From the NCBI GenBank assembly GCA_947626715.1, contig CANQTG010000002.1, positions 1 through 64,000 on the forward strand: 64,000 nt of DNA, written 5' to 3'. The position numbers were made by a program, and so were the translations under genes. Source of the DNA: an uncultured Lachnospiraceae bacterium. GTDB lineage: Bacteria; Bacillota; Clostridia; Lachnospirales; Lachnospiraceae. Of the stretch, positions 1-64,000 are shown in pieces. Position 1 is the stretch's first letter. The number at the start of each line of letters is the position of its first letter. A model generated the notes under the pieces. That model was not told the DNA's origin, did no database searches, and saw nothing but the letters and a program-made list of their open reading frames with translations.

Positions 1-132
1 ATCGAGACGGCTCCGAGCCGTCTTCAGGTGGCCGATACGGATATCGGCAGGGAGCTGCGGGAGAGTATCCGTCATTTAGAGCTGCTGCTTCAGGCTTATC
101 AGGACGGCAGTATCATCGAACATGTGAAATAA
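1..132 (+). CDS. 3' end of a CDS (C-terminus ...RLQVADTDIGRELRESIRHLELLLQAYQDGSIIEHVK*), possibly class III fructose-1,6-bisphosphatase
   Basis: Open frame from base 1 to TAA at 130-132; the C-terminal tail resembles the Firmicutes Fbp tail. Only about 43 codons visible. Confidence 0.4.
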   Translation: METAPSRLQVADTDIGRELRESIRHLELLLQAYQDGSIIEHVK

Positions 133-210
133 GATCCGTAGATAGAAAAGGGGCTGTTGTATGGATTTCCTGATCTGAAAATCCCAACAGCCGCTTTCCG
201 TTTTCTATGC

Positions 211-666
211 TTACTGATGGTTTCCGTTTCCGACGATGTCGTCCGCGACGTTAGCGACGCCGTCCGCCGCGTCGGATACGCCGTCCGCCATGTCGTCTAC
301 GACGTCGCCGACAGCGTTTCCGGCATCGTCCATGATACTGCCGCCGTCCGTCTCTGCGGCCTCGTCCGCCGTCTCCTCTGTTTCGTCTGCGCTGCCTGCG
401 GAACCGATATCATCTGTCGTGCCTGTGACGCCGTCTGTGTCCGCGCCGGAATCCTCCGCCGCGCCCGCGGTATCCCCGGTCAGGCCGCCGCCGTTATCGA
501 CGGCCGGAGCCTCTCCGGCGGCCGCGTTGTCGGCGGTCGCATTGTCAGCCGTCCCGTCCGCATTTTGGCCCCGCTCCCGCATTGCGCTGGAACCGCAGGC
601 GGTAAGCGCCGCGCAGAGCATGACGAGAACAAAAGAAAGGGACAGCATTCTGGAATACTTTTTCAT
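211..666 (-). CDS. Small lipoprotein with Ala/Asp/Gly-rich low-complexity mature region
   Basis: MKKYSRMLSLSFVLVMLCAALTACGSS is a clear lipoprotein signal; the remainder is acidic and repetitive. Confidence 0.7.
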   Translation of the reverse strand: MKKYSRMLSLSFVLVMLCAALTACGSSAMRERGQNADGTADNATADNAAAGEAPAVDNGGGLTGDTAGAAEDSGADTDGVTGTTDDIGSAGSADETEETADEAAETDGGSIMDDAGNAVGDVVDDMADGVSDAADGVANVADDIVGNGNHQ

Positions 667-713
667 AATATCGCTCCTTTTCTTTTACAATATATTTTTA
701 CATGCAAGACCTG

Positions 714-767
714 TCCGCGAGTCTTGGCGCGGGATCCGGGTCTGCTTTTGCAGACGTCTTCCGATCC
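714..767 (+). repeat. Dispersed 54-bp repeat with internal hairpin GTCTGC-TTTT-GCAGAC, copy 1
   Basis: Matches reverse complement of 26339-26392. Confidence 0.9.
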
Positions 768-1010
768 GAATCTCTGCGCATCCCTCGCGGAGCGTAGATC
801 AGATGGGGCTGGAATCCCGCTGCCGATACCAATTTGTTATCCGCCGCCTATAGAGGCGCAGGTTTCCTCCCATCTGATAGAAGAGAAGAATCCGAAAAGA
901 CGCGCTTTTCAAATTCTTTCTTTCGTAGTATGTTCGCGGGAGCGGATTTTATACATTGGAAAAAAGGATTGAAAAAACAGGAAGAAAACAGGAAGAAAGA
1001 GAGAGATACG

Positions 1011-1799
1011 ATGAAGTTCAGGCCATGTATTGATATTCATAACGGCAAAGTCAAGCAGATCGTGGGCTCGAGCCTGAAGGATCAGGGAGACTACGCGCTG
1101 GAAAATTTTACCGCGAAGCAGGACGCGGCTTATTTCGCCCGCTATTACAGGGAGCTTGGGCTTACGGGCGGCCATGTGATCCTGCTCAATGGAGAGGACA
1201 GCCCGTATTTTCAGGAGACGAGGGCGCAGGCGCTAAGTGCGCTGGCCGCATGGCCTATGGGGCTTCAGGTCGGCGGCGGCGTGCGCGCCGACAATGCCGC
1301 AGGGTATCTGGATGCGGGCGCGTCCCATGTCATCGTCACCTCCTATGTATTTCAGGATGGAAAGGTGCGGTATGAGCGTTTGGAAGAGCTGCGCCGGGAG
1401 GTCGGCGCGGATAAGCTGGTCCTCGATCTGAGCTGCCGCAAAAAAAACGGCGCGTACTATATTGTTACCGACAGATGGCAGAAAGATACGGACGTGATCC
1501 TAAAGGAAGAAACTTTAAAATTTTTTGAAGCGTATTGCAGCGAATTTTTGATCCATGCGGTAGACGTAGAAGGAAAGGCGGGCGGCGTGGACCGCTCCCT
1601 GATAACGCTGTTAGGCGGTTATGAGGGGATCCCCGTCACCTATGCGGGCGGCGTGCATTCCTATGAGGATCTGCGCGTGCTCAGGGAGGCCGGGCGCGGC
1701 CGCGTAGACGTTACGGCGGGCAGCGCCCTGAGCTTGTTTGGCGGCAGACTGGAGCTTGCGCGTATTCTGGAAGAGATCGGCCCCACCGTTTGCACATAA
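1011..1799 (+). CDS. hisA: Phosphoribosylformimino-5-aminoimidazole carboxamide ribotide isomerase, eukaryotic (His6)-type HisA
   Basis: MKFRPCIDIHNGKVKQIVG, LQVGGG, VIVTSY, DLSCRK, EFLIHAVDVEGKAGGVD and YAGGVHS match the yeast His6 pattern as recalled. ATG at 1011 chosen over the upstream ORF extension. Confidence 0.85.
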   Translation: MKFRPCIDIHNGKVKQIVGSSLKDQGDYALENFTAKQDAAYFARYYRELGLTGGHVILLNGEDSPYFQETRAQALSALAAWPMGLQVGGGVRADNAAGYLDAGASHVIVTSYVFQDGKVRYERLEELRREVGADKLVLDLSCRKKNGAYYIVTDRWQKDTDVILKEETLKFFEAYCSEFLIHAVDVEGKAGGVDRSLITLLGGYEGIPVTYAGGVHSYEDLRVLREAGRGRVDVTAGSALSLFGGRLELARILEEIGPTVCT

Positions 1800-2119
1800 G
1801 GGCAAAATCTTTTTCGGAACGGCTGCCCTTAAAGTTTTTGTACGCTTCAAGGTCATTCTTCGGAAAAACTCGTATTCATCCATATAGCGGGCGGTCAGTT
1901 CCCTTTGAGAAAATTCGTCTTCATTGGGGTGGTGGTTTTCCATTATCTGCTGTCTTGCAAGATCCGCAAGATCATCTTTCCAAGCGGCAGAAGCTGAAAC
2001 GACTGAAAGAACTGTCAAGAATGTATGCGCTCTATGAGCTTCAGAACGAGGGCAGATAGCAGAATAAAATGCAGAGCAGAGGGAAACGGAGAGAGGAAGA
2101 AATTTAATGCGAATTTTAT

Positions 2120-2148
2120 TGTAAAGATAAGCGTTTTTTTGTATAATT
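2120..2148 (+). promoter_or_regulatory. Sigma-A-type promoter TTGTAA-17-TATAAT upstream of the Rpn-family gene
   Basis: TTGTAA at 2120-2125, 17-bp spacer, TATAAT at 2143-2148. Confidence 0.6.
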
Positions 2149-2214
2149 AAAGTGTAACAGGAACAGGATATATCATATCTTGTACCATAAGTTTTTAGAA
2201 ACCGAGGTGGTAGG

Positions 2215-3102
2215 GTGTCAGACGATACAAAGCAGACACAGGAAGTTAAGGCAAAGCGTACCGCAAAAAACAGTGTGTTCCTTGACCTTTTCCAAGATAA
2301 AAAGAACTTGATGAAATTGTATAAAACATTGCACCCAGAGGATACCACAGCGACAGAGGACACGCTGGACATTGTAACGATAGACAATGTTTTGACAGAT
2401 AATCTCTATAACGATCTGGGCATAATGGTGGGTAACGACAGGTTGCTTTTGTTGTTGGAAGCGCAATCGAGTTGGACGGTAAATATTTTAATCAGAATAC
2501 TGCTGTATTTAGCGCAAAGTTATCATGAATATTTTGAAAGAACATCACAAAGCCTGTATAAGAGTACAAAAGTCAAAATGCCCAAACCGGAATTATACAT
2601 CATCTACACAGGCAATAGGGGCAGAAAACCCGATACGATATCGCTGTCCAAAGAATTTTTTGGCGGCGCAGATATAGATGTGGAGGTAAAAGCAAAGGTC
2701 ATCTATGAGAGCGAAACAGAGGATATTATCAATCAATATATTATTTTCTGTAAGGTTTTTGACGAACAGAGGAAGCTGTATGGAATGACAGAGCAGACAG
2801 TTAGAGAAACGATCCGTATTTGCAAGGACAGAAATATCCTGAAAGAATATCTGATGAACAGAGAAATGGAGGTTGTGACGATTATGATGAGTTTATTTGA
2901 TAATGAGCAGATAATGAAAACATATTGGAAAGATATGGAAAATACTCTTACTGATAAGATCGCTCACAAGAAAGACAGAGAAACAGCCGAGAGAATGATA
3001 AAAAAAGGTAAAATGTCATTGGAAGATATTGCGGATTATGTTCCTGCATTATCTTTTGATGAATTAAAGGAAATTGAAGCTGAGGTTATGCAGTTAGCGT
3101 AA
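2215..3102 (+). CDS. Rpn-family recombination-promoting nuclease / putative transposase (PD-(D/E)XK)
   Basis: Domain style ...NDLGIMVGNDRLLLLLEAQSS...ELYIIYTGNRG... typical of the Rpn/PDDEXK_2 family; GTG start with upstream purine-rich RBS. Confidence 0.75.
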   Translation: MSDDTKQTQEVKAKRTAKNSVFLDLFQDKKNLMKLYKTLHPEDTTATEDTLDIVTIDNVLTDNLYNDLGIMVGNDRLLLLLEAQSSWTVNILIRILLYLAQSYHEYFERTSQSLYKSTKVKMPKPELYIIYTGNRGRKPDTISLSKEFFGGADIDVEVKAKVIYESETEDIINQYIIFCKVFDEQRKLYGMTEQTVRETIRICKDRNILKEYLMNREMEVVTIMMSLFDNEQIMKTYWKDMENTLTDKIAHKKDRETAERMIKKGKMSLEDIADYVPALSFDELKEIEAEVMQLA

Positions 3103-3136
3103 TCGGCAAAACAATTTCATATCAAAATAACAGCGT

Positions 3137-3178
3137 AAAGGCGCATGGAACAGTAAACTGTAAACCATGCGCCTTTTT
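3137..3178 (+). terminator. Rho-independent terminator
   Basis: AAAGGCGCATGG...CCATGCGCC followed by TTTTT. Confidence 0.8.
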
Positions 3179-3232
3179 GTGTGCAAAATCAAACTCATCA
3201 CTTGACAATGCTGCGAAGATCGCTTGAGCTTT

Positions 3233-4348
3233 TTATAATTCCGTGATCGCCCTGCGGGGAGCCTCTTCCTCCGGCGTAGGCGGCATGGACGCATAATAGG
3301 AGAGTCTGACCGCGCCGATGGGATCGTCGTTTTCATTGTAAAAGGTCACGGTGAAAGCGTCCTCGCCAAGCTGGTAAATGCGGATCTCCAGCTTTCCATC
3401 CTCCTGAAATTCCTTTTGATTAAAGCGCACCCGGTTCTCGTCGTAGCTTTCGATCTTCGCGTAGGCGGCCGGAGCCTTCACAAGGATATCGGCGTTAAAG
3501 ACGTCTCCGACATAGACGGAGGAGCCGGAAGGGCGGGAAGGAGCCACGCCGTAGGCGGCGACGGCATAACGCCAAGTAGCGTCGTCTTCGACCGCTTTGG
3601 AACGCGCCGTGCCGTCCTTCGAGACAAACGCCCCCTCTTCAAGCGTCACATAATAGGCTTCTCCCGGGGAGGGAACCTTTGCGAGGTAGACGATCAGATG
3701 GGAGCCGCCGTCCCAGCCGAGCAGGGAGAAGGTAGAATCTTGTTCGCCCTCTATGCATTTCTGGGGATCCGTAAGATCGATCTCCTCGATCAGGGAGCGG
3801 TCGCTTTTTTTGTAGATCCTCATTTTGCCGGAGCCGGGGACGACGTCCTTTCTCTGAAAATAGGCGTGCAGCGTGCTCGAGCCGTATACCATAGAATAGC
3901 TCTTTTCATTCGGGGTAAAGCTGACCGCGCCGATGGATTCTTGAGAAGAGGCGGGAGCGCTTTTGCCGCCCTGCGCGCCGTCTGCGGAGCCTGCCGCGTC
4001 TTGCGCGTTGTCTGCGGAGCCTGCCGCGCCTTGCGTGCCGTCTGCGGAGCCCGCCGCATCGCCCTGCGCGTTGTCTGCGGAGTCTGCCGCGCCTTGTGTG
4101 CCGTCTGTGGAGCCCGCCGCATCGCCCTGTGCGTTGTCTGCTGAGCCCGCTGCACTGCTTTGCGCGCCCTGTGTGCCGTCTGCGGATTCTGCCGCGCCGC
4201 CCTGCGCGCCCTCTGCGGGGTCTGCTGCGATGTTCTGCGCATCCTGCGCCGTCTGCTGCGTCTGGGAGGGCTCTCCGCCGCACGAGCAGAGCAGGGCCGC
4301 CGTCAGGAAGAGCGAGAAGAAAAGAGGGAACCGATAAGATTTTTTCAT
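3233..4348 (-). CDS. Lipoprotein with long degenerate tandem repeat (GTQGAADSADNAQGDAAGSADG...) then a C-terminal domain
   Basis: MKKSYRFPLFFSLFLTAALLCSCGG lipobox; low-complexity repeat followed by complex sequence. Start set at the Met with RBS AAAAAGGAG. Confidence 0.75.
   Translation of the reverse strand: MKKSYRFPLFFSLFLTAALLCSCGGEPSQTQQTAQDAQNIAADPAEGAQGGAAESADGTQGAQSSAAGSADNAQGDAAGSTDGTQGAADSADNAQGDAAGSADGTQGAAGSADNAQDAAGSADGAQGGKSAPASSQESIGAVSFTPNEKSYSMVYGSSTLHAYFQRKDVVPGSGKMRIYKKSDRSLIEEIDLTDPQKCIEGEQDSTFSLLGWDGGSHLIVYLAKVPSPGEAYYVTLEEGAFVSKDGTARSKAVEDDATWRYAVAAYGVAPSRPSGSSVYVGDVFNADILVKAPAAYAKIESYDENRVRFNQKEFQEDGKLEIRIYQLGEDAFTVTFYNENDDPIGAVRLSYYASMPPTPEEEAPRRAITEL
3960..4240 (-). 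repeat. Degenerate coding tandem repeat in the lipoprotein gene
   Basis: Recurring GTCTGCGGAGCCTGCCGC / CCTTGCGTGCC blocks on the + strand, encoding SADGTQGAA/SADNAQGDAAG units. Confidence 0.8.
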
Positions 4349-4370
4349 AGTATTCTCCTTTTTGGAAAAA

Positions 4371-4397
4371 AAGAACCAGCCTTTGAGACTGGTTCTT
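4371..4397 (-). terminator. Intrinsic terminator/attenuator hairpin between the cold-shock gene and the lipoprotein gene
   Basis: On the - strand AAGAACCAG-tctcaaagg-CTGGTTCTT followed by a T run, just before the RBS of the 3233-4348 gene. Confidence 0.7.
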
Positions 4398-4510
4398 CTC
4401 ATAATCCGTTACAACAATAATGCTTATTTCTAAAATAAAAATGATTGACTCATGTTAATTTATATAAGAAAAGGCACATCGAAAAACTGATTATTGGGTG
4501 TTGAAAAAAC

Positions 4511-4711
4511 TTATAACTTGGTTACGTTGACTGCCTGCGGCCCTTTTTCACCGTTTACCACTTCGAACTCAACGGAAGCGCCCTCTTCGAGAGACTTAAA
4601 GCCTTCCATGTTCAGTCCCGAGTAATGTACGAATACGTCGTTTCCCTGCTCGTCGGAAATGAATCCGTATCCCTTCTGGTTGTTGAACCACTTAACTGTA
4701 CCTTTGTTCAT
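4511..4711 (-). CDS. csp: Cold-shock protein (CspA family)
   Basis: [33 protein letters not shown]..., classic CSD with RNP1/RNP2. Confidence 0.97.
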
Positions 4712-4868
4712 TGCAGATACCTCCAAACAATAAAAATGAATTGTTGCCTCACAACAGAAATAGAATAGCATAGATAAGAAAAAAAGTAAAGAAAGAAGAA
4801 AAACTTTTTAAAAAATTAAATGATTTTCCAACTTCCTTCATAAATTGTTACAACAATATTAAAATAAA

Positions 4869-4897
4869 TTTACAAAGGCGGGAGATTGTGATAAAAT
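4869..4897 (+). promoter_or_regulatory. Promoter TTTACA-17-TAAAAT for the M23-like/bactofilin operon
   Basis: Boxes at 4869-4874 and 4892-4897. Confidence 0.5.
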
Positions 4898-4920
4898 CAT
4901 ACGCACGGAGGTGAGGACAA

Positions 4921-5715
4921 GTGGAATCAGGGAAGCATAAGAAAAAGATCCATTATACGATCATGATAATTTCCGACTCGCCGGAAGAAGGAAAAACGCC
5001 CCTGCATATCAGACGCGGGCTGGCGATCGCGGCGTTTTCACTTATTTTCATCACGTTAGCGGGGGCAGTCGGAGCCGCCCTGTATTATTCTATGGGGCTG
5101 TGGGACGCGGAAGAAAAAGAAGCGGAATTACAAATGCAGATCGATCGACTGACGCAGGAAAACCAAGAGCTTACGGCGGATAATTCCGAGCTGTCCGATA
5201 AGGTCGCGATCCTGAGCGATTCCGTGGCGAGGAGCGAGGAGACGAAAGCGGCGCAGGAGGCGCAGGAGGAAGCGAAACGGATCCCCAACGGCTTTCCGAT
5301 CGCAGGGCCCGCGGTCATACTGGAGAGCTCGGAAACGGCGGCTGCCGCGCCAGAAGAGAATGCGGAAGGAGACGGCGAAGGCGGCGCGCAGGAAGAAGGG
5401 CAGGCTGCGGCGCAGAAGGAGCCTATCGTGGTATTTTCGGCGGCGGCCGGGACGAAGATCGTCGCGGCGGCGAGCGGCGTCGTATCCTCCGTCGAGGACG
5501 ATGCGGAATATGGGTACAGACTCCGTATCGACCACGGGAACGGCTACGAGTCGATCTATCGATCCGCTTCCGAACCGGACGTAAGGGAAGGCGACGAGGT
5601 GGAGAGCGGCGATGTGCTGTACGAGATGGAGTCCGACGAGGAAAAGCTGGGCTATCAGATCGCACAGGACGGCGTATTGATCGATCCGCTGGATCTGTTG
5701 GAAGTGTATGGTTAG
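4921..5715 (+). CDS. Membrane-anchored M23/LytM-fold protein, apparently catalytically degenerate
   Basis: One N-terminal TM, coiled coil, C-terminal M23-like ...LRIDHGNGYESIYR...VREGDEVESGDVLYEM..., but canonical metal-binding His residues not seen. Confidence 0.75.
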   Translation: MESGKHKKKIHYTIMIISDSPEEGKTPLHIRRGLAIAAFSLIFITLAGAVGAALYYSMGLWDAEEKEAELQMQIDRLTQENQELTADNSELSDKVAILSDSVARSEETKAAQEAQEEAKRIPNGFPIAGPAVILESSETAAAAPEENAEGDGEGGAQEEGQAAAQKEPIVVFSAAAGTKIVAAASGVVSSVEDDAEYGYRLRIDHGNGYESIYRSASEPDVREGDEVESGDVLYEMESDEEKLGYQIAQDGVLIDPLDLLEVYG

Positions 5716-5725
5716 GAGGCGTAGA

Positions 5726-6169
5726 ATGTTGATAAAGAAAGAGGGCAGCGACGGGAACGTCGGCAATGTTAGGATCAAGAGCATTGTCGCGCAGGATGCG
5801 GTGGTGGACGGCAACCTGCAGGCAAAGGGCGCGACGCGGATAGACGGCGTGGTGCGCGGAAACGTAAAGATCGACGAAATGCTGGTGCTGGGCGCCGCCA
5901 GCAAGGTGATCGGGAATATTTATGCCGCCTCTATTATGGTAGGCGGAGAGGTGGAAGGAGATCTGGCCGCAAAGGAAAAGGTCACGATCTCGGGAACGGG
6001 CAAGGTGACGGGAAACCTGCATACCAAAAAGCTGATCGTAGACGAAAACGCGGTGTTCCGCGGACAGTGCTTTATGGGAGACGAGATCCCGCAGCCGGAT
6101 CCGGAGATGTTTCAGCCGGCGCAGCCGGTAAGCGGTAAGGATAAGGAGACTTCGGAGCAGAAAAAATAG
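5726..6169 (+). CDS. Bactofilin (polymer-forming cytoskeletal protein)
   Basis: DAVVDGNLQAKGATRIDGVVRGNVKIDEMLVLGAASKVIGNIYAASIMVGGEVEGDLAAKEKVTI; RBS AGGAGG upstream of ATG 5726. Confidence 0.92.
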   Translation: MLIKKEGSDGNVGNVRIKSIVAQDAVVDGNLQAKGATRIDGVVRGNVKIDEMLVLGAASKVIGNIYAASIMVGGEVEGDLAAKEKVTISGTGKVTGNLHTKKLIVDENAVFRGQCFMGDEIPQPDPEMFQPAQPVSGKDKETSEQKK

Positions 6170-6256
6170 ACTTTGGAGTAGAAAAAATAGGGCGGGCGCA
6201 GCCGGAGAGGGCCGCGCGGCAGCCGGCAAAGGGCGCATAAAGGCGCGAAGGTACAT

Positions 6257-6315
6257 AAAAGGATTCCCGTATGCAAAGCCTCCCGGGAGGGGAGGGGCAT
6301 GTGGGAATCCTTTTT
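6257..6315. terminator. Bidirectional terminator between convergent genes
   Basis: AAAAGGATTCCC ... GGGAATCCTTTTT. Confidence 0.8.
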
Positions 6316-6613
6316 AAGGCTTCTGCGTCTCTTCGAGGCGGTCAAAGACCAGCTCGTAGCCGTCCGAACCGTAATTGAGGGAGCGGTTGACCCGGCTGAT
6401 CGTCGCGGTGGACGCTCCCGTCTTTTCGGCGATCTCCAGATACGTCCGGTGGGCGCGCAGCATGGACGCGACCTCAAAACGCTGGGAGATCGAGAGCAGC
6501 TCGTTGACGGTGCACAGATCTTCGAAGAAATGATAGCATTCTTCCTTTGTATGCAGGCAGAGGATCGCGTCAAACAAGTGATCTACGGCCTCTGTTTGGA
6601 TTTTTTTATTCAT
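6314..6613 (-). CDS. YerC/YecD-family TrpR-related DNA-binding protein
   Basis: TVNELLSISQRFEVASMLRAHRTYLEIAEKTGASTATISRVNRSLNYGSDGY. Confidence 0.92.
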   Translation of the reverse strand: MNKKIQTEAVDHLFDAILCLHTKEECYHFFEDLCTVNELLSISQRFEVASMLRAHRTYLEIAEKTGASTATISRVNRSLNYGSDGYELVFDRLEETQKP

Positions 6614-6735
6614 AAGACGCCTCCTGTCCTGTGGCCGCGGATAACGGCCTTTTCCCTGTCCATCGTAACATAGGAAAGCCCTAAAGTAAAGCCGCAGGCA
6701 AAAAAAGCGCGCCGGGGAGCGGAAAAGGAAACGCA

Positions 6736-6840
6736 GAAAGAAGAGGCGCGAAAAGAAGGGGCGTGGAAAGAAGGGGCGCGAAAAGAAGGGACGCGGAAAG
6801 AAGGGATACGGAAAGAAGAGGTGCGGAAAGAAGGGGCGCG
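6736..6840. repeat. Tandem array: seven units of a 15-bp repeat (GAAAGAAGGGGCGCG consensus)
   Basis: Read directly; units start at 6736, 6751, 6766, 6781, 6796, 6811 and 6826. Confidence 0.95.
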
Positions 6841-6862
6841 CGGCGCGGCCGGAAAGTAGAGC

Positions 6863-6891
6863 TTGTCAGAGGTTTTTAAAAACGATATACT
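6863..6891 (+). promoter_or_regulatory. Promoter TTGTCA-17-TATACT for the DUF1836 gene
   Basis: Boxes at 6863-6868 and 6886-6891. Confidence 0.6.
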
Positions 6892-6907
6892 AGAGACAGA
6901 GGTGTGA

Positions 6908-7561
6908 ATGATGACGATAGATACCGAGGATTTATTAAACAGCATTATGGCCAGCTTTGACAGGATCGGCTATATCAGGCCGGAGGATATTCCGAGTATC
7001 GATCTGTATATGGATCAGGTGACGACCTTTATGGACAGCCGTTTAAAGAATACGACCCGCGATCCGCAGAACGATAAGATACTGACCAAGACCATGATCA
7101 ATAATTACGCCAAAAATGACCTTCTGCCGCCGCCTGTGAAAAAGAAATATTCCAAAGAGCACGTGCTGCTGCTGATCTTCATCTATTATTATAAGAATAT
7201 CCTGACGATCACGGATATCCAGACCTTGCTGCGCCCCATCACGGAGCAGTATTTCGGGACGGCGGAAAGCCTGAATCTGGAAGCGGTCTACAACGAAGTG
7301 TTCAGTATGCAGAAAGAGCAGGTGGAACGCCTGAAAAAGGACGTGCTGCGCAAATATAAGGACGCCGAGGGCTCCTTTGAGGAAGCGCCGGAGGAAAAAA
7401 GGGAGTTTCTGCGGAAATTCGCCTTTATCTGCTATCTGAGCTTTGACGTGTATGTGAAAAAGCTGCTGATCGAGAAGGTGATAGACGGTATGCAGGCCGA
7501 TAGGGAGGAAAAGGGCGAGAAAACGGGCCGGGAGACGCAGGCGAAGAAGGAACGCCGATAG
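6908..7561 (+). CDS. DUF1836 domain protein
   Basis: KILTKTMINNYAKNDLLPPPVKKKYSKEHVLLLIFIYYYKNILTITDIQ. Confidence 0.85.
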   Translation: MMTIDTEDLLNSIMASFDRIGYIRPEDIPSIDLYMDQVTTFMDSRLKNTTRDPQNDKILTKTMINNYAKNDLLPPPVKKKYSKEHVLLLIFIYYYKNILTITDIQTLLRPITEQYFGTAESLNLEAVYNEVFSMQKEQVERLKKDVLRKYKDAEGSFEEAPEEKREFLRKFAFICYLSFDVYVKKLLIEKVIDGMQADREEKGEKTGRETQAKKERR

Positions 7562-7575
7562 GGAAGGAACGCAGT

Positions 7576-8637
7576 ATGCGAAAACGGGGGAAGCGGGACA
7601 ACAGCAAAGAGCCGGCAGGCAGCAGGGCCATCGTATGGGGATGCGTTTGCTCTGTTGCTTTTATATTGCTGATCACGATCCTGAGCATGGCCTTTTTCCG
7701 CCGCAATATGCTGACCGGCGCGCAGCTTTTGGAAAATGCGGATTATGAGGCGTACGACGCCTATTATACCATGATCGTCTCGGACAGCGGCTCGGCGTTC
7801 TGGCAGTCGGTCTATGAGAGCGCGCGGGAAGAGGGCGCGAAGAACGGCGCATATGTGGAGATGTTAGGCGGCAATCTGAGCACGGAATATACGAAGGCGG
7901 AGCTTTTGGAGATCGCGGTCGCCTCGGGCGCGGACGGTATCATATTAGAGGCCGACGAGTCCCATGCGGTGACGGCGGGGCTTTTGCAGGCGCAGGAGCG
8001 GGGGATCCCCGTTGTGACCGTGCTGGAGGATAACAGTCAGGGAATGCGCAAGAGCTTTGTCGGCCTGAGCAATTATAATCTGGGCAGGGAATACGGCAGG
8101 CAGGTGCTGACGATAGAGGAACAGGAGGTCTCGGACGTGCTCGTACTGATGAGCGCGGATTCGCAGGATACCAGCCAGAATATCATCTTTTCGGGCATTT
8201 CGGAAACGCTGGCGGAGGAAGGGCGGGGAGATATCCAAGTCCGCGCCGCGGCGGTGGAAAATCAGGGGGCGTTCGATGTGGAGGAGTCCATACGCGATAT
8301 CTTTCTGCAGGGGCCGCTGCCGGACGTGATCATCTGTCTGGACGAGCTCTCGACCTCCAGCGTATATCAGGCGGTCGTGGATTATAATATGGTAGGGGAG
8401 ATCAGTATCATCGGCTACTATGATTCCGAAGCGATCCTGCGCGCGATCGAACGCAGCGTCGTGCGTTCCACGATCTCCATCGACACGCAGGAAATGGGAC
8501 GCTGCTGCGTGGAGGCGTTGGACGAGTACCGCAGCAACGGCTATGTCAGCGAATATTTCAGCGTGGGCACCAATCTGATCACAAGAGAGAACGTTCAGGA
8601 ATATCTGGGAGGCGGAGACGATGCAAAAGATCCGTAA
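7576..8637 (+). CDS. Membrane-anchored sugar-binding (Peripla_BP_4) sensor protein, XylFII-like
   Basis: N-terminal TM without lipobox then periplasmic-binding fold; stop overlaps the kinase start. Confidence 0.85.
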   Translation: MRKRGKRDNSKEPAGSRAIVWGCVCSVAFILLITILSMAFFRRNMLTGAQLLENADYEAYDAYYTMIVSDSGSAFWQSVYESAREEGAKNGAYVEMLGGNLSTEYTKAELLEIAVASGADGIILEADESHAVTAGLLQAQERGIPVVTVLEDNSQGMRKSFVGLSNYNLGREYGRQVLTIEEQEVSDVLVLMSADSQDTSQNIIFSGISETLAEEGRGDIQVRAAAVENQGAFDVEESIRDIFLQGPLPDVIICLDELSTSSVYQAVVDYNMVGEISIIGYYDSEAILRAIERSVVRSTISIDTQEMGRCCVEALDEYRSNGYVSEYFSVGTNLITRENVQEYLGGGDDAKDP

Positions 8638-10111
8638 GCTGTCCATAGGCGTTAAGATGATACTGGTATTTATCATTACGACCGCGATCCTTCTGCTCAT
8701 CAATCTGTTTATGTATGTGAACGTAAACCGTATGATGAGCCGCCTTGACGAGGTGTACCGCAGCAATATCAGCTTAAACGAGCTGGCGGATACGCTTTCC
8801 CATGTGCAGACGAGCATGACCTATTATCTCAATACGCGCACGAGCGACGCGCTGGAGGACTATTACCGGAACGAGCAGGATTATTCCGGTCTGGTGCTGA
8901 ACTTAAACGAGGGGATCTACGGGAACGACCTGCGCATGATGGAGCGGAATATCAGGCGCATGTCCGGCGAGTATCTGGAACAGACCGGACAGACGATAGA
9001 CGCCAAGCGCGGCGGGAACGTGGAAAAGGTGCGGACGCGCTATGAGAGCGCCACAAGACTGTACGGCTATATCCGTACATATCTATACAGCTTAAATAAC
9101 GAACAGTTCCGTATCAACTCGGAGAGCTATCAAGCCCTGTCCGCCTACATGCAATATCTGGAATGGACGAATATTCTGGCGCTGCTCTTAGTCGGGCTGG
9201 GCAATCTGGTGCTGATCGTGCTCCTGACGAGGACGATCACCAGCCCGCTGCGCAGACTGGCGGGCACCGCCGACCAAGTGGCGAAGGGCGATCTGGCGGT
9301 AGAGCTTTTGCCTGTGGTCACGCAGGACGAGGTCGGTATCGTGAGCATGGCCTTTAACCAAATGATCGTCAGTATCCGCAAATACATCGAACGGCTGCGC
9401 GAGAGCATGGAGACGGAAAACGCCATGAAGGAAAAGGAGCTGATGATGGAGACGCATTTAAAGGATGCGCAGATCAAGTACCTTCAGGCGCAGATCAATC
9501 CGCACTTTCTGTTCAATACGCTGAACGCGGGCGCGCAGCTCGCCATGATGGAGGGAGCGGAGAGGACCTGCGGCTATGTGCAGAGGGTGGCGGATTTCTT
9601 TCGCTATAATGTCAAGAAAAATAACGGTATCGTCACGCTGGCGGAAGAGATCGAGCTGGTCGATACCTATATCTATATCCTGAACGTGCGCTTTTCGGGC
9701 GAGATCCACTTCCGCAAGGAGGTGGACGAGAGCCTTCTTACGGTACAGGTGCCGAGCATGATCCTGCAGCCGCTCGTGGAAAACAGCGTCAATTACGGGA
9801 TACGGGGGATCGACTGGGAGGGCGAGATCGTGCTGGGCGTCTTTCGGGTGAACGATTCCGTCTGTATCAGCGTAAAGGACAACGGGATCGGCATTTCCAG
9901 AGAAACGATCGACAAGATCATGAAGGGCGGGTTGCGCGAGGTCGATCTTTCCAAAGATTCCAACGGGATCGGGCTGGACAATGTCATAGGCCGCCTGCGG
10001 CTCTTCCTCAACGAGGAGGACGTTATCTCGATCCTCAGCGAGGGAGAGAACAAGGGGACGGAGGTATTGATCTATATCCCGCTCCGGGAAGGAGAATATG
10101 AAGATGTATAA
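8621..10111 (+). CDS. LytS/YesM-type sensor histidine kinase (2 TM, HAMP, His_kinase, HATPase)
   Basis: QINPHFLFNTLN...PLVENSVNYGI...DNGIGI. Confidence 0.95.
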   Translation: MQKIRKLSIGVKMILVFIITTAILLLINLFMYVNVNRMMSRLDEVYRSNISLNELADTLSHVQTSMTYYLNTRTSDALEDYYRNEQDYSGLVLNLNEGIYGNDLRMMERNIRRMSGEYLEQTGQTIDAKRGGNVEKVRTRYESATRLYGYIRTYLYSLNNEQFRINSESYQALSAYMQYLEWTNILALLLVGLGNLVLIVLLTRTITSPLRRLAGTADQVAKGDLAVELLPVVTQDEVGIVSMAFNQMIVSIRKYIERLRESMETENAMKEKELMMETHLKDAQIKYLQAQINPHFLFNTLNAGAQLAMMEGAERTCGYVQRVADFFRYNVKKNNGIVTLAEEIELVDTYIYILNVRFSGEIHFRKEVDESLLTVQVPSMILQPLVENSVNYGIRGIDWEGEIVLGVFRVNDSVCISVKDNGIGISRETIDKIMKGGLREVDLSKDSNGIGLDNVIGRLRLFLNEEDVISILSEGENKGTEVLIYIPLREGEYEDV

Positions 10112-11705
10112 GATCATGCTGGCGGACGACGAAGGGATCGTGATCGATTCCCTGCGCTTTATCATAGAGAAGGAATTTGAGGGCGACTGCGTGGTCGAAT
10201 ACGCCAAGACCGGCAGGAGCGTGATCGAGCTGGCGGAGAGCTTTCGGCCCGATATCGCTATCATGGATATCCAGATGCCGGGCATTAACGGGATCGACGC
10301 GATGAAGGAGATACGGGCGGCCAATTCGCACGTCGTCTTTATCGTCATGTCCGCGTACGATAAGTTCGACTATGCGAAAGAAGCGATCAATCTGGGCGTG
10401 CTGGAATACTTAAATAAGCCGGTGGAGCGGGGAAAGATCGTAGAGGTGTTAAAGAACGCGATGCGCCTGATCGACCGGGATCGGGAGAAGCGCAGTCAGG
10501 ATCTTCTGATCCGCGAAAAGATGGAAACGGTCGTCCCGATCATCGAAAACGGCCTGATCCAGAACCTTCTGTATCACGAATACTTTGAGGAGGATATCGA
10601 AAACTTTAAAAATCTCCTCGGGATCACGCAGGATCACGCGTATATGGCCGCGCTGGTATGCGGGGAGGAGCAGGACGGCAACCATATGACCAACGCCGTC
10701 GGCGCGAGTATCCGGCTGCAGAGCGCCTACCGGGAGATACGGGAGCTGACGGCGGATTACCTGCCGGGGATCGTGGGCTCCGTCATGGCGAATAAGATCG
10801 CCGTGCTCATTCCCACACAGGAGAAAAAGCTGGAATATAACGAGCGGATCGCGGTGATCGAAAAGACGCGGGAACTGGCCCGCAGGCTCAAGGCGCGCAC
10901 GGACATCACCTTTCGGATCGGGATCGGCTCTGTGAAGCCGATCTATAAGGCGGCGGAGTCCTATACGGAGGCGCTCAACGCGCTGATCCAGACGACAAAC
11001 CGGGTGGCGCATGTGGACGACGCCCCGGTGGGCTGCCTGTATGAGGAAAATTACCCGGAGGAAAATGAGAAGCTGCTGTTTGAGCTGACGGCAAAGGGGG
11101 ACGTAAACGGCGTGGTCGGCGAGGCGAACCGCTTCTTTGACTGGATGGAGGAAAACCACAGAGAGTTTTTTATGGATATCAAGCTCAAATGTCTGGAATT
11201 TGTGCTGTGGGCGGAGCGGATCGCCTATGAGAACGGCGGCAGGGTCTACCATTTTTTGAGCCGTCAGGATTATCTGCCGACTCTGTTAGAGTTAAAGAGT
11301 CTGGACGAGGTGCGCGCATGGTTTACGGACAAGATGGGGGACGCGTGCAGGAATGTCGCGGTAAAGAGGGAGGAACAGTCCGTCAGCGTGGTGGAGCGCG
11401 CCAGACAGTATATCGACAGTCATTATAATAAGAAGGAACTGTCGTTAGACGAGGTCTCGCGCAAGGCGGATATCAGCCCGTATTATTTCAGTAAGATCTT
11501 TAAGGAGGAAACGGGCCGGAATTTTGTCGAGTATGTCACGGAGATCCGCGTGAATAAGGCCAAAGAGCTGCTCAGGAGCGGAGGAGGGGAGCTTTCCATG
11601 AAGGAGATCTGCGGGGCGGTCGGATATGCGGACCCGAATTATTTCAGCCGTATCTTTAAGAAAAATACCGGCCTGACGCCGACGGAATACAAGGAGAGGA
11701 AATAG
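10098..11705 (+). CDS. YesN-type response regulator, REC + AraC HTH
   Basis: MADDEGIVIDSL, DIAIMDIQMPG, C-terminal AraC HTH ...YFSRIFKKNTGLTPTEYKERK. Confidence 0.95.
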   Translation: MKMYKIMLADDEGIVIDSLRFIIEKEFEGDCVVEYAKTGRSVIELAESFRPDIAIMDIQMPGINGIDAMKEIRAANSHVVFIVMSAYDKFDYAKEAINLGVLEYLNKPVERGKIVEVLKNAMRLIDRDREKRSQDLLIREKMETVVPIIENGLIQNLLYHEYFEEDIENFKNLLGITQDHAYMAALVCGEEQDGNHMTNAVGASIRLQSAYREIRELTADYLPGIVGSVMANKIAVLIPTQEKKLEYNERIAVIEKTRELARRLKARTDITFRIGIGSVKPIYKAAESYTEALNALIQTTNRVAHVDDAPVGCLYEENYPEENEKLLFELTAKGDVNGVVGEANRFFDWMEENHREFFMDIKLKCLEFVLWAERIAYENGGRVYHFLSRQDYLPTLLELKSLDEVRAWFTDKMGDACRNVAVKREEQSVSVVERARQYIDSHYNKKELSLDEVSRKADISPYYFSKIFKEETGRNFVEYVTEIRVNKAKELLRSGGGELSMKEICGAVGYADPNYFSRIFKKNTGLTPTEYKERK

Positions 11706-12767
11706 ATGAAAAGGTGGATATATCTCGCGGCGGCGGCCGCTTTCCTATGCCTTATGCCCGCTCTGGGCGGCTGCGGCGGATCGAAGGAGCCGGCGGACGA
11801 GGAGAGGGCGGAGGAAAAGGAGCCGATCCGGATCGGCATGAGCTTCGATTCCTTTGTGATCGAGCGCTGGCAACGCGACCGCGACGTCTTTGTCTCTACG
11901 GCAAAGGAGCTGGGCGCGGAGGTGAACGTCCAGAACGCGAACGGCAATATCGAGGAGCAGATCTCGCAGATCGAGTATTTTATCGATCAAAAGATGGACG
12001 TGATCGTGATCGTCTGTATCGACTCGGGGCGGCTGAGCGACACCGTGCAGAAAGCGAAGAACGCGGGCATTCCGGTCATCGCCTATGACCGCCTGATCAC
12101 AAACGCCGACGTGGATCTGTATATCTCCTTCGACAATGAGCGCGTGGGAGAGATGATGGGGGAAGGAATCGCCGGCAGCGCCGGGGTGCGGAACGTGCTG
12201 ATGATCGGCGGGCCGCTCGCGGACAACAATGTGTCTTTGGTGGAAAAGGGCTTTCGGAGCGTTATGTCAAAGCGCCATATAGCGATTCTGGATACCATGC
12301 ACGCGGACGGCTGGAAGGCGGAGCTGGGCGCGGACTATATCTACGACCATGCGGATATGGTGGAGCGGGCGGACGCCATCATGTGCGGCAACGACGATAT
12401 CGCGACCGCGGTCGTGCGGGCGCTTGCGGAGCGCAGGCTCGCGGGGAAGATCAGCGTGGTCGGACAGGACGCCGATCTGGCGGCCTGCCAGCGTATCGTG
12501 CAGGGGACGCAGGTGATGACCGTATATAAGCCGGTGGAAAAGCTGGCGCAGAAGGCGGCGGAATGCGCGATCCTGCTGGCGCAGGGTGGGGACGTGGAGA
12601 CGCAGGATACGATAGACGACGGGAGCTATCTGGTGCCCTATGTGGCCCTAGAGCCGGTCAGCGTCTACCGCGGCAATATCGACGACGTGATCATCAACAG
12701 CGGCTTTCATCTAAAGGAGGACGTTTACCTGAATATGCCGGGCAGGGAGCAGGCGGAAACAGACTGA
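11706..12767 (+). CDS. Xylose/ChvE-like sugar-binding lipoprotein
   Basis: LGGCGG lipobox; RIGMSFDSFVIERWQRDRDVFV...GIPVIAYDRLI. Confidence 0.9.
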   Translation: MKRWIYLAAAAAFLCLMPALGGCGGSKEPADEERAEEKEPIRIGMSFDSFVIERWQRDRDVFVSTAKELGAEVNVQNANGNIEEQISQIEYFIDQKMDVIVIVCIDSGRLSDTVQKAKNAGIPVIAYDRLITNADVDLYISFDNERVGEMMGEGIAGSAGVRNVLMIGGPLADNNVSLVEKGFRSVMSKRHIAILDTMHADGWKAELGADYIYDHADMVERADAIMCGNDDIATAVVRALAERRLAGKISVVGQDADLAACQRIVQGTQVMTVYKPVEKLAQKAAECAILLAQGGDVETQDTIDDGSYLVPYVALEPVSVYRGNIDDVIINSGFHLKEDVYLNMPGREQAETD

Positions 12768-12789
12768 CAGGACAAAATTGCAAAAATCT

Positions 12790-12831
12790 GCGGGGGGGGG
12801 AGCAAAAAAATGCTAACTCCCCGCTTTTTTT
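12790..12831 (+). terminator. Rho-independent terminator containing a G9 run
   Basis: GCGGGG(G)nAGCA-aaaaaa-TGCTaacTCCCCGC followed by a T run. Confidence 0.7.
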
Positions 12832-12943
12832 GGAAAAAAGGAATCAAAAATTTAAAGAATTTCGCAAACATTTCCTATCTGCGCTGTGATATCGTATAAG
12901 CGTAACCAAAAGGCAAACCAAGAAACAGGGAGGAAAAACCACA

Positions 12944-14113
12944 ATGAAAAGAAAAGTATTGAGCGCTATCCTGAGCGCGGCAATGGTAGCTTCCATGCTG
13001 GTTGGCTGCGGCAGCTCCTCATCAGAAGCTCCGGCAGCAGAGGCTCCGGCGGCTGAGGCTCCTGCAGCAGAAGAGGAAGCTCCGGCGGCGGAAGCGGAGG
13101 CTGAGGCTCCTGCAGCGGAAGAGACGGCTGCAGGCGGCGGACTGATCGGCGTTGCGATGCCGACCAAGGATCTGCAGAGATGGAATCAGGACGGTTCCAA
13201 CATGGAAGAGCAGTTAAAGGCAGCGGGATATGAGGTTGACTTACAGTATGCGAGCAACGATATCCAGACGCAGGTTTCCCAGATCGAGAACATGATCTCC
13301 AACGGCTGCGATCTTCTGGTCATCGCTTCGATCGACGGCGATTCTCTCGGCACCGTACTGGCGCAGGCAAAAGAGAACGGCATTCCGGTCATCGCATATG
13401 ACCGTCTGATCATGAACACCGACGCTGTTTCCTACTATGCGACGTTTGATAACTACATGGTAGGTACCGTACAGGGCGAATACATCAGAGACCAGCTGGA
13501 TCTTGACAATGCGGACGGTCCGTTCAATATCGAGCTGATCACCGGCGACCCGGGCGACAACAACGCGAAATTCTTCTTCGGCGGCGCAATGGACGTTCTG
13601 CAGCCGTACATCGATTCCGGCAAACTGGTAGTAAAATCCGGCCAGACCTCTTTTGAAGAGTGCGCTACCGCGAACTGGTCCACAGAGACGGCGCAGTCCA
13701 GATTCGACGCGATCATCGCTTCCAATTATTCCGACGGAACGAATCTTGACGCGGTGCTGGCTTCCAACGACTCTACGGCGCTTGGCGTTGCAAACTCTCT
13801 GGCTGCGAACTACACCGGCGAGTATCCGATCCTGACGGGTCAGGACTGCGACATTGCAAACGTAAAGAACATGATCGCAGGGAAACAGTCCATGTCCGTA
13901 TTTAAGGATACGCGTGAGCTGGCGTCTCAGGTCGTTAAGATGGTAGACGCTATCATGAAGGGCGGCGAGGCTCCGGTAAACAATACCAAAGATTATGACA
14001 ACGGTACGGGCGTGATCCCTTCCTATCTGTGCGAGCCCGTATTCGCAGACGTGAACAATTACAAAGAGCTGCTGATCGATTCCGGTTATTATACGGAAGC
14101 AGATCTTCAGTAA
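12944..14113 (+). CDS. chvE: ChvE-family multiple-monosaccharide-binding lipoprotein
   Basis: Lipobox LVGCGSS; MPTKDLQRWNQDGSNMEEQLKAAGYEVDLQYASNDIQTQVSQIENMI. Confidence 0.9.
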   Translation: MKRKVLSAILSAAMVASMLVGCGSSSSEAPAAEAPAAEAPAAEEEAPAAEAEAEAPAAEETAAGGGLIGVAMPTKDLQRWNQDGSNMEEQLKAAGYEVDLQYASNDIQTQVSQIENMISNGCDLLVIASIDGDSLGTVLAQAKENGIPVIAYDRLIMNTDAVSYYATFDNYMVGTVQGEYIRDQLDLDNADGPFNIELITGDPGDNNAKFFFGGAMDVLQPYIDSGKLVVKSGQTSFEECATANWSTETAQSRFDAIIASNYSDGTNLDAVLASNDSTALGVANSLAANYTGEYPILTGQDCDIANVKNMIAGKQSMSVFKDTRELASQVVKMVDAIMKGGEAPVNNTKDYDNGTGVIPSYLCEPVFADVNNYKELLIDSGYYTEADLQ

Positions 14114-14137
14114 GCGGTAAGGAAGATCAAAGACAGG

Positions 14138-14161
14138 CAGGCGGGAGCTCTCTCCCGCCTG
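14138..14161 (+). terminator. Intercistronic hairpin (CAGGCGGGAG-CTCT-CTCCCGCCTG)
   Basis: 10-bp perfect stem followed by TTTCC between binding-protein and ATPase genes. Confidence 0.7.
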
Positions 14162-14258
14162 TTTCCTAAGAGAAGGTATAAAAAGCCGCCTAAGGCGGGC
14201 GATATCCGGGCAAAAGGACTGCCCGGCCTGATTGATTAGATATTTGGAGGGATACAGT

Positions 14259-15800
14259 TTGGCGAAAATATTATTGGAAATGAAAAATATCACCAAGACA
14301 TTCCCTGGCGTAAAGGCCCTTGATAATGTGAATTTGAAGGTGGAAGAGGGGGAAATTCACGCCCTGGTAGGTGAAAACGGTGCGGGAAAATCCACACTGA
14401 TGAATGTACTGAGCGGTATCTATCCTTACGGCTCTTATGAGGGAGATATCATTTATGACGGAGAAGTTTGCAAATTTAATAAGATTAAGGACAGCGAAGA
14501 AAAGGGTATCGTGATTATCCATCAGGAGCTGGCGCTGATCCCGTATATGACGATCGGCGAGAACATGTTCTTGGGGAACGAGAGAGGGCCCAAATTCGCG
14601 CTGGACTGGAATGAGACGTACGGCAAGGCGGACGAACTGTTAAAGACCGTCGGCCTGAAGGAATCCTCCAGAACGCTGGTTAAGGATATCGGCGTAGGCA
14701 AGCAGCAGCTGGTCGAGATTGCGAAAGCGCTCGCGAAAAAGGTAAGGCTGCTGATTCTGGATGAGCCGACCTCCTCGCTGAACGAATCGGATTCGCAGGC
14801 GCTGCTGGATCTGCTGCTTCAGTTCAAAAAGGAAGGCATGACTTCGATTATTATATCTCATAAGTTGAATGAGGTTTCTTATGTAGCGGATAAGATAACG
14901 GTTATCCGCGACGGCTCCACGATCGAGACGCTGGATAAAAAGACGGACGAGATCACGGAGGACCGTATCATTAAAGGCATGGTAGGCCGCGACCTGACCG
15001 ACCGTTTCCCGAAACGGGAGAGCCAGAAGCTTGGCGAAGTGCTGATGGAAGTGAAAAACTGGACGGTGTACCACCCGCTCTATACGGAGCGCAAGGTCGT
15101 AGACAACGTCAACTTAAACGTCAGACGCGGCGAGGTCGTAGGGATCTCCGGCCTGATGGGCGCGGGCAGGACGGAGCTGGCGATGAGCATTTTCGGGAGA
15201 AGCTACGGCTCCAATATCAGCGGCCAGCTCCTGATAGGCGGGAAGGAAGTGCATTTACATAATGTGCGCGAGGCGATCAAGAACAAGCTCGCGTACGTGA
15301 CGGAGGACCGCAAGGGCAACGGGCTGATCCTGAGCAACCCGATCAAGATCAACACGACGATGGCGAATCTGGACGCGGTCAGCTCGCATACGGTGATCGA
15401 TAAGGACAAGGAATACGGCGTAGCCGTAGAATATAAGGAAAAGCTGAAGACGAAATGCCCTACGGTGGAACAGAATGTCGGGAATCTTTCCGGCGGCAAC
15501 CAGCAGAAGGTCCTGCTGGCTAAGTGGATGTTCGCCGACCCGGATATCCTGATCCTAGACGAACCGACAAGGGGGATCGACGTAGGCGCGAAATACGAGA
15601 TCTACTGTATCATCAATCAGTTGGTCTCGGAGGGCAAGTCGGTGATCATGATCTCATCCGAACTGCCGGAGGTACTGGGCATGTGCGACCGTATCTATGT
15701 CATGAACGAGGGCCAGATCGTAGGGGAGCTGGACCGGAGCGAAGCGACGCAGGAAGTGATCATGTCTTACATCTTAAAATCTAGCGGCAAAGGAGCGTAA
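14259..15800 (+). CDS. mmsA: Multiple monosaccharide ABC transporter ATP-binding protein (two ABC domains)
   Basis: [29 protein letters not shown] start after TTTGGAGGG. Confidence 0.93.
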
Positions 15801-15803
15801 ACG

Positions 15804-16982
15804 ATGAATAAAACAAAGATTTTGGCAGGAGTCAAAAAATATACGATGATTATCGCGCTGATTCTGGTGACTCTTTTCTTCACATGGAGGACGGGCGGAA
15901 AGATCCTGCTTCCGCAGAACGTGAGTAACCTGATCGCGCAGAATGCATACGTGTTCGTACTGGCGACCGGTATGCTGCTGTGTATCCTGACGGGCGGCAA
16001 CATCGACCTTTCGGTCGGTTCCGTCGTCTGCTTCGTCGGCGCGGTAGGCGCGACGCTGATGGAGAGCAAGGGCGTAAACGTATGGGTTTCCATTCTTGTG
16101 ATGATTATCGTCGGCACCCTGATCGGCGCGTGGCAGGCCTTTTGGATCGCGTATGTGCATGTGCCTCCCTTTATCACGACGCTTTCCGGTATGCTGGTGT
16201 TCCGCGGCTTTTCCAATGTCGTGCTTCAGGGTATGACGGTGTCGATCACCAATGAATTTTTCGTAAAGCTCTTCGGCGGCGGCGCGGACTGCTATATCCC
16301 GGATTTCTTCGGCGGCGGAGAGGGACTGAACATCACCTGTATCGTAGCGGGCGTGCTGGCCTGCGCGATCTATGTGGCAGTGGTGCTAAAGGGCCGTATC
16401 GCAAGGGCGAAAAAGGGCTACGAGATGGAGGCTCTGCCCTCCGCGGTCGCGCGTCTGGTCGTGATCTGCCTCGTGATCTTGGTATTTGCCTATAAGCTGG
16501 CGCAGTACAAGGGGATCCCGACGGCGCTGATCTGGGTGCTGGTCGTGGTGTTCATCTATGGCTACATTACCTCTAAGACGACCATCGGCCGTTATTTCTA
16601 CGCGGTGGGCGGCAACGAGAAGGCGACGAAGCTCTCTGGTATCAATACGGAACGCGTTTACTTTATCGCTTACACCAATATGGGCTTCCTTTCGGCTCTG
16701 GCCGGTATGCTGACGATCGCGCGTATGACGTCCGCGCAGCCTACCTACGGGCAGAACTATGAAATGGACGCGATAGGTTCCTGCTTCATCGGCGGCGCTT
16801 CCGCATACGGCGGCGTCGGTACGGTGCCGGGCGTTATCGTCGGCGCGGTGCTGATGGGCGTTATCAACTTGGGTATGAGTATCATGGGCGTGGATGCGAA
16901 CTACCAGAAGGTCGTAAAGGGCCTCGTCCTGTTAGCGGCGGTCATCTTCGACGTGGTCTCCAAAAAGGGCGGCAAGAATTAA
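15804..16982 (+). CDS. mmsB: Multiple monosaccharide ABC transporter permease
   Basis: GGNIDLSVGSVV, IGRYFYAVGGNEKATKLSGIN, VPGVIVGAVLMGVINLGMSI. Confidence 0.93.
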   Translation: MNKTKILAGVKKYTMIIALILVTLFFTWRTGGKILLPQNVSNLIAQNAYVFVLATGMLLCILTGGNIDLSVGSVVCFVGAVGATLMESKGVNVWVSILVMIIVGTLIGAWQAFWIAYVHVPPFITTLSGMLVFRGFSNVVLQGMTVSITNEFFVKLFGGGADCYIPDFFGGGEGLNITCIVAGVLACAIYVAVVLKGRIARAKKGYEMEALPSAVARLVVICLVILVFAYKLAQYKGIPTALIWVLVVVFIYGYITSKTTIGRYFYAVGGNEKATKLSGINTERVYFIAYTNMGFLSALAGMLTIARMTSAQPTYGQNYEMDAIGSCFIGGASAYGGVGTVPGVIVGAVLMGVINLGMSIMGVDANYQKVVKGLVLLAAVIFDVVSKKGGKN

Positions 16983-17074
16983 CGCATACTAATAATATAA
17001 TAAAGATAGGATCAAGACCCGCCTGCGGGTCTTGGCGCAAAGGATATGACAGGGATTTCTTCCCGATATCTAAT

Positions 17075-17112
17075 CAAAAAAGAGTTCCCGGCTCTGCCGG
17101 GGCTCTTTTTTA
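17075..17112 (+). terminator. Rho-independent terminator
   Basis: AAAAAAGAGttCCCGGC-TCT-GCCGGggCTCTTTTTT. Confidence 0.85.
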
Positions 17113-17125
17113 ATTGGGGAAAATG

Positions 17126-17137
17126 TGACAAATGTCA
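17126..17137. promoter_or_regulatory. Candidate operator palindrome TGACA-AA-TGTCA
   Basis: Perfect 5-bp arms upstream of the 17232 gene. Confidence 0.35.
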
Positions 17138-17231
17138 TATAAAAGTGATTACAAAAGACAGGTGCGCGGCGTTTAGATTTTCTCTATGATGAGCATGTAG
17201 TAGAAAACACCATCTTAGGGAGGAAAGAGAA

Positions 17232-18302
17232 ATGAAGAAAAAAGTATTAAGCGCACTTCTTTGCAGCGCTATGACGGCCGCCCTGTTAGCGGGCTGCGGT
17301 TCTTCGGGCGCGGAAGCTCCGGCAGCGGAGGCTCCGGCGGCTGAGGAAGCGGCATCGGACGAGAGCGCTCCGGCGGCGGACGCACAGGAGGCGGCTGAGG
17401 ACGCGGTCGCGGATGCGCAGGCGGCGGCAGGCGAGAGACCGGAAGGCGGCTACAAATTCGGTTACACCTGTATGGACGGCTCCAATCCGTTCTTTGTCGT
17501 TCTGGAGCAGACGATCCGTGAAGAAGTGGAAGCAAACGGCGATACGTTAGTATCCTTTGACCCGGCGAACGACGTGACCCGTCAGATCAGCGGCGTAGAG
17601 GATCTGATCGCACAGGGGATCGACGCGATGTTCATGAACCCGGCGGAAGCGGAAGGCATCCTTCCCGCTCTGGACGCTCTGAAGGAAGCGGGTATCCCGA
17701 TCGTCGGTTTCGATACCGAGGTTGCGGATATGAGCTATCTGGTATCCTACGCAGGCAGCGATAACTATAACGCAGGTTATGTATGCGGCGAAGATCTTGT
17801 AAAGAAATGCCCGGACGGCGGCCCGATCATCGTATTGGATTCCCCGACCATGAACTCTGTCGTAGACAGGACAAACGGCTTCCTTGACGCGATCGAAGGC
17901 AAAGGCTTTGAGATCGTAGCGCAGCAGGATGCAAAGGGCAATCTGGAAGAGGCTATGGGGATTGCGGAAGACCTGTTACAGGCGCACGGCGACGTTGTAG
18001 CGATCTTCGGCGGGAACGATCCGACGGCTCTGGGCGCTCTGGCGGCGGCGAACGCGGCGGGGCTTACGGACTGCAAGATCTACGGCGTAGACGGTTCTCC
18101 CGATATTAAGGCTGAGCTGGCAAGCGGCGACTCCCTGATCGAAGGCACCGGCGCGCAGTCCCCGATCAGCATTGCGAAGAAAGCCGTTGAGATCATGTAT
18201 AAGTATTTAAACGGCGAGGAAGTAGAAGACAGATATCCGGTCGAGACCTTCCTGATCACGGCTGACAACGTAGCGGATTACGGCACGGACGGCTGGCAGT
18301 AA
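17232..18302 (+). CDS. Ribose/fructose-type sugar-binding lipoprotein (RbsB-like)
   Basis: LAGCGSSG lipobox; GGNDPTALGALAAANAAGL, YGVDGSPDIK. Confidence 0.92.
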   Translation: MKKKVLSALLCSAMTAALLAGCGSSGAEAPAAEAPAAEEAASDESAPAADAQEAAEDAVADAQAAAGERPEGGYKFGYTCMDGSNPFFVVLEQTIREEVEANGDTLVSFDPANDVTRQISGVEDLIAQGIDAMFMNPAEAEGILPALDALKEAGIPIVGFDTEVADMSYLVSYAGSDNYNAGYVCGEDLVKKCPDGGPIIVLDSPTMNSVVDRTNGFLDAIEGKGFEIVAQQDAKGNLEEAMGIAEDLLQAHGDVVAIFGGNDPTALGALAAANAAGLTDCKIYGVDGSPDIKAELASGDSLIEGTGAQSPISIAKKAVEIMYKYLNGEEVEDRYPVETFLITADNVADYGTDGWQ

Positions 18303-18361
18303 GAAACGCTGTGAAACGCGGGATCTACATGCGGCGGCGTAAAAGGTAAATAAAAAGCGGT

Positions 18362-18397
18362 ACGGGCCGTATAAACGGAAAACGCTTATGCGGCCCG
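18362..18397 (+). terminator. Intercistronic hairpin ACGGGCCGTATA...TATGCGGCCCGT
   Basis: 12-bp stem (one GU) followed by CTGTTTT. Confidence 0.65.
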
Positions 18398-18458
18398 TCT
18401 GTTTTCAAAGGCCATGTCTTTTCATTGGCCTGACGCGGAAAGAAGGAGGAGACGGGGC

Positions 18459-19943
<1,485 letters not shown>

Positions 19944-19969
19944 GAAACGGATAAGGAGGAGAATGATCT

Positions 19970-20977
19970 ATGGCTTCGGGAAAAGAAAACGAAAAACAGG
20001 TTACTGCCGGTTCCCGGTTTGTGAAAGCGGCGAAGATATACGGAAAGGAAAATCTGGGGATCATACTGGCGCTCTTGGTGCTGTGTATCTTTCTGGCGGT
20101 CAATCCGCTCACCAGTAGTTCCTTTTTGACACAGAAAAACGTATTTAACGTACTCAGGCAGATATCGACCAACCTGTATCTGGCCTGCGGCATGACGATG
20201 GTCATCATTTTGGGCGGTATCGACCTTTCCGTCGGCTCCATCATCGCCCTTTCCGGCTGCGTAGCCGCGGGCTGCGTATCCAGATACGGCCTGCCGCTGC
20301 CGGTCGCGCTGCTGTGCGGCGTGCTGATCGGCCTGATCGTCGGTATGTTCAACGGCTGGGTCATTGCCAAGACGACGATCCCGCCCTTTATCGTAACGCT
20401 GGCGACCATGAATATCGCGAAGGGGCTTGCCTACGTCTATACGGGCGGCTCGCCGGTGCGTGTCGTGACGAAGGAATGGCAGTTTGTCGGTGCGGGTTAT
20501 ATCGGCCCGGTCCCGACCCCGGTCTGCATTCTGGCACTGGTACTGATCATAACGGCCATTATCATGAATAAGACGAAGCTCGGGCGGCATATGTACGCGG
20601 TCGGCGGCAACGCGCAGGCGGCGGAATTTTCCGGTATCAGCGTAGCGAGAGTCAAATTCCTCGTACATACCTATTCCGGTATCATGGCGGGCCTTGCGGG
20701 TATCGTGCTGGCTTCCCGTATGTATTCGGGGCAGCCGACGGCGGGGGACGGCGCGGAGATGGACGCGATCGCGGCGGTCGTGGTCGGCGGTACGAGTATG
20801 GCCGGCGGCTCGGGCAAGATCGGCGGCACCATCATCGGCGGCCTGATCATCGGCGTATTGAACAACGGCTTAAACCTGATGAACGTCAACTCTTTCTGGC
20901 AGTACGTCGTAAAGGGCTGCGTGATCCTGCTGGCAGTCTATTTAGACTATATCAGAAATAAAAAATCCAAGCTGTAA
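19970..20977 (+). CDS. Sugar ABC transporter permease (RbsC-like)
   Basis: GGIDLSVGSIIALSGCVAA, AVGGNAQAAEFSGI. Confidence 0.93.
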   Translation: MASGKENEKQVTAGSRFVKAAKIYGKENLGIILALLVLCIFLAVNPLTSSSFLTQKNVFNVLRQISTNLYLACGMTMVIILGGIDLSVGSIIALSGCVAAGCVSRYGLPLPVALLCGVLIGLIVGMFNGWVIAKTTIPPFIVTLATMNIAKGLAYVYTGGSPVRVVTKEWQFVGAGYIGPVPTPVCILALVLIITAIIMNKTKLGRHMYAVGGNAQAAEFSGISVARVKFLVHTYSGIMAGLAGIVLASRMYSGQPTAGDGAEMDAIAAVVVGGTSMAGGSGKIGGTIIGGLIIGVLNNGLNLMNVNSFWQYVVKGCVILLAVYLDYIRNKKSKL

Positions 20978-21018
20978 GAGCTGTAAAAATTTCAGGATTG
21001 TAGTAAAATAAGAAGTAA

Positions 21019-21050
21019 GCGCCTGGTATTCTATCGGATGCCGGGCGCAT
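21019..21050 (+). terminator. Hairpin separating transport and sensory genes
   Basis: GCGCCTGGTAT...ATGCCGGGCGC then ATTTCTT. Confidence 0.5.
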
Positions 21051-21081
21051 TTCTTCCTATCGGAATGGGCGGTGAGGGACG

Positions 21082-22035
21082 ATGCGGGAGAGGTGTCTTA
21101 GGGCGGCGCTGGTACTTGGGCTGACGCTGGCGGCGCTCGTATGCGGCTGCAGCGGTCAGGAGAGAGCGGATGCGCCGCGCGGGCCGCAGAAATTCGGCGC
21201 GACCTATATGACGATGAATAATCCGTATTTTCAGGATATGAACGCGCAGATCGAGGAGATCGTGGAGGCGAACGGCGATATCCTGATCTACCGGGATCCC
21301 GCGCAGGATCAGGAGAAGCAGAACGAGCAGATCATGGACATGCTGGAAGAGGGCATTACGGGGCTGTTTTTGAACCCGGTTAACTGGGAGACGGTCAGGC
21401 CCGCTTTGATCGCCTGCAAGGAGGCGCAGGTGCCGGTGTTCGTCATAGACACAAATGTCTATGACGACGAATACGCCGTATTTTCCATTCTTTCGGACAA
21501 TTACGACGCGGGCGTACAGTGCGCGCGGGATATGATGAAAAAGAAGGACCATGCGCGTATCGTGGTCATGGATTCCCCGGGGACGAAGTCCATCGACGAC
21601 AGGGTGCAGGGCTTTGTGGATACCATCGCGGGCAGCCCGGATTACGAGATCGTCACGCGCCTGCACGGGCGGGGCGAGCTGGAGGTCTCGATGGACGAGA
21701 TGGAAAAGCTCTTAGACGGCGGCGCGGCCTTCGACGTGGTGCTGGGCGGGAACGACCCTACGGCGCTGGGCGCTCTGGCGGCCCTGCAGATGAACCAAAT
21801 GCAGGACGGTATCCTGATCTACGGGATAGACGGCTCGCCGGACGGAAAAGTCATGATAAAGGAGGGCTATATGGAGGGGAGCTGCGCGCAGCAGCCGCTT
21901 CTCATCGCGCAGGAGGCGCTGAAGATGGCCTATGATTATCTGGACGGGAAAGAGGTCGAAAAGCTCGTGATCGTGCCGGTCACGATGATCACCAGAGACA
22001 ATATCGACCAGTTCGATCTTGCCGGGTGGCAGTAA
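21082..22035 (+). CDS. Sugar-binding lipoprotein, paralog of the 17232 protein, putative sensor component
   Basis: VCGCSG lipobox; shares GGNDPTALGALAA and YGIDGSPDGK with the 17232 product. Confidence 0.88.
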   Translation: MRERCLRAALVLGLTLAALVCGCSGQERADAPRGPQKFGATYMTMNNPYFQDMNAQIEEIVEANGDILIYRDPAQDQEKQNEQIMDMLEEGITGLFLNPVNWETVRPALIACKEAQVPVFVIDTNVYDDEYAVFSILSDNYDAGVQCARDMMKKKDHARIVVMDSPGTKSIDDRVQGFVDTIAGSPDYEIVTRLHGRGELEVSMDEMEKLLDGGAAFDVVLGGNDPTALGALAALQMNQMQDGILIYGIDGSPDGKVMIKEGYMEGSCAQQPLLIAQEALKMAYDYLDGKEVEKLVIVPVTMITRDNIDQFDLAGWQ

Positions 22036-22047
22036 GGGGCGGGATAA

Positions 22048-23373
22048 ATGGAAAAGCTGAAATTACGCGATATCAGGATCGTTATGCTGGCGGTCAATTT
22101 CATTGCGGTGCTCGCCGTGACCTTTTTTATCGCCGTGACGACGCAGCGTATCTGCGGCGATTACCGGGCGCGGGAATTTTTAGACGCGGTGCACGCGCTT
22201 CCGGGGGGGGAGCCGTGGCATATCGTGATCGTGTCCGCGGCGCTGTATCTTGCGTTAGCCTTTACGATCGTCGTGCAGGAGCGCTATTATACCGGGCAGA
22301 CGAAAAAGCTCTATATCTCTCTGGCGGCGGAATTTGCGCTCAGCGCGCTGATCGCCGTGCTGCTGAACTTTAATTACAACGGCGTGTTCCTGCTGGTCTT
22401 TACCGGCGTGATCTATTACGCGAAGGGGACGAAGGGGAAGTATCTGCTGATCTGTCTGGCGCTGTTCTGCTTTCTGCTGACGGATTCCAAGCTGGTCTCG
22501 CTCAGCTATCCCCTGTATTCCATCAACGATTATTTCAGCTATTACGACGCTTCCATGCAGCAGTATCTCGTGGGCGGCTACAGTCTGTTGAGCTCCCTCA
22601 ATATTATCCTGTTTATCATCTATTGTATCCTGATGATCCAACAGCAGCAGGGCACGATCGACGAGGTAAACATGCTCTATGAAGAGATCCGCAAGACGAA
22701 CGAGGACTTAAAGAACGCGAACAATCAGTTAGAGGAGTATGCGAAGATCACGGAGCGCATGGGCGAGGTAAGGGAACGGAACCGGATCGCGCGGGAGATA
22801 CACGATACGCTGGGGCATACGCTGACGGGGATCTCGGTCGGCGTGGACGCGTGCATTGCGACGGTGGAGCTCTCCCCCTCGGACGCGAAGGAGCACTTAA
22901 AGCGCATTTCCGAGGTGGCGCGCAACGGGCTTTTGGACGTGCGCCGCTCGATCAACGAGCTAAAGCCGGATTCGCTGGAGCGGCTCAGCTTAGAGAGCAG
23001 CATTACCAAGATGATCACGGACATGAGATCCATCACGGACATGGAGATCTTTTTCGACTGCCGGATCCCGCGGCTTAAATTTGACGAGGACGAAGAGAGC
23101 GCGATCTACCGGGTGATCCAAGAGAGCCTGACGAACGCCATGCGCCACGGGAAGGCGAGCCGGGTGCGTATCGTGATGGAGAGAGTGGAGGATACGGTCG
23201 TTTTGACGATTCAGGACAATGGGATCGGCTGCGCCGAGATCAAAAACGGGTTTGGTACCAAACATATCATGGAGCGTATCGGTATGCTGAACGGGACGGT
23301 GGAATTTCGAAGCGAGAACGGATTCAGCGTGATCGCCAGAATACCGATCAGATGGGGTGAGGAATATGATTAA
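22048..23373 (+). CDS. NarL-type sensor histidine kinase (multi-TM, HisKA_3)
   Basis: RNRIAREIHDTLGHTLTGISVGVDACI; HATPase DNGIGC. Confidence 0.95.
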   Translation: MEKLKLRDIRIVMLAVNFIAVLAVTFFIAVTTQRICGDYRAREFLDAVHALPGGEPWHIVIVSAALYLALAFTIVVQERYYTGQTKKLYISLAAEFALSALIAVLLNFNYNGVFLLVFTGVIYYAKGTKGKYLLICLALFCFLLTDSKLVSLSYPLYSINDYFSYYDASMQQYLVGGYSLLSSLNIILFIIYCILMIQQQQGTIDEVNMLYEEIRKTNEDLKNANNQLEEYAKITERMGEVRERNRIAREIHDTLGHTLTGISVGVDACIATVELSPSDAKEHLKRISEVARNGLLDVRRSINELKPDSLERLSLESSITKMITDMRSITDMEIFFDCRIPRLKFDEDEESAIYRVIQESLTNAMRHGKASRVRIVMERVEDTVVLTIQDNGIGCAEIKNGFGTKHIMERIGMLNGTVEFRSENGFSVIARIPIRWGEEYD

Positions 23374-24040
23374 AGTGCTGATCGCGGACGATCAGGAGCT
23401 GATCCGTCAGAGCCTGCAGATCGTCCTAAACACTAGAGAGGGGATCGCGGTGACGGATACTGTCGCGGACGGGCAGGAGGTCATACGCAGCATCCGCCGG
23501 GAGATGCCCGACGTGATCCTGATGGATATCCGTATGCCCAAGATGGACGGCGTACAGTGCACGAAGATCATCAAGGAGAATTATCCGCAGATCAAGATCA
23601 TTATCCTGACGACCTTTGACGACGATGAATTTGTGTATAACGCGCTGAAATTCGGGGCGAGCGGTTATCTGTTAAAGGGCGTGTCGATGGACGAGCTGGC
23701 GGACGCGATCCATACGGTATACAGCGGGCGCGCGATGATCAATCCCGATATCGCGACGAAGGTGGTAAAGCTGTTTTCCCAGATGGCGAAGGCGGACTAT
23801 ACCATTCCCGTCGAGGAACGCAACGAAGCGGAGCTGACAAAAACGGAATGGAAGATCATCGAGCAGGTGGAGTTCGGCGCTTCCAATAAGGAAGTGGCGG
23901 AAAAGCTGAACCTGTCGGAGGGGACCGTGCGCAATTACCTGAGCACGATCCTAAATAAGCTGGGACTGCGCGATCGGACGCAGCTTGCGATCTGGGCGGT
24001 GCAGACGGGCGTGAGCAAAAGAAAGCCGGATGAGATATGA
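23366..24040 (+). CDS. NarL/LuxR-type response regulator
   Basis: MIKVLIADDQELIRQSLQIVL..., LuxR HTH LTKTEWKIIEQVEFGASNKEVAEKLNLSEGTVRNYLSTILNKL. Confidence 0.96.
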   Translation: MIKVLIADDQELIRQSLQIVLNTREGIAVTDTVADGQEVIRSIRREMPDVILMDIRMPKMDGVQCTKIIKENYPQIKIIILTTFDDDEFVYNALKFGASGYLLKGVSMDELADAIHTVYSGRAMINPDIATKVVKLFSQMAKADYTIPVEERNEAELTKTEWKIIEQVEFGASNKEVAEKLNLSEGTVRNYLSTILNKLGLRDRTQLAIWAVQTGVSKRKPDEI

Positions 24041-25350
24041 GCGGAAAAAAGAAGATCGGCCTGCTTCTGGGGCTTTGTCTGGCGGCCGCGCTGTCGGCGG
24101 GGATATACGGCTATCTGCAGAGCAGGGTAAAGGTGCTGGAGGTCGGGATCTTTGCGGGCAGCAACTGGGACGTCGCCAATGCCAACAGCTATGTGATCAT
24201 CGATAAGGCTGTGGAGAAATTTGAGGCGGCGCACAAGAATGTAAAGGTGCATTATTACAGCGGGATCCGCAAGGAGAATTATTCGGAATGGTTTTCGAGG
24301 CAGCTCCTTCAGGGAAAGGAGCCGGACGTCTTTATGGTGCTGGGAGAGGATTTCAACCAGTTCGCGGAGATCGGCGTGATGAAGGACTTAGAGCCCCTGA
24401 TGGCAAAGGATCCCGAATTTGACGAGGGATCCTATTACTCGACGGCGCTTGGGGCGGGACAGTACAAGGGGCGGCAGTATGCGCTCCCCTACGAGACGGT
24501 GCCTACGCTGATGTTTGTCAACAAATCCCTGTTAAACCGCGAGGGGCTGTCCGTGCCGGACAATGACTGGACATGGGAGGATCTGTACCGTATCTGCCGC
24601 AGGGTGACGAAGGATAAGGACGGGGACGGGCTGCTGGATCAGTTCGGCACGTATAATTATGGGTGGATGGAAGCCCTCTATTCCAACGGGGCGAAGCTGT
24701 TCAATGAAAACGGGACGGAGAGCTATCTCAATGACGAGAAGGTGACGGAGGCCGTCAGGTTCGCCAGACAGATCGCCGCTTTAAACGGAATGCAGAAGGT
24801 GACGCGGGACGATTTCGACAGCGGCAGCGTCGCGTTCATGCCCCTGCCGTTTACGGAATACCGGACGTACAAGACCTATCCTTATAAGATCAAGAAATAT
24901 ACAAAGTTCCAGTGGGACTGCATTACCCTGCCGGCGGGAAAGGAAGGGGACAATACCTCGGTGATCGATACGCTGCTGATGGGGATCAGCAACCACACGG
25001 AGCAGGAGCAGCTCGCGTGGGAGTTTTTAAAGCTGCTGATCTTAGATGAAGAGATCCAGATGGATCTGTTCCGCTATTCGCAGGGCGTATCGGTGCTCAA
25101 GGAAGTGACCTGCTCGCAGGAGGCGGAGGAGATCCTGCAGGCGGATATGGAGAAGAATGAGAAATTTATCGACAATGCGCTGGTGAGCGACGTGATCGAG
25201 AACGGCGTCGTAACGCCTAAGTTCCTAAAGTATGCGGACGCGGTGGCGATGGCCGACAATGAGATCGACCGTATCGTCGAGGACGACGACAATATCGACA
25301 ATTCCATGCGGATCCTGCAAAGACAGATCAGCGCCTACCTGCGCAGGTAA
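24037..25350 (+). CDS. Extracellular solute-binding protein family 1, with N-terminal membrane anchor/signal
   Basis: KFEAAHKNVKVHYYSGIRKENYSEWFSRQLLQGKEPDVFMVLGEDF... Confidence 0.88.
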   Translation: MSGKKKIGLLLGLCLAAALSAGIYGYLQSRVKVLEVGIFAGSNWDVANANSYVIIDKAVEKFEAAHKNVKVHYYSGIRKENYSEWFSRQLLQGKEPDVFMVLGEDFNQFAEIGVMKDLEPLMAKDPEFDEGSYYSTALGAGQYKGRQYALPYETVPTLMFVNKSLLNREGLSVPDNDWTWEDLYRICRRVTKDKDGDGLLDQFGTYNYGWMEALYSNGAKLFNENGTESYLNDEKVTEAVRFARQIAALNGMQKVTRDDFDSGSVAFMPLPFTEYRTYKTYPYKIKKYTKFQWDCITLPAGKEGDNTSVIDTLLMGISNHTEQEQLAWEFLKLLILDEEIQMDLFRYSQGVSVLKEVTCSQEAEEILQADMEKNEKFIDNALVSDVIENGVVTPKFLKYADAVAMADNEIDRIVEDDDNIDNSMRILQRQISAYLRR

Positions 25351-25378
25351 GATGAAAATGAAAAAGGAGGAGATCATA

Positions 25379-26344
25379 ATGTCTGAAAAAAAATATGATG
25401 TGCTGGCGCTGGGAGAGCTTTTGATCGATTTTACGGAGAACGGGCTGAGCGCGCAGGGCAATCCAATGCTTGAGGCGAATCCGGGCGGCGCGCCCTGCAA
25501 CGTGCTGGCAATGCTGTGCCGTCTGGGGAAAAAGACCGCCTTTTTGGGGAAGGTCGGAAAGGATCAGTTCGGCGTAATGCTGAAAGGGGCGCTTGCGGAT
25601 GCCGGTATCGACACGGAGGGCCTGTATCTGGACGAGGAGGTGCATACGACGCTGGCCTTTGTCCATACCGCGCCGGACGGCGATCGGGACTTTGCGTTTT
25701 ACAGAAATCCCGGCGCGGATATGATGCTGACGGCCGACGAGGTGCGGGAGGATATGATAGAGGCGGCGAGGATCTTCCATTTCGGGACGCTCTCCATGAC
25801 GCACGCGGGCGTTCGGGCGGCGACCGAAAAGGCGCTGAAAGCCGCAAAGGAGAAGGGGCTTTTGCTCTCCTTTGATCCCAATCTGCGTCCCCCTTTGTGG
25901 AAGGATTTAGAGGAAGCGAGAGAGCGGATCCTCTACGGCCTCGGTCTCTGCGATATCCTAAAGATCTCCGACGACGAGGTGCTCTTTGTCTCCGGCGCTA
26001 AGAGCGTTGCAGAGGGCGCGGGGTGGCTGCGGGAGCGCTATCCGAATATCCGCCTTTTGCTGACGACGCTCGGGAAGGAAGGGAGCGTCGCGTATTACGG
26101 CGATCTCTGCGTAAAGGCGGAGCCGTTCTTAAACCCGAATACGATCGAAACGACGGGAGCGGGGGATACCTTCTGCGCCTGTATCTTAAATTATGTGCTG
26201 GAGCACGGCCTAGAGGGGCTGACGCAGGAGGATCTGGAGAAAATGCTGACGTTTGCAAACGGCGCTTCGAGCCTGATCACGACAAGGCGCGGCGCGCTGA
26301 AGGTAATGCCGAAAAAGGAAGAGGTCGAGGCGTATATCGGATAG
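25379..26344 (+). CDS. PfkB-family carbohydrate kinase (fructokinase-like)
   Basis: DVLALGELLIDFTENG, NPGGAPCNV, TTGAGDTFCACIL; RBS AAAGGAGGAG. Confidence 0.93.
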   Translation: MSEKKYDVLALGELLIDFTENGLSAQGNPMLEANPGGAPCNVLAMLCRLGKKTAFLGKVGKDQFGVMLKGALADAGIDTEGLYLDEEVHTTLAFVHTAPDGDRDFAFYRNPGADMMLTADEVREDMIEAARIFHFGTLSMTHAGVRAATEKALKAAKEKGLLLSFDPNLRPPLWKDLEEARERILYGLGLCDILKISDDEVLFVSGAKSVAEGAGWLRERYPNIRLLLTTLGKEGSVAYYGDLCVKAEPFLNPNTIETTGAGDTFCACILNYVLEHGLEGLTQEDLEKMLTFANGASSLITTRRGALKVMPKKEEVEAYIG

Positions 26345-26392
26345 GAAGATGTCTGCGAAAGCAGGCCCGGATCCCGCGCCAAGATTCGCGGG
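26339..26392 (-). repeat. Dispersed 54-bp repeat with internal hairpin, copy 2 (overlaps the end of the kinase gene)
   Basis: Reverse complement matches 714-767 at about 48/54 positions. Confidence 0.9.
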
Positions 26393-26531
26393 CGGATAAT
26401 GAGCGGCGGATAATGGGCGGCAGATGGTGAGCGGGCAGTCATAGGGAAATGATTCGACAAATTCCGCGCAAAGGGGGCTCCAACGGAAAAATCCTGCATA
26501 CTCTATAGAAACAGAAATTTTTGGAGAGATT

Positions 26532-27872
26532 ATGCAGAGCTTTAACCCATTTGACGAAAAACCGATCCCGGTCGAGCGGTGGTTTATGGACTGGAATACC
26601 TTGTATCCGCGCCCATATAACAAGGATACCGCCAATCCCTATACAAAGTGCCGGGTCATTTTGATGAACGGTACGGAATTTGAGGCGCAGTGGTTCTCGA
26701 GAAATTTTTCGAGGCACTGCGGCGATAACGAGCTGCGGCGCAGGCTGGCGGTCATGCGCAGGAGCGAACAGCAGCAGCAAAAGCGCATTAGCGCGCTGAA
26801 ACCGAGAAACGAGAGCATTCTGGAGCATACCATCTCCTATGAACAGCTCGCAGTCGATCTGACCGCGGTGCTGGCAAAGCAGGAGACGGACTGTAACGTG
26901 AAAAACGCGCTGAATTTTGCGCTGCTCGAGGATTTTGACCATTTATACCGATATTCCGATCTGCTGGACTACGAATACGGGATCTGCCCGGAACGTCTGG
27001 TAGGCGGCTATACGGAGATCACGCCGGCGAGGCCGACGATCTCCCATCACAGATATCCGACGGATTCCATCTTTTGCAGCGTCTGCGGCAATGCCCCGCT
27101 CCAGACCAAATTAAACGTCAATATCATCACGGCGGCGGAGCAGCAGACCATGAATTACTATATGAACGTGGCGAATCTTTACGACAGGTCCGAGCTGGGC
27201 AGGCGCATGTATCAGGAGATCGGCATGATCGAGGAAGAGCATGTCAGCCAGTACGAGAGCCTGCTGGATACGGACGCGACGTGGCTGGAGAATCTGCTGC
27301 TGCACCAGTATACGGAATGCTATCTGTATTATTCCTGTATGCAGACCGAATGCGACCAGACGATACGCGGTATCTGGGAGCAGTGTCTGGTACAGGAGAT
27401 CGCCCATCTGCATATGGCGAAGGACCTGCTGTGGGAGTACGAGAAGAAGGATTGGAGACAGGTGATCCCGCGCGGGGATTTCCCGCAGATCATAAACCTG
27501 CGCCCGAATATCGAATATGTGCGTGAGATCATACGCACGACGACGGGTAATACCCAGAAAAAGGAAAACGTGGTGCCGCTCTTGCAGCTTGCGCCCGACG
27601 ATAAGTTTTTCTGGTATCAGGAGACGGTAAACTGCGATACGGGAAGCGTGGCGAGCCATCGCGTGATCTGCCAGCGGATCGCGCGCCGGGGCAGCGATTA
27701 CCGTTATGAGATTGCGCCCAGCCCGCTTTGCGAGCTGCGCGACCGCAGGTGCGACAATACGCAGCTTGGCAGAGAGACGGCGGCTACGCCCGCCTCGGCT
27801 CAGGTATGCGGCGCTACGCGGGGAGAGTGCAAGTGCGCGATGAACACGGAATGCGGCCCTGTCATGTATTAA
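26532..27872 (+). CDS. Uncharacterised ferritin-like (putative diiron helical-bundle) protein
   Basis: Three E...(D/E)xxH helix-pair motifs: YEQLAVDL/LLEDFDHL; AAEQQTMNYY/MIEEEHVSQY; LHQYTECYLYY/LVQEIAHLHMAKDLL. Confidence 0.6.
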   Translation: MQSFNPFDEKPIPVERWFMDWNTLYPRPYNKDTANPYTKCRVILMNGTEFEAQWFSRNFSRHCGDNELRRRLAVMRRSEQQQQKRISALKPRNESILEHTISYEQLAVDLTAVLAKQETDCNVKNALNFALLEDFDHLYRYSDLLDYEYGICPERLVGGYTEITPARPTISHHRYPTDSIFCSVCGNAPLQTKLNVNIITAAEQQTMNYYMNVANLYDRSELGRRMYQEIGMIEEEHVSQYESLLDTDATWLENLLLHQYTECYLYYSCMQTECDQTIRGIWEQCLVQEIAHLHMAKDLLWEYEKKDWRQVIPRGDFPQIINLRPNIEYVREIIRTTTGNTQKKENVVPLLQLAPDDKFFWYQETVNCDTGSVASHRVICQRIARRGSDYRYEIAPSPLCELRDRRCDNTQLGRETAATPASAQVCGATRGECKCAMNTECGPVMY

Positions 27873-28004
27873 AGAAGGAAAGAAGGGGCAAGCGGCGCGG
27901 TCTGTAAGGGGCCGCGCCGCCCGTGCGTTTCCCGATCGAAAATTTTTAAAAGAATCTGAAATTTTACTATCATATTTTGAAAAGATGTGATAGAATAGAG
28001 ACAT

Positions 28005-28078
28005 GGAAGCATAGCTCAGCTGGGATGAGCGCTCGCCTGACTAGCGGGAGGTCAAGGGTTCGAGCCCCTTTGCTTCCA
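28005..28078 (+). tRNA. tRNA, anticodon GAC (Val by code), no encoded CCA
   Basis: Acceptor GGAAGCA/TGCTTCC, D stem GCTC/GAGC, anticodon stem CTCGC/GCGGG with loop CTGACTA, T arm AAGGG-TTCGAGC-CCCTT, then a T run. Confidence 0.85.
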
Positions 28079-28304
28079 TTTTTTGTCCCGTTAAACGGGG
28101 AAGGGAGAGGACGCGCGGGGAGAGCGCGCCGTGCAATGTTCCGCTTATGGCGCAAGAAATGTTATCCCAAAAGCAAGAAATGTAAAGAAATAAAAAGCGG
28201 ATGCACTTATAATCATACATATAAGGTATCAACGCGCAGGCGGCTGGAAGGAGCCGCGCGCGCGGGGAAACAAGCAAAAAACAAAGTGGAAAAGGAGGAA
28301 GAAC

Positions 28305-29738
28305 ATGAAGAAGCTAATTGCATGTATGTTATGCTGCCTTACGACGGTTTCCATGCTGGCCGGCTGCGGGAGCAGCGCTGGCGGGAGCGCGGACAGTGGC
28401 GCAGCAGACAGCGGGAGCGCGGATGCCGGCGCGGCGGAAAGCGGCGAAACGGCGGATAGCGGAGAATCATCTGGGGGGGGCGGCGGCAGCGACGTTATCA
28501 ATCTGTGGGCCTTTACCGATGAAGTTCCGGGGATGATCGAGAAGTACAAGGAGACGCATCCTGATTTCAAGTATGATATCAATACGACAATTATTGCTAC
28601 GACGGACGGGGCTTATCAGCCTGCCCTCGATCAGGCTCTGGCAGCGGGCGGAGCGGACGCTCCTGACATTTACTGCGCGGAGGCGGCGTTTGTCCTGAAG
28701 TATACGCAGGGAGACATGAGCTCCTACGCAATGCCGTATGAGGATCTGGGGATCGACGTAAACGCGGAATTGGATAAGGCGGATATCGCGCAGTATACGA
28801 TCGATATCGGCACCAACGGCGACGGCAAGCTGGTCGCGCTCGGATATCAGGCGACGGGCGGCGCGTTCATCTATCGCCGTTCTATCGCAAAGGACGTCTG
28901 GGGCACGGATGACCCGGCTGAGATCGCGGCGAAGGTCGGCCCGGGCTGGGATCAATTCTTTACGGCGGCGGAAGAGCTGAAGGCAAAGGGCTACGGTATT
29001 GTTTCCGGCGACGGCGATATCTGGCACGCGGTAGAGAACAGCTCCGACAGCGGCTGGATCGTGGACGGCAAGCTCAATATCGATCCTAAGAGGGAAGAGT
29101 TCTTAGACCTGTCCATGAAGTTAAAGGAAAACGGTTATCATAACGATACGCAGGATTGGCAGGACGCATGGTTCGCGGATATGAAGGGCGAAGGCGGGAA
29201 AGAGATCTTCGGTTTCTTCGGCCCGGCATGGCTGATCAACTATACGATGGCTCCTAACTGCGGCGGCGAGGCGGTCGGCGAAGGCACCTACGGCGACTGG
29301 GCGGTATGCGAACCTCCGATCGGCTTCTTCTGGGGCGGCACATGGATCCTTGCAAATAAGAACTCCGAAAAGACCGAAGCGATCCGCGATATCATCGAAT
29401 GGATCACCTTAGACTGCACAGAGGACGGCTTACAGTATAAGTGGGCAAACGGAACGCTGAACGGCGAAGGCGGCACAAAGGACGCGGTAGCGAGCGGAAC
29501 GGTCATGACGATGTCGGACGGCTCGGTGGACTTCCTCGGCGGCCAGAATATGTTTGACGTCTTTGTTCCGGCGAACCAGTTCGCGAAAGGTACGAACCTG
29601 ACGCAGTACGACGAAACGATCAATCTGTATTGGAGAGATCAGGTTCGCGAATATACGGCGGGCAACAAGAGCCGCGAGCAGGCGATCGCAGACTTTAAAC
29701 AGCAGGTGGCGGACAATCTGGACGTTACTGTAGAGTAA
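28305..29738 (+). CDS. Extracellular sugar-binding lipoprotein (family 1)
   Basis: LAGCGSS lipobox; Gly/Ala/Ser linker; VINLWAFTDEVPGMIEKYKETHPDF. Confidence 0.93.
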   Translation: MKKLIACMLCCLTTVSMLAGCGSSAGGSADSGAADSGSADAGAAESGETADSGESSGGGGGSDVINLWAFTDEVPGMIEKYKETHPDFKYDINTTIIATTDGAYQPALDQALAAGGADAPDIYCAEAAFVLKYTQGDMSSYAMPYEDLGIDVNAELDKADIAQYTIDIGTNGDGKLVALGYQATGGAFIYRRSIAKDVWGTDDPAEIAAKVGPGWDQFFTAAEELKAKGYGIVSGDGDIWHAVENSSDSGWIVDGKLNIDPKREEFLDLSMKLKENGYHNDTQDWQDAWFADMKGEGGKEIFGFFGPAWLINYTMAPNCGGEAVGEGTYGDWAVCEPPIGFFWGGTWILANKNSEKTEAIRDIIEWITLDCTEDGLQYKWANGTLNGEGGTKDAVASGTVMTMSDGSVDFLGGQNMFDVFVPANQFAKGTNLTQYDETINLYWRDQVREYTAGNKSREQAIADFKQQVADNLDVTVE

Positions 29739-29790
29739 GGTACGCTGCGCTGTAGAAAACGGCAGAAGAGAAGGACATTTATGAAAACGA

Positions 29791-29824
29791 GCAGGGCGGA
29801 CCGCTATCGTCCGTCCTGCCATTT
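29791..29824 (+). terminator. Intercistronic hairpin GCAGGGCGGAC...GTCCGTCCTGC
   Basis: 11-bp stem followed by CATTTTATT between binding-protein and permease genes. Confidence 0.65.
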
Positions 29825-29912
29825 TATTATGGTACGGGGCGGCTCCCGCATGGGGCGGGCAAGCGTCCCTCTGCCGTGAGCGATCAGCAGCTTAAGAAAG
29901 GAGTATAGCAAG

Positions 29913-30908
29913 ATGAAAAGCAAGATTCCGGGTTATGACAGATATGCTAAGTACGGCTATATCTTCAGCATTCCTTTTGTGATTGCCTTTTTACTGTTTT
30001 CCTTATACCCGACCGTATACACGGCCCTGATCGGATTTACGGATCTAAAGGGTCTGGGAATGTCGTCGATCCATTTTCTTTCGGACGATATCTTTAAGAA
30101 TTTCAAAGCCGTGCTTGCAAGCCCCTCTTTCCAGCAGGCGTTTAAGAATACGGTCGTTCTCTGGCTTTTGAACTTTATCCCGCAGATCTTTTTGGCGCTG
30201 CTCTTAGCGGCGTGGTTTACCGATAAGCGGAGCAAGGTAAAAGGGCAGGGCGCGTATAAGGTTCTGCTTTATATGCCGAATATCATTACGGCGGCGACGA
30301 TCGCTATCTTATTCAGCGGATTTTTCGGTTATCCGATGGGGCCGGTCAACGACCTTTTAGTGAGATTCGGGTTTGCGGAAAAGCCGTTGGAGCTGCTCAG
30401 AAGTAAAACAGTGGCGAGAGGCGTCGTTATTTTTATCCAGACATGGATGTGGTACGGCTCTACGATGATCACCCTGATCTCCGGTATCTTGGGGATCAGC
30501 CCGGAGATCTACGAGTCGGCGGAGGTCGACGGTTCAAACCGCGTACAGACCTTCTTTTACATCACCCTTCCGAACGTCAAGACGATCCTGCTCTTTACGC
30601 TCGTTACGAGCCTGATCGGCGGCCTGAACATGTTCGATATCCCGAGACTGTTCCAGAACGGCGGGCCGGATAACTCGACGCTTACGACCAGCCTCTTTAT
30701 CTACAATCAGGCGTTCAGCGGGAGCTACATGTATAACAGGGCTGCGGCGGCCAGCATGATCATGTTCGTCATTATCGCGATCATCGCGTCTATGATGTTC
30801 TTTGTCATGAGGGATAAGGATGAGGCGAAGCTCAGAAAGCAGATCAGGCAGCAGCAGAAGGCCTATATCAAGAAGCTGAAAGCCGGAAAGGAGAGCGGGT
30901 CATGTTAA
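29913..30908 (+). CDS. Sugar ABC transporter permease (MalF/UgpA type)
   Basis: EVDGSNRVQTFFYITLPNVKTI, EAA-loop-like motif; six TM segments. Confidence 0.93.
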   Translation: MKSKIPGYDRYAKYGYIFSIPFVIAFLLFSLYPTVYTALIGFTDLKGLGMSSIHFLSDDIFKNFKAVLASPSFQQAFKNTVVLWLLNFIPQIFLALLLAAWFTDKRSKVKGQGAYKVLLYMPNIITAATIAILFSGFFGYPMGPVNDLLVRFGFAEKPLELLRSKTVARGVVIFIQTWMWYGSTMITLISGILGISPEIYESAEVDGSNRVQTFFYITLPNVKTILLFTLVTSLIGGLNMFDIPRLFQNGGPDNSTLTTSLFIYNQAFSGSYMYNRAAAASMIMFVIIAIIASMMFFVMRDKDEAKLRKQIRQQQKAYIKKLKAGKESGSC

Positions 30909-31744
30909 AAAATAAAGAGAATAGAATCATAAAGATTATCATTTATGTCGTATGCACGTTTCTCGCCATATTGAGCGTCCTGCCGTTTGTGATCATGATC
31001 GTGAACGCCACGAGATCCACGACAGAGATCCAGCAGCATGCGATCTCCCTGATCCCGTCGGGATATATCATGAACAACTTTAAGATCTTAGTCGGGAAGA
31101 GCTTTAACCCGCTGGTAGGCTTTATGAATTCCCTGATCATCTCGGTCGGCTCGACGGCGCTCGCTTTGTATTTTTCGTCCCTGACGGCGTATGCGCAGGT
31201 CGCTTATAATTGGAAGCTGCGCAACGCTTTCTTCAGCTTTATCATGATCGTGATGATGATCCCGGCGCAGGTCACGATGATCGGTTTTTATCAGATGGTC
31301 TATAAGATCCACATGACGAACCATCTGTCAATGCTGATCCTGCCGGCGATCGCGTCTCCGGCTATGGTATTCTTCATGAGACAGTATTTACAGCCGACGC
31401 TCTCTATGGAGATTGTGCAGTCGGCAAGGATCGACGGCGCGGGGGAATTTAAGATCTTTAACCGGATCGTGCTGCCGATCATGAAACCGGCGATCGCGAC
31501 GCAGGCGATCTTCAGTTTCGTGGCAAGCTGGAACAATCTGTTTACGCCTCTGGTCCTGCTGACGGATCAGAAAAAGTACACCATGCCGATCATGGTCAGC
31601 CTGCTCAAAGGCGATATTTATAAAACGGAATACGGTTCCGTCTATCTGGGCCTGACGCTGACGGTACTGCCGCTGATCATCGTATACCTGCTTTTGTCCA
31701 AGTACATTATCGCAGGCGTGGCGCTGGGCGGCGTGAAAGGATAG
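30902..31744 (+). CDS. Sugar ABC transporter permease (MalG/UgpE type)
   Basis: SARIDGAGEFKIFNRIVLPIMKPAIATQAIFSFVASWNNL. Confidence 0.94.
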   Translation: MLKNKENRIIKIIIYVVCTFLAILSVLPFVIMIVNATRSTTEIQQHAISLIPSGYIMNNFKILVGKSFNPLVGFMNSLIISVGSTALALYFSSLTAYAQVAYNWKLRNAFFSFIMIVMMIPAQVTMIGFYQMVYKIHMTNHLSMLILPAIASPAMVFFMRQYLQPTLSMEIVQSARIDGAGEFKIFNRIVLPIMKPAIATQAIFSFVASWNNLFTPLVLLTDQKKYTMPIMVSLLKGDIYKTEYGSVYLGLTLTVLPLIIVYLLLSKYIIAGVALGGVKG

Positions 31745-31777
31745 GATCGCCGGGATGGAAAAGCTCCGGCACGGGAA

Positions 31778-31807
31778 ACGGGGCAGACGCTTATCTGCCC
31801 CGTTTTT
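31778..31807 (+). terminator. Rho-independent terminator
   Basis: AACGGGGCAG-acgcttat-CTGCCCCGTTTTT. Confidence 0.85.
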
Positions 31808-31825
31808 ATACAGATGGAAGGAATC

Positions 31826-32758
31826 TTAAGCGTTTTGGAGCTTGTGCAGCCTGTTTAAGTATTCCGTGGGCGAGCAGTTGGTGTATTTGTTAAAGCACCT
31901 GCAAAAGGTCGTCAGGTTGTTGAAGCCGACCCGGAAAGCGACGTCCGTCACGCTCAGGCCGTCATTGGCCGTGAGCATGAGCTGGGCGGATAGGATACGC
32001 TTATGGCACAGGTAATTGTGGTAGGTCATGTGGGTGTACTGTTTAAAGAGCCTTGAAAAATGATATTTGGAAAAGCCGCAGTAATCGGCGGCCTGTTCGA
32101 GCGAAAGGTCGTCCGCGTAGTGGGTGTCGATAAAGTTTAAGAGACTGGTAAAGGTCTCGTGATATTTCTGCGGCCCGACGGGATCGGCGGAGACGTCCGC
32201 CGCATTCCTGCAGAAATAGTCCTGCCCGATGACCCGCAGGAAATTTAAGAGCAGGGAATAGACGGCGCTCTCCCAGAAGGGCTCGTGCGAGAAATAGATC
32301 TCGGCCATCCGGATCAGGGTATGGTGGAGCGGCTCGTGGATATCGGGACGCAGGGAGGCCGTGCACAGATACGGCTCCACAAATATCGGGTCGAGCGCCT
32401 TAAAATCCTGAAAGCAGCGCATCATGTCGATGTCGATCAGGAAGATAAAGCGGGAACCGCTGGGATTAGAAGGGATCTCGTGCAGCATATAGGGAGGGAT
32501 CATCAAAATATCGCCCTCCTCGAGCGTGTAGGTGCGGTTATTGGCGATGGCGTCGTAGCGTTTTTCCAGACTGACGGTGATCTCAAGCGCGTTGTGATAG
32601 TGGCTGGCGTAGCCCTCGGGCTGTACATTGTGCCAGATACGGACATGGGATTCCGGTACAAAGATGACGTCCTCCTTCATTCCGTTCAGGGAACGGATCT
32701 CGGAAGGCGCGTCGGGCTGTTCATATCGGGAAGATTCGGTTGTTTTTTGTATTTTCAT
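31826..32758 (-). CDS. AraC-family transcriptional regulator (cupin sensor domain)
   Basis: C-terminal ADDLSLEQAADYCGFSKYHFSRLFKQYT...DVAFRVGFNNLTTFCRCFNKYTNCSPTEY. Confidence 0.94.
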   Translation of the reverse strand: MKIQKTTESSRYEQPDAPSEIRSLNGMKEDVIFVPESHVRIWHNVQPEGYASHYHNALEITVSLEKRYDAIANNRTYTLEEGDILMIPPYMLHEIPSNPSGSRFIFLIDIDMMRCFQDFKALDPIFVEPYLCTASLRPDIHEPLHHTLIRMAEIYFSHEPFWESAVYSLLLNFLRVIGQDYFCRNAADVSADPVGPQKYHETFTSLLNFIDTHYADDLSLEQAADYCGFSKYHFSRLFKQYTHMTYHNYLCHKRILSAQLMLTANDGLSVTDVAFRVGFNNLTTFCRCFNKYTNCSPTEYLNRLHKLQNA

Positions 32759-33006
32759 AATAGCGCTCCGGTTTCTGGGGCCGCGCGGTTCGCGGTCTTT
32801 ACAGGAAAGGCGCTTAGGCGCGGAAACGACGGTTTAGATATAAGCAATATTACTATTATTATATAGCAGAAAAGGAAATGTGGCAATAACGATTCAAAGG
32901 ACGCGGGTCAGGCTGGGTTAGGACGTCGGCGCAGGCGGGATCAGGACGCCGCGGCATGGCCGGGCAGGCGTAAGCGGCAAGAACGCAGGAAAGGAAAACA
33001 TATCGT

Positions 33007-35130
33007 ATGAAAAGAGAAGAAGCAAGGCAGAGGGCAGAGGAACTTGTAGGGAAGATGACGTTGGAAGAGCGCGCGAGCCAGCTTCGTTACGACGCGCCGG
33101 CGATCCGCAGGCTGGGCATTCCGGCTTATAACTGGTGGGGAGAGAGCCTGCATGGCGTGGCAAGGGCGGGAACCGCTACGGTGTTTCCGCAGGCGATCGG
33201 CATGGCGGCGGCGTTCGACGAGGAGCTGATCGGGGAGGTCGCGGACTGTATCGCGACGGAAGGCAGGGCGAAATACAATGCGTTCTCCGCCCATGACGAC
33301 AGGGATATCTATAAAGGACTGACCTTCTGGTCGCCGAACGTGAATATCTTCCGCGACCCGAGATGGGGACGCGGCCACGAGACCTACGGAGAGGATCCAT
33401 ATCTGTCCTCGCGGCTCGGCGCGGCCTATGTAAAGGGACTTCAGGGAGACGGAGAGACCATGAAGGCGGCGGCCTGCGCAAAGCACTTCGCGGTCCATTC
33501 CGGGCCGGAGGCGCTGCGCCACGAATTTGACGCGCGCCCTACGCCTAAGGATATGGAAGAGACCTATCTGCCCGCCTTTGAAACGCTGGTAAAGGAGGCG
33601 CATGTGGAAGCGGTCATGGGGGCGTATAACCGCGTGAACGGCGCGCCGTGCTGCGGCAGCAAGGAGCTGCTGACGGATATCCTGCGGGAGAAATGGAAGT
33701 TTGAAGGGCATGTCGTATCGGACTGCTGGGCGGTACGGGATTTCCATGAGCACCATATGGTAACGTCCACGGCGGCGGAGTCGGCGGCGATGGCGATCAA
33801 CGCCGGCTGCGACTTAAATTGCGGCAATACCTATCTCCATATCCTGACGGCGTACCAGCAGGGGCTGGTCACGGAAGAGGCGATCACGGAAGCGGCGGTG
33901 CGCCTGTATACAACGCGGTATCTGCTGGGGCTCTTTGACGAGAGCGAATACGATACGATCCCGTATGAAACGGTGGAGTGCCCGGAACATCTCGCGCTGG
34001 CGGAAAGGGCGGCGCGGGAAAGTATCGTCATGCTGAAAAACGACGGGCTTCTGCCCCTTAATCCCCACAAGATCAAAACGATCGGCGTGATCGGGCCGAA
34101 CGCCAACAGCAGAAAGGCCCTAGTCGGAAACTATCACGGGACGGCCTCCGAGTATATCACCGTACTGGAGGGGATCCAGAGGTATGCGGAAGGGAAGGCA
34201 AGAGTCCTGTATTCCGAAGGCTGCGATCTGTTCCGGGATCGGACGGAAGCGCTGGCGGAGGCGGGGGACCGCCTGACGGAGGCGCAGATCGTGGCGGAGC
34301 ACAGCGACGTGGTCGTCTTGTGTCTGGGACTGGACGAGACGCTGGAGGGCGAGGAAGGGGATACCGGAAACAGCTACGCTTCCGGCGATAAGGAGGATCT
34401 GCTGCTCCCGAAGCCGCAGAGGGCGCTGATGGAAGCGATCGCCCAAACCCAAAAACCGGTCGTGCTCTGCCTGATGGCGGGCAGCGCGATCGACCTGAGC
34501 TATCCGCAGGAGCATTTTAACGCGATCCTGCAGCTGTGGTATCCGGGCGCAAGAGGCGGAAAGAGCGCGGCCGATATCCTGTTCGGGGAGGTCTCCCCTT
34601 CCGGCAAGCTGCCGGTCACCTTCTATAACGATCTGAAAGAGCTGCCTGACTTTACGGATTACCGTATGGAAAAGAGAACCTACCGTTATATGGAAGGAAA
34701 AGCGCAGTATCCGTTCGGCTTCGGCCTGACCTACGGGGACGTGGTCGTGACAGAGGCGGAGGCGTCGGTGGAGAGAGACGGCGGAACGGACGATCTTGGC
34801 CTGCCCAGCGTGCGCGTTCGGGTGACGGCGGTCAATCGGGGCGGACGGGATACGGATGAGGTCGTGCAGATCTACGTAAAGAGCGAAGAGAGTGCGGATG
34901 CGGCGCGCAATCCGGCTCTGTGCGCGTTCCGGCGCATTCATGTAAAGGCCGGGGAGCACGTGGATACGGAGCTTGTAATCCGCGGCAGGGCGTTTACGGT
35001 TGTAAACGAGAAGGGCGAGAGGAAAAAGGGCGGAGCACGCTTCACCCTCTACGCCGCCGTTTCGCAGCCGGATGAAAGAAGCGCGGAGCTGACGGGGACA
35101 AGGCCGGTCGCGCTGCAGCTTGTGTTGTAA
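33007..35130 (+). CDS. Glycoside hydrolase family 3 (beta-glucosidase/xylosidase-like), no signal peptide
   Basis: NIFRDPRWGRGHETYGEDPYL, KHFAVHSGPE, VVSDCWAV, C-terminal FnIII-like region. Confidence 0.93.
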   Translation: MKREEARQRAEELVGKMTLEERASQLRYDAPAIRRLGIPAYNWWGESLHGVARAGTATVFPQAIGMAAAFDEELIGEVADCIATEGRAKYNAFSAHDDRDIYKGLTFWSPNVNIFRDPRWGRGHETYGEDPYLSSRLGAAYVKGLQGDGETMKAAACAKHFAVHSGPEALRHEFDARPTPKDMEETYLPAFETLVKEAHVEAVMGAYNRVNGAPCCGSKELLTDILREKWKFEGHVVSDCWAVRDFHEHHMVTSTAAESAAMAINAGCDLNCGNTYLHILTAYQQGLVTEEAITEAAVRLYTTRYLLGLFDESEYDTIPYETVECPEHLALAERAARESIVMLKNDGLLPLNPHKIKTIGVIGPNANSRKALVGNYHGTASEYITVLEGIQRYAEGKARVLYSEGCDLFRDRTEALAEAGDRLTEAQIVAEHSDVVVLCLGLDETLEGEEGDTGNSYASGDKEDLLLPKPQRALMEAIAQTQKPVVLCLMAGSAIDLSYPQEHFNAILQLWYPGARGGKSAADILFGEVSPSGKLPVTFYNDLKELPDFTDYRMEKRTYRYMEGKAQYPFGFGLTYGDVVVTEAEASVERDGGTDDLGLPSVRVRVTAVNRGGRDTDEVVQIYVKSEESADAARNPALCAFRRIHVKAGEHVDTELVIRGRAFTVVNEKGERKKGGARFTLYAAVSQPDERSAELTGTRPVALQLVL

Positions 35131-35157
35131 AGACACCGGAAACGTAAAAGACGCTGT

Positions 35158-35229
35158 AAAATAAGAAGAAAAGCTCCTTTTCCGTTACAAAGGGATCGGG
35201 CCGCGCGGGTATCGGCGCGGCCTTTCCTT
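35158..35229 (+). repeat. 72-bp direct repeat, left copy (terminator-bearing)
   Basis: Two mismatches to 38612-38683. Confidence 0.95.
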
Positions 35230-35271
35230 TAGGAAAGAAAAAAATAAGTTAAATAAGTTGGGCGAGGACGT

Positions 35272-35976
35272 ATGTATACGATCGGAATATGTGATGACGG
35301 CAGGAATGTCTGCGATTCCATTGAGAATATGCTCGAACGATATGCGCAGGAAAAGAATGTCCGGTTAGATATCAGTGCGTGGTATACAGGAGAGGATCTG
35401 ATGGACAATCTGGTATCAGGCCATCATCTGGATATTCTTTTTCTGGATATAGAGCTGGTCAATATGACCGGAACGGAAGTCGGCGGTTATATCAGGAATC
35501 AGCTTGACGATATGGGAATGCAGATTATTTATATCTCCGGAAAATCATCCTATGCGCAGCAGCTATTTAAAACGCAGCCCATAGATTTTCTGGTCAAACC
35601 GATCTCCCAAAAGCAAATCTATGAGGTTATGGATACCGCCGTCAGGATCATAAAAAGGAAAAAAGAAAGGTTTGAGTTTCAGCAGGGAAAAGATTACTAT
35701 TATGTTCCTATGGGCGATATTATTTACCTGCAGAGCGAAGGGAGAAAGGTAAAGGTCATATCTCAAAAGACATCATTTGAATACTATGGAAAATTGAGCG
35801 AAGCCGCAAAACAGTTATCCGGGGATTTTATCAGGATACATAAATCGTTCATCGTCAACAAGGAATATGTCTTTCGATATACCTATGAGACAGTGGAGAT
35901 GATAGATGGAACGATCTTCACGATCAGTATGGCAAACCGAAAAAATGTAAGGGACAGGATTTTGAAGGAAGAATAA
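35272..35976 (+). CDS. LytTR-family response regulator (AgrA-like)
   Basis: MYTIGICDDGRNVCDSIENML, LDILFLDIELVNMTG, C-terminal LytTR domain. Confidence 0.93.
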   Translation: MYTIGICDDGRNVCDSIENMLERYAQEKNVRLDISAWYTGEDLMDNLVSGHHLDILFLDIELVNMTGTEVGGYIRNQLDDMGMQIIYISGKSSYAQQLFKTQPIDFLVKPISQKQIYEVMDTAVRIIKRKKERFEFQQGKDYYYVPMGDIIYLQSEGRKVKVISQKTSFEYYGKLSEAAKQLSGDFIRIHKSFIVNKEYVFRYTYETVEMIDGTIFTISMANRKNVRDRILKEE

Positions 35977-35978
35977 CG

Positions 35979-37250
35979 ATGCCTGATGTTATCATGTGCT
36001 TATTAACCAATCTTTTCCGAATATTTCTTATTGACAGATGTGTGTCGTTCTTTATGGAGGAATATGCCGACGGAAGGAAGCGTTTCCTTGTCTGCGCCTG
36101 CTTTTATCTTATAAACGCCGCGACATTTTTAGCGTTCCATACCGTGTGGTTGAATATGCTGTGCAACCTCGCTGGGATCTGCGCGATTGCACGGCTGTAT
36201 ACCAAATCTGTCAGGTCAATTCTGTTTGTGTCCGGTACGGTTTATCTGGTAAACTGCGGATGCGATGTAGCCGCAACCTCTCTGTTTGTCACTTACCGCG
36301 ACGGGGAATCGTTCAGTCAGATTTATGCGGTTCTTTCCGTCCTTTTGTTTTTCATGTGCGTCCTTCTGATAAAAAGGATACTTACCGCTCGTAAAGGCAT
36401 GGAAACCGTTCCCAGCTTCCAGTTGCTTTTTATGCCCTTGTGCAGCATTACAGTCGTTATACTGCTGATCTATTTTGGCGGCTGTTCTCATATCGGGCTT
36501 GTGATCGTGAGCGTCGGCCTGCTGGTCATGAATTATCTCATGTTATATCTGTATAATCAGCTTCTCCTTACGACCGCGCAAAAATACGAAACAAAGCTGC
36601 TGCAGACACAGGTATCAGAGTATGCCAATCAGCTTAAGATCATCCTGCGCGGGGAGGAAAAGATAAAGGCTCTGCGGCATGATATGAAGCACCATCTCAA
36701 TGAATTAACGCTGCTTGCGAAGAAACATGAGGTATCTGAAATTCAAAATTATCTTGACCAGATGAAGCAGTTTGTCGAGAATCAGGACGAACTCATTGCT
36801 TCAGGAAATATGGAAATTGACAGTGTGCTGAATTATATGCTGCAAAAAGCAAAAAGAGAGCTGGAAACTGTGACGATAAAGGTGGCGCTGCCGGAAAAAG
36901 TAAGACATTCCTTCGACGTCAATGTTTTGCTGGGAAATCTGCTTGAAAACGCGATGGAGGCGGCCAGAGAAACGGACAAGAAATATCTTAGCGTCCGCGT
37001 CGCATTAAAAAAAGGGGTTTTAAGGATCAAAATCGAGAACAGCTTTTTGCCTTCCTGTCTCATCCGCGGGAACGAGCAGGGAAAGCCTCCGGCGCTTCTG
37101 ACTTCCAAAGCGTCTGCGGATTCGCATGGAATCGGGCTGGGCAACGTAAAGAAAATCGTAGAAAAGTATAACGGCACGATGGAGATCACAACGCGGAACG
37201 ATATTTTTTGTGTGAATCTGATCCTGTATATGGCGAAGATGGAAAAATGA
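35979..37250 (+). CDS. GHKL-domain sensor histidine kinase (AgrC-like)
   Basis: Multi-TM N-terminus; ALRHDMKHHLNELTLLAKK; VLLGNLLENAMEAA; DSHGIGLGNVKKIVEKYNG. Confidence 0.94.
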   Translation: MPDVIMCLLTNLFRIFLIDRCVSFFMEEYADGRKRFLVCACFYLINAATFLAFHTVWLNMLCNLAGICAIARLYTKSVRSILFVSGTVYLVNCGCDVAATSLFVTYRDGESFSQIYAVLSVLLFFMCVLLIKRILTARKGMETVPSFQLLFMPLCSITVVILLIYFGGCSHIGLVIVSVGLLVMNYLMLYLYNQLLLTTAQKYETKLLQTQVSEYANQLKIILRGEEKIKALRHDMKHHLNELTLLAKKHEVSEIQNYLDQMKQFVENQDELIASGNMEIDSVLNYMLQKAKRELETVTIKVALPEKVRHSFDVNVLLGNLLENAMEAARETDKKYLSVRVALKKGVLRIKIENSFLPSCLIRGNEQGKPPALLTSKASADSHGIGLGNVKKIVEKYNGTMEITTRNDIFCVNLILYMAKMEK

Positions 37251-37472
37251 GGATAATACTTCTCAGGCGGCGGCAAAGCGGCAGAGGCACGACGGCATAC
37301 AGGTCATGTCTTTTTTATTTTTGACAGAAATGTATATCATTTTTGTCATGAAACGGCGCTCCGATCATTTTTGTGATAAGCTCCTTTTGTTCATACAGGC
37401 AGACAAGAATCCTTATGCGTGAGATTTTTCCGTGGATTCTCTGTCATTCAATAATGAAGGAGGTCGCGATTT

Positions 37473-38612
37473 ATGAGCACTACTTATGCAAAGAGAGCGC
37501 AGATGAGAAAAGGATTGGCGGTTTTAACGGCTATGGCCTTTTGCGCCGCGGCATTGACAGGCTGCACGCACAGATCCCAAGCCGAAGATCCGTCAAAGAG
37601 TGAAGCGGATAGCGCCGGCGCTGCCGCTCAAGATACGAAAGTTAATATCGACGGCGGAGCGCAGCAGGAAGCGGACGCTGCCGGCGAGATCTTGGACACC
37701 GCTATTTTCCTTGACGAAAAACTGGACGAGAACCTATTCGTCAAAGCCGAGCTTAAAATGCCGGAGGCGACGCTCTACGAATATACGACGCGGTTGAAAA
37801 CCTTTGATCTTGCAAAAGCGCAGGAAGCGATACAGCAAAACGGAGAAGGAATTATCTCCGGCGATATTGGCTCTCTTTCTTATCAAAGAAACGATATGGC
37901 AGGCCATCTGGACACCTATTGCTCCTTTGCGGGGGAACAAGGGCTGGCAGATGAGAAGGAGTTGTCGTTTATGTCCCAAAAGGACGCCGTCGCAAGAGTC
38001 CAGAATTTGATAGACCAGTTGGAGATCGGCGGGCAATTAGGGACTCCGAAAGTAGTTGCAATGAACCGAACGGATTTTGAAAATGTAAAAAACGCAATCC
38101 TGACGGATGATACTTATCAAAAAATCCTTCCGTCGAAGGGGTATGAAAGCGACGTGTTTGACGAAAATCTGGAAGCGTACCGTATGGAATTTGGAATGGA
38201 GACAAACGGGATCCCGTTGTATGGACGCGATGATCCTCCTGTCAGGTCGGGCGGCGGAGTTATGGCGTTTCAGGTCAGCGTAACGGTATTGTTATCAAAC
38301 AGCGGCATGGAAAAGGTCGATATCATAGGGGCGCTGGAGCCCTTCGAGAATCAGCAGAAACGGGCGGATATCATCGGCGCGGAAGGGATCAAGGACGCAT
38401 TGATGTCAAAATACGGCGATGTGACGTTGTCGGAGGAATATCGAGCAGAAAATATCTGGCTGGAATATTTTCCGAGCCGAAGCGAAGGCTCTATTGAAAA
38501 TGTCGCTTTGGTTCCGGTGTGGTGCGTCGATTTTGCGATAGGAGGCAATACGGTCGAGGATTCCCAGTACACGCTTCGGTTTCATGCGGTCACGGGAGAG
38601 GTAGTTTCATAA
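37473..38612 (+). CDS. Hypothetical lipoprotein with C-terminal PepSY-like segment
   Basis: AALTGCTHRSQ lipobox; C-terminus VALVPVWCVDFAIGG...LRFHAVTGEVVS. Confidence 0.7.
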   Translation: MSTTYAKRAQMRKGLAVLTAMAFCAAALTGCTHRSQAEDPSKSEADSAGAAAQDTKVNIDGGAQQEADAAGEILDTAIFLDEKLDENLFVKAELKMPEATLYEYTTRLKTFDLAKAQEAIQQNGEGIISGDIGSLSYQRNDMAGHLDTYCSFAGEQGLADEKELSFMSQKDAVARVQNLIDQLEIGGQLGTPKVVAMNRTDFENVKNAILTDDTYQKILPSKGYESDVFDENLEAYRMEFGMETNGIPLYGRDDPPVRSGGGVMAFQVSVTVLLSNSGMEKVDIIGALEPFENQQKRADIIGAEGIKDALMSKYGDVTLSEEYRAENIWLEYFPSRSEGSIENVALVPVWCVDFAIGGNTVEDSQYTLRFHAVTGEVVS

Positions 38613-38683
38613 AAATAAGAAGAAAAGCTCCTTTTCCGATACAAAGGGACCGGGCCGCGCGGGTATCGGCGCGGCCTTTCCTT
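38612..38683 (+). repeat. 72-bp direct repeat, right copy
   Basis: Two mismatches to 35158-35229. Confidence 0.95.
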
Positions 38684-38705
38684 AGGGAGGAAAAGGAGCT
38701 GTTTT
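38622..38705. terminator. Large nested hairpin terminator between convergent genes
   Basis: Outer arms AGCTCCTTTTCC/GGAAAAGGAGCT, inner GGCCGCGC/GCGCGGCC, then GTTTTT. Confidence 0.8.
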
Positions 38706-38734
38706 TATTCAACGTTTTTTGCGCCGCGCCGCCG

Positions 38735-39745
38735 TTATCCGGCGCTTGCCGCGTTCTGCGCAAACTGTGTCGTGACCAGCTCGTCGTAGGGAACGCGCGC
38801 GGGGAGCTCGCCGGATTCCTCGAGGATATTTTCCAGCAGGATAAACGAATCCTCCGAAAAGACCAGATCCTTAGGCCAAGTATCCTGTCCGGCGTAACGG
38901 GCTACGATGGCGGTGATCGTAGAAAGGCCGGTCTCCTCAAACTGCGGCTGTATGACCTCTGCGATCTCTTCCGGGCTGTGGCTGTTCACATAATCAAGGC
39001 CGCGCTGCAGAGCGTTGGTAAAGGCCTGAACGGTCTCAGGATTTTCGCTGAGATAGGAGTTCTTGGCGCTGAAGGCCGTATAGGGGACATAGCCGGAGTC
39101 GGTGCCGAGGGACGCGACGACATAGCCGTCCCCCTTTTCTTCTAAGGAGGTGGCGTGGGGCTCAAATTCTACGGTAAACGTCCCCTGTCCGCCGGAGAAG
39201 GCGGCCGCCGTGGAGCCGAAATCAATGCTCCGGTCGATATTGAGATCCGTCTCGGGGTCGATATTATGTTTTTTCAGGATATATTCAAAGACCATTTCCG
39301 GCATACCGCCCGCGCGTCCGCCCAGCACGTCCTGCCCCTTTAGCATATCCCATGAAAAATGATCGACAGGCTCGCGGGAAACGAGGAAGTTTCCGGCGCG
39401 CTGCGTCAGCTGGGCGAAGTTGACGACGGGGTCGTCCGTGCCGCCCGCATAGGTATAGATCGACGCCTCGGAGCCCATAAAGCCGATATCCGCTTCTCCC
39501 GAGAGGACGGCGGTCATCGTCTTATCGGCCCCGAAGCCTGTCACGAGCTCTAGCTCGATTCCTTCCTCCTCAAAATAACCTTCCTCGATGGCGACATACA
39601 TCGGCGCGTAAAAGACGGAATGCGCCACCTCGTTGAGTACGACCTTCTTGGCCTGACCGCCTTTGGCCGCCGTCTGGCCGCAGCCCGTGACCGCGCACAG
39701 CAGCAGAGCCAGCACGAGCGCGGAACGGATAAATTTTCGTTTCAT
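38735..39745 (-). CDS. SsuA/TauA/NMT1-type substrate-binding lipoprotein
   Basis: CAVTGCGQ lipobox; FYAPMYVAIEEGYFEEEGIELELVTG. Confidence 0.9.
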   Translation of the reverse strand: MKRKFIRSALVLALLLCAVTGCGQTAAKGGQAKKVVLNEVAHSVFYAPMYVAIEEGYFEEEGIELELVTGFGADKTMTAVLSGEADIGFMGSEASIYTYAGGTDDPVVNFAQLTQRAGNFLVSREPVDHFSWDMLKGQDVLGGRAGGMPEMVFEYILKKHNIDPETDLNIDRSIDFGSTAAAFSGGQGTFTVEFEPHATSLEEKGDGYVVASLGTDSGYVPYTAFSAKNSYLSENPETVQAFTNALQRGLDYVNSHSPEEIAEVIQPQFEETGLSTITAIVARYAGQDTWPKDLVFSEDSFILLENILEESGELPARVPYDELVTTQFAQNAASAG

Positions 39746-39829
39746 AAATTGATTCCTCCCAAAATCGATCAAGAATAGTGTATAATCGTATTATATTGGG
39801 AAATTTGCAAAACGTGCGCGATATGGTAT

Positions 39830-40031
39830 GATAACGAGGAAAGTGCCGACGCCGCTTGCGGCAGTCGGGATTTGACGAGTGGCACCATCGAGACGACAGT
39901 CGAGAGGGAATGATAACGAGGAAAGCGCCGACGCCGCTTGCGGCAGTCGGGATTTGACGAGTAGCGCCATCGAGACGAGAGTCGAGAGGGAATGATAACG
40001 AGGAAAGCGCCGACGGCGCTTGCGGCGGTCA
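39830..40031. repeat. 82-bp tandem repeat, 2 full + 1 partial unit
   Basis: GATAACGAGGAAAG(T/C)GCCGACGCCGCTTGCGGCAGTCGG... starts at 39830, 39912 and 39994. Confidence 0.95.
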
Positions 40032-40057
40032 AAAAAAGAACGGGAGAAACGAAAACG

Positions 40058-42508
40058 ATGAGTATTTACGATACGCTGAATGAGCGGCAGAAAGAAGCGG
40101 TACTGCAGACGGAGGGGCCGGTGCTGATACTGGCGGGGGCCGGTTCCGGCAAAACGAGGGTCTTAACGCACAGGATCGCATGGCTGATAGACCGGTGCGG
40201 CGTGGATCCGTGGAATATCATGGCGATCACCTTTACGAACAAGGCGGCGGGGGAGATGCGCGCGCGGGTGGATCAGATCGTGGGATTCGGATCGGAAAAG
40301 ATATGGGTCTCGACCTTTCATTCGAGCTGCGTCCGTATCCTGCGCAGGTACATAGACAGGCTGGGATACGATACGAATTTTACGATTTACGATACGGACG
40401 ACCAAAAGACGGTGATGAAGGACGTCTGCAAGCGGCTGCAGATCGACGTCAAAATGCTGAAGGAGCGGACGATATTAAACGCCATATCCTCGGCCAAGAA
40501 CGAATGTATGACGCCGGAGGAATTTGCGCGCGCGGAGGACGGCGATTTTACCGGAAAGCGCATAGCCGAGGCTTATGCGGAATATCAGAGGACGCTGCGC
40601 AGAAACAATGCGCTGGATTTTGACGATCTGCTCCTAAAGACGGTGGAGCTCTTTAAGACCTGTCCCGAGGTGCTGGATTCCTATCAGGAGCGGCTGCGCT
40701 ATATCATGGTAGACGAATATCAGGATACGAATACGGTGCAGTTTGAGCTGATCCGGCTCTTGGCGGCAAAGTACAGGAATCTGTGCGTCGTAGGGGACGA
40801 CGATCAGTCGATCTATAAATTCCGGGGCGCGAATATCAGGAATATTCTGGATTTTGAAAAGGTATATCCCGAGGCGAAGGTCGTGCGGCTGGAGCAGAAT
40901 TACCGTTCGACTCAGAATGTGCTGGACGCGGCCAATGAGATCATCCGAAACAATGTCGGCAGAAAGGAAAAGCGGCTCTGGACGGATAAAGGGGCGGGCA
41001 GTCTGATCCATTTTCGCCAGTTCGATACCGCCTATGACGAAGCGGAGTTCATCGCGCAGGATATCGGGCAGAAGGAGCGCAGGGGAGCGCTGGAATACGG
41101 AGACTGCGCGGTGCTGTTTCGGACGAACGCGCAGGCGCGGCTCTTGGAGGAACGCTTTGTCACGGAGGGGATCCCCTATGACGTCGTGGGCGGCGTGAAC
41201 TTTTACGCGAGAAAAGAGATCAGGGATCTGCTTTCCTATCTAAAGACGGTGGATAACGGGAGCGACGACGTCGCGGTAAGGCGTATCATCAATATTCCCA
41301 GACGCGGTATTGGGGCGACGACGATCGCGCGGGTTCAGGAATATGCGAACGAACGCCAGATCAGCTTTTATGACGCGCTGCGGGAGGCGGATCAGATCGC
41401 CTCGCTTGGCAGGAGCGCAGCGAAGCTGGGATCCTTTGTCATGCTGATCCAAAGCCTGCGCGCGAAGGTGGAGCACTATGGAATCGCGGGGCTCCTTAGG
41501 GATATCATTGAGACGACGGGGTATGTGCGTGAGCTTGAAGATTCCGACGAGGACGACGCAGAGAGCAGGATCGAGAATATCGACGAGCTGATGAACAAGG
41601 TCGTTTCCTACGAGGAGAGCCATGAGGAGGCAAGTCTCAGCGGGTTCCTTCAGGAGGTGGCGCTGGTCGCGGATATTGATAACGTATCGCAGGAGGGCGG
41701 CCGCGTGCTGCTCATGACGCTGCACAGCGCGAAGGGGCTGGAATTTTCCGACGTATATCTCTCCGGTATGGAGGATGGGCTCTTCCCCGGCTATCTGACG
41801 ATCACCTCCGACGATCCGGCCGAGATGGAGGAGGAGAGAAGGCTTGCCTATGTGGGGATCACGCGGGCGAAAAAGGAGCTGACGCTGACCTGTGCCCGGG
41901 CGCGGATGGTGCGCGGCGAGACCCAGTACAATATGGTCAGCCGCTTTCTGCGGGAGATACCGGAATCCCTCTTAGATCATAAGTTGCCGGACAGAAAAGT
42001 GTGGGAATGGGAGAGCGGGGAGACGCTTTCTTTCGGCAGCTCTTACGGCGACGGTGTGTTTGTGACGGGCGGCCGGAGACGCGAAGGCAGCGCGTCTATG
42101 TCGGACAGTTGGGGACACGAAGGCGGCGCAGCGGTAGCGGGCGGCCGTAAGCCCTCTTCCGACGGCTTTTATACGGCCTCCGCTCCAGAGGACGGGATCG
42201 GGCAGACGAGGCCGTCCGTCGATACAAGGCCGCGTCCAAAGGCGGTCTGGGCGCCCCGCCGGACGGCGGAAGAAAACAAGCCCTTCCTGACCAAAGCGTC
42301 CGCGGGTCTTTCCGGTCTTTCAAAGGGCGCGCCCGCGGGCGGGCGGCCCGATTACGAGGAGGGCGACCGGGTAAGGCATATCAAGTACGGCGAAGGGACC
42401 GTAACAAAGATCGAAGAAGGCGCGCGGGATTATCAGGTCACGGTGGATTTTGACAGCGCGGGCACGAAGATCATGTACGCCGCCTTTGCGAAGCTGCGCA
42501 GGGTGTAA
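40058..42508 (+). CDS. pcrA: ATP-dependent DNA helicase PcrA/UvrD
   Basis: LNERQKEAVLQTEGPVLILAGAGSGKTRVLTHRIAWLI, VDEYQDTN, LMTLHSAKGLEF; ATG at 40058. Confidence 0.96.
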   Translation: MSIYDTLNERQKEAVLQTEGPVLILAGAGSGKTRVLTHRIAWLIDRCGVDPWNIMAITFTNKAAGEMRARVDQIVGFGSEKIWVSTFHSSCVRILRRYIDRLGYDTNFTIYDTDDQKTVMKDVCKRLQIDVKMLKERTILNAISSAKNECMTPEEFARAEDGDFTGKRIAEAYAEYQRTLRRNNALDFDDLLLKTVELFKTCPEVLDSYQERLRYIMVDEYQDTNTVQFELIRLLAAKYRNLCVVGDDDQSIYKFRGANIRNILDFEKVYPEAKVVRLEQNYRSTQNVLDAANEIIRNNVGRKEKRLWTDKGAGSLIHFRQFDTAYDEAEFIAQDIGQKERRGALEYGDCAVLFRTNAQARLLEERFVTEGIPYDVVGGVNFYARKEIRDLLSYLKTVDNGSDDVAVRRIINIPRRGIGATTIARVQEYANERQISFYDALREADQIASLGRSAAKLGSFVMLIQSLRAKVEHYGIAGLLRDIIETTGYVRELEDSDEDDAESRIENIDELMNKVVSYEESHEEASLSGFLQEVALVADIDNVSQEGGRVLLMTLHSAKGLEFSDVYLSGMEDGLFPGYLTITSDDPAEMEEERRLAYVGITRAKKELTLTCARARMVRGETQYNMVSRFLREIPESLLDHKLPDRKVWEWESGETLSFGSSYGDGVFVTGGRRREGSASMSDSWGHEGGAAVAGGRKPSSDGFYTASAPEDGIGQTRPSVDTRPRPKAVWAPRRTAEENKPFLTKASAGLSGLSKGAPAGGRPDYEEGDRVRHIKYGEGTVTKIEEGARDYQVTVDFDSAGTKIMYAAFAKLRRV

Positions 42509-42545
42509 GAGGGAAGCGCCGCGCACCCGCGGGCGGGGATTGGGC

Positions 42546-42574
42546 TTGAGAATCGGGGAAGGAACGTGTATAAT
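42546..42574 (+). promoter_or_regulatory. Sigma-A promoter TTGAGA-17-TATAAT
   Basis: Boxes at 42546-42551 and 42569-42574 upstream of the 42638 gene. Confidence 0.7.
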
Positions 42575-42637
42575 GCTATAGGGGAAACTGACATATGGTT
42601 GATTGGCAAAGACTAAAGAAAAGAGGGGGACACTGTC

Positions 42638-43462
42638 ATGAAATATAAGATTTTGCTGGCTGGGAAAAACAATACGATCATCAATGACTTTTTTTCGCTG
42701 ATAGACGGGAGCGCGGAGCTTATGACGACTTCGGTGCGTTGGGAAGATCTGCTGGCGCATATGCGTTATTTCCAGCCGGATGCGTTTTGCTACTGTATCT
42801 ATAACGAGCCCGTGGATATCATCAAGCGGATGATCGTGCTCAAGGATAGACTGGAGGAGAACCGGATCCCGTTCTTTTTAGTGGGCTCCGATACGGAGTG
42901 CATGGAGTTTACCAAGATAGCCGTCGTGACGGCGGATATGACCTTATCCACGCCGATCAAGGCGGCGACGATCGAGGAAAATATCATCAAATATCTGGAC
43001 AGGAGAAGGGAAGAAGAGGAAAGGCGCAGGGAAGAGGAAAGACGCCGGGCCGAGGAGATGGCAAGGGCGGCTGAGCTGGCAAGGCGCAAGCATGTGCTCG
43101 TGGTGGACGACGATTCGATGATGCTCAAAACGATCAAGGAGCAGCTCCACGACAAGTACGATATCGCCACGGCGATCAGCGGGAAGATCGCGCTGAAGTT
43201 TTTGGAGAAAAAGATGACGGATCTGATCCTGTTGGATTATGAGATGCCGGGCGAATCGGGCCCCGATGTGCTCGAAAAGCTCCGTGAAAACGACAAGACG
43301 AAGGAGATCCCCGTTATCTTCTTAACCGGCGTGACGGAGCGGGATAAGATCGCGCAGGTGCTTGTCATGAAGCCGCAGGGCTATCTCTTAAAGCCGATCG
43401 ACCATGATAAGCTGACGGAAGCCATCGATAAAGTACTGGGAGGAAAAGAGGATGGGGAATGA
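42638..43462 (+). CDS. Dual-receiver protein: pseudo-receiver + charged helix + canonical REC, no output domain
   Basis: C-terminal HVLVVDDDSMMLKTI...DLILLDYEMPG...VIFLTG...LLKPID; linker REEEERRREEERRRAEEMARAAELARRK. Confidence 0.85.
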   Translation: MKYKILLAGKNNTIINDFFSLIDGSAELMTTSVRWEDLLAHMRYFQPDAFCYCIYNEPVDIIKRMIVLKDRLEENRIPFFLVGSDTECMEFTKIAVVTADMTLSTPIKAATIEENIIKYLDRRREEEERRREEERRRAEEMARAAELARRKHVLVVDDDSMMLKTIKEQLHDKYDIATAISGKIALKFLEKKMTDLILLDYEMPGESGPDVLEKLRENDKTKEIPVIFLTGVTERDKIAQVLVMKPQGYLLKPIDHDKLTEAIDKVLGGKEDGE

Positions 43463-46142
43463 GAAGGAATTGAGCCTCGTGGATCTGGTCGATATCGAGG
43501 TGCTGCAGTGCATTCAGGACGCTTTTTCCGATATGGTGGGCATGGCGGCGCTGACGACGGACCACAGGGGCATCCCGGTGACAAAGGGCTCTAATTTTAC
43601 GGACTTTTGCACCAAATATACCAGAGCCTCCGAGGTCGGGCGCAAGCGGTGCGAGGCCTGCGATAAATACAGCGTGAAAAGGACGGAGGAGGAGGCCGCC
43701 GCCATTATCTACCACTGCCATGCGGGGCTGATCGACTTTGCGGCCCCGATCACATTGGAGGGGGAACGGATCGGGGCCATTATCGGCGGACAGGTCCTAA
43801 CGCAGGAGCCGGATTTAGAGCAGGCGAGGCGGTTGGCGATAGCGATCGGCGTAGATCCGGATGAATATGTCGAGGCGCTCAAAAAGATCAGTATCATCAG
43901 CCAGAAGGATCTGGATAAGGCCGCGGTGTTCTTGTCCCGGATATCGAAAGTCTTTTCCGATATTGCGTACAGCAGCAGCAAGCGGCTCGAGGCAAACCGC
44001 GAGATCGAAAGGGCCGCCAAGATGAAATCGGACTTTCTGGCGAATATGAGCCATGAGATCAGGACGCCGATGAACGCGGTGATCGGCATGGCGGAGATGG
44101 CGCTGCGCGAGGAGCTGCCCCCGAACGCGCGGGATTATATCAACCAGATCAAATCCTCGGGCGCGGAGCTGCTGCGCATTATCAACGATATTCTGGATTT
44201 TTCCAAGATCGAATCCGGCAAAATGGATATCAGCCCGGTGGAATACGAGACGATGTCGGTCGTAAGCGACGTGGCTAATGTGATCAGTACGCGCATGAAG
44301 GAGAAAAACGTGGAGCTGATCATGGACGTCGCGCCGGATATCCCCGAGCAGCTATACGGGGACAATGTCAGGATCAAGCAGGTGCTGATCAATATTGCCA
44401 ATAACGCGGTGAAATTCACGAACGAAGGCAGGGTCGCGATGCGGATAAGCCCGGAGCGCCGGGGAAAGGACGAGGTCAATCTGCATTTTACCGTGGAGGA
44501 TACGGGTATCGGGATCAAAAAGCACGATATGGAAAAGCTGTTCCAGTCCTTCCAGCAGCTCGACAGCAAGCGCAACCGCAATATCGAGGGAACGGGGCTG
44601 GGGCTCGCCATTTCCAAACGCCTTTTAAATCTGATGGGCGGGGATATCGAAGTGGAGAGCGAATACGGGAAGGGCAGCACCTTCCGCTTTACCGTCCCGC
44701 AGCATATCGTCAACGATACGCCCGCGATCATCCTTTCCGATCCCGAGGGAAAGGCCGCCGCCGGAATGCTGGCCAATGCGGATGCGGACGCGCAGATGAT
44801 AGCGGACTGCCGTATGCTCGGAATCGGGTATGAGAACATCGATTCCGAGGATGCGCTGTTGGAATACGCGCTGCGCAATGAAGGGAAGGAGCTCTTTTTC
44901 TTTATCAGCAGGGAATATTTTTCTACGGCGTGGGAGGATTTCGCCCGCAGCCACTCGGAGATCACCGTCGTCCTGATCATCGACTTTGCGCAGACGATCC
45001 AGTACAATATCCCCAATCTCCTTGTCGTGAAAAAGCCGGTATACACGCTGACGCTGGCCTCGATATTGGGCCACAAGGAAATGCGCTATAAGGTGCAGGA
45101 TTCCACGGGCAGCGATATGGACTTTATCGCGCCCGATGCCAAGATCCTGATCGTAGACGACAACGCGGTCAACCTAAAGGTCGTAGAGGGGCTGTTGGAG
45201 CCGCTGAAAATGCGGGTGGATACGGCGCTGAGCGGACGGGAGGCGATCAACAGGATCGATATCGAGCGGTATGATATCATCTATATGGATCATATGATGC
45301 CGGAATTAGACGGCGTGGAGACGACGCACATTATCCGGCGTTTTTATGAGAGCTATAACGATGTGCCCATCGTCGCGCTGTCCGCCAATGCGATGGACGG
45401 GACAAAGGAGATGTTCCTGCGGGAGGGCATGAACGATTTCGTGCCGAAGCCGATCGAGCTGCGCGCCCTGATCGCGAGCGTGCGCAAATGGCTGCCCGAT
45501 GAAAAGATACAGCATAATTATGAAATACAGGATATGGAGGAGCAGAAGGCGGAACACATCACGGTGGGCGATCTGGATACGGACGCCGCGATCGGTATGC
45601 TCGGCAGTGAAAAGATGTTCTGGACCGTCCTAGAGACCTATTATAAGTCGATCGCGAAGAAGGCGAATCTGATCGAGGAGCTGGAAGCAAAGGAGGATTG
45701 GCCGGCCTATACGATCGAGGTCCATGCGCTGAAGAGCTCGTCGAAGCAGATCGGCGCGATGGAGCTGTCCAATATGGCGGCGGATATGGAAAAGGCGGGG
45801 AACGAGGCCAACGGCGTCCTGATCCACAGCAAGACGGGCAGGATGCTGGAACGCTACCGCAGCTATCTCAAGTCGCTTCAGGGATTTTTGGTAAAGGAAG
45901 AGGACGGAGCGGAAAAAGAAGAGATCACAAACGAGCGTCTGCAGGAATTTTTCGTCCAAATGCTGGACGCGGCCGAAAATCTGGATATGGACGGAATGGA
46001 GCATGTGATCGGAGAGATGGAAGGCTACCGGTACGACGACTGGCAGGCGGCGTTCTTTGAACGGCTCAAGGAAGCGGTGCAGGACGTCGATACGGACGCC
46101 TGCGAGACGATCGTCGGGGAATGGGGAAGCAAGCTGGAATGA
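43452..46142 (+). CDS. Hybrid histidine kinase: PocR sensory domain, HisKA, HATPase, degenerate REC, REC, Hpt
   Basis: FCTKYTRASEVGRKRCEACDKYS...YHCHAGLIDFAAPI; SHEIRTPMNAVIGMAEMAL; KILIVDDNAVNLKVVEGLL; EVHALKSSSKQIGA. Confidence 0.93.
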   Translation: MGNEKELSLVDLVDIEVLQCIQDAFSDMVGMAALTTDHRGIPVTKGSNFTDFCTKYTRASEVGRKRCEACDKYSVKRTEEEAAAIIYHCHAGLIDFAAPITLEGERIGAIIGGQVLTQEPDLEQARRLAIAIGVDPDEYVEALKKISIISQKDLDKAAVFLSRISKVFSDIAYSSSKRLEANREIERAAKMKSDFLANMSHEIRTPMNAVIGMAEMALREELPPNARDYINQIKSSGAELLRIINDILDFSKIESGKMDISPVEYETMSVVSDVANVISTRMKEKNVELIMDVAPDIPEQLYGDNVRIKQVLINIANNAVKFTNEGRVAMRISPERRGKDEVNLHFTVEDTGIGIKKHDMEKLFQSFQQLDSKRNRNIEGTGLGLAISKRLLNLMGGDIEVESEYGKGSTFRFTVPQHIVNDTPAIILSDPEGKAAAGMLANADADAQMIADCRMLGIGYENIDSEDALLEYALRNEGKELFFFISREYFSTAWEDFARSHSEITVVLIIDFAQTIQYNIPNLLVVKKPVYTLTLASILGHKEMRYKVQDSTGSDMDFIAPDAKILIVDDNAVNLKVVEGLLEPLKMRVDTALSGREAINRIDIERYDIIYMDHMMPELDGVETTHIIRRFYESYNDVPIVALSANAMDGTKEMFLREGMNDFVPKPIELRALIASVRKWLPDEKIQHNYEIQDMEEQKAEHITVGDLDTDAAIGMLGSEKMFWTVLETYYKSIAKKANLIEELEAKEDWPAYTIEVHALKSSSKQIGAMELSNMAADMEKAGNEANGVLIHSKTGRMLERYRSYLKSLQGFLVKEEDGAEKEEITNERLQEFFVQMLDAAENLDMDGMEHVIGEMEGYRYDDWQAAFFERLKEAVQDVDTDACETIVGEWGSKLE

Positions 46143-46180
46143 GCGCAGGGCTCTCCTGCGCAGGAGCATAGGAGGCGGTT

Positions 46181-46615
46181 ATGAAGGAGTATGAGAGCAT
46201 ACATCTTGTGCGGCCCGACGATCTGAACCATCACGGGACGCTCTTTGCCGCGCGCGGGGCGGCGTGGTTCGTGGAGGCGGCCTTTATCGCCGCGGGCTGT
46301 ACCTGCGGTGGCACGGACGGCGTCGTGTGCCGCGCTCTGGAGGAGATGTCCTTTAAGCGGCCGGTGAAACCGGGGACGCTCCTGCGCTTTCTGGCGCGGG
46401 CCGTTTATGCGGGGAGCAGCAGCCTGACCGTGGCGGTAACGGCGCAGGACGCTCTGGACGGGGCCGTATGTCTGGAAGGGCTGGTCACGTTCGTAACGAT
46501 CGGGGAAGACGGCGCAAAGCGGGCGCACCATATCGTTTTGGACGAGCCGGAGGACGAGCGGGAGGCTGGGCAGAGAGAGGCCGCAAAGCGGCTGCGGAGC
46601 AGACAGGGACGATAA
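46181..46615 (+). CDS. Hotdog-fold acyl-CoA thioesterase
   Basis: VRPDDLNHHGTLFAARGAAWFVEAAFIAA. Confidence 0.85.
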   Translation: MKEYESIHLVRPDDLNHHGTLFAARGAAWFVEAAFIAAGCTCGGTDGVVCRALEEMSFKRPVKPGTLLRFLARAVYAGSSSLTVAVTAQDALDGAVCLEGLVTFVTIGEDGAKRAHHIVLDEPEDEREAGQREAAKRLRSRQGR

Positions 46616-46638
46616 GGCGGATAAAAGGAGGGAAGCGT

Positions 46639-46986
46639 ATGCTTTTTTTGTGGTATCCAAAATGCAGCACATGCCAGAAGGCGAAAAAATGGCTGGACGG
46701 GCATGGAATTTCTTATGAGCTGCGCGATATCAAGGAGGAACATCCCAGCGCGGCAGAGCTGGAAGCGTGGCAGAGGCTGGGCGGGCTGGAGATGAAAAAG
46801 CTGTTTAATACCAGCGGTATGCTGTACCGCTCCATGAACCTGAAGGAAAAACTGACGCAGATGTCAGATAAGGAAAAGATAGAGCTCCTCGCGACGGACG
46901 GAATGCTGGTAAAGCGCCCGCTCCTGATTGCGGAGGACGCCGTGCTGACGGGCTTTCGGGAAGCGGAATGGGAGAAGCTTTTATAA
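46639..46986 (+). CDS. ArsC/Spx/MgsR-family (glutaredoxin-like) protein
   Basis: MLFLWYPKCSTCQKAKKWLDGHGISYELRDIKEEHPS...KLFNTSG. Confidence 0.92.
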   Translation: MLFLWYPKCSTCQKAKKWLDGHGISYELRDIKEEHPSAAELEAWQRLGGLEMKKLFNTSGMLYRSMNLKEKLTQMSDKEKIELLATDGMLVKRPLLIAEDAVLTGFREAEWEKLL

Positions 46987-47034
46987 GCGGAAAAGCATGA
47001 GTTGAGATCAGCATAGTAACGGGTGGGGGACGTT

Positions 47035-48480
47035 ATGAAAGCAAGGATAAGGAAAGCGTTTGCGCTGCTTACGTTTGCGGCGCTTCTGCTTACGGGCTGC
47101 GGCGGCGCGGAAAGCGCGGGCTATGATCTGCCTGCGCAGGAAACCGTACAGAGCATAGAGAGCATTGCGCAGAGCGGGCGGAGAGCCGAGCAGAGCACGG
47201 AGAACGCCGTACAAAGCGCAGAGAATACTGCGCAGAGCTCTCAAAGAACCGAGCAAAGTATAGAGAGCATTGCGCAGAGCGGGCAGGGCACGGAGGACAC
47301 CGTACAAAGCGTGGAGAACGCCGAGCAGGGCGCGGAGAGCATTGCACAGAGCGGGCAAAACCGCGATACGGGCGAAGAAGCGTATCTTGTGTCGGAGCAT
47401 GAGACGATACGGGCGGCGGCAAAGGGCGCGTCCGGAGGGGACGGGATACAGAGCGGCGCAGAGACGGAGGCCGAGCTGCACTTTATCGACGTAGGACAGG
47501 GAGACGCGACGCTGGTCAAATGCGGCGGCCATGCGATGCTGATCGACTGCGGCGAAAACGACAAGGGTACGCTCGTGCAGCGGTATCTGCAAAAGCAGGG
47601 CGTAACGAAGCTGGATTATCTGGTGCTGACCCACCCGGATTCCGACCATATCGGCGGCGCGGACGTTGTCGTTACCAAATTTGAGATCGGGCAGGTATTT
47701 ATGGCCGATTATACGAAGGAAAACAAGACGTACCGAGATTTGATCGGAGCGCTTTCCGATAAGCGGCTGGGCTGGCAGACGCCTAAGCCCGGCAGCGTCT
47801 TTTCTCTTGGCGGCGCGGAATTTACCGTTTTGGGGCCGGTGGGACGCTATGAGGATCCGAACAATTCTTCCCTTGTGCTGCGCCTTGACGTCGGGGACGT
47901 GAGCTTTTTGTTTACCGGGGACGCGCAGGAGCCCGCCGAAACGGATATGCTGAGGGCGGGCGCGGACGTGGCGGCGGATGTCTATCAGGTCGGACATCAC
48001 GGAAGCGATACCTCCTCAAGCGAGGCGTTTTTAAAGGCGGTCGCGCCGGACTATGCGGTCATAAGCTGCGCGGAGGGCAACTCTTACGGCCATCCCCACG
48101 CGGCGGTGCTCAATACGCTGCGCGCAATGGGAGTATCCGTCTTTCGTACCGACGAACAGGGCAGTATCGTGGCCCGTACCGACGGCAAGAGCGTGAAATG
48201 GAACAGCGCGCCGTCCGAGAGCTGGCAGGCGGGAGAACGGACGGGCTCAGCCGCGGCGCAGACGGTTACGGGGATCAAGCAAAGCGGGACCCAAGCGCAG
48301 GCGGCCGGGGATACCGGCACGGCGCAGGCCGGCTCTTATATCGGAAATAAAAATAACGGGAAGCTCCACCGAGCCACCTGCAAGCATTTGCCTAAGGAAG
48401 AGAACCGGGCGGTATTTGCGAGCAGGGAAGAGGCTGTGGAGGCGGGATACGACGACCCCTGCAAGCTATGTAAGCCGTAA
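47035..48480 (+). CDS. Secreted ComEC/Rec2-like MBL-fold hydrolase lipoprotein with C-terminal Cys/His module
   Basis: LTGCGG lipobox; FIDVGQGDATLVKCGGHAMLIDCG; LTHPDSDHIGG; C-terminal HRATCKHL...CKLCKP. Confidence 0.88.
   Translation: MKARIRKAFALLTFAALLLTGCGGAESAGYDLPAQETVQSIESIAQSGRRAEQSTENAVQSAENTAQSSQRTEQSIESIAQSGQGTEDTVQSVENAEQGAESIAQSGQNRDTGEEAYLVSEHETIRAAAKGASGGDGIQSGAETEAELHFIDVGQGDATLVKCGGHAMLIDCGENDKGTLVQRYLQKQGVTKLDYLVLTHPDSDHIGGADVVVTKFEIGQVFMADYTKENKTYRDLIGALSDKRLGWQTPKPGSVFSLGGAEFTVLGPVGRYEDPNNSSLVLRLDVGDVSFLFTGDAQEPAETDMLRAGADVAADVYQVGHHGSDTSSSEAFLKAVAPDYAVISCAEGNSYGHPHAAVLNTLRAMGVSVFRTDEQGSIVARTDGKSVKWNSAPSESWQAGERTGSAAAQTVTGIKQSGTQAQAAGDTGTAQAGSYIGNKNNGKLHRATCKHLPKEENRAVFASREEAVEAGYDDPCKLCKP
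47140..47370 (+). repeat. Degenerate coding tandem repeat (QSIESIAQSG/ENAVQSAEN units)
   Basis: CAGAGC(A/G)... GAGAGCATTGCGCAGAGCGGGC recurs several times. Confidence 0.8.
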
Positions 48481-48517
48481 AGGGAACGTTTGAAACATAG
48501 GAAAGGAAGGAAAGCGC

Positions 48518-49506
48518 ATGAAGATTTATGTCTGGGGGACTGGAAGACTGGTCGGAAAGGTGGTTGGAAAGCATATCCCGTTGGAGGATGTGGAGGCTTT
48601 TGTAGATAATGATAGTTCCAAAAGCGAGTATATGGGGAAAAAAGTAATTTCTCCGGTAGAATTATCCGGGCTCGGATATGATGTCGTTCTTGTGGCAAAT
48701 TTATACAGAAAAGAAATTTACGAACAGTGCCTGTCGCTGGGTATCGATGTTTCGAGGGTGATCTTTTTATACAATAACTGTGAGCTGAAAGATATCAATG
48801 TCAATTATGATTTGGCACAAAAGGTTCTCGGAGAGGAATATACCGCTCTTGTCCGTAATCGCTATCATGTAGTAAGGGGTGTGGAGGCTTATGGAAAACC
48901 GGCTCCCGTACTGCAAATATGCGGGGGGGGTATAGCCTGAGCGATTATGTCAGGACGGAATGCTTTGCCCTTGCGGTAAAGGAAATCTATAAACGGCAGT
49001 TAAAGGGAAATGTGGCCGAGCTGGGTGTGTTTCGGGGAGAATTTGCGCAGTATATCAACGCGGCGTTTCCAGATAAAACCTGTTACCTGTTTGATACTTT
49101 TGACGGATTTGACGCTAATGAGGCTTTGACGGAAATGAAAAGCGGTAACTGCACAGACGCTTTCATAGAAGCCTATAGACAGACGAATGTGCCGGTTGTC
49201 TTAAAACGGATGAAATATTTGGAAAATATTGTGATTCAGCAGGGATATTTTCCAGAATCGCTACAGGGCTTAGAGGATACTTTCTGCTTTGTGTCGTTAG
49301 ACGTAGATTTTGAAGCGTCCATTTATGAAGGGTTAAAGTATTTTTATCCAAGACTGGAAACGGGCGGCTATCTATTTATTCATGATTATAACAGTGATTT
49401 GCGGGGCGTAGAGAAAGCGGTAGACCGATATGAAAGAGATATGAAATTATCGCTTTGTAAAATGCCGTTATGCGATGCGAATGGTACTCTGGTTGTTATG
49501 AAATAA
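48518..49506 (+). pseudogene. TylF/MycF-type methyltransferase gene interrupted at a G8 tract (two ORFs 48518-48940 and 48919-49506)
   Basis: N-terminal MKIYVWGTGRLVGKVVGKHIPLEDVEAFVDND; C-terminal AELGVFRGEFAQYINAAFPDKTCYLFDTFDGFD; 9 Gs would make one frame. Confidence 0.75.
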
Positions 49507-49582
49507 ATAGAGTGGGTAAATGGCAGACAACGGTCTAAGTTGATGATATCTCAAAGACACGATATGACGGGGGATCTAGGGC

Positions 49583-50623
49583 TTGAAACATAAGGTGCGT
49601 ATCGTATCGGCGCTCTGTCTTGCGCTGGCGGGTCTATTGGCGGGCTGCGCGGCGCGGGCGGGAGCCGGAAAGGAAAGCGGTTATCAGATCGCGGAAAGCG
49701 AGAAGCTGACGATCTATACCTCCCATAAAAAAGAAGTATACGAACCGATCGTCAGGGAATTTGAAGAGCGGACGGGTATCTTTGTGGAGGTCAGACAGGG
49801 CGGAAGTCTGGAGCTGTTCGACCAGATCGCAAAAAGCGGCGCGGGGGAAAGCTGCGACGTTATCTTCGGCGGCGGGATCGAGAACTATATCGCCTATCAG
49901 GATTATCTGGAGGCGTACCGGGCGGCGGGAGAGGAAATGATAGAGGAACGATACCGCTGCGCCGGACATAAATGGACGGCGTTTTCCGTACTACCCATTG
50001 TCCTGATCTATAATAATAAGCTCGTCTATCCAGCCGCCGCGCCGCATAGCTGGGAGGAACTGCTAGAGGAGAAGTGGAAGGGGAAAGTCGCTTTTGCGGA
50101 TCCGGCGGCTTCCGGCAGCAGCTATACTGCGCTCTGTACCATGATACAGGCGCTTGGAGAAGGCGAGGAGCAGGCGTTGGAGCGCTTTTCAAAGGTTTTG
50201 GACGGGCATGTGTCGGAAAGCTCGGGGGACGTGTTGGAAGAGGTCAATTCCGGCAGTATGCTGGTAGGGGTCACGCTGGAGGATACCGCCAGAGAGCGTA
50301 TCAGTCAGGGAGCCGATCTTTCCTTTCTCTATCCAGAGGAGGGGACGAGTGCCGTGCCGGACGCGGCGGCGATCGTAAAGGGCGCGCGCCATCGTGAGAA
50401 CGCGCGGAAATTTCTGGATTTTGCGGTGAGCCGCGACGCGCAGAGGTTTTTGTCGGATACCCTGTTCCGTCAGACGGTGCGCACGGACATAGAGACGGCG
50501 GATCGCGGGGAAACGGGAAAAAATGATATGCGGGTGCTGGATTATGACGTCGTATGGGCGGTGCGGGAGAAAAACGGCATTCTGGAAGAATGGGCGCGGC
50601 TGCAGAAGGATACGGAAAGATGA
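49583..50623 (+). CDS. Fe3+/AfuA/HptA-type substrate-binding lipoprotein, putative sensor component
   Basis: LLAGCAARAG lipobox; LTIYTSHKKEVYEPIVREFEERTGIFVEVRQGG; TTG start. Confidence 0.88.
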   Translation: MKHKVRIVSALCLALAGLLAGCAARAGAGKESGYQIAESEKLTIYTSHKKEVYEPIVREFEERTGIFVEVRQGGSLELFDQIAKSGAGESCDVIFGGGIENYIAYQDYLEAYRAAGEEMIEERYRCAGHKWTAFSVLPIVLIYNNKLVYPAAAPHSWEELLEEKWKGKVAFADPAASGSSYTALCTMIQALGEGEEQALERFSKVLDGHVSESSGDVLEEVNSGSMLVGVTLEDTARERISQGADLSFLYPEEGTSAVPDAAAIVKGARHRENARKFLDFAVSRDAQRFLSDTLFRQTVRTDIETADRGETGKNDMRVLDYDVVWAVREKNGILEEWARLQKDTER

Positions 50624-52317
50624 GCGGATGTTTCAAAAGATCGTTTCAGAGACGCCAGCTTGTCTGTTTTCTGGCGGTCGCCCTGCTGCCGCTGCTCATC
50701 ACGAGCCTGTTTCTCACCCAGATCGTGCGGGCGAAGGTGGAGAGCGACTATGAAAAGGAGATAGCGGGGCGGGCGGAGCGGACGGATGCCGCGGTATCGG
50801 CGATCCTTGATAAGCTGGCGCTGGCGGCGCAGAAGATTTGCGATAACGAGACGATCGTTTCAACGATAGACGAGACGGATCCGTGGGTCAGGAATCAGTC
50901 GTATGCGCAGTTCTACAGCGAGACGATCTCCCTGCGCGCATATGCCTGTTTCGATCTCTATAATATGGAGGGAGAACGGGTATATTCCACGGGCAGCGGA
51001 AGCCATGACGAGCGCCTGCCGCTCTATTGGGGGATCCTGCGGGCGGCGGATAACGACTTGGGGCGCTTTGTCCTAATGCGCGGAGAAGGGGGCGGCGGCG
51101 ATTCGGCGCTGCTTTACGGCGCGCGCTGTCTGGTCGATACGGAAGGGATAAAACGGGGATTTATCGTGATCGGCGTCAGCGATGAGAATTTCCATGAGAT
51201 ATTAAAGGAAGAGGGGCTTGGTACGGAAGGGCTCGTGCTCCTCGATTCCCATTGGCAGGTCGTATACGGCGGGGAAGCGCCGGAGGCGGCCAATGCGGGA
51301 ACGCTCCTTAGGGAGCGGCTGCTGCGGGGAGAGCGGCTTCCCCAAAAATGGAAGAGCGGCGGCATGGATATCTCGCCGCTTGGCGATACGGGGCTGTATA
51401 AGGCACTGCTGCGCTCGGAGATCTTTTCTACGGACGTCGTGCGGACAATGTATACGGTAAGCCTGATCATGGCGGGATTTTGTTTTCTGCTGTGTATCTT
51501 CGTCGCGCAGAGGCTGAGCAGCAGCCTGACGTCTCCGATCAAACGTATCAACAGCGCCATGCACAGGCTTCAGGAGGGAGAGCTGGATACGCGGATCCCT
51601 GTGGACCGTCAGGACGAGCTGGGGGAAATGTCGGAGAATTTCAACATCATGGCGACCCGGCTGGAGAAATATGTGGAGGGGCAGGTACGGGCGCAGCAGG
51701 AGCTGGACGCTTCCCACATCGCCATGATGCAGGCGCAGATGAACCCGCATTTTTTATATAATACGCTGGATACGATGAAGTGGCTGGCTAAGGCGAACCA
51801 TGTGCCCGAGATCGCGACCATGTCCGCAGGGCTTGCGGGCATTCTGCGGACGAGTATCTCTTCGGCGCAGTTTATCCGCTTAAAAGAAGAAATGCAGCTA
51901 GTCGCAAATTATGCGCAGATACAGAAGATCCGTTACAGCGACCGTTTCCGCTTTGAGATGACGCTGCCGGAATCCTTGGAGGAATGTATCGTGCCTAAGC
52001 TGATCGTGCAGCCGATCGTGGAAAACGCGCTGCTGCATGGGCTCGAGGACAGCGAGGACGGGCTGATAAGCGTTACGGTCAGCGAGACGGACGGGATCCT
52101 GTCCATCGAAACGCTGGATAACGGCTGCGGGATACCGGAGGAGATCATGGAATGTATCAACAGCCGGGACAGGGAGAGGCTTTCGGGGCATATCGGATTT
52201 TATAATGTCGATACGATCATCCGCCTGCACTATGGGGAGCGGTACGGCCTGCATGTGAGCAGACCGTCCGAGGGCGGCACGCTGGCGCGTATCACGCTTC
52301 CCGCGCGGTGGGAATAA
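50620..52317 (+). CDS. LytS/HptS-type sensor histidine kinase
   Basis: 2 TM, HAMP, MNPHFLYNTLDTMKWLAKAN, IVENALLHGLED. Confidence 0.94.
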   Translation: MSGCFKRSFQRRQLVCFLAVALLPLLITSLFLTQIVRAKVESDYEKEIAGRAERTDAAVSAILDKLALAAQKICDNETIVSTIDETDPWVRNQSYAQFYSETISLRAYACFDLYNMEGERVYSTGSGSHDERLPLYWGILRAADNDLGRFVLMRGEGGGGDSALLYGARCLVDTEGIKRGFIVIGVSDENFHEILKEEGLGTEGLVLLDSHWQVVYGGEAPEAANAGTLLRERLLRGERLPQKWKSGGMDISPLGDTGLYKALLRSEIFSTDVVRTMYTVSLIMAGFCFLLCIFVAQRLSSSLTSPIKRINSAMHRLQEGELDTRIPVDRQDELGEMSENFNIMATRLEKYVEGQVRAQQELDASHIAMMQAQMNPHFLYNTLDTMKWLAKANHVPEIATMSAGLAGILRTSISSAQFIRLKEEMQLVANYAQIQKIRYSDRFRFEMTLPESLEECIVPKLIVQPIVENALLHGLEDSEDGLISVTVSETDGILSIETLDNGCGIPEEIMECINSRDRERLSGHIGFYNVDTIIRLHYGERYGLHVSRPSEGGTLARITLPARWE

Positions 52318-52337
52318 AGAAGTAAAGAAGGGGTCTT

Positions 52338-53114
52338 ATGTTTAAAGTTGTTGTGGTCGACGACGAAGCGCTGGTCCGAAAGGGCATTGTGCAGGAGACG
52401 GACTGGGAGGCGTTAGACTGCGTGGTGGCGGCGGAAGCGGGAAACGGATTGGAAGGGCTGGAGGCCGTAAGGCGGTACAGGCCGGATCTTTTGATCAGCG
52501 ATATCAAAATGCCCAGAATGGACGGGATCGCGATGCTGGAAAAGCTGCGGGAGGAAGAAAACGACGTGAGCGTCATATTTCTGACCGCTTACGGCGAATT
52601 TGAGTATGCGCAGAGCGCGGTCAAGCTGCTGGCATCGGACTATCTGTTAAAGCCCTTTCAGGACGGGGAGCTCGAAGCGACCGTGCGGCGGGTGACAAAG
52701 CGGATCAAGGAAAGGCGGGAAGGAAAGAGCGGGAGGGCCGCGGGCGCGGAACCCCTTCTCTTGCCCGAAATGGAAAACGGCGGCATGAGCCGCTATGTGC
52801 TGAGCGCGCTTTCCTATATCCGGGAGCATTTTGACGACGAGGATATGGGGATCGCGTCGGTTGCCGCCTTTCTGGGTATCAGCGAGAGCCATTTGAGCCA
52901 TATCTTTAAAAAGGAAACCAATTACAGCGTGGCCGCCTATATCACCCGATACCGGATACAGACGGCGATGCGCCTGTTAAAGGACTGCCGCTGTAAGGTG
53001 TATGAGGTCGCGGAAAAGGTGGGATACCGCGACATCGCTTATTTTTCTTCCACGTTTAAAAAGATCGTAGGGGTAAACCCGTCGGAATATCAGAGCAGGC
53101 CGGACGGCTTATAA
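52338..53114 (+). CDS. HptR/YesN-type response regulator, REC + AraC HTH
   Basis: FKVVVVDDEALVRKGIVQETDW; DLLISDIKMPRMDG; C-terminal VGYRDIAYFSSTFKKIVGVNPSEYQ. Confidence 0.95.
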   Translation: MFKVVVVDDEALVRKGIVQETDWEALDCVVAAEAGNGLEGLEAVRRYRPDLLISDIKMPRMDGIAMLEKLREEENDVSVIFLTAYGEFEYAQSAVKLLASDYLLKPFQDGELEATVRRVTKRIKERREGKSGRAAGAEPLLLPEMENGGMSRYVLSALSYIREHFDDEDMGIASVAAFLGISESHLSHIFKKETNYSVAAYITRYRIQTAMRLLKDCRCKVYEVAEKVGYRDIAYFSSTFKKIVGVNPSEYQSRPDGL

Positions 53115-53347
53115 ACGGCGTAAAAAGGTCAAAATCCACAAAAACCCCCGCGTACTTCGCGCCGTATCCTGCAAAATGACAGAAATTCACAAATATTTGC
53201 AGGTTTGTCCGATTTCTTTTCTCTTTTTCCATTTGTATAATAAAAACGACACAGGGATACATGGGTATCCTAGATAAGAGCAGGAGCGGGAGGCCCCGGG
53301 CAGGGCGCCGGAGTATCCAGAGCTCATGGCAAAAAAGGAGGAAAGAA

Positions 53348-54805
53348 ATGAAAAAGAGAGTAGTAGCTTTGTTATTGACGGGTCTTTTGACAGTCGTCTC
53401 TTTGGCAGGATGCGGCGGCGGAGCGCAGAACGCGCAGAGCGCTCAGGATTCCGCACAGGAAGCGGCCCCTGCGCAGGAAGCGGCGGCGGAGCCGGAAGAG
53501 GGAGCGCCGGGTACGGGCACCGATGCGGGCGAGGTCGACGAGGCCAATATGACGGCGACGGAGAGCATTATCCATGAGGCGGAAGGCATGAGCATGGAGG
53601 AGCTGGCAAAGAAGGCGATCGAGGAATCCAACGGCAAGACCTTTTACGGCGTAGGAAATTCCAGCCGCGGACAGTCCGCGCTCCCTCTGTTCATCGAGTA
53701 TCTGCAGAGTATCGACCCTTCCTACAATATGGAATTTGAGTGGCAGCAGCCCAAGAATAACAAGATCTTCGAGCAGCTTTCGGCGGACTCCTTAAAGCCG
53801 GAAGGAACCTTTGCGATGACGCTGATCCAAGACGGCAATCAGATCCAGTCCAAGATGGTTGAGACGGGTATCCTGAAAACCTACATTCCTAAGGAATGGG
53901 CGGAAGCGAACGGCACGACGGCGGATGCGTACACCGGATTTTTACCGCTGCAGACGCTCAATAAGGTATTTATGTATAACTGCACGGGCAGCGCGCAGTA
54001 CAAAAACTGCTGGGACTTCGTAGCGGAAGGCGTGCACCCGCTGTATATGGATATCGATTCCGAGATCGTAGGAAAGAACTTCCTTTACATGCTGACGGAA
54101 GATAAATATGCGGATATGCTCAAGGACGCGTTCGATAAGCTGGATGCCGACAAGCAGGCTTATTTCCAGCCCACGATCGACGAGGTGGCGACGGATGCGG
54201 AGGACTTTGGTCTGGGCGAGAACGGCAAATATGCGCTCGCATGGATCAAGCTCTGGGTAGGCGCTTACAATGCGCAGACAGACGACGGCCCGATCTGCAA
54301 TACGCTGGTAACGGATTCCGCGACCGATCAGAGCGGCCTGCTGGTTTATTCCAAGCTGCGCTCCGTAGAAGAGTCTGCGGGCGTTTCCGTAAACAATATC
54401 AAGGTTGCGGCTTATGAGGACGGCTATGAGGGGATCGGCGGATTTGGTTACTGCCATTATCTGTTTGTAACGGAAAATTCCCCGCTGCCGTGGACGGCGT
54501 GCGCGTTTATCGCTTACATGACCTGCACGGAGGACGGCTTCAGCGCATGGGGCAAGGATATGGGCGGATATTCCGCAAATCCCGATGTGGCGGCTGCAAC
54601 GGAGGCTACCTACAATCACAGCAAGGGCGGCTATGACGAAAACGGCGAGAATGTATTTGACAGCAAGAACGACAGAGGCTATGACTGGTGGACGACGGAA
54701 GGAGAACTGGTATTAGAGGATCCGGCATACTGCGCGTCGGTAGATTTCACGGTAGGGAACTGGATCGAGCTTCTGACGAAATACAGCGATTCGGCGGAAG
54801 AGTAG
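53348..54805 (+). CDS. ABC transporter substrate-binding lipoprotein (AfuA/Fbp-type)
   Basis: SLAGCGGG lipobox; long binding domain; followed directly by permease and ATPase. Confidence 0.88.
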   Translation: MKKRVVALLLTGLLTVVSLAGCGGGAQNAQSAQDSAQEAAPAQEAAAEPEEGAPGTGTDAGEVDEANMTATESIIHEAEGMSMEELAKKAIEESNGKTFYGVGNSSRGQSALPLFIEYLQSIDPSYNMEFEWQQPKNNKIFEQLSADSLKPEGTFAMTLIQDGNQIQSKMVETGILKTYIPKEWAEANGTTADAYTGFLPLQTLNKVFMYNCTGSAQYKNCWDFVAEGVHPLYMDIDSEIVGKNFLYMLTEDKYADMLKDAFDKLDADKQAYFQPTIDEVATDAEDFGLGENGKYALAWIKLWVGAYNAQTDDGPICNTLVTDSATDQSGLLVYSKLRSVEESAGVSVNNIKVAAYEDGYEGIGGFGYCHYLFVTENSPLPWTACAFIAYMTCTEDGFSAWGKDMGGYSANPDVAAATEATYNHSKGGYDENGENVFDSKNDRGYDWWTTEGELVLEDPAYCASVDFTVGNWIELLTKYSDSAEE

Positions 54806-54823
54806 GAAAGCGGGGAGAGACAC

Positions 54824-56623
54824 ATGGCAGTTGTCCTGAATAAGATTAAGACGTATCTGTCCAGACCGCAGAATATCATCCTGCTGCTGTTCGGTATCGT
54901 ACTGACGTTTTCGACCGTCTCGCCGATCGTAGCGATCGTAGAGGATACCTTTAAGATCCATCCCGGTACGATAGACGCACATCTGACGGGAAGGTCGGCG
55001 GGATTCTCGATCGCCAACTACACGGATCTGTTTACGAGCAAACTGGCAAAAACGAATCTATGGATTCCTTTGTGGAATACAGTGCTGCTGGCGGTGTTCA
55101 CCTGCCTGATCTCCATTGTGTTCGGCGGACTGTTCGCCTTCCTCGTAACGAGGACGAACATGAAATGCAAGAAATATTTAAGTTCGATCTTCATTTTTCC
55201 ATATATCATGCCGCAGTGGACGCTGGCGGTCGTATGGCAGAATGTGTTCAACAGCAATGCGGTAGTAGGGACGGCAAACGGACTGCTGGCTTCCCTGTTC
55301 GGTATCCTGGCGCCAAAGTGGTGGTGCCAGGGCCTGCTCCCCAGCGCGATCGTTCTCGGGCTGCATTACGCGCCCTTTGCTTACATACTGATCGGCGGGA
55401 TCTTCCGCAATATGGACGCCAATCTGGAAGAGGCGGCGACGATACTGGATACGCCCAAGTGGAAGATCATGTTCCGTATCACGCTGCCGATGGTCAAGCC
55501 GGCGATCCTCTCTACGATCCTGCTGGTGTTCGGCAGCGCGATGGGGAGTTACCCGGTGCCGCATTATCTGGGGCTTACGACCTTGTCCACGAAATATATC
55601 TCCTTAAATTCCAAATATACGGGAGAGGCCAGCATTCTGGCGATCATCATGATGGTCTTTGGCGTGGCGATCCTGCTGATGAATCAGGTCAGCCTAAGCA
55701 GCAGAAAGAATTATACCACGGTCACGGGCAAGTCGGGGCAGATCTCCAAGATCAATCTTGGCAAGATCGGAAAATATGCGATCGCGCTCGTCTTTATCGT
55801 GGTCACGTTCTTTACGAGCATTTTCCCGATCCTGTCCTTTGCGCTTGAGACCTTCCTGCCCAATCCGGGAGATTACAGCTTCCTGTATACGGGAGATCTG
55901 CACAACCTGACGACGAAGTGGTGGCTGACGAGCGAGAATGTGACGGAGAACGGCCTGTACGGACAGTTCGGGATCCTATACAATCCGATCATCTGGAAGG
56001 CGTTCCGCGGCACGCTGCTGGTGGCGGTCTGCTGCGCGCTGATCGCGGGTACGATCGGTACGCTGATCGGTTACGCGGTATCCAAGAACCGCAGGAGCAA
56101 GTGGGCGAGTTATGTCAACGGCGTGGCGTTCCTGCCGTATCTGATGCCTTCGCTTGCCGTAGGCGTGGCGTTCTTTATCCTGTTTTCCAATGACAGGATC
56201 AACCTTTTCAACACCTATACGCTGCTGATCATAGCGGGCGTGGTGAAATATATCCCCTTCGCGAGCCGGAGCGCGTTAAATTCCATGCTCCAGCTGAGCG
56301 GAGAGATCGAGGAAGCGGCGGTGATACAGGACATTCCGTGGTATAAACGGATGCTTTACATCATCATTCCGATCCAAAAGACCTCTATCATCAGCGGCTA
56401 TCTGCTGCCGTTCATGACATGCCTAAGAGAGCTGTCGCTGTTCCTTTTGCTGTGTACGCAGGGCTTTATCCTGTCTACGACGCTGGATTACTTTGACGAG
56501 ATGGGGCTGTATGCGTTCTCAAGCGCGATCAACCTGATCCTGATCGTAGTGATCTTGATCTTTAATACATTGGTAAACAAACTGACTGGAGCCAGTCTGG
56601 ATAACGGTATCGGAGGAAAGTGA
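54824..56623 (+). CDS. ABC transporter permease with two fused TM domains (FbpB/AfuB type)
   Basis: Two EAA-like loops: NLEEAATILDTPKWKIMFRITLPMVKP and EIEEAAVIQDIPWYKRMLYIIIPIQKT. Confidence 0.93.
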   Translation: MAVVLNKIKTYLSRPQNIILLLFGIVLTFSTVSPIVAIVEDTFKIHPGTIDAHLTGRSAGFSIANYTDLFTSKLAKTNLWIPLWNTVLLAVFTCLISIVFGGLFAFLVTRTNMKCKKYLSSIFIFPYIMPQWTLAVVWQNVFNSNAVVGTANGLLASLFGILAPKWWCQGLLPSAIVLGLHYAPFAYILIGGIFRNMDANLEEAATILDTPKWKIMFRITLPMVKPAILSTILLVFGSAMGSYPVPHYLGLTTLSTKYISLNSKYTGEASILAIIMMVFGVAILLMNQVSLSSRKNYTTVTGKSGQISKINLGKIGKYAIALVFIVVTFFTSIFPILSFALETFLPNPGDYSFLYTGDLHNLTTKWWLTSENVTENGLYGQFGILYNPIIWKAFRGTLLVAVCCALIAGTIGTLIGYAVSKNRRSKWASYVNGVAFLPYLMPSLAVGVAFFILFSNDRINLFNTYTLLIIAGVVKYIPFASRSALNSMLQLSGEIEEAAVIQDIPWYKRMLYIIIPIQKTSIISGYLLPFMTCLRELSLFLLLCTQGFILSTTLDYFDEMGLYAFSSAINLILIVVILIFNTLVNKLTGASLDNGIGGK

Positions 56624-56625
56624 TC

Positions 56626-58275
56626 ATGCCAGAAATAAAATTAACAAATATCACAAAGAGATGGGGAAAATTCTATGCAGTGGACCATCTGAATCTGGAT
56701 ATGGAGGACAACGCCTTTATCACGCTGCTTGGCCCTTCCGGATGCGGGAAAACGACGACGCTGCGCATGATCGCGGGACTGGAAACGCCGACGAGCGGAC
56801 AGATCAGGATCGGCGATCGGGTCGTGTTTGACAGCGAGGCGGGTATCAACGTGCCCGCCAATAAGCGGAAGGTAGGATTTTTGTTCCAAAACTATGCGCT
56901 GTGGCCGAATATGACCGTATATCAAAACATCGCGTTCGGCCTGCGCAACCGGAAGGAAGAGTTTCCGGTGGTCAATACGGAGGCGCGTATCCTGCGCAGC
57001 CAGATCAACGCGTTAAAGGACGGCAGGGAGATTCAGAAGCTGGTCGAGGAATGCCGGGACAAACGCGGCAAGCTGGATATGGATAAGGTGTACCTGAAGC
57101 TGATCGATACGTTTACCGTTTCGATCTATACCGCAAAGACGCTTTTTGAATACCGGATCCATGAGGCCAATGATCCGCAGGAGGCGGCAAAGCGCAAGGC
57201 GCAGGAGCTTCAGGGCAAGCTGGACGGTATCTTGGCGGCGTGCCGGGAAAAGGGGACGGAGCTGAACTCGGAGAGCGAATATACGAAGGACGGCAAGGTC
57301 ATGACGGAAGTTCGGAAGATGACGAAAGAGGAGGTCGATCTGGCGGTGCGCCGGGTATCCCGTATCGTAAAGATTGGTATGTTCATGGACCGTTATCCCG
57401 CAGAGCTCTCCGGCGGCCAGCAGCAGCGCGTGGCGATCGCGAGGACACTGGCTCCCGAACCGGACGTGCTGTTTATGGACGAGCCGCTTTCTAATCTGGA
57501 CGCGAAGCTGCGTCTGGAAATGCGTTATGAGCTGCAGAGGCTCCATGTGGAGACGGGGAGCACCTTCGTCTATGTCACGCACGACCAGATGGAAGCGATG
57601 ACGCTCGCGACCAAGATCTGTCTGATCAACAACGGCGTACTGCAGCAGTATGACGCGCCGCTTACCGTATACAACCGACCGAACAATCTCTTTGTCGCGG
57701 ACTTCGTGGGGAATCCCTCGATCAACTTTATCGAAGCGCGGGGGAAACAGGAAAAGGACGGAAGCGTCGCGCTCGATATCTTAGACGGTATCAAAGCGAG
57801 ATTTAAGCCGTCGGCTGCCCTTGATCTGGATGCGTGGTTTGCGGAAAGAGACCGCAGGGACGCCGACAGCGAAGCGGAAAGCCGCGAGATGTTAAAAGAT
57901 AAAAAGGCGGTGGAAAAAGGAAATAAGGATGAAAAATTCCGTTATCACATTGCCAAAGTCGAGGAAGAGGACGAGAGCCTGAAGGAAGAAAAGGAGCCGG
58001 ACAACGAAGATTTTGTGATCGGCATCCGTCCCGAATATATCCATATCGCAAAGGACGAAAAGCTGTCGGGAACCGTCTATGGCGCGATGCCTACCGGTAT
58101 GGAATCCACGATCAAGCTGCGGATCGGCGATTATCTGCTGACGAGCGTAGCCTTTGGCGGGACGGTCTATAAGATCGGAACGGAGACGGGATTCGGGATC
58201 TCGGGAAGCGATATCCTTTTATTTGACCGCAGATCCGGCCGCTATATCGCGGCGGGTGAGCTGGCGATCGAGTAA
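56626..58275 (+). CDS. ABC transporter ATP-binding protein (FbpC/MalK type) with a large insertion
   Basis: GPSGCGKTTTLRMIAGLE, FQNYALWPNMTVYQNIAFGL, LSGGQQQRVAIARTL, DEPLSNLDAKLR; ATG at 56626 after AGGAGGAAAG. Confidence 0.95.
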   Translation: MPEIKLTNITKRWGKFYAVDHLNLDMEDNAFITLLGPSGCGKTTTLRMIAGLETPTSGQIRIGDRVVFDSEAGINVPANKRKVGFLFQNYALWPNMTVYQNIAFGLRNRKEEFPVVNTEARILRSQINALKDGREIQKLVEECRDKRGKLDMDKVYLKLIDTFTVSIYTAKTLFEYRIHEANDPQEAAKRKAQELQGKLDGILAACREKGTELNSESEYTKDGKVMTEVRKMTKEEVDLAVRRVSRIVKIGMFMDRYPAELSGGQQQRVAIARTLAPEPDVLFMDEPLSNLDAKLRLEMRYELQRLHVETGSTFVYVTHDQMEAMTLATKICLINNGVLQQYDAPLTVYNRPNNLFVADFVGNPSINFIEARGKQEKDGSVALDILDGIKARFKPSAALDLDAWFAERDRRDADSEAESREMLKDKKAVEKGNKDEKFRYHIAKVEEEDESLKEEKEPDNEDFVIGIRPEYIHIAKDEKLSGTVYGAMPTGMESTIKLRIGDYLLTSVAFGGTVYKIGTETGFGISGSDILLFDRRSGRYIAAGELAIE

Positions 58276-58460
58276 AAAACGGCGTTTTTTGAAGCTGTGG
58301 CCGTGGCAGGACCTTATTGATATAGGGTCTGCCGCGGCTTTTTTGCGCGCTTCCTGTCTTTTTGCGCGCCCGCAGTTTTTCCCCTTGCCGAGACTATGGA
58401 CGGAGTATATAATACAGACAGGCAGTCTTGTGTGGTCTTGCGGCTGGCAAAACGGGGGTT

Positions 58461-58853
58461 ATGGCTATGATTGACAAAGAACGGCAGGATAATGCGTATC
58501 AATTTGCAAAGGCGCTGTGCTATTACGCGGGCAAGGACGAGGGATTTTTGGAGCGGTTCTGGGCGGAGCTGTGCGGGGAGGAGGATATCCTAGATGAGTT
58601 CTGCTATTATATGGAACATCAGACCTTTGCGTGCAGGGTCAAGATCGAGGGATATACGGTGATCGACGTCATGGTCTGGCAGATCGATCATTTTAAGGCG
58701 GAGATGGACCGCCGCGATCCCGATATGAGGGATAACGGCGATCAAATGCTGCTCATGGCCTTCGATTCTTTCCTGAAAATGAGAAAGGAGCCGGGGCGGT
58801 ATGTGCGCCTGATGAAGGACGAGACGGGCACGGACTATCCGGGGAAATATTAA
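58461..58853 (+). CDS. Conserved small hypothetical protein
   Basis: ORF MAMIDKERQDNAYQFAKALCYYAGKDEGFLERFWAELC with G-rich upstream region. Confidence 0.7.
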   Translation: MAMIDKERQDNAYQFAKALCYYAGKDEGFLERFWAELCGEEDILDEFCYYMEHQTFACRVKIEGYTVIDVMVWQIDHFKAEMDRRDPDMRDNGDQMLLMAFDSFLKMRKEPGRYVRLMKDETGTDYPGKY

Positions 58854-58868
58854 AGGAGAAACGGGAAA

Positions 58869-59501
58869 ATGGTCTTTATCTTTGATCTGGACGGCGTGAT
58901 CGTGTTCACGGACCGATTCCATTATCTGGCATGGAAGCGGATCGCCGACGAAATGGGGATCTATTTTGACGAAAAGATCAACAACAGGCTCAGAGGCGTC
59001 AGCCGTATGGAGAGCCTTGCGATCATTTTGGAGCGATATACGGGAAAGGCTTTGTCAGAACAGGAAAAAACAGAGCTTGCGGAGCAAAAGAACGCCGTTT
59101 ACAGGAGCTTTCTGGAGAAGATGACGCCGTCGGACGTCCCGGGCGAGGTAAGGGATACGCTGCAAAAGCTGCGGGCGGGCGGCTGTAAGCTGGCGATCGG
59201 CTCTTCCAGCAAAAATACGAAGTTTATCTTGGAAAGGGTGGGGCTTGCGGACTTTTTTGACGCAGTTTCGGACGGCACCAACATCTCGCGTTCTAAGCCC
59301 GACCCCGAGGTATTCTTAAAGGCCGCCGAATTTCTGCGGGAAAAGCCCGAGGACTGCTATGTGGTGGAGGACGCATACGCGGGGATCGAAGCGGCGAAGG
59401 CCGGCGGAATGCGGGCGATCGGGATCGGAGAGGCGGCATCCTGCGAAAAAGCGGATATCGCGATCTCTTCTTTCAGCGAATTGCTGGGGCTGATCGCATA
59501 G
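58869..59501 (+). CDS. HAD-family beta-phosphoglucomutase-like phosphatase
   Basis: MVFIFDLDGVIVFTDRFHYLAWKRIADEMGI; LAIGSSSKN; SKPDPEVFLKAAE; VVEDAYAGIEAAKAGGM. Confidence 0.94.
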   Translation: MVFIFDLDGVIVFTDRFHYLAWKRIADEMGIYFDEKINNRLRGVSRMESLAIILERYTGKALSEQEKTELAEQKNAVYRSFLEKMTPSDVPGEVRDTLQKLRAGGCKLAIGSSSKNTKFILERVGLADFFDAVSDGTNISRSKPDPEVFLKAAEFLREKPEDCYVVEDAYAGIEAAKAGGMRAIGIGEAASCEKADIAISSFSELLGLIA

Positions 59502-59570
59502 GCCCGGGGACTTCTATAGCGGCCGGGCGTTTACGATATTGGCAAAAGAGAAAAAGGCGGGAACGATACG

Positions 59571-61928
59571 ATGACATTGAGGGAATTACCGGTCGGGAAG
59601 ATGGCGACCATCACGACCGTCGGCGGCGAGGGCGCTCTGCGCCAGCATTTTCTGGATATGGGAGTGATCCCCGGTACGGATATCGTACTGGTAAAATACG
59701 CCCCGTTGGGCGATCCGATGGAATTTATGATCCACGGATACGAGCTGACGCTGCGGGTAGCAGACGCGGAAAAGATCGGGATCCAGAGGATCCGGGAGGC
59801 CGAAGGGGACGGCGGAAGAGAGAAAAAGGAACAAAGCAGGGGTATCGTGCACCCGGGACTGGGAGAAGGCGGAAAGTACCATGTTAAGGCGACTGAAAAT
59901 CCTCTGCCGGATACGGAGATCTTGAGCTTTGCGCTGGCGGGGAATCAAAACTGCGGGAAAACGACGCTCTTTAACCAGCTGACGGGCGCAAACCAGCATG
60001 TCGGGAATTTTCCGGGCGTTACGGTGGACCGGAAGGACGGCGTGATCAAAGGACATGCGAATACGCTGATCACGGATTTGCCGGGGATCTATTCCCTTTC
60101 CCCCTATTCCAATGAGGAGATCGTGACCAGAGCCTACGTCATGCGGGAGAATCCAAAGGGGATCATCAATGTTGTGGACGCTTCCAATATCGAGCGCAAC
60201 CTTTATCTGACCATGCAGCTCATGGAGCTGGATATCCCGATGGTGCTGGCGCTCAATATGATGGACGAGGTAAGAGGGAACGGCGGCTTTGTCCGTATCA
60301 ACGAGATGGAGGAAATGCTGGGCATCCCGGTGGTGCCGGTCTCCGCGGCCAAGAACGAGGGGATCGACGAGCTGGTGCGCCATGCGCTGCATGTGGCGAA
60401 ATATCAGGAGCGTCCGGGCAGGATCGACTTTTGCGGCGCGGACAGGAACGGGGGCGCGGTGCACCGCTGTCTCCATGCCATCATGCATTTGATCGAGGAT
60501 CATGCGAAGGCGGCGGGGATCCCGGTGCGCTTTGCGGCGAGCAAGCTGGCGGAGGGCGATCGGGATATCCTAGAGAGCCTTTCCTTAGATCAGAACGAAT
60601 GCGAAATGCTGGAGCATATCGTCTGCCAGATGGAAAAGGAGAGCGGAATGGATCGCGCGGCGGCCATTGCGGATATGCGGTTTTCCTTTATCCGGGAGGT
60701 ATGCGGGGCGACCGTCATAAAGCCGCGGGAGAGCAGGGAACATGCCAGAAGCGCGAAGATAGACAAGGTCCTGACAGGAAAGTATACGGCGATCCCGGCG
60801 TTTATCGCGATCATGGGGATCGTGTTCTGGCTGACCTTCAATGTGATCGGGGCATGGCTGCAGGGGCTTTTGGAGACGGGCATAGCGTGGCTGTCCGCCG
60901 TGGTGGATACGGCGCTTACGGCGTTCGGCGTCAATGAAGCGCTGCATTCCCTGATCGTTGACGGGATTTTTAACGGCGTCGGCAGCGTCCTCAGCTTCCT
61001 GCCGATCATCGTTACGCTGTTTTTCTTTTTATCGCTGTTAGAGGACAGCGGCTATATCGCGCGGGTGGCCTTTGTGATGGACAGGCTGCTCAGAAAGATC
61101 GGCCTCTCGGGAAGGAGTATCGTGCCAATGCTGATCGGGTTCGGCTGTACGGTGCCGGGCGTTATGGCGACGCGCACCCTGCCGTCCGAGCGCGACAGAA
61201 AGATGACGGTGCTGCTGACCCCGTTTATGAGCTGTACGGCAAAGGTGCCGATCTACGGTTTTTTCACGGCGGTATTTTTCCCGGAGCACGGGGCGCTCGT
61301 CATGATCGGCCTGTACCTGCTGGGAATCGTTTTAGGGATCGTCATGGCGCTGCTCTTGAAAGGGACTGTCTTTCAGGGCGAGGCGGTGCCCTTTGTCATG
61401 GAGCTTCCGAACTATCGTATGCCGGGCGCGAAGAATGTAGGACATCTTCTCTGGGACAAGGCGCGGGATTTTCTACAGCGCGCCTTTACGGTGATCTTTA
61501 TCGCGACGATCGTGATCTGGTTCCTTCAGACCTTTAACCTGCGTCTGAATCTCGTAACGGATTCACGGGAGAGTATGCTGGCGGCAGCTGCGGGCGCGAT
61601 CGCGCCGCTCTTTGCCCCGCTGGGCTTTGGGGACTGGAGGATCTCCACCGCGCTGATCACCGGATTTATGGCGAAGGAGAGCGTGGTGGCGACACTGTCG
61701 GTGCTGCTCGGCAGTACGGATATGATCGTTTCCGTCCTTACGCCGCTTTCGGCGGCGAGCCTGCTGGTATTCTGCCTGCTCTATACGCCCTGCGTGGCGG
61801 CCATTACCTCGGTAAAGCGGGAGCTTGGCGCAAAGTGGGCGCTTGGCGTGGCGGCCGGACAGTGTATGATCGCGTGGCTGGCCGCGGGGATCGTCCGGCT
61901 GATCGGGCTGGCGTTCGGTTTTTTATAA
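59571..61928 (+). CDS. feoB: Ferrous iron transporter, FeoA-FeoB fusion
   Basis: N-terminal MTLRELPVGKMATITTVGGEGALRQHFLDMGVIPG (FeoA) then LAGNQNCGKTTLFNQLTGANQHVGNFPGVTVD (FeoB G domain) and TM region. Confidence 0.95.
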   Translation: MTLRELPVGKMATITTVGGEGALRQHFLDMGVIPGTDIVLVKYAPLGDPMEFMIHGYELTLRVADAEKIGIQRIREAEGDGGREKKEQSRGIVHPGLGEGGKYHVKATENPLPDTEILSFALAGNQNCGKTTLFNQLTGANQHVGNFPGVTVDRKDGVIKGHANTLITDLPGIYSLSPYSNEEIVTRAYVMRENPKGIINVVDASNIERNLYLTMQLMELDIPMVLALNMMDEVRGNGGFVRINEMEEMLGIPVVPVSAAKNEGIDELVRHALHVAKYQERPGRIDFCGADRNGGAVHRCLHAIMHLIEDHAKAAGIPVRFAASKLAEGDRDILESLSLDQNECEMLEHIVCQMEKESGMDRAAAIADMRFSFIREVCGATVIKPRESREHARSAKIDKVLTGKYTAIPAFIAIMGIVFWLTFNVIGAWLQGLLETGIAWLSAVVDTALTAFGVNEALHSLIVDGIFNGVGSVLSFLPIIVTLFFFLSLLEDSGYIARVAFVMDRLLRKIGLSGRSIVPMLIGFGCTVPGVMATRTLPSERDRKMTVLLTPFMSCTAKVPIYGFFTAVFFPEHGALVMIGLYLLGIVLGIVMALLLKGTVFQGEAVPFVMELPNYRMPGAKNVGHLLWDKARDFLQRAFTVIFIATIVIWFLQTFNLRLNLVTDSRESMLAAAAGAIAPLFAPLGFGDWRISTALITGFMAKESVVATLSVLLGSTDMIVSVLTPLSAASLLVFCLLYTPCVAAITSVKRELGAKWALGVAAGQCMIAWLAAGIVRLIGLAFGFL

Positions 61929-62035
61929 AAAAATAAGGCGGAGCATTTCCATGCCGCCGGATTTGTGATAAGATGGATAACAAACGGATACCGGATAACA
62001 AAGGAAAAAGCATGGGAGCAGGAGGAAGTATCAAG

Positions 62036-63736
62036 ATGGAAGAAGGAAAAAAGGTGTCTTTTATCCATTCGATCTCGGCGAAAATCACGATACTGACGAT
62101 ATGTGTCGTATTGCTGTCTTCGATTGGAAGCATGACGAATGCCAGCGCAAAGGCCGAGACGCTCGTCAGGAACGTTTATTATGAGTATATGCTCAGCATT
62201 GTGGAGGCGGAGGCCGACGTGGTCAGCCAGATCACGGAAGCGACGGAGGTTACGACGGAGATCTATGCGGACGTGCTGAAGGAGGTCAAGATGGACGGTA
62301 TCGCTTCTTCGTGCGCATTTCTGGTCGATTCGGACGGGACGGTGCTCTACCATCCTGAAACGGATAAGATCGGAAAGCGGACGGAGGATACGGCGGTCTT
62401 AAATCTCGTATCGCAGCTTCAGTCGGGAAGCGTTCCAAAGGACGACGTGGTGCTGTATGAGGAACAGGGGAAAGAAAAATACGCGGGCTATGCGGTCACG
62501 GATCAGAACCAGATCGTAGTGCTGAGTGCAGATGAAAAGGAGCTGCTGCAGCCGCTGAACAAAATGCTGCGCGGAATGCTGCTGACCTCTGTGAGCAGCC
62601 TGCTTTTGTGCGTGATCATAGGATATGTCGTGAGCGTTTTCATCACCCGCCCGCTCGGCAGGGTGACGCAGATCATCGCTAAGACGGCGCGGCTGGATTT
62701 TAGGCACAATCCCGGCGCCCATGAGCTGATGAAGCGCAGGGACGAGGCGGGAGCGATGATACGCGCGGCGCACGAAATGCGGCAGAATCTGCGTAAAATG
62801 CTCAAGGATATCACCAGCGCGAGCGATCAGATCAAGGCGAACATGGACGAGCTGCAGCGGGTGACGATGGCGGTGGACAGCATGTGCTCGGACAATTCGG
62901 CGACGACGCAGGAGCTGGCGGCAGGAATGCAGGAGACGGCCGCGACGAGCGCTACCATCAATGAAAATGTAGAAGAGATCAAGAGCGGCGCGTCGGATAT
63001 TGCGGATATGTCGTCCGAAGGGGCTAAGACCTCCGAAGAGGTCATGGAGCGTGCAAAGGACATGCGGGAGCGCACGGTGGCCGCAAGCGCTAAAACGACG
63101 GAGATGTATAACAATGTCAAGAAGAAGGCGCAGCAGGCGATCGAGGATTCCAAAGCCGCGGATAAGATCAACGAACTGACGAGTACGATCATGGGGATCT
63201 CCTCTCAGACAGGGCTGCTGGCGCTGAACGCTTCCATTGAGGCGGCGCGCGCGGGAGAAGCGGGACGCGGCTTTGCCGTGGTCGCGACGGAGATCGGGAG
63301 TCTGGCCGACCAGACGACAAAGGCAGTTTCGAATATCGGCGTGATTATACAGGAGGTAAATGGCGCGGTCTCCAATATGGCGGACTGTCTGGAGGAAACG
63401 ACCGGATTTTTGGAAAATACGATCCTCAAGGAATATAAGGAATTTGAGGTAGTGAGCGAGCAGTATCAGGAGGACGCGAAGATCTTCAAAAACAGTATGG
63501 AGAGCGTACAGAGCGCGATGGACGGCCTTACCCGATCCATTGACTCGATCGCGGACGCGATGGGCGGTATCAACAATACGGTGAACGATTCTTCCGTCGG
63601 GATCACGGATATCGCGGACAAGACCTGCAACGTGGTGGAGAGCACAGGCTCGGTTCGGGATATGGTGACGCAGTGCTATAGCTGTCTGGATAATCTCAAA
63701 GAGATCGTAGAGCGCTTTACGCTGCCGGAGGCTTGA
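62036..63736 (+). CDS. Methyl-accepting chemotaxis protein
   Basis: Two [43 protein letters not shown]; start at the Met after AGGAGGAAG. Confidence 0.94.
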
Positions 63737-63860
63737 GAAAAGAAGGAGTCTGCTTCAGGGCTTTCCCATATGGGATAAGCTCTGCGGCAGCTCCTGTTTT
63801 TTTCTTTTTCTTGCTCTTTTTTAGCGGTCTTTCTTTTTTCTGATCTTTTTTTGGGGGGGG

Positions 63861-64000
63861 CTATGGGAGGCCAGTGCTGTGACAAAGTTGTCGGCATCGA
63901 CCCTTGCTGATAAGATGATACGGTAGCTTTGGGAGATATGTGTTGCGACGGAGTTGTCGGCTTCGCCTTTGCTGATAAAACGATACGGCGGCTATGGGAG
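63861..64000. repeat. 65/66-bp tandem repeat running off the window edge
   Basis: CTATGGGAG...GTTGTCGGC(A/T)TCG...CTTGCTGATAA.A.GATACGG.(A/G)G; unit starts 63861, 63927 and 63992. Confidence 0.9.

Follow-up and report, generated by a model that had tools for sequence, protein, structure and literature searches.

How did a three-gene cluster come to lie between two nearly identical 72-bp direct repeats on a contig of an uncultured Lachnospiraceae bacterium? To answer this we asked for the 64,000-nucleotide stretch of DNA analyzed here (the window) (i) whether the DNA between the repeats is of foreign origin, (ii) what the repeats themselves represent, and (iii) by which route the cluster was acquired and what it may do in its present place. 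The explanation that we consider fairly probable is that part of an agr-like locus obtained by horizontal transfer landed in the bidirectional terminator after a GH3 glycoside hydrolase gene and that 72 bp of this terminator were duplicated around it.

The Repeat Pair

The two repeats (35158-35229 and 38612-38683, both on the plus strand) are identical at 70 of 72 positions and lie 3454 bp apart from start to start, as had been claimed in the original prediction. A position-by-position comparison placed the mismatches at position 28 (T/A) and position 39 (T/C). The repeat search of the window reports the pair as 35158-35234 and 38612-38688, the right copy being recovered by repeat search, BLAST, and alignment alike, and beyond the outer edges of both 72-bp copies the identity drops sharply to chance level.

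Two copies of the element were found by BLAST in the whole 2.65 Mb genome (second copy E = 1.1e-29), and its inner hairpin likewise occurs twice when up to three mismatches are allowed (control pattern: 0). In a family-wide search of 397 genomes the examined matches to the 72-bp element were short chance matches, mostly intragenic. The two genomic copies and the nature of the family-wide matches rule out an ordinary dispersed terminator repeat, the reading that the original prediction had set against its own.

Gene Content and Probable Foreign Origin of the Cassette

The three genes between the repeats are of the kinds originally named, all on the plus strand: an AgrA-like response regulator with receiver and LytTR domains (35272-35976; Pfam LytTR 1.3e-15, Response_reg 1.7e-12), an AgrC-like GHKL receptor histidine kinase (35979-37250; HATPase_c_5 2.3e-20), and a lipoprotein (37473-38612). 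The lipoprotein is full length and weakly DUF6034-like, with a Pfam match under the cut-off of that family, and has a YycI-like predicted fold (assignment by Pfam, structure model, and relatives). A literature search on DUF6034 found nothing of use.

The composition of the cassette (35230-38611, plus strand, GC 0.458) was compared with its surroundings, a check that had been proposed at the outset. GC3 is 0.49 for the AgrA-like gene and 0.56 for both the AgrC-like and the lipoprotein gene, as against 0.70-0.77 for the GH3 gene, the ABC genes, the gene at 38735, and other window genes in a comparison that leaves out pcrA. The best relative of the AgrC-like kinase in its own genus has 38% identity, and those in two other genera reach 62% (G062) and 55% (G300). 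Because of the low GC3, the nearest relatives in other genera, the switch of sequence at the stop codon that forms the right end, and the cassette-free relatives in the genus (both described below), the interpretation of 35230-38611 as a recent insertion is well supported. Since the genome assembly is split into 162 contigs, a misassembly is still conceivable. A phage or plasmid origin was rejected, as no viral or plasmid matches were found with scans that, for viruses, detect close relatives only.

The Ends of the Cassette

In five relatives (G296, G300, G215, G295, and G033) the lipoprotein gene is followed by the permease and ATPase genes of an exporter in the order permease-permease-ATPase. 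In G062 the stop codon of the lipoprotein gene overlaps the permease start (TTTCATGAGCAG). The window reads TTTCATAAAAATAAG at that overlap: the break falls inside the overlap, and the right repeat begins there. The right end of the cassette is thus a truncation point located exactly at the lipoprotein stop codon, and the ABC exporter genes are missing. A search of the genome for a permease, run with no positive control, came back empty.

At the left end the picture is less clear. In G300 a conserved operator (see below) lies upstream of agrA and none is present there in the window, but G255, G684, and G692 also have no operator before agrA. The first eight bases of the repeat, AAAATAAG, recur just inside the left end of the cassette, a possible microhomology.

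Terminator Structure of the Two Copies

The right copy was claimed to be part of a complete nested hairpin, and this is what folding returned. Its sequence extends into an outer stem of 12 perfectly matched base pairs (AGCTCCTTTTCC...GGAAAAGGAGCT, then GTTTTTATT); the remainder of the terminator occupies 38684-38709 (plus strand), with the outer right arm at 38689-38700. The minimum free energy (MFE) of the nested hairpin is -50.6 kcal/mol, with z-scores of -6.5 (plus strand) and -4.6 (minus strand). The right copy is a bidirectional terminator, serving both converging genes.

The left copy holds the outer left arm and the inner hairpin and has neither the outer right arm nor the U tract. It folds into the inner hairpin alone (-32.2 kcal/mol, z = -3.0) and by score is still a weak terminator-like site. 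The proposal that it stops after the inner hairpin agrees with the absence of GGAAAAGGAGCT downstream of it; a decayed full second terminator was also rejected, as no right arm could be aligned there (449/2000 shuffles score equally well).

Outside the repeats, CGTAAAAGACG at 35143-35153 (plus strand) can form 11 pairs with 38713-38723 on the other side of the cassette. By helix length this pairing is matched or beaten by 18/5000 shuffles and 93/5000 real 27-mers, and by folding energy it is not significant (33/500 shuffles; 226/1000 real 27-mers); it is weak evidence that the two flanks may once have belonged to one ancestral terminator. The 3' flank of the GH3 gene of G143 weakly resembles the left repeat (5/1000 shuffles). 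On the strength of these two observations the terminator is probably native to GH3. An origin with the SsuA-like gene on the other side was ruled out, genus relatives carrying unrelated sequence at that place.

Genomic Context and the Search for an Empty Site

The GH3 gene (33007-35130, plus strand; Pfam) is the last gene of a sugar ABC/AraC/GH3 block and has a host-like GC3 of 0.746. The same block is found in another genus (G143:C83; permease 91%, GH3 80% identity), in other context and with no cassette. On the right side the minus-strand gene at 38735-39772 encodes an NMT1/SsuA-like substrate-binding lipoprotein and was classed as a backbone gene from Pfam and its relatives: most of the nine genus relatives searched have an orthologue at about 80% identity, near pcrA. 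The window also has a tandem repeat between this gene and pcrA (39819-40064), in which an 82-bp unit containing a GC-rich hairpin is present in two full copies and part of a third.

Among the nine genus relatives no close homolog of GH3 was found, and at the SsuA-like locus the cassette is absent, so that it is not a shared feature of the place. In three of them (G001, G002, and G007) the orthologue of the gene at 26532-27872 converges on the SsuA-like gene, with unrelated intergenic sequence. As GH3 is missing from the genus relatives and this other gene faces the SsuA-like gene there, GH3 is itself a newcomer and the adjacency of GH3 and SsuA is derived. For the same reason the whole block from the tRNA-Val gene (28004-28079) to 38612 is lineage-specific. 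The empty site that the original prediction had suggested looking for, i.e., GH3 followed by one full terminator and the 38735 gene, was not found, the genus relatives having no GH3 at this locus. Of the claim that the cassette had split a terminator between convergent GH3 and SsuA-like genes, the foreign insert with partial terminator duplication was supported, but the two genes are not old neighbors. When GTDB genomes were scanned with the protein of the 38735 gene, 80 loci were returned; the neighbors, compared in 33 of them, varied widely, and none of the matches listed for these 33 loci had the cassette beside the homolog.

Further features of variable content were seen to the left. The tRNA-Val(gac) gene at the left edge of the block was not seen in the matching gap of G001, G002, and G007. 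In G007 the DUF1836 gene (6908-7561) directly adjoins the PfkB gene (25232-26344), and the region that separates them in the window, 7562-25231 (17.7 kb of sugar-transport and two-component genes), thus looks to be another block specific to this lineage. Around this variable region lies a 55-nt inverted repeat (715-769 and 26337-26391; 91% complementary, 25.6 kb apart), each arm of which is a hairpin.

Route of Entry and Alternative Explanations

The inserted fragment would consist of the agrA-like and agrC-like genes, the operator, and the lipoprotein gene, the ABC exporter genes having been lost. No recombinase was found by Pfam among the three cassette genes, the element has no further copies, and the right end is truncated; for these reasons uptake by host recombination or repair is favored over transposition of its own. 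Capture driven by homology or microhomology appears the most likely entry route, either by a single crossover of a circle sharing the 72 bp or by template switching at microhomology.

The exact start of the right copy where the exporter genes are missing would also fit a history in which a longer locus arrived first and the 72 bp were duplicated later, when a repair event deleting the exporter placed a copy of part of the nearby GH3 terminator at the lipoprotein gene's end, or vice versa. We regard this order of events as unlikely, since a left donor should be complete whereas the complete terminator is the right copy, beside the missing genes, and since a history in two steps is less simple.

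Somewhat less likely still is a discrete mobile unit (integron-like or a trans-mobilized cassette) that recognizes the terminator hairpin, with the 72 bp as attachment site or target duplication. In its favor, the hairpin is strong, and the repeat begins right at the last gene's stop codon, which is the position expected of a recombination site carried by a cassette. However, integron and transposon cassettes come with a recombinase or with further copies of the recombination site, and neither was found with 35230-38611: the three genes include no recombinase, and the element is confined to its two genomic copies, with short chance matches alone in the 397 family genomes. Viral or plasmid relatives are lacking as well, and 72 bp far exceeds the target duplications that are usual in transposition.

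That the left copy was preserved to serve agrA as a regulatory leader (attenuator), and the repeat pair by selection for regulation and not as an insertion scar, has the smallest probability of all, since, although the left copy fills half of the 141 bp separating agrA from GH3, retains a strong inner hairpin, and precedes a gene with no recognizable promoter or operator of its own, neither an alternative antiterminator structure or conserved leader nor a homolog with a comparable leader was seen, and recent duplication alone explains the 97% identity to the right copy.

With insertion into the GH3 terminator as the preferred reading, the parts of this locus are of known kinds and the cut ends are unusually readable. 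The locus offers a snapshot of a bacterium acquiring an orphan peptide-sensing module in which both the cut ends and the struck terminator can be identified, and the flanking repeats predict a reversion that restores the terminator. As a highly speculative generalization, intrinsic terminators might act as landing sites that capture recombinase-free gene blocks by homology or microhomology: such a block would split the terminator, keep a complete one behind it, and hook up to transcription of the upstream operon via the crippled left copy, and it might be lost again through recombination between the two 72-bp copies. A literature search on gene capture at terminators found nothing of use.

Predicted Operator and Regulation

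A predicted LytTR operator with two half-sites about 22 bp apart lies at 37324-37357 (plus strand), followed by a -10-like TGATAA at 37374-37379. It is one instance of a conserved 34-bp ungapped motif (approximately ACAAAAAyATA...TGACATGAArCGGC), the halves of which align best when offset by 22 bp. G300 has the motif at three places, ahead of agrA, of agrD, and of a third gene group; in G062 and in the window it precedes the lipoprotein gene. With a leave-one-out matrix built from the other sites the window's site scored 27.7 bits and the next best in the 64 kb 12.2 bits; sites matching the motif downstream of agrC in G255, G684, and G692 came up after this matrix scoring. Eleven bases of the terminator outer arm (AAGCTCCTTTT) occur again at 37378-37388, just past the -10-like box in the promoter of the lipoprotein gene, perhaps by chance.

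According to a published report, AgrA of S. aureus binds a pair of direct repeats upstream of the promoters it controls (PMC4227749). A regulator-controlled promoter with paired direct-repeat sites is a feature of the agr system; by sequence the window shares it, in the conserved motif before the lipoprotein gene to which the regulator is predicted to bind. The motif provides a handle on the promoters under AgrA-like regulators of this branch in Lachnospiraceae.

In its present place the AgrC-like receptor would sense a peptide made elsewhere and phosphorylate the AgrA-like regulator, which would bind the 34-bp operator and switch on the lipoprotein gene; the right copy would end the lipoprotein transcript. 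Because the left copy has lost the outer stem and the U tract, GH3 transcription may run on into agrA-agrC.

Relationship to Known Systems

The cassette is an orphan agr-like system. As in agr (AgrBDCA; G300:C9 and G255:C55), a LytTR response regulator and a GHKL receptor kinase stand side by side in the same AgrA-AgrC order, with identities of 60/55% (G300) and 53/46% (G255) and a common operator motif, but the AgrB peptidase and the AgrD peptide of the agr locus are missing. With the NCBIfam AgrA model the regulator scores 53.5 bits, the cut-off of that model being 400. A hidden AgrD was rejected, as no AgrD-like frame was seen between the cassette genes. The genome has a single AgrB, which lies on contig C29 together with another AgrC/AgrA of its own, so the sensed peptide could originate from other cells. 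A comparable AgrA-AgrC-operator-lipoprotein order, with no AgrB in the stretch read, is present in G692, and orphan pairs of this kind thus recur.

In lantibiotic immunity the LanI lipoprotein is paired with the LanFEG exporter (PMC4828448). Relatives of the cassette resemble such modules in having two permeases and an ATPase encoded after a lipoprotein; the family that comes closest to this ATPase is TIGR03740 for lantibiotic protection (181 bits, cut-off 310). In the cassette, in contrast, the exporter beside the lipoprotein is missing, and the lipoprotein matches no LanI family.

The structure model of the lipoprotein (mean pLDDT 78) gave Foldseek matches to YycI (PDB 2o3o; E = 2e-5) and to 5coz (E = 1.9e-10), with moderate TM-scores (0.32-0.45 when normalized to query length and 0.45-0.51 when normalized to target length). 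YycI is a regulator of the WalK/YycG kinase, and 5coz is an uncharacterized protein of Eubacterium rectale. The likeness to both is in the predicted fold, and the cassette protein differs in being a lipoprotein. While the YycI-like fold and the lantibiotic-protection likeness of the ATPase are hints and not assignments, the model suggests that the lipoprotein may act outside the membrane as an accessory protein or sensor.
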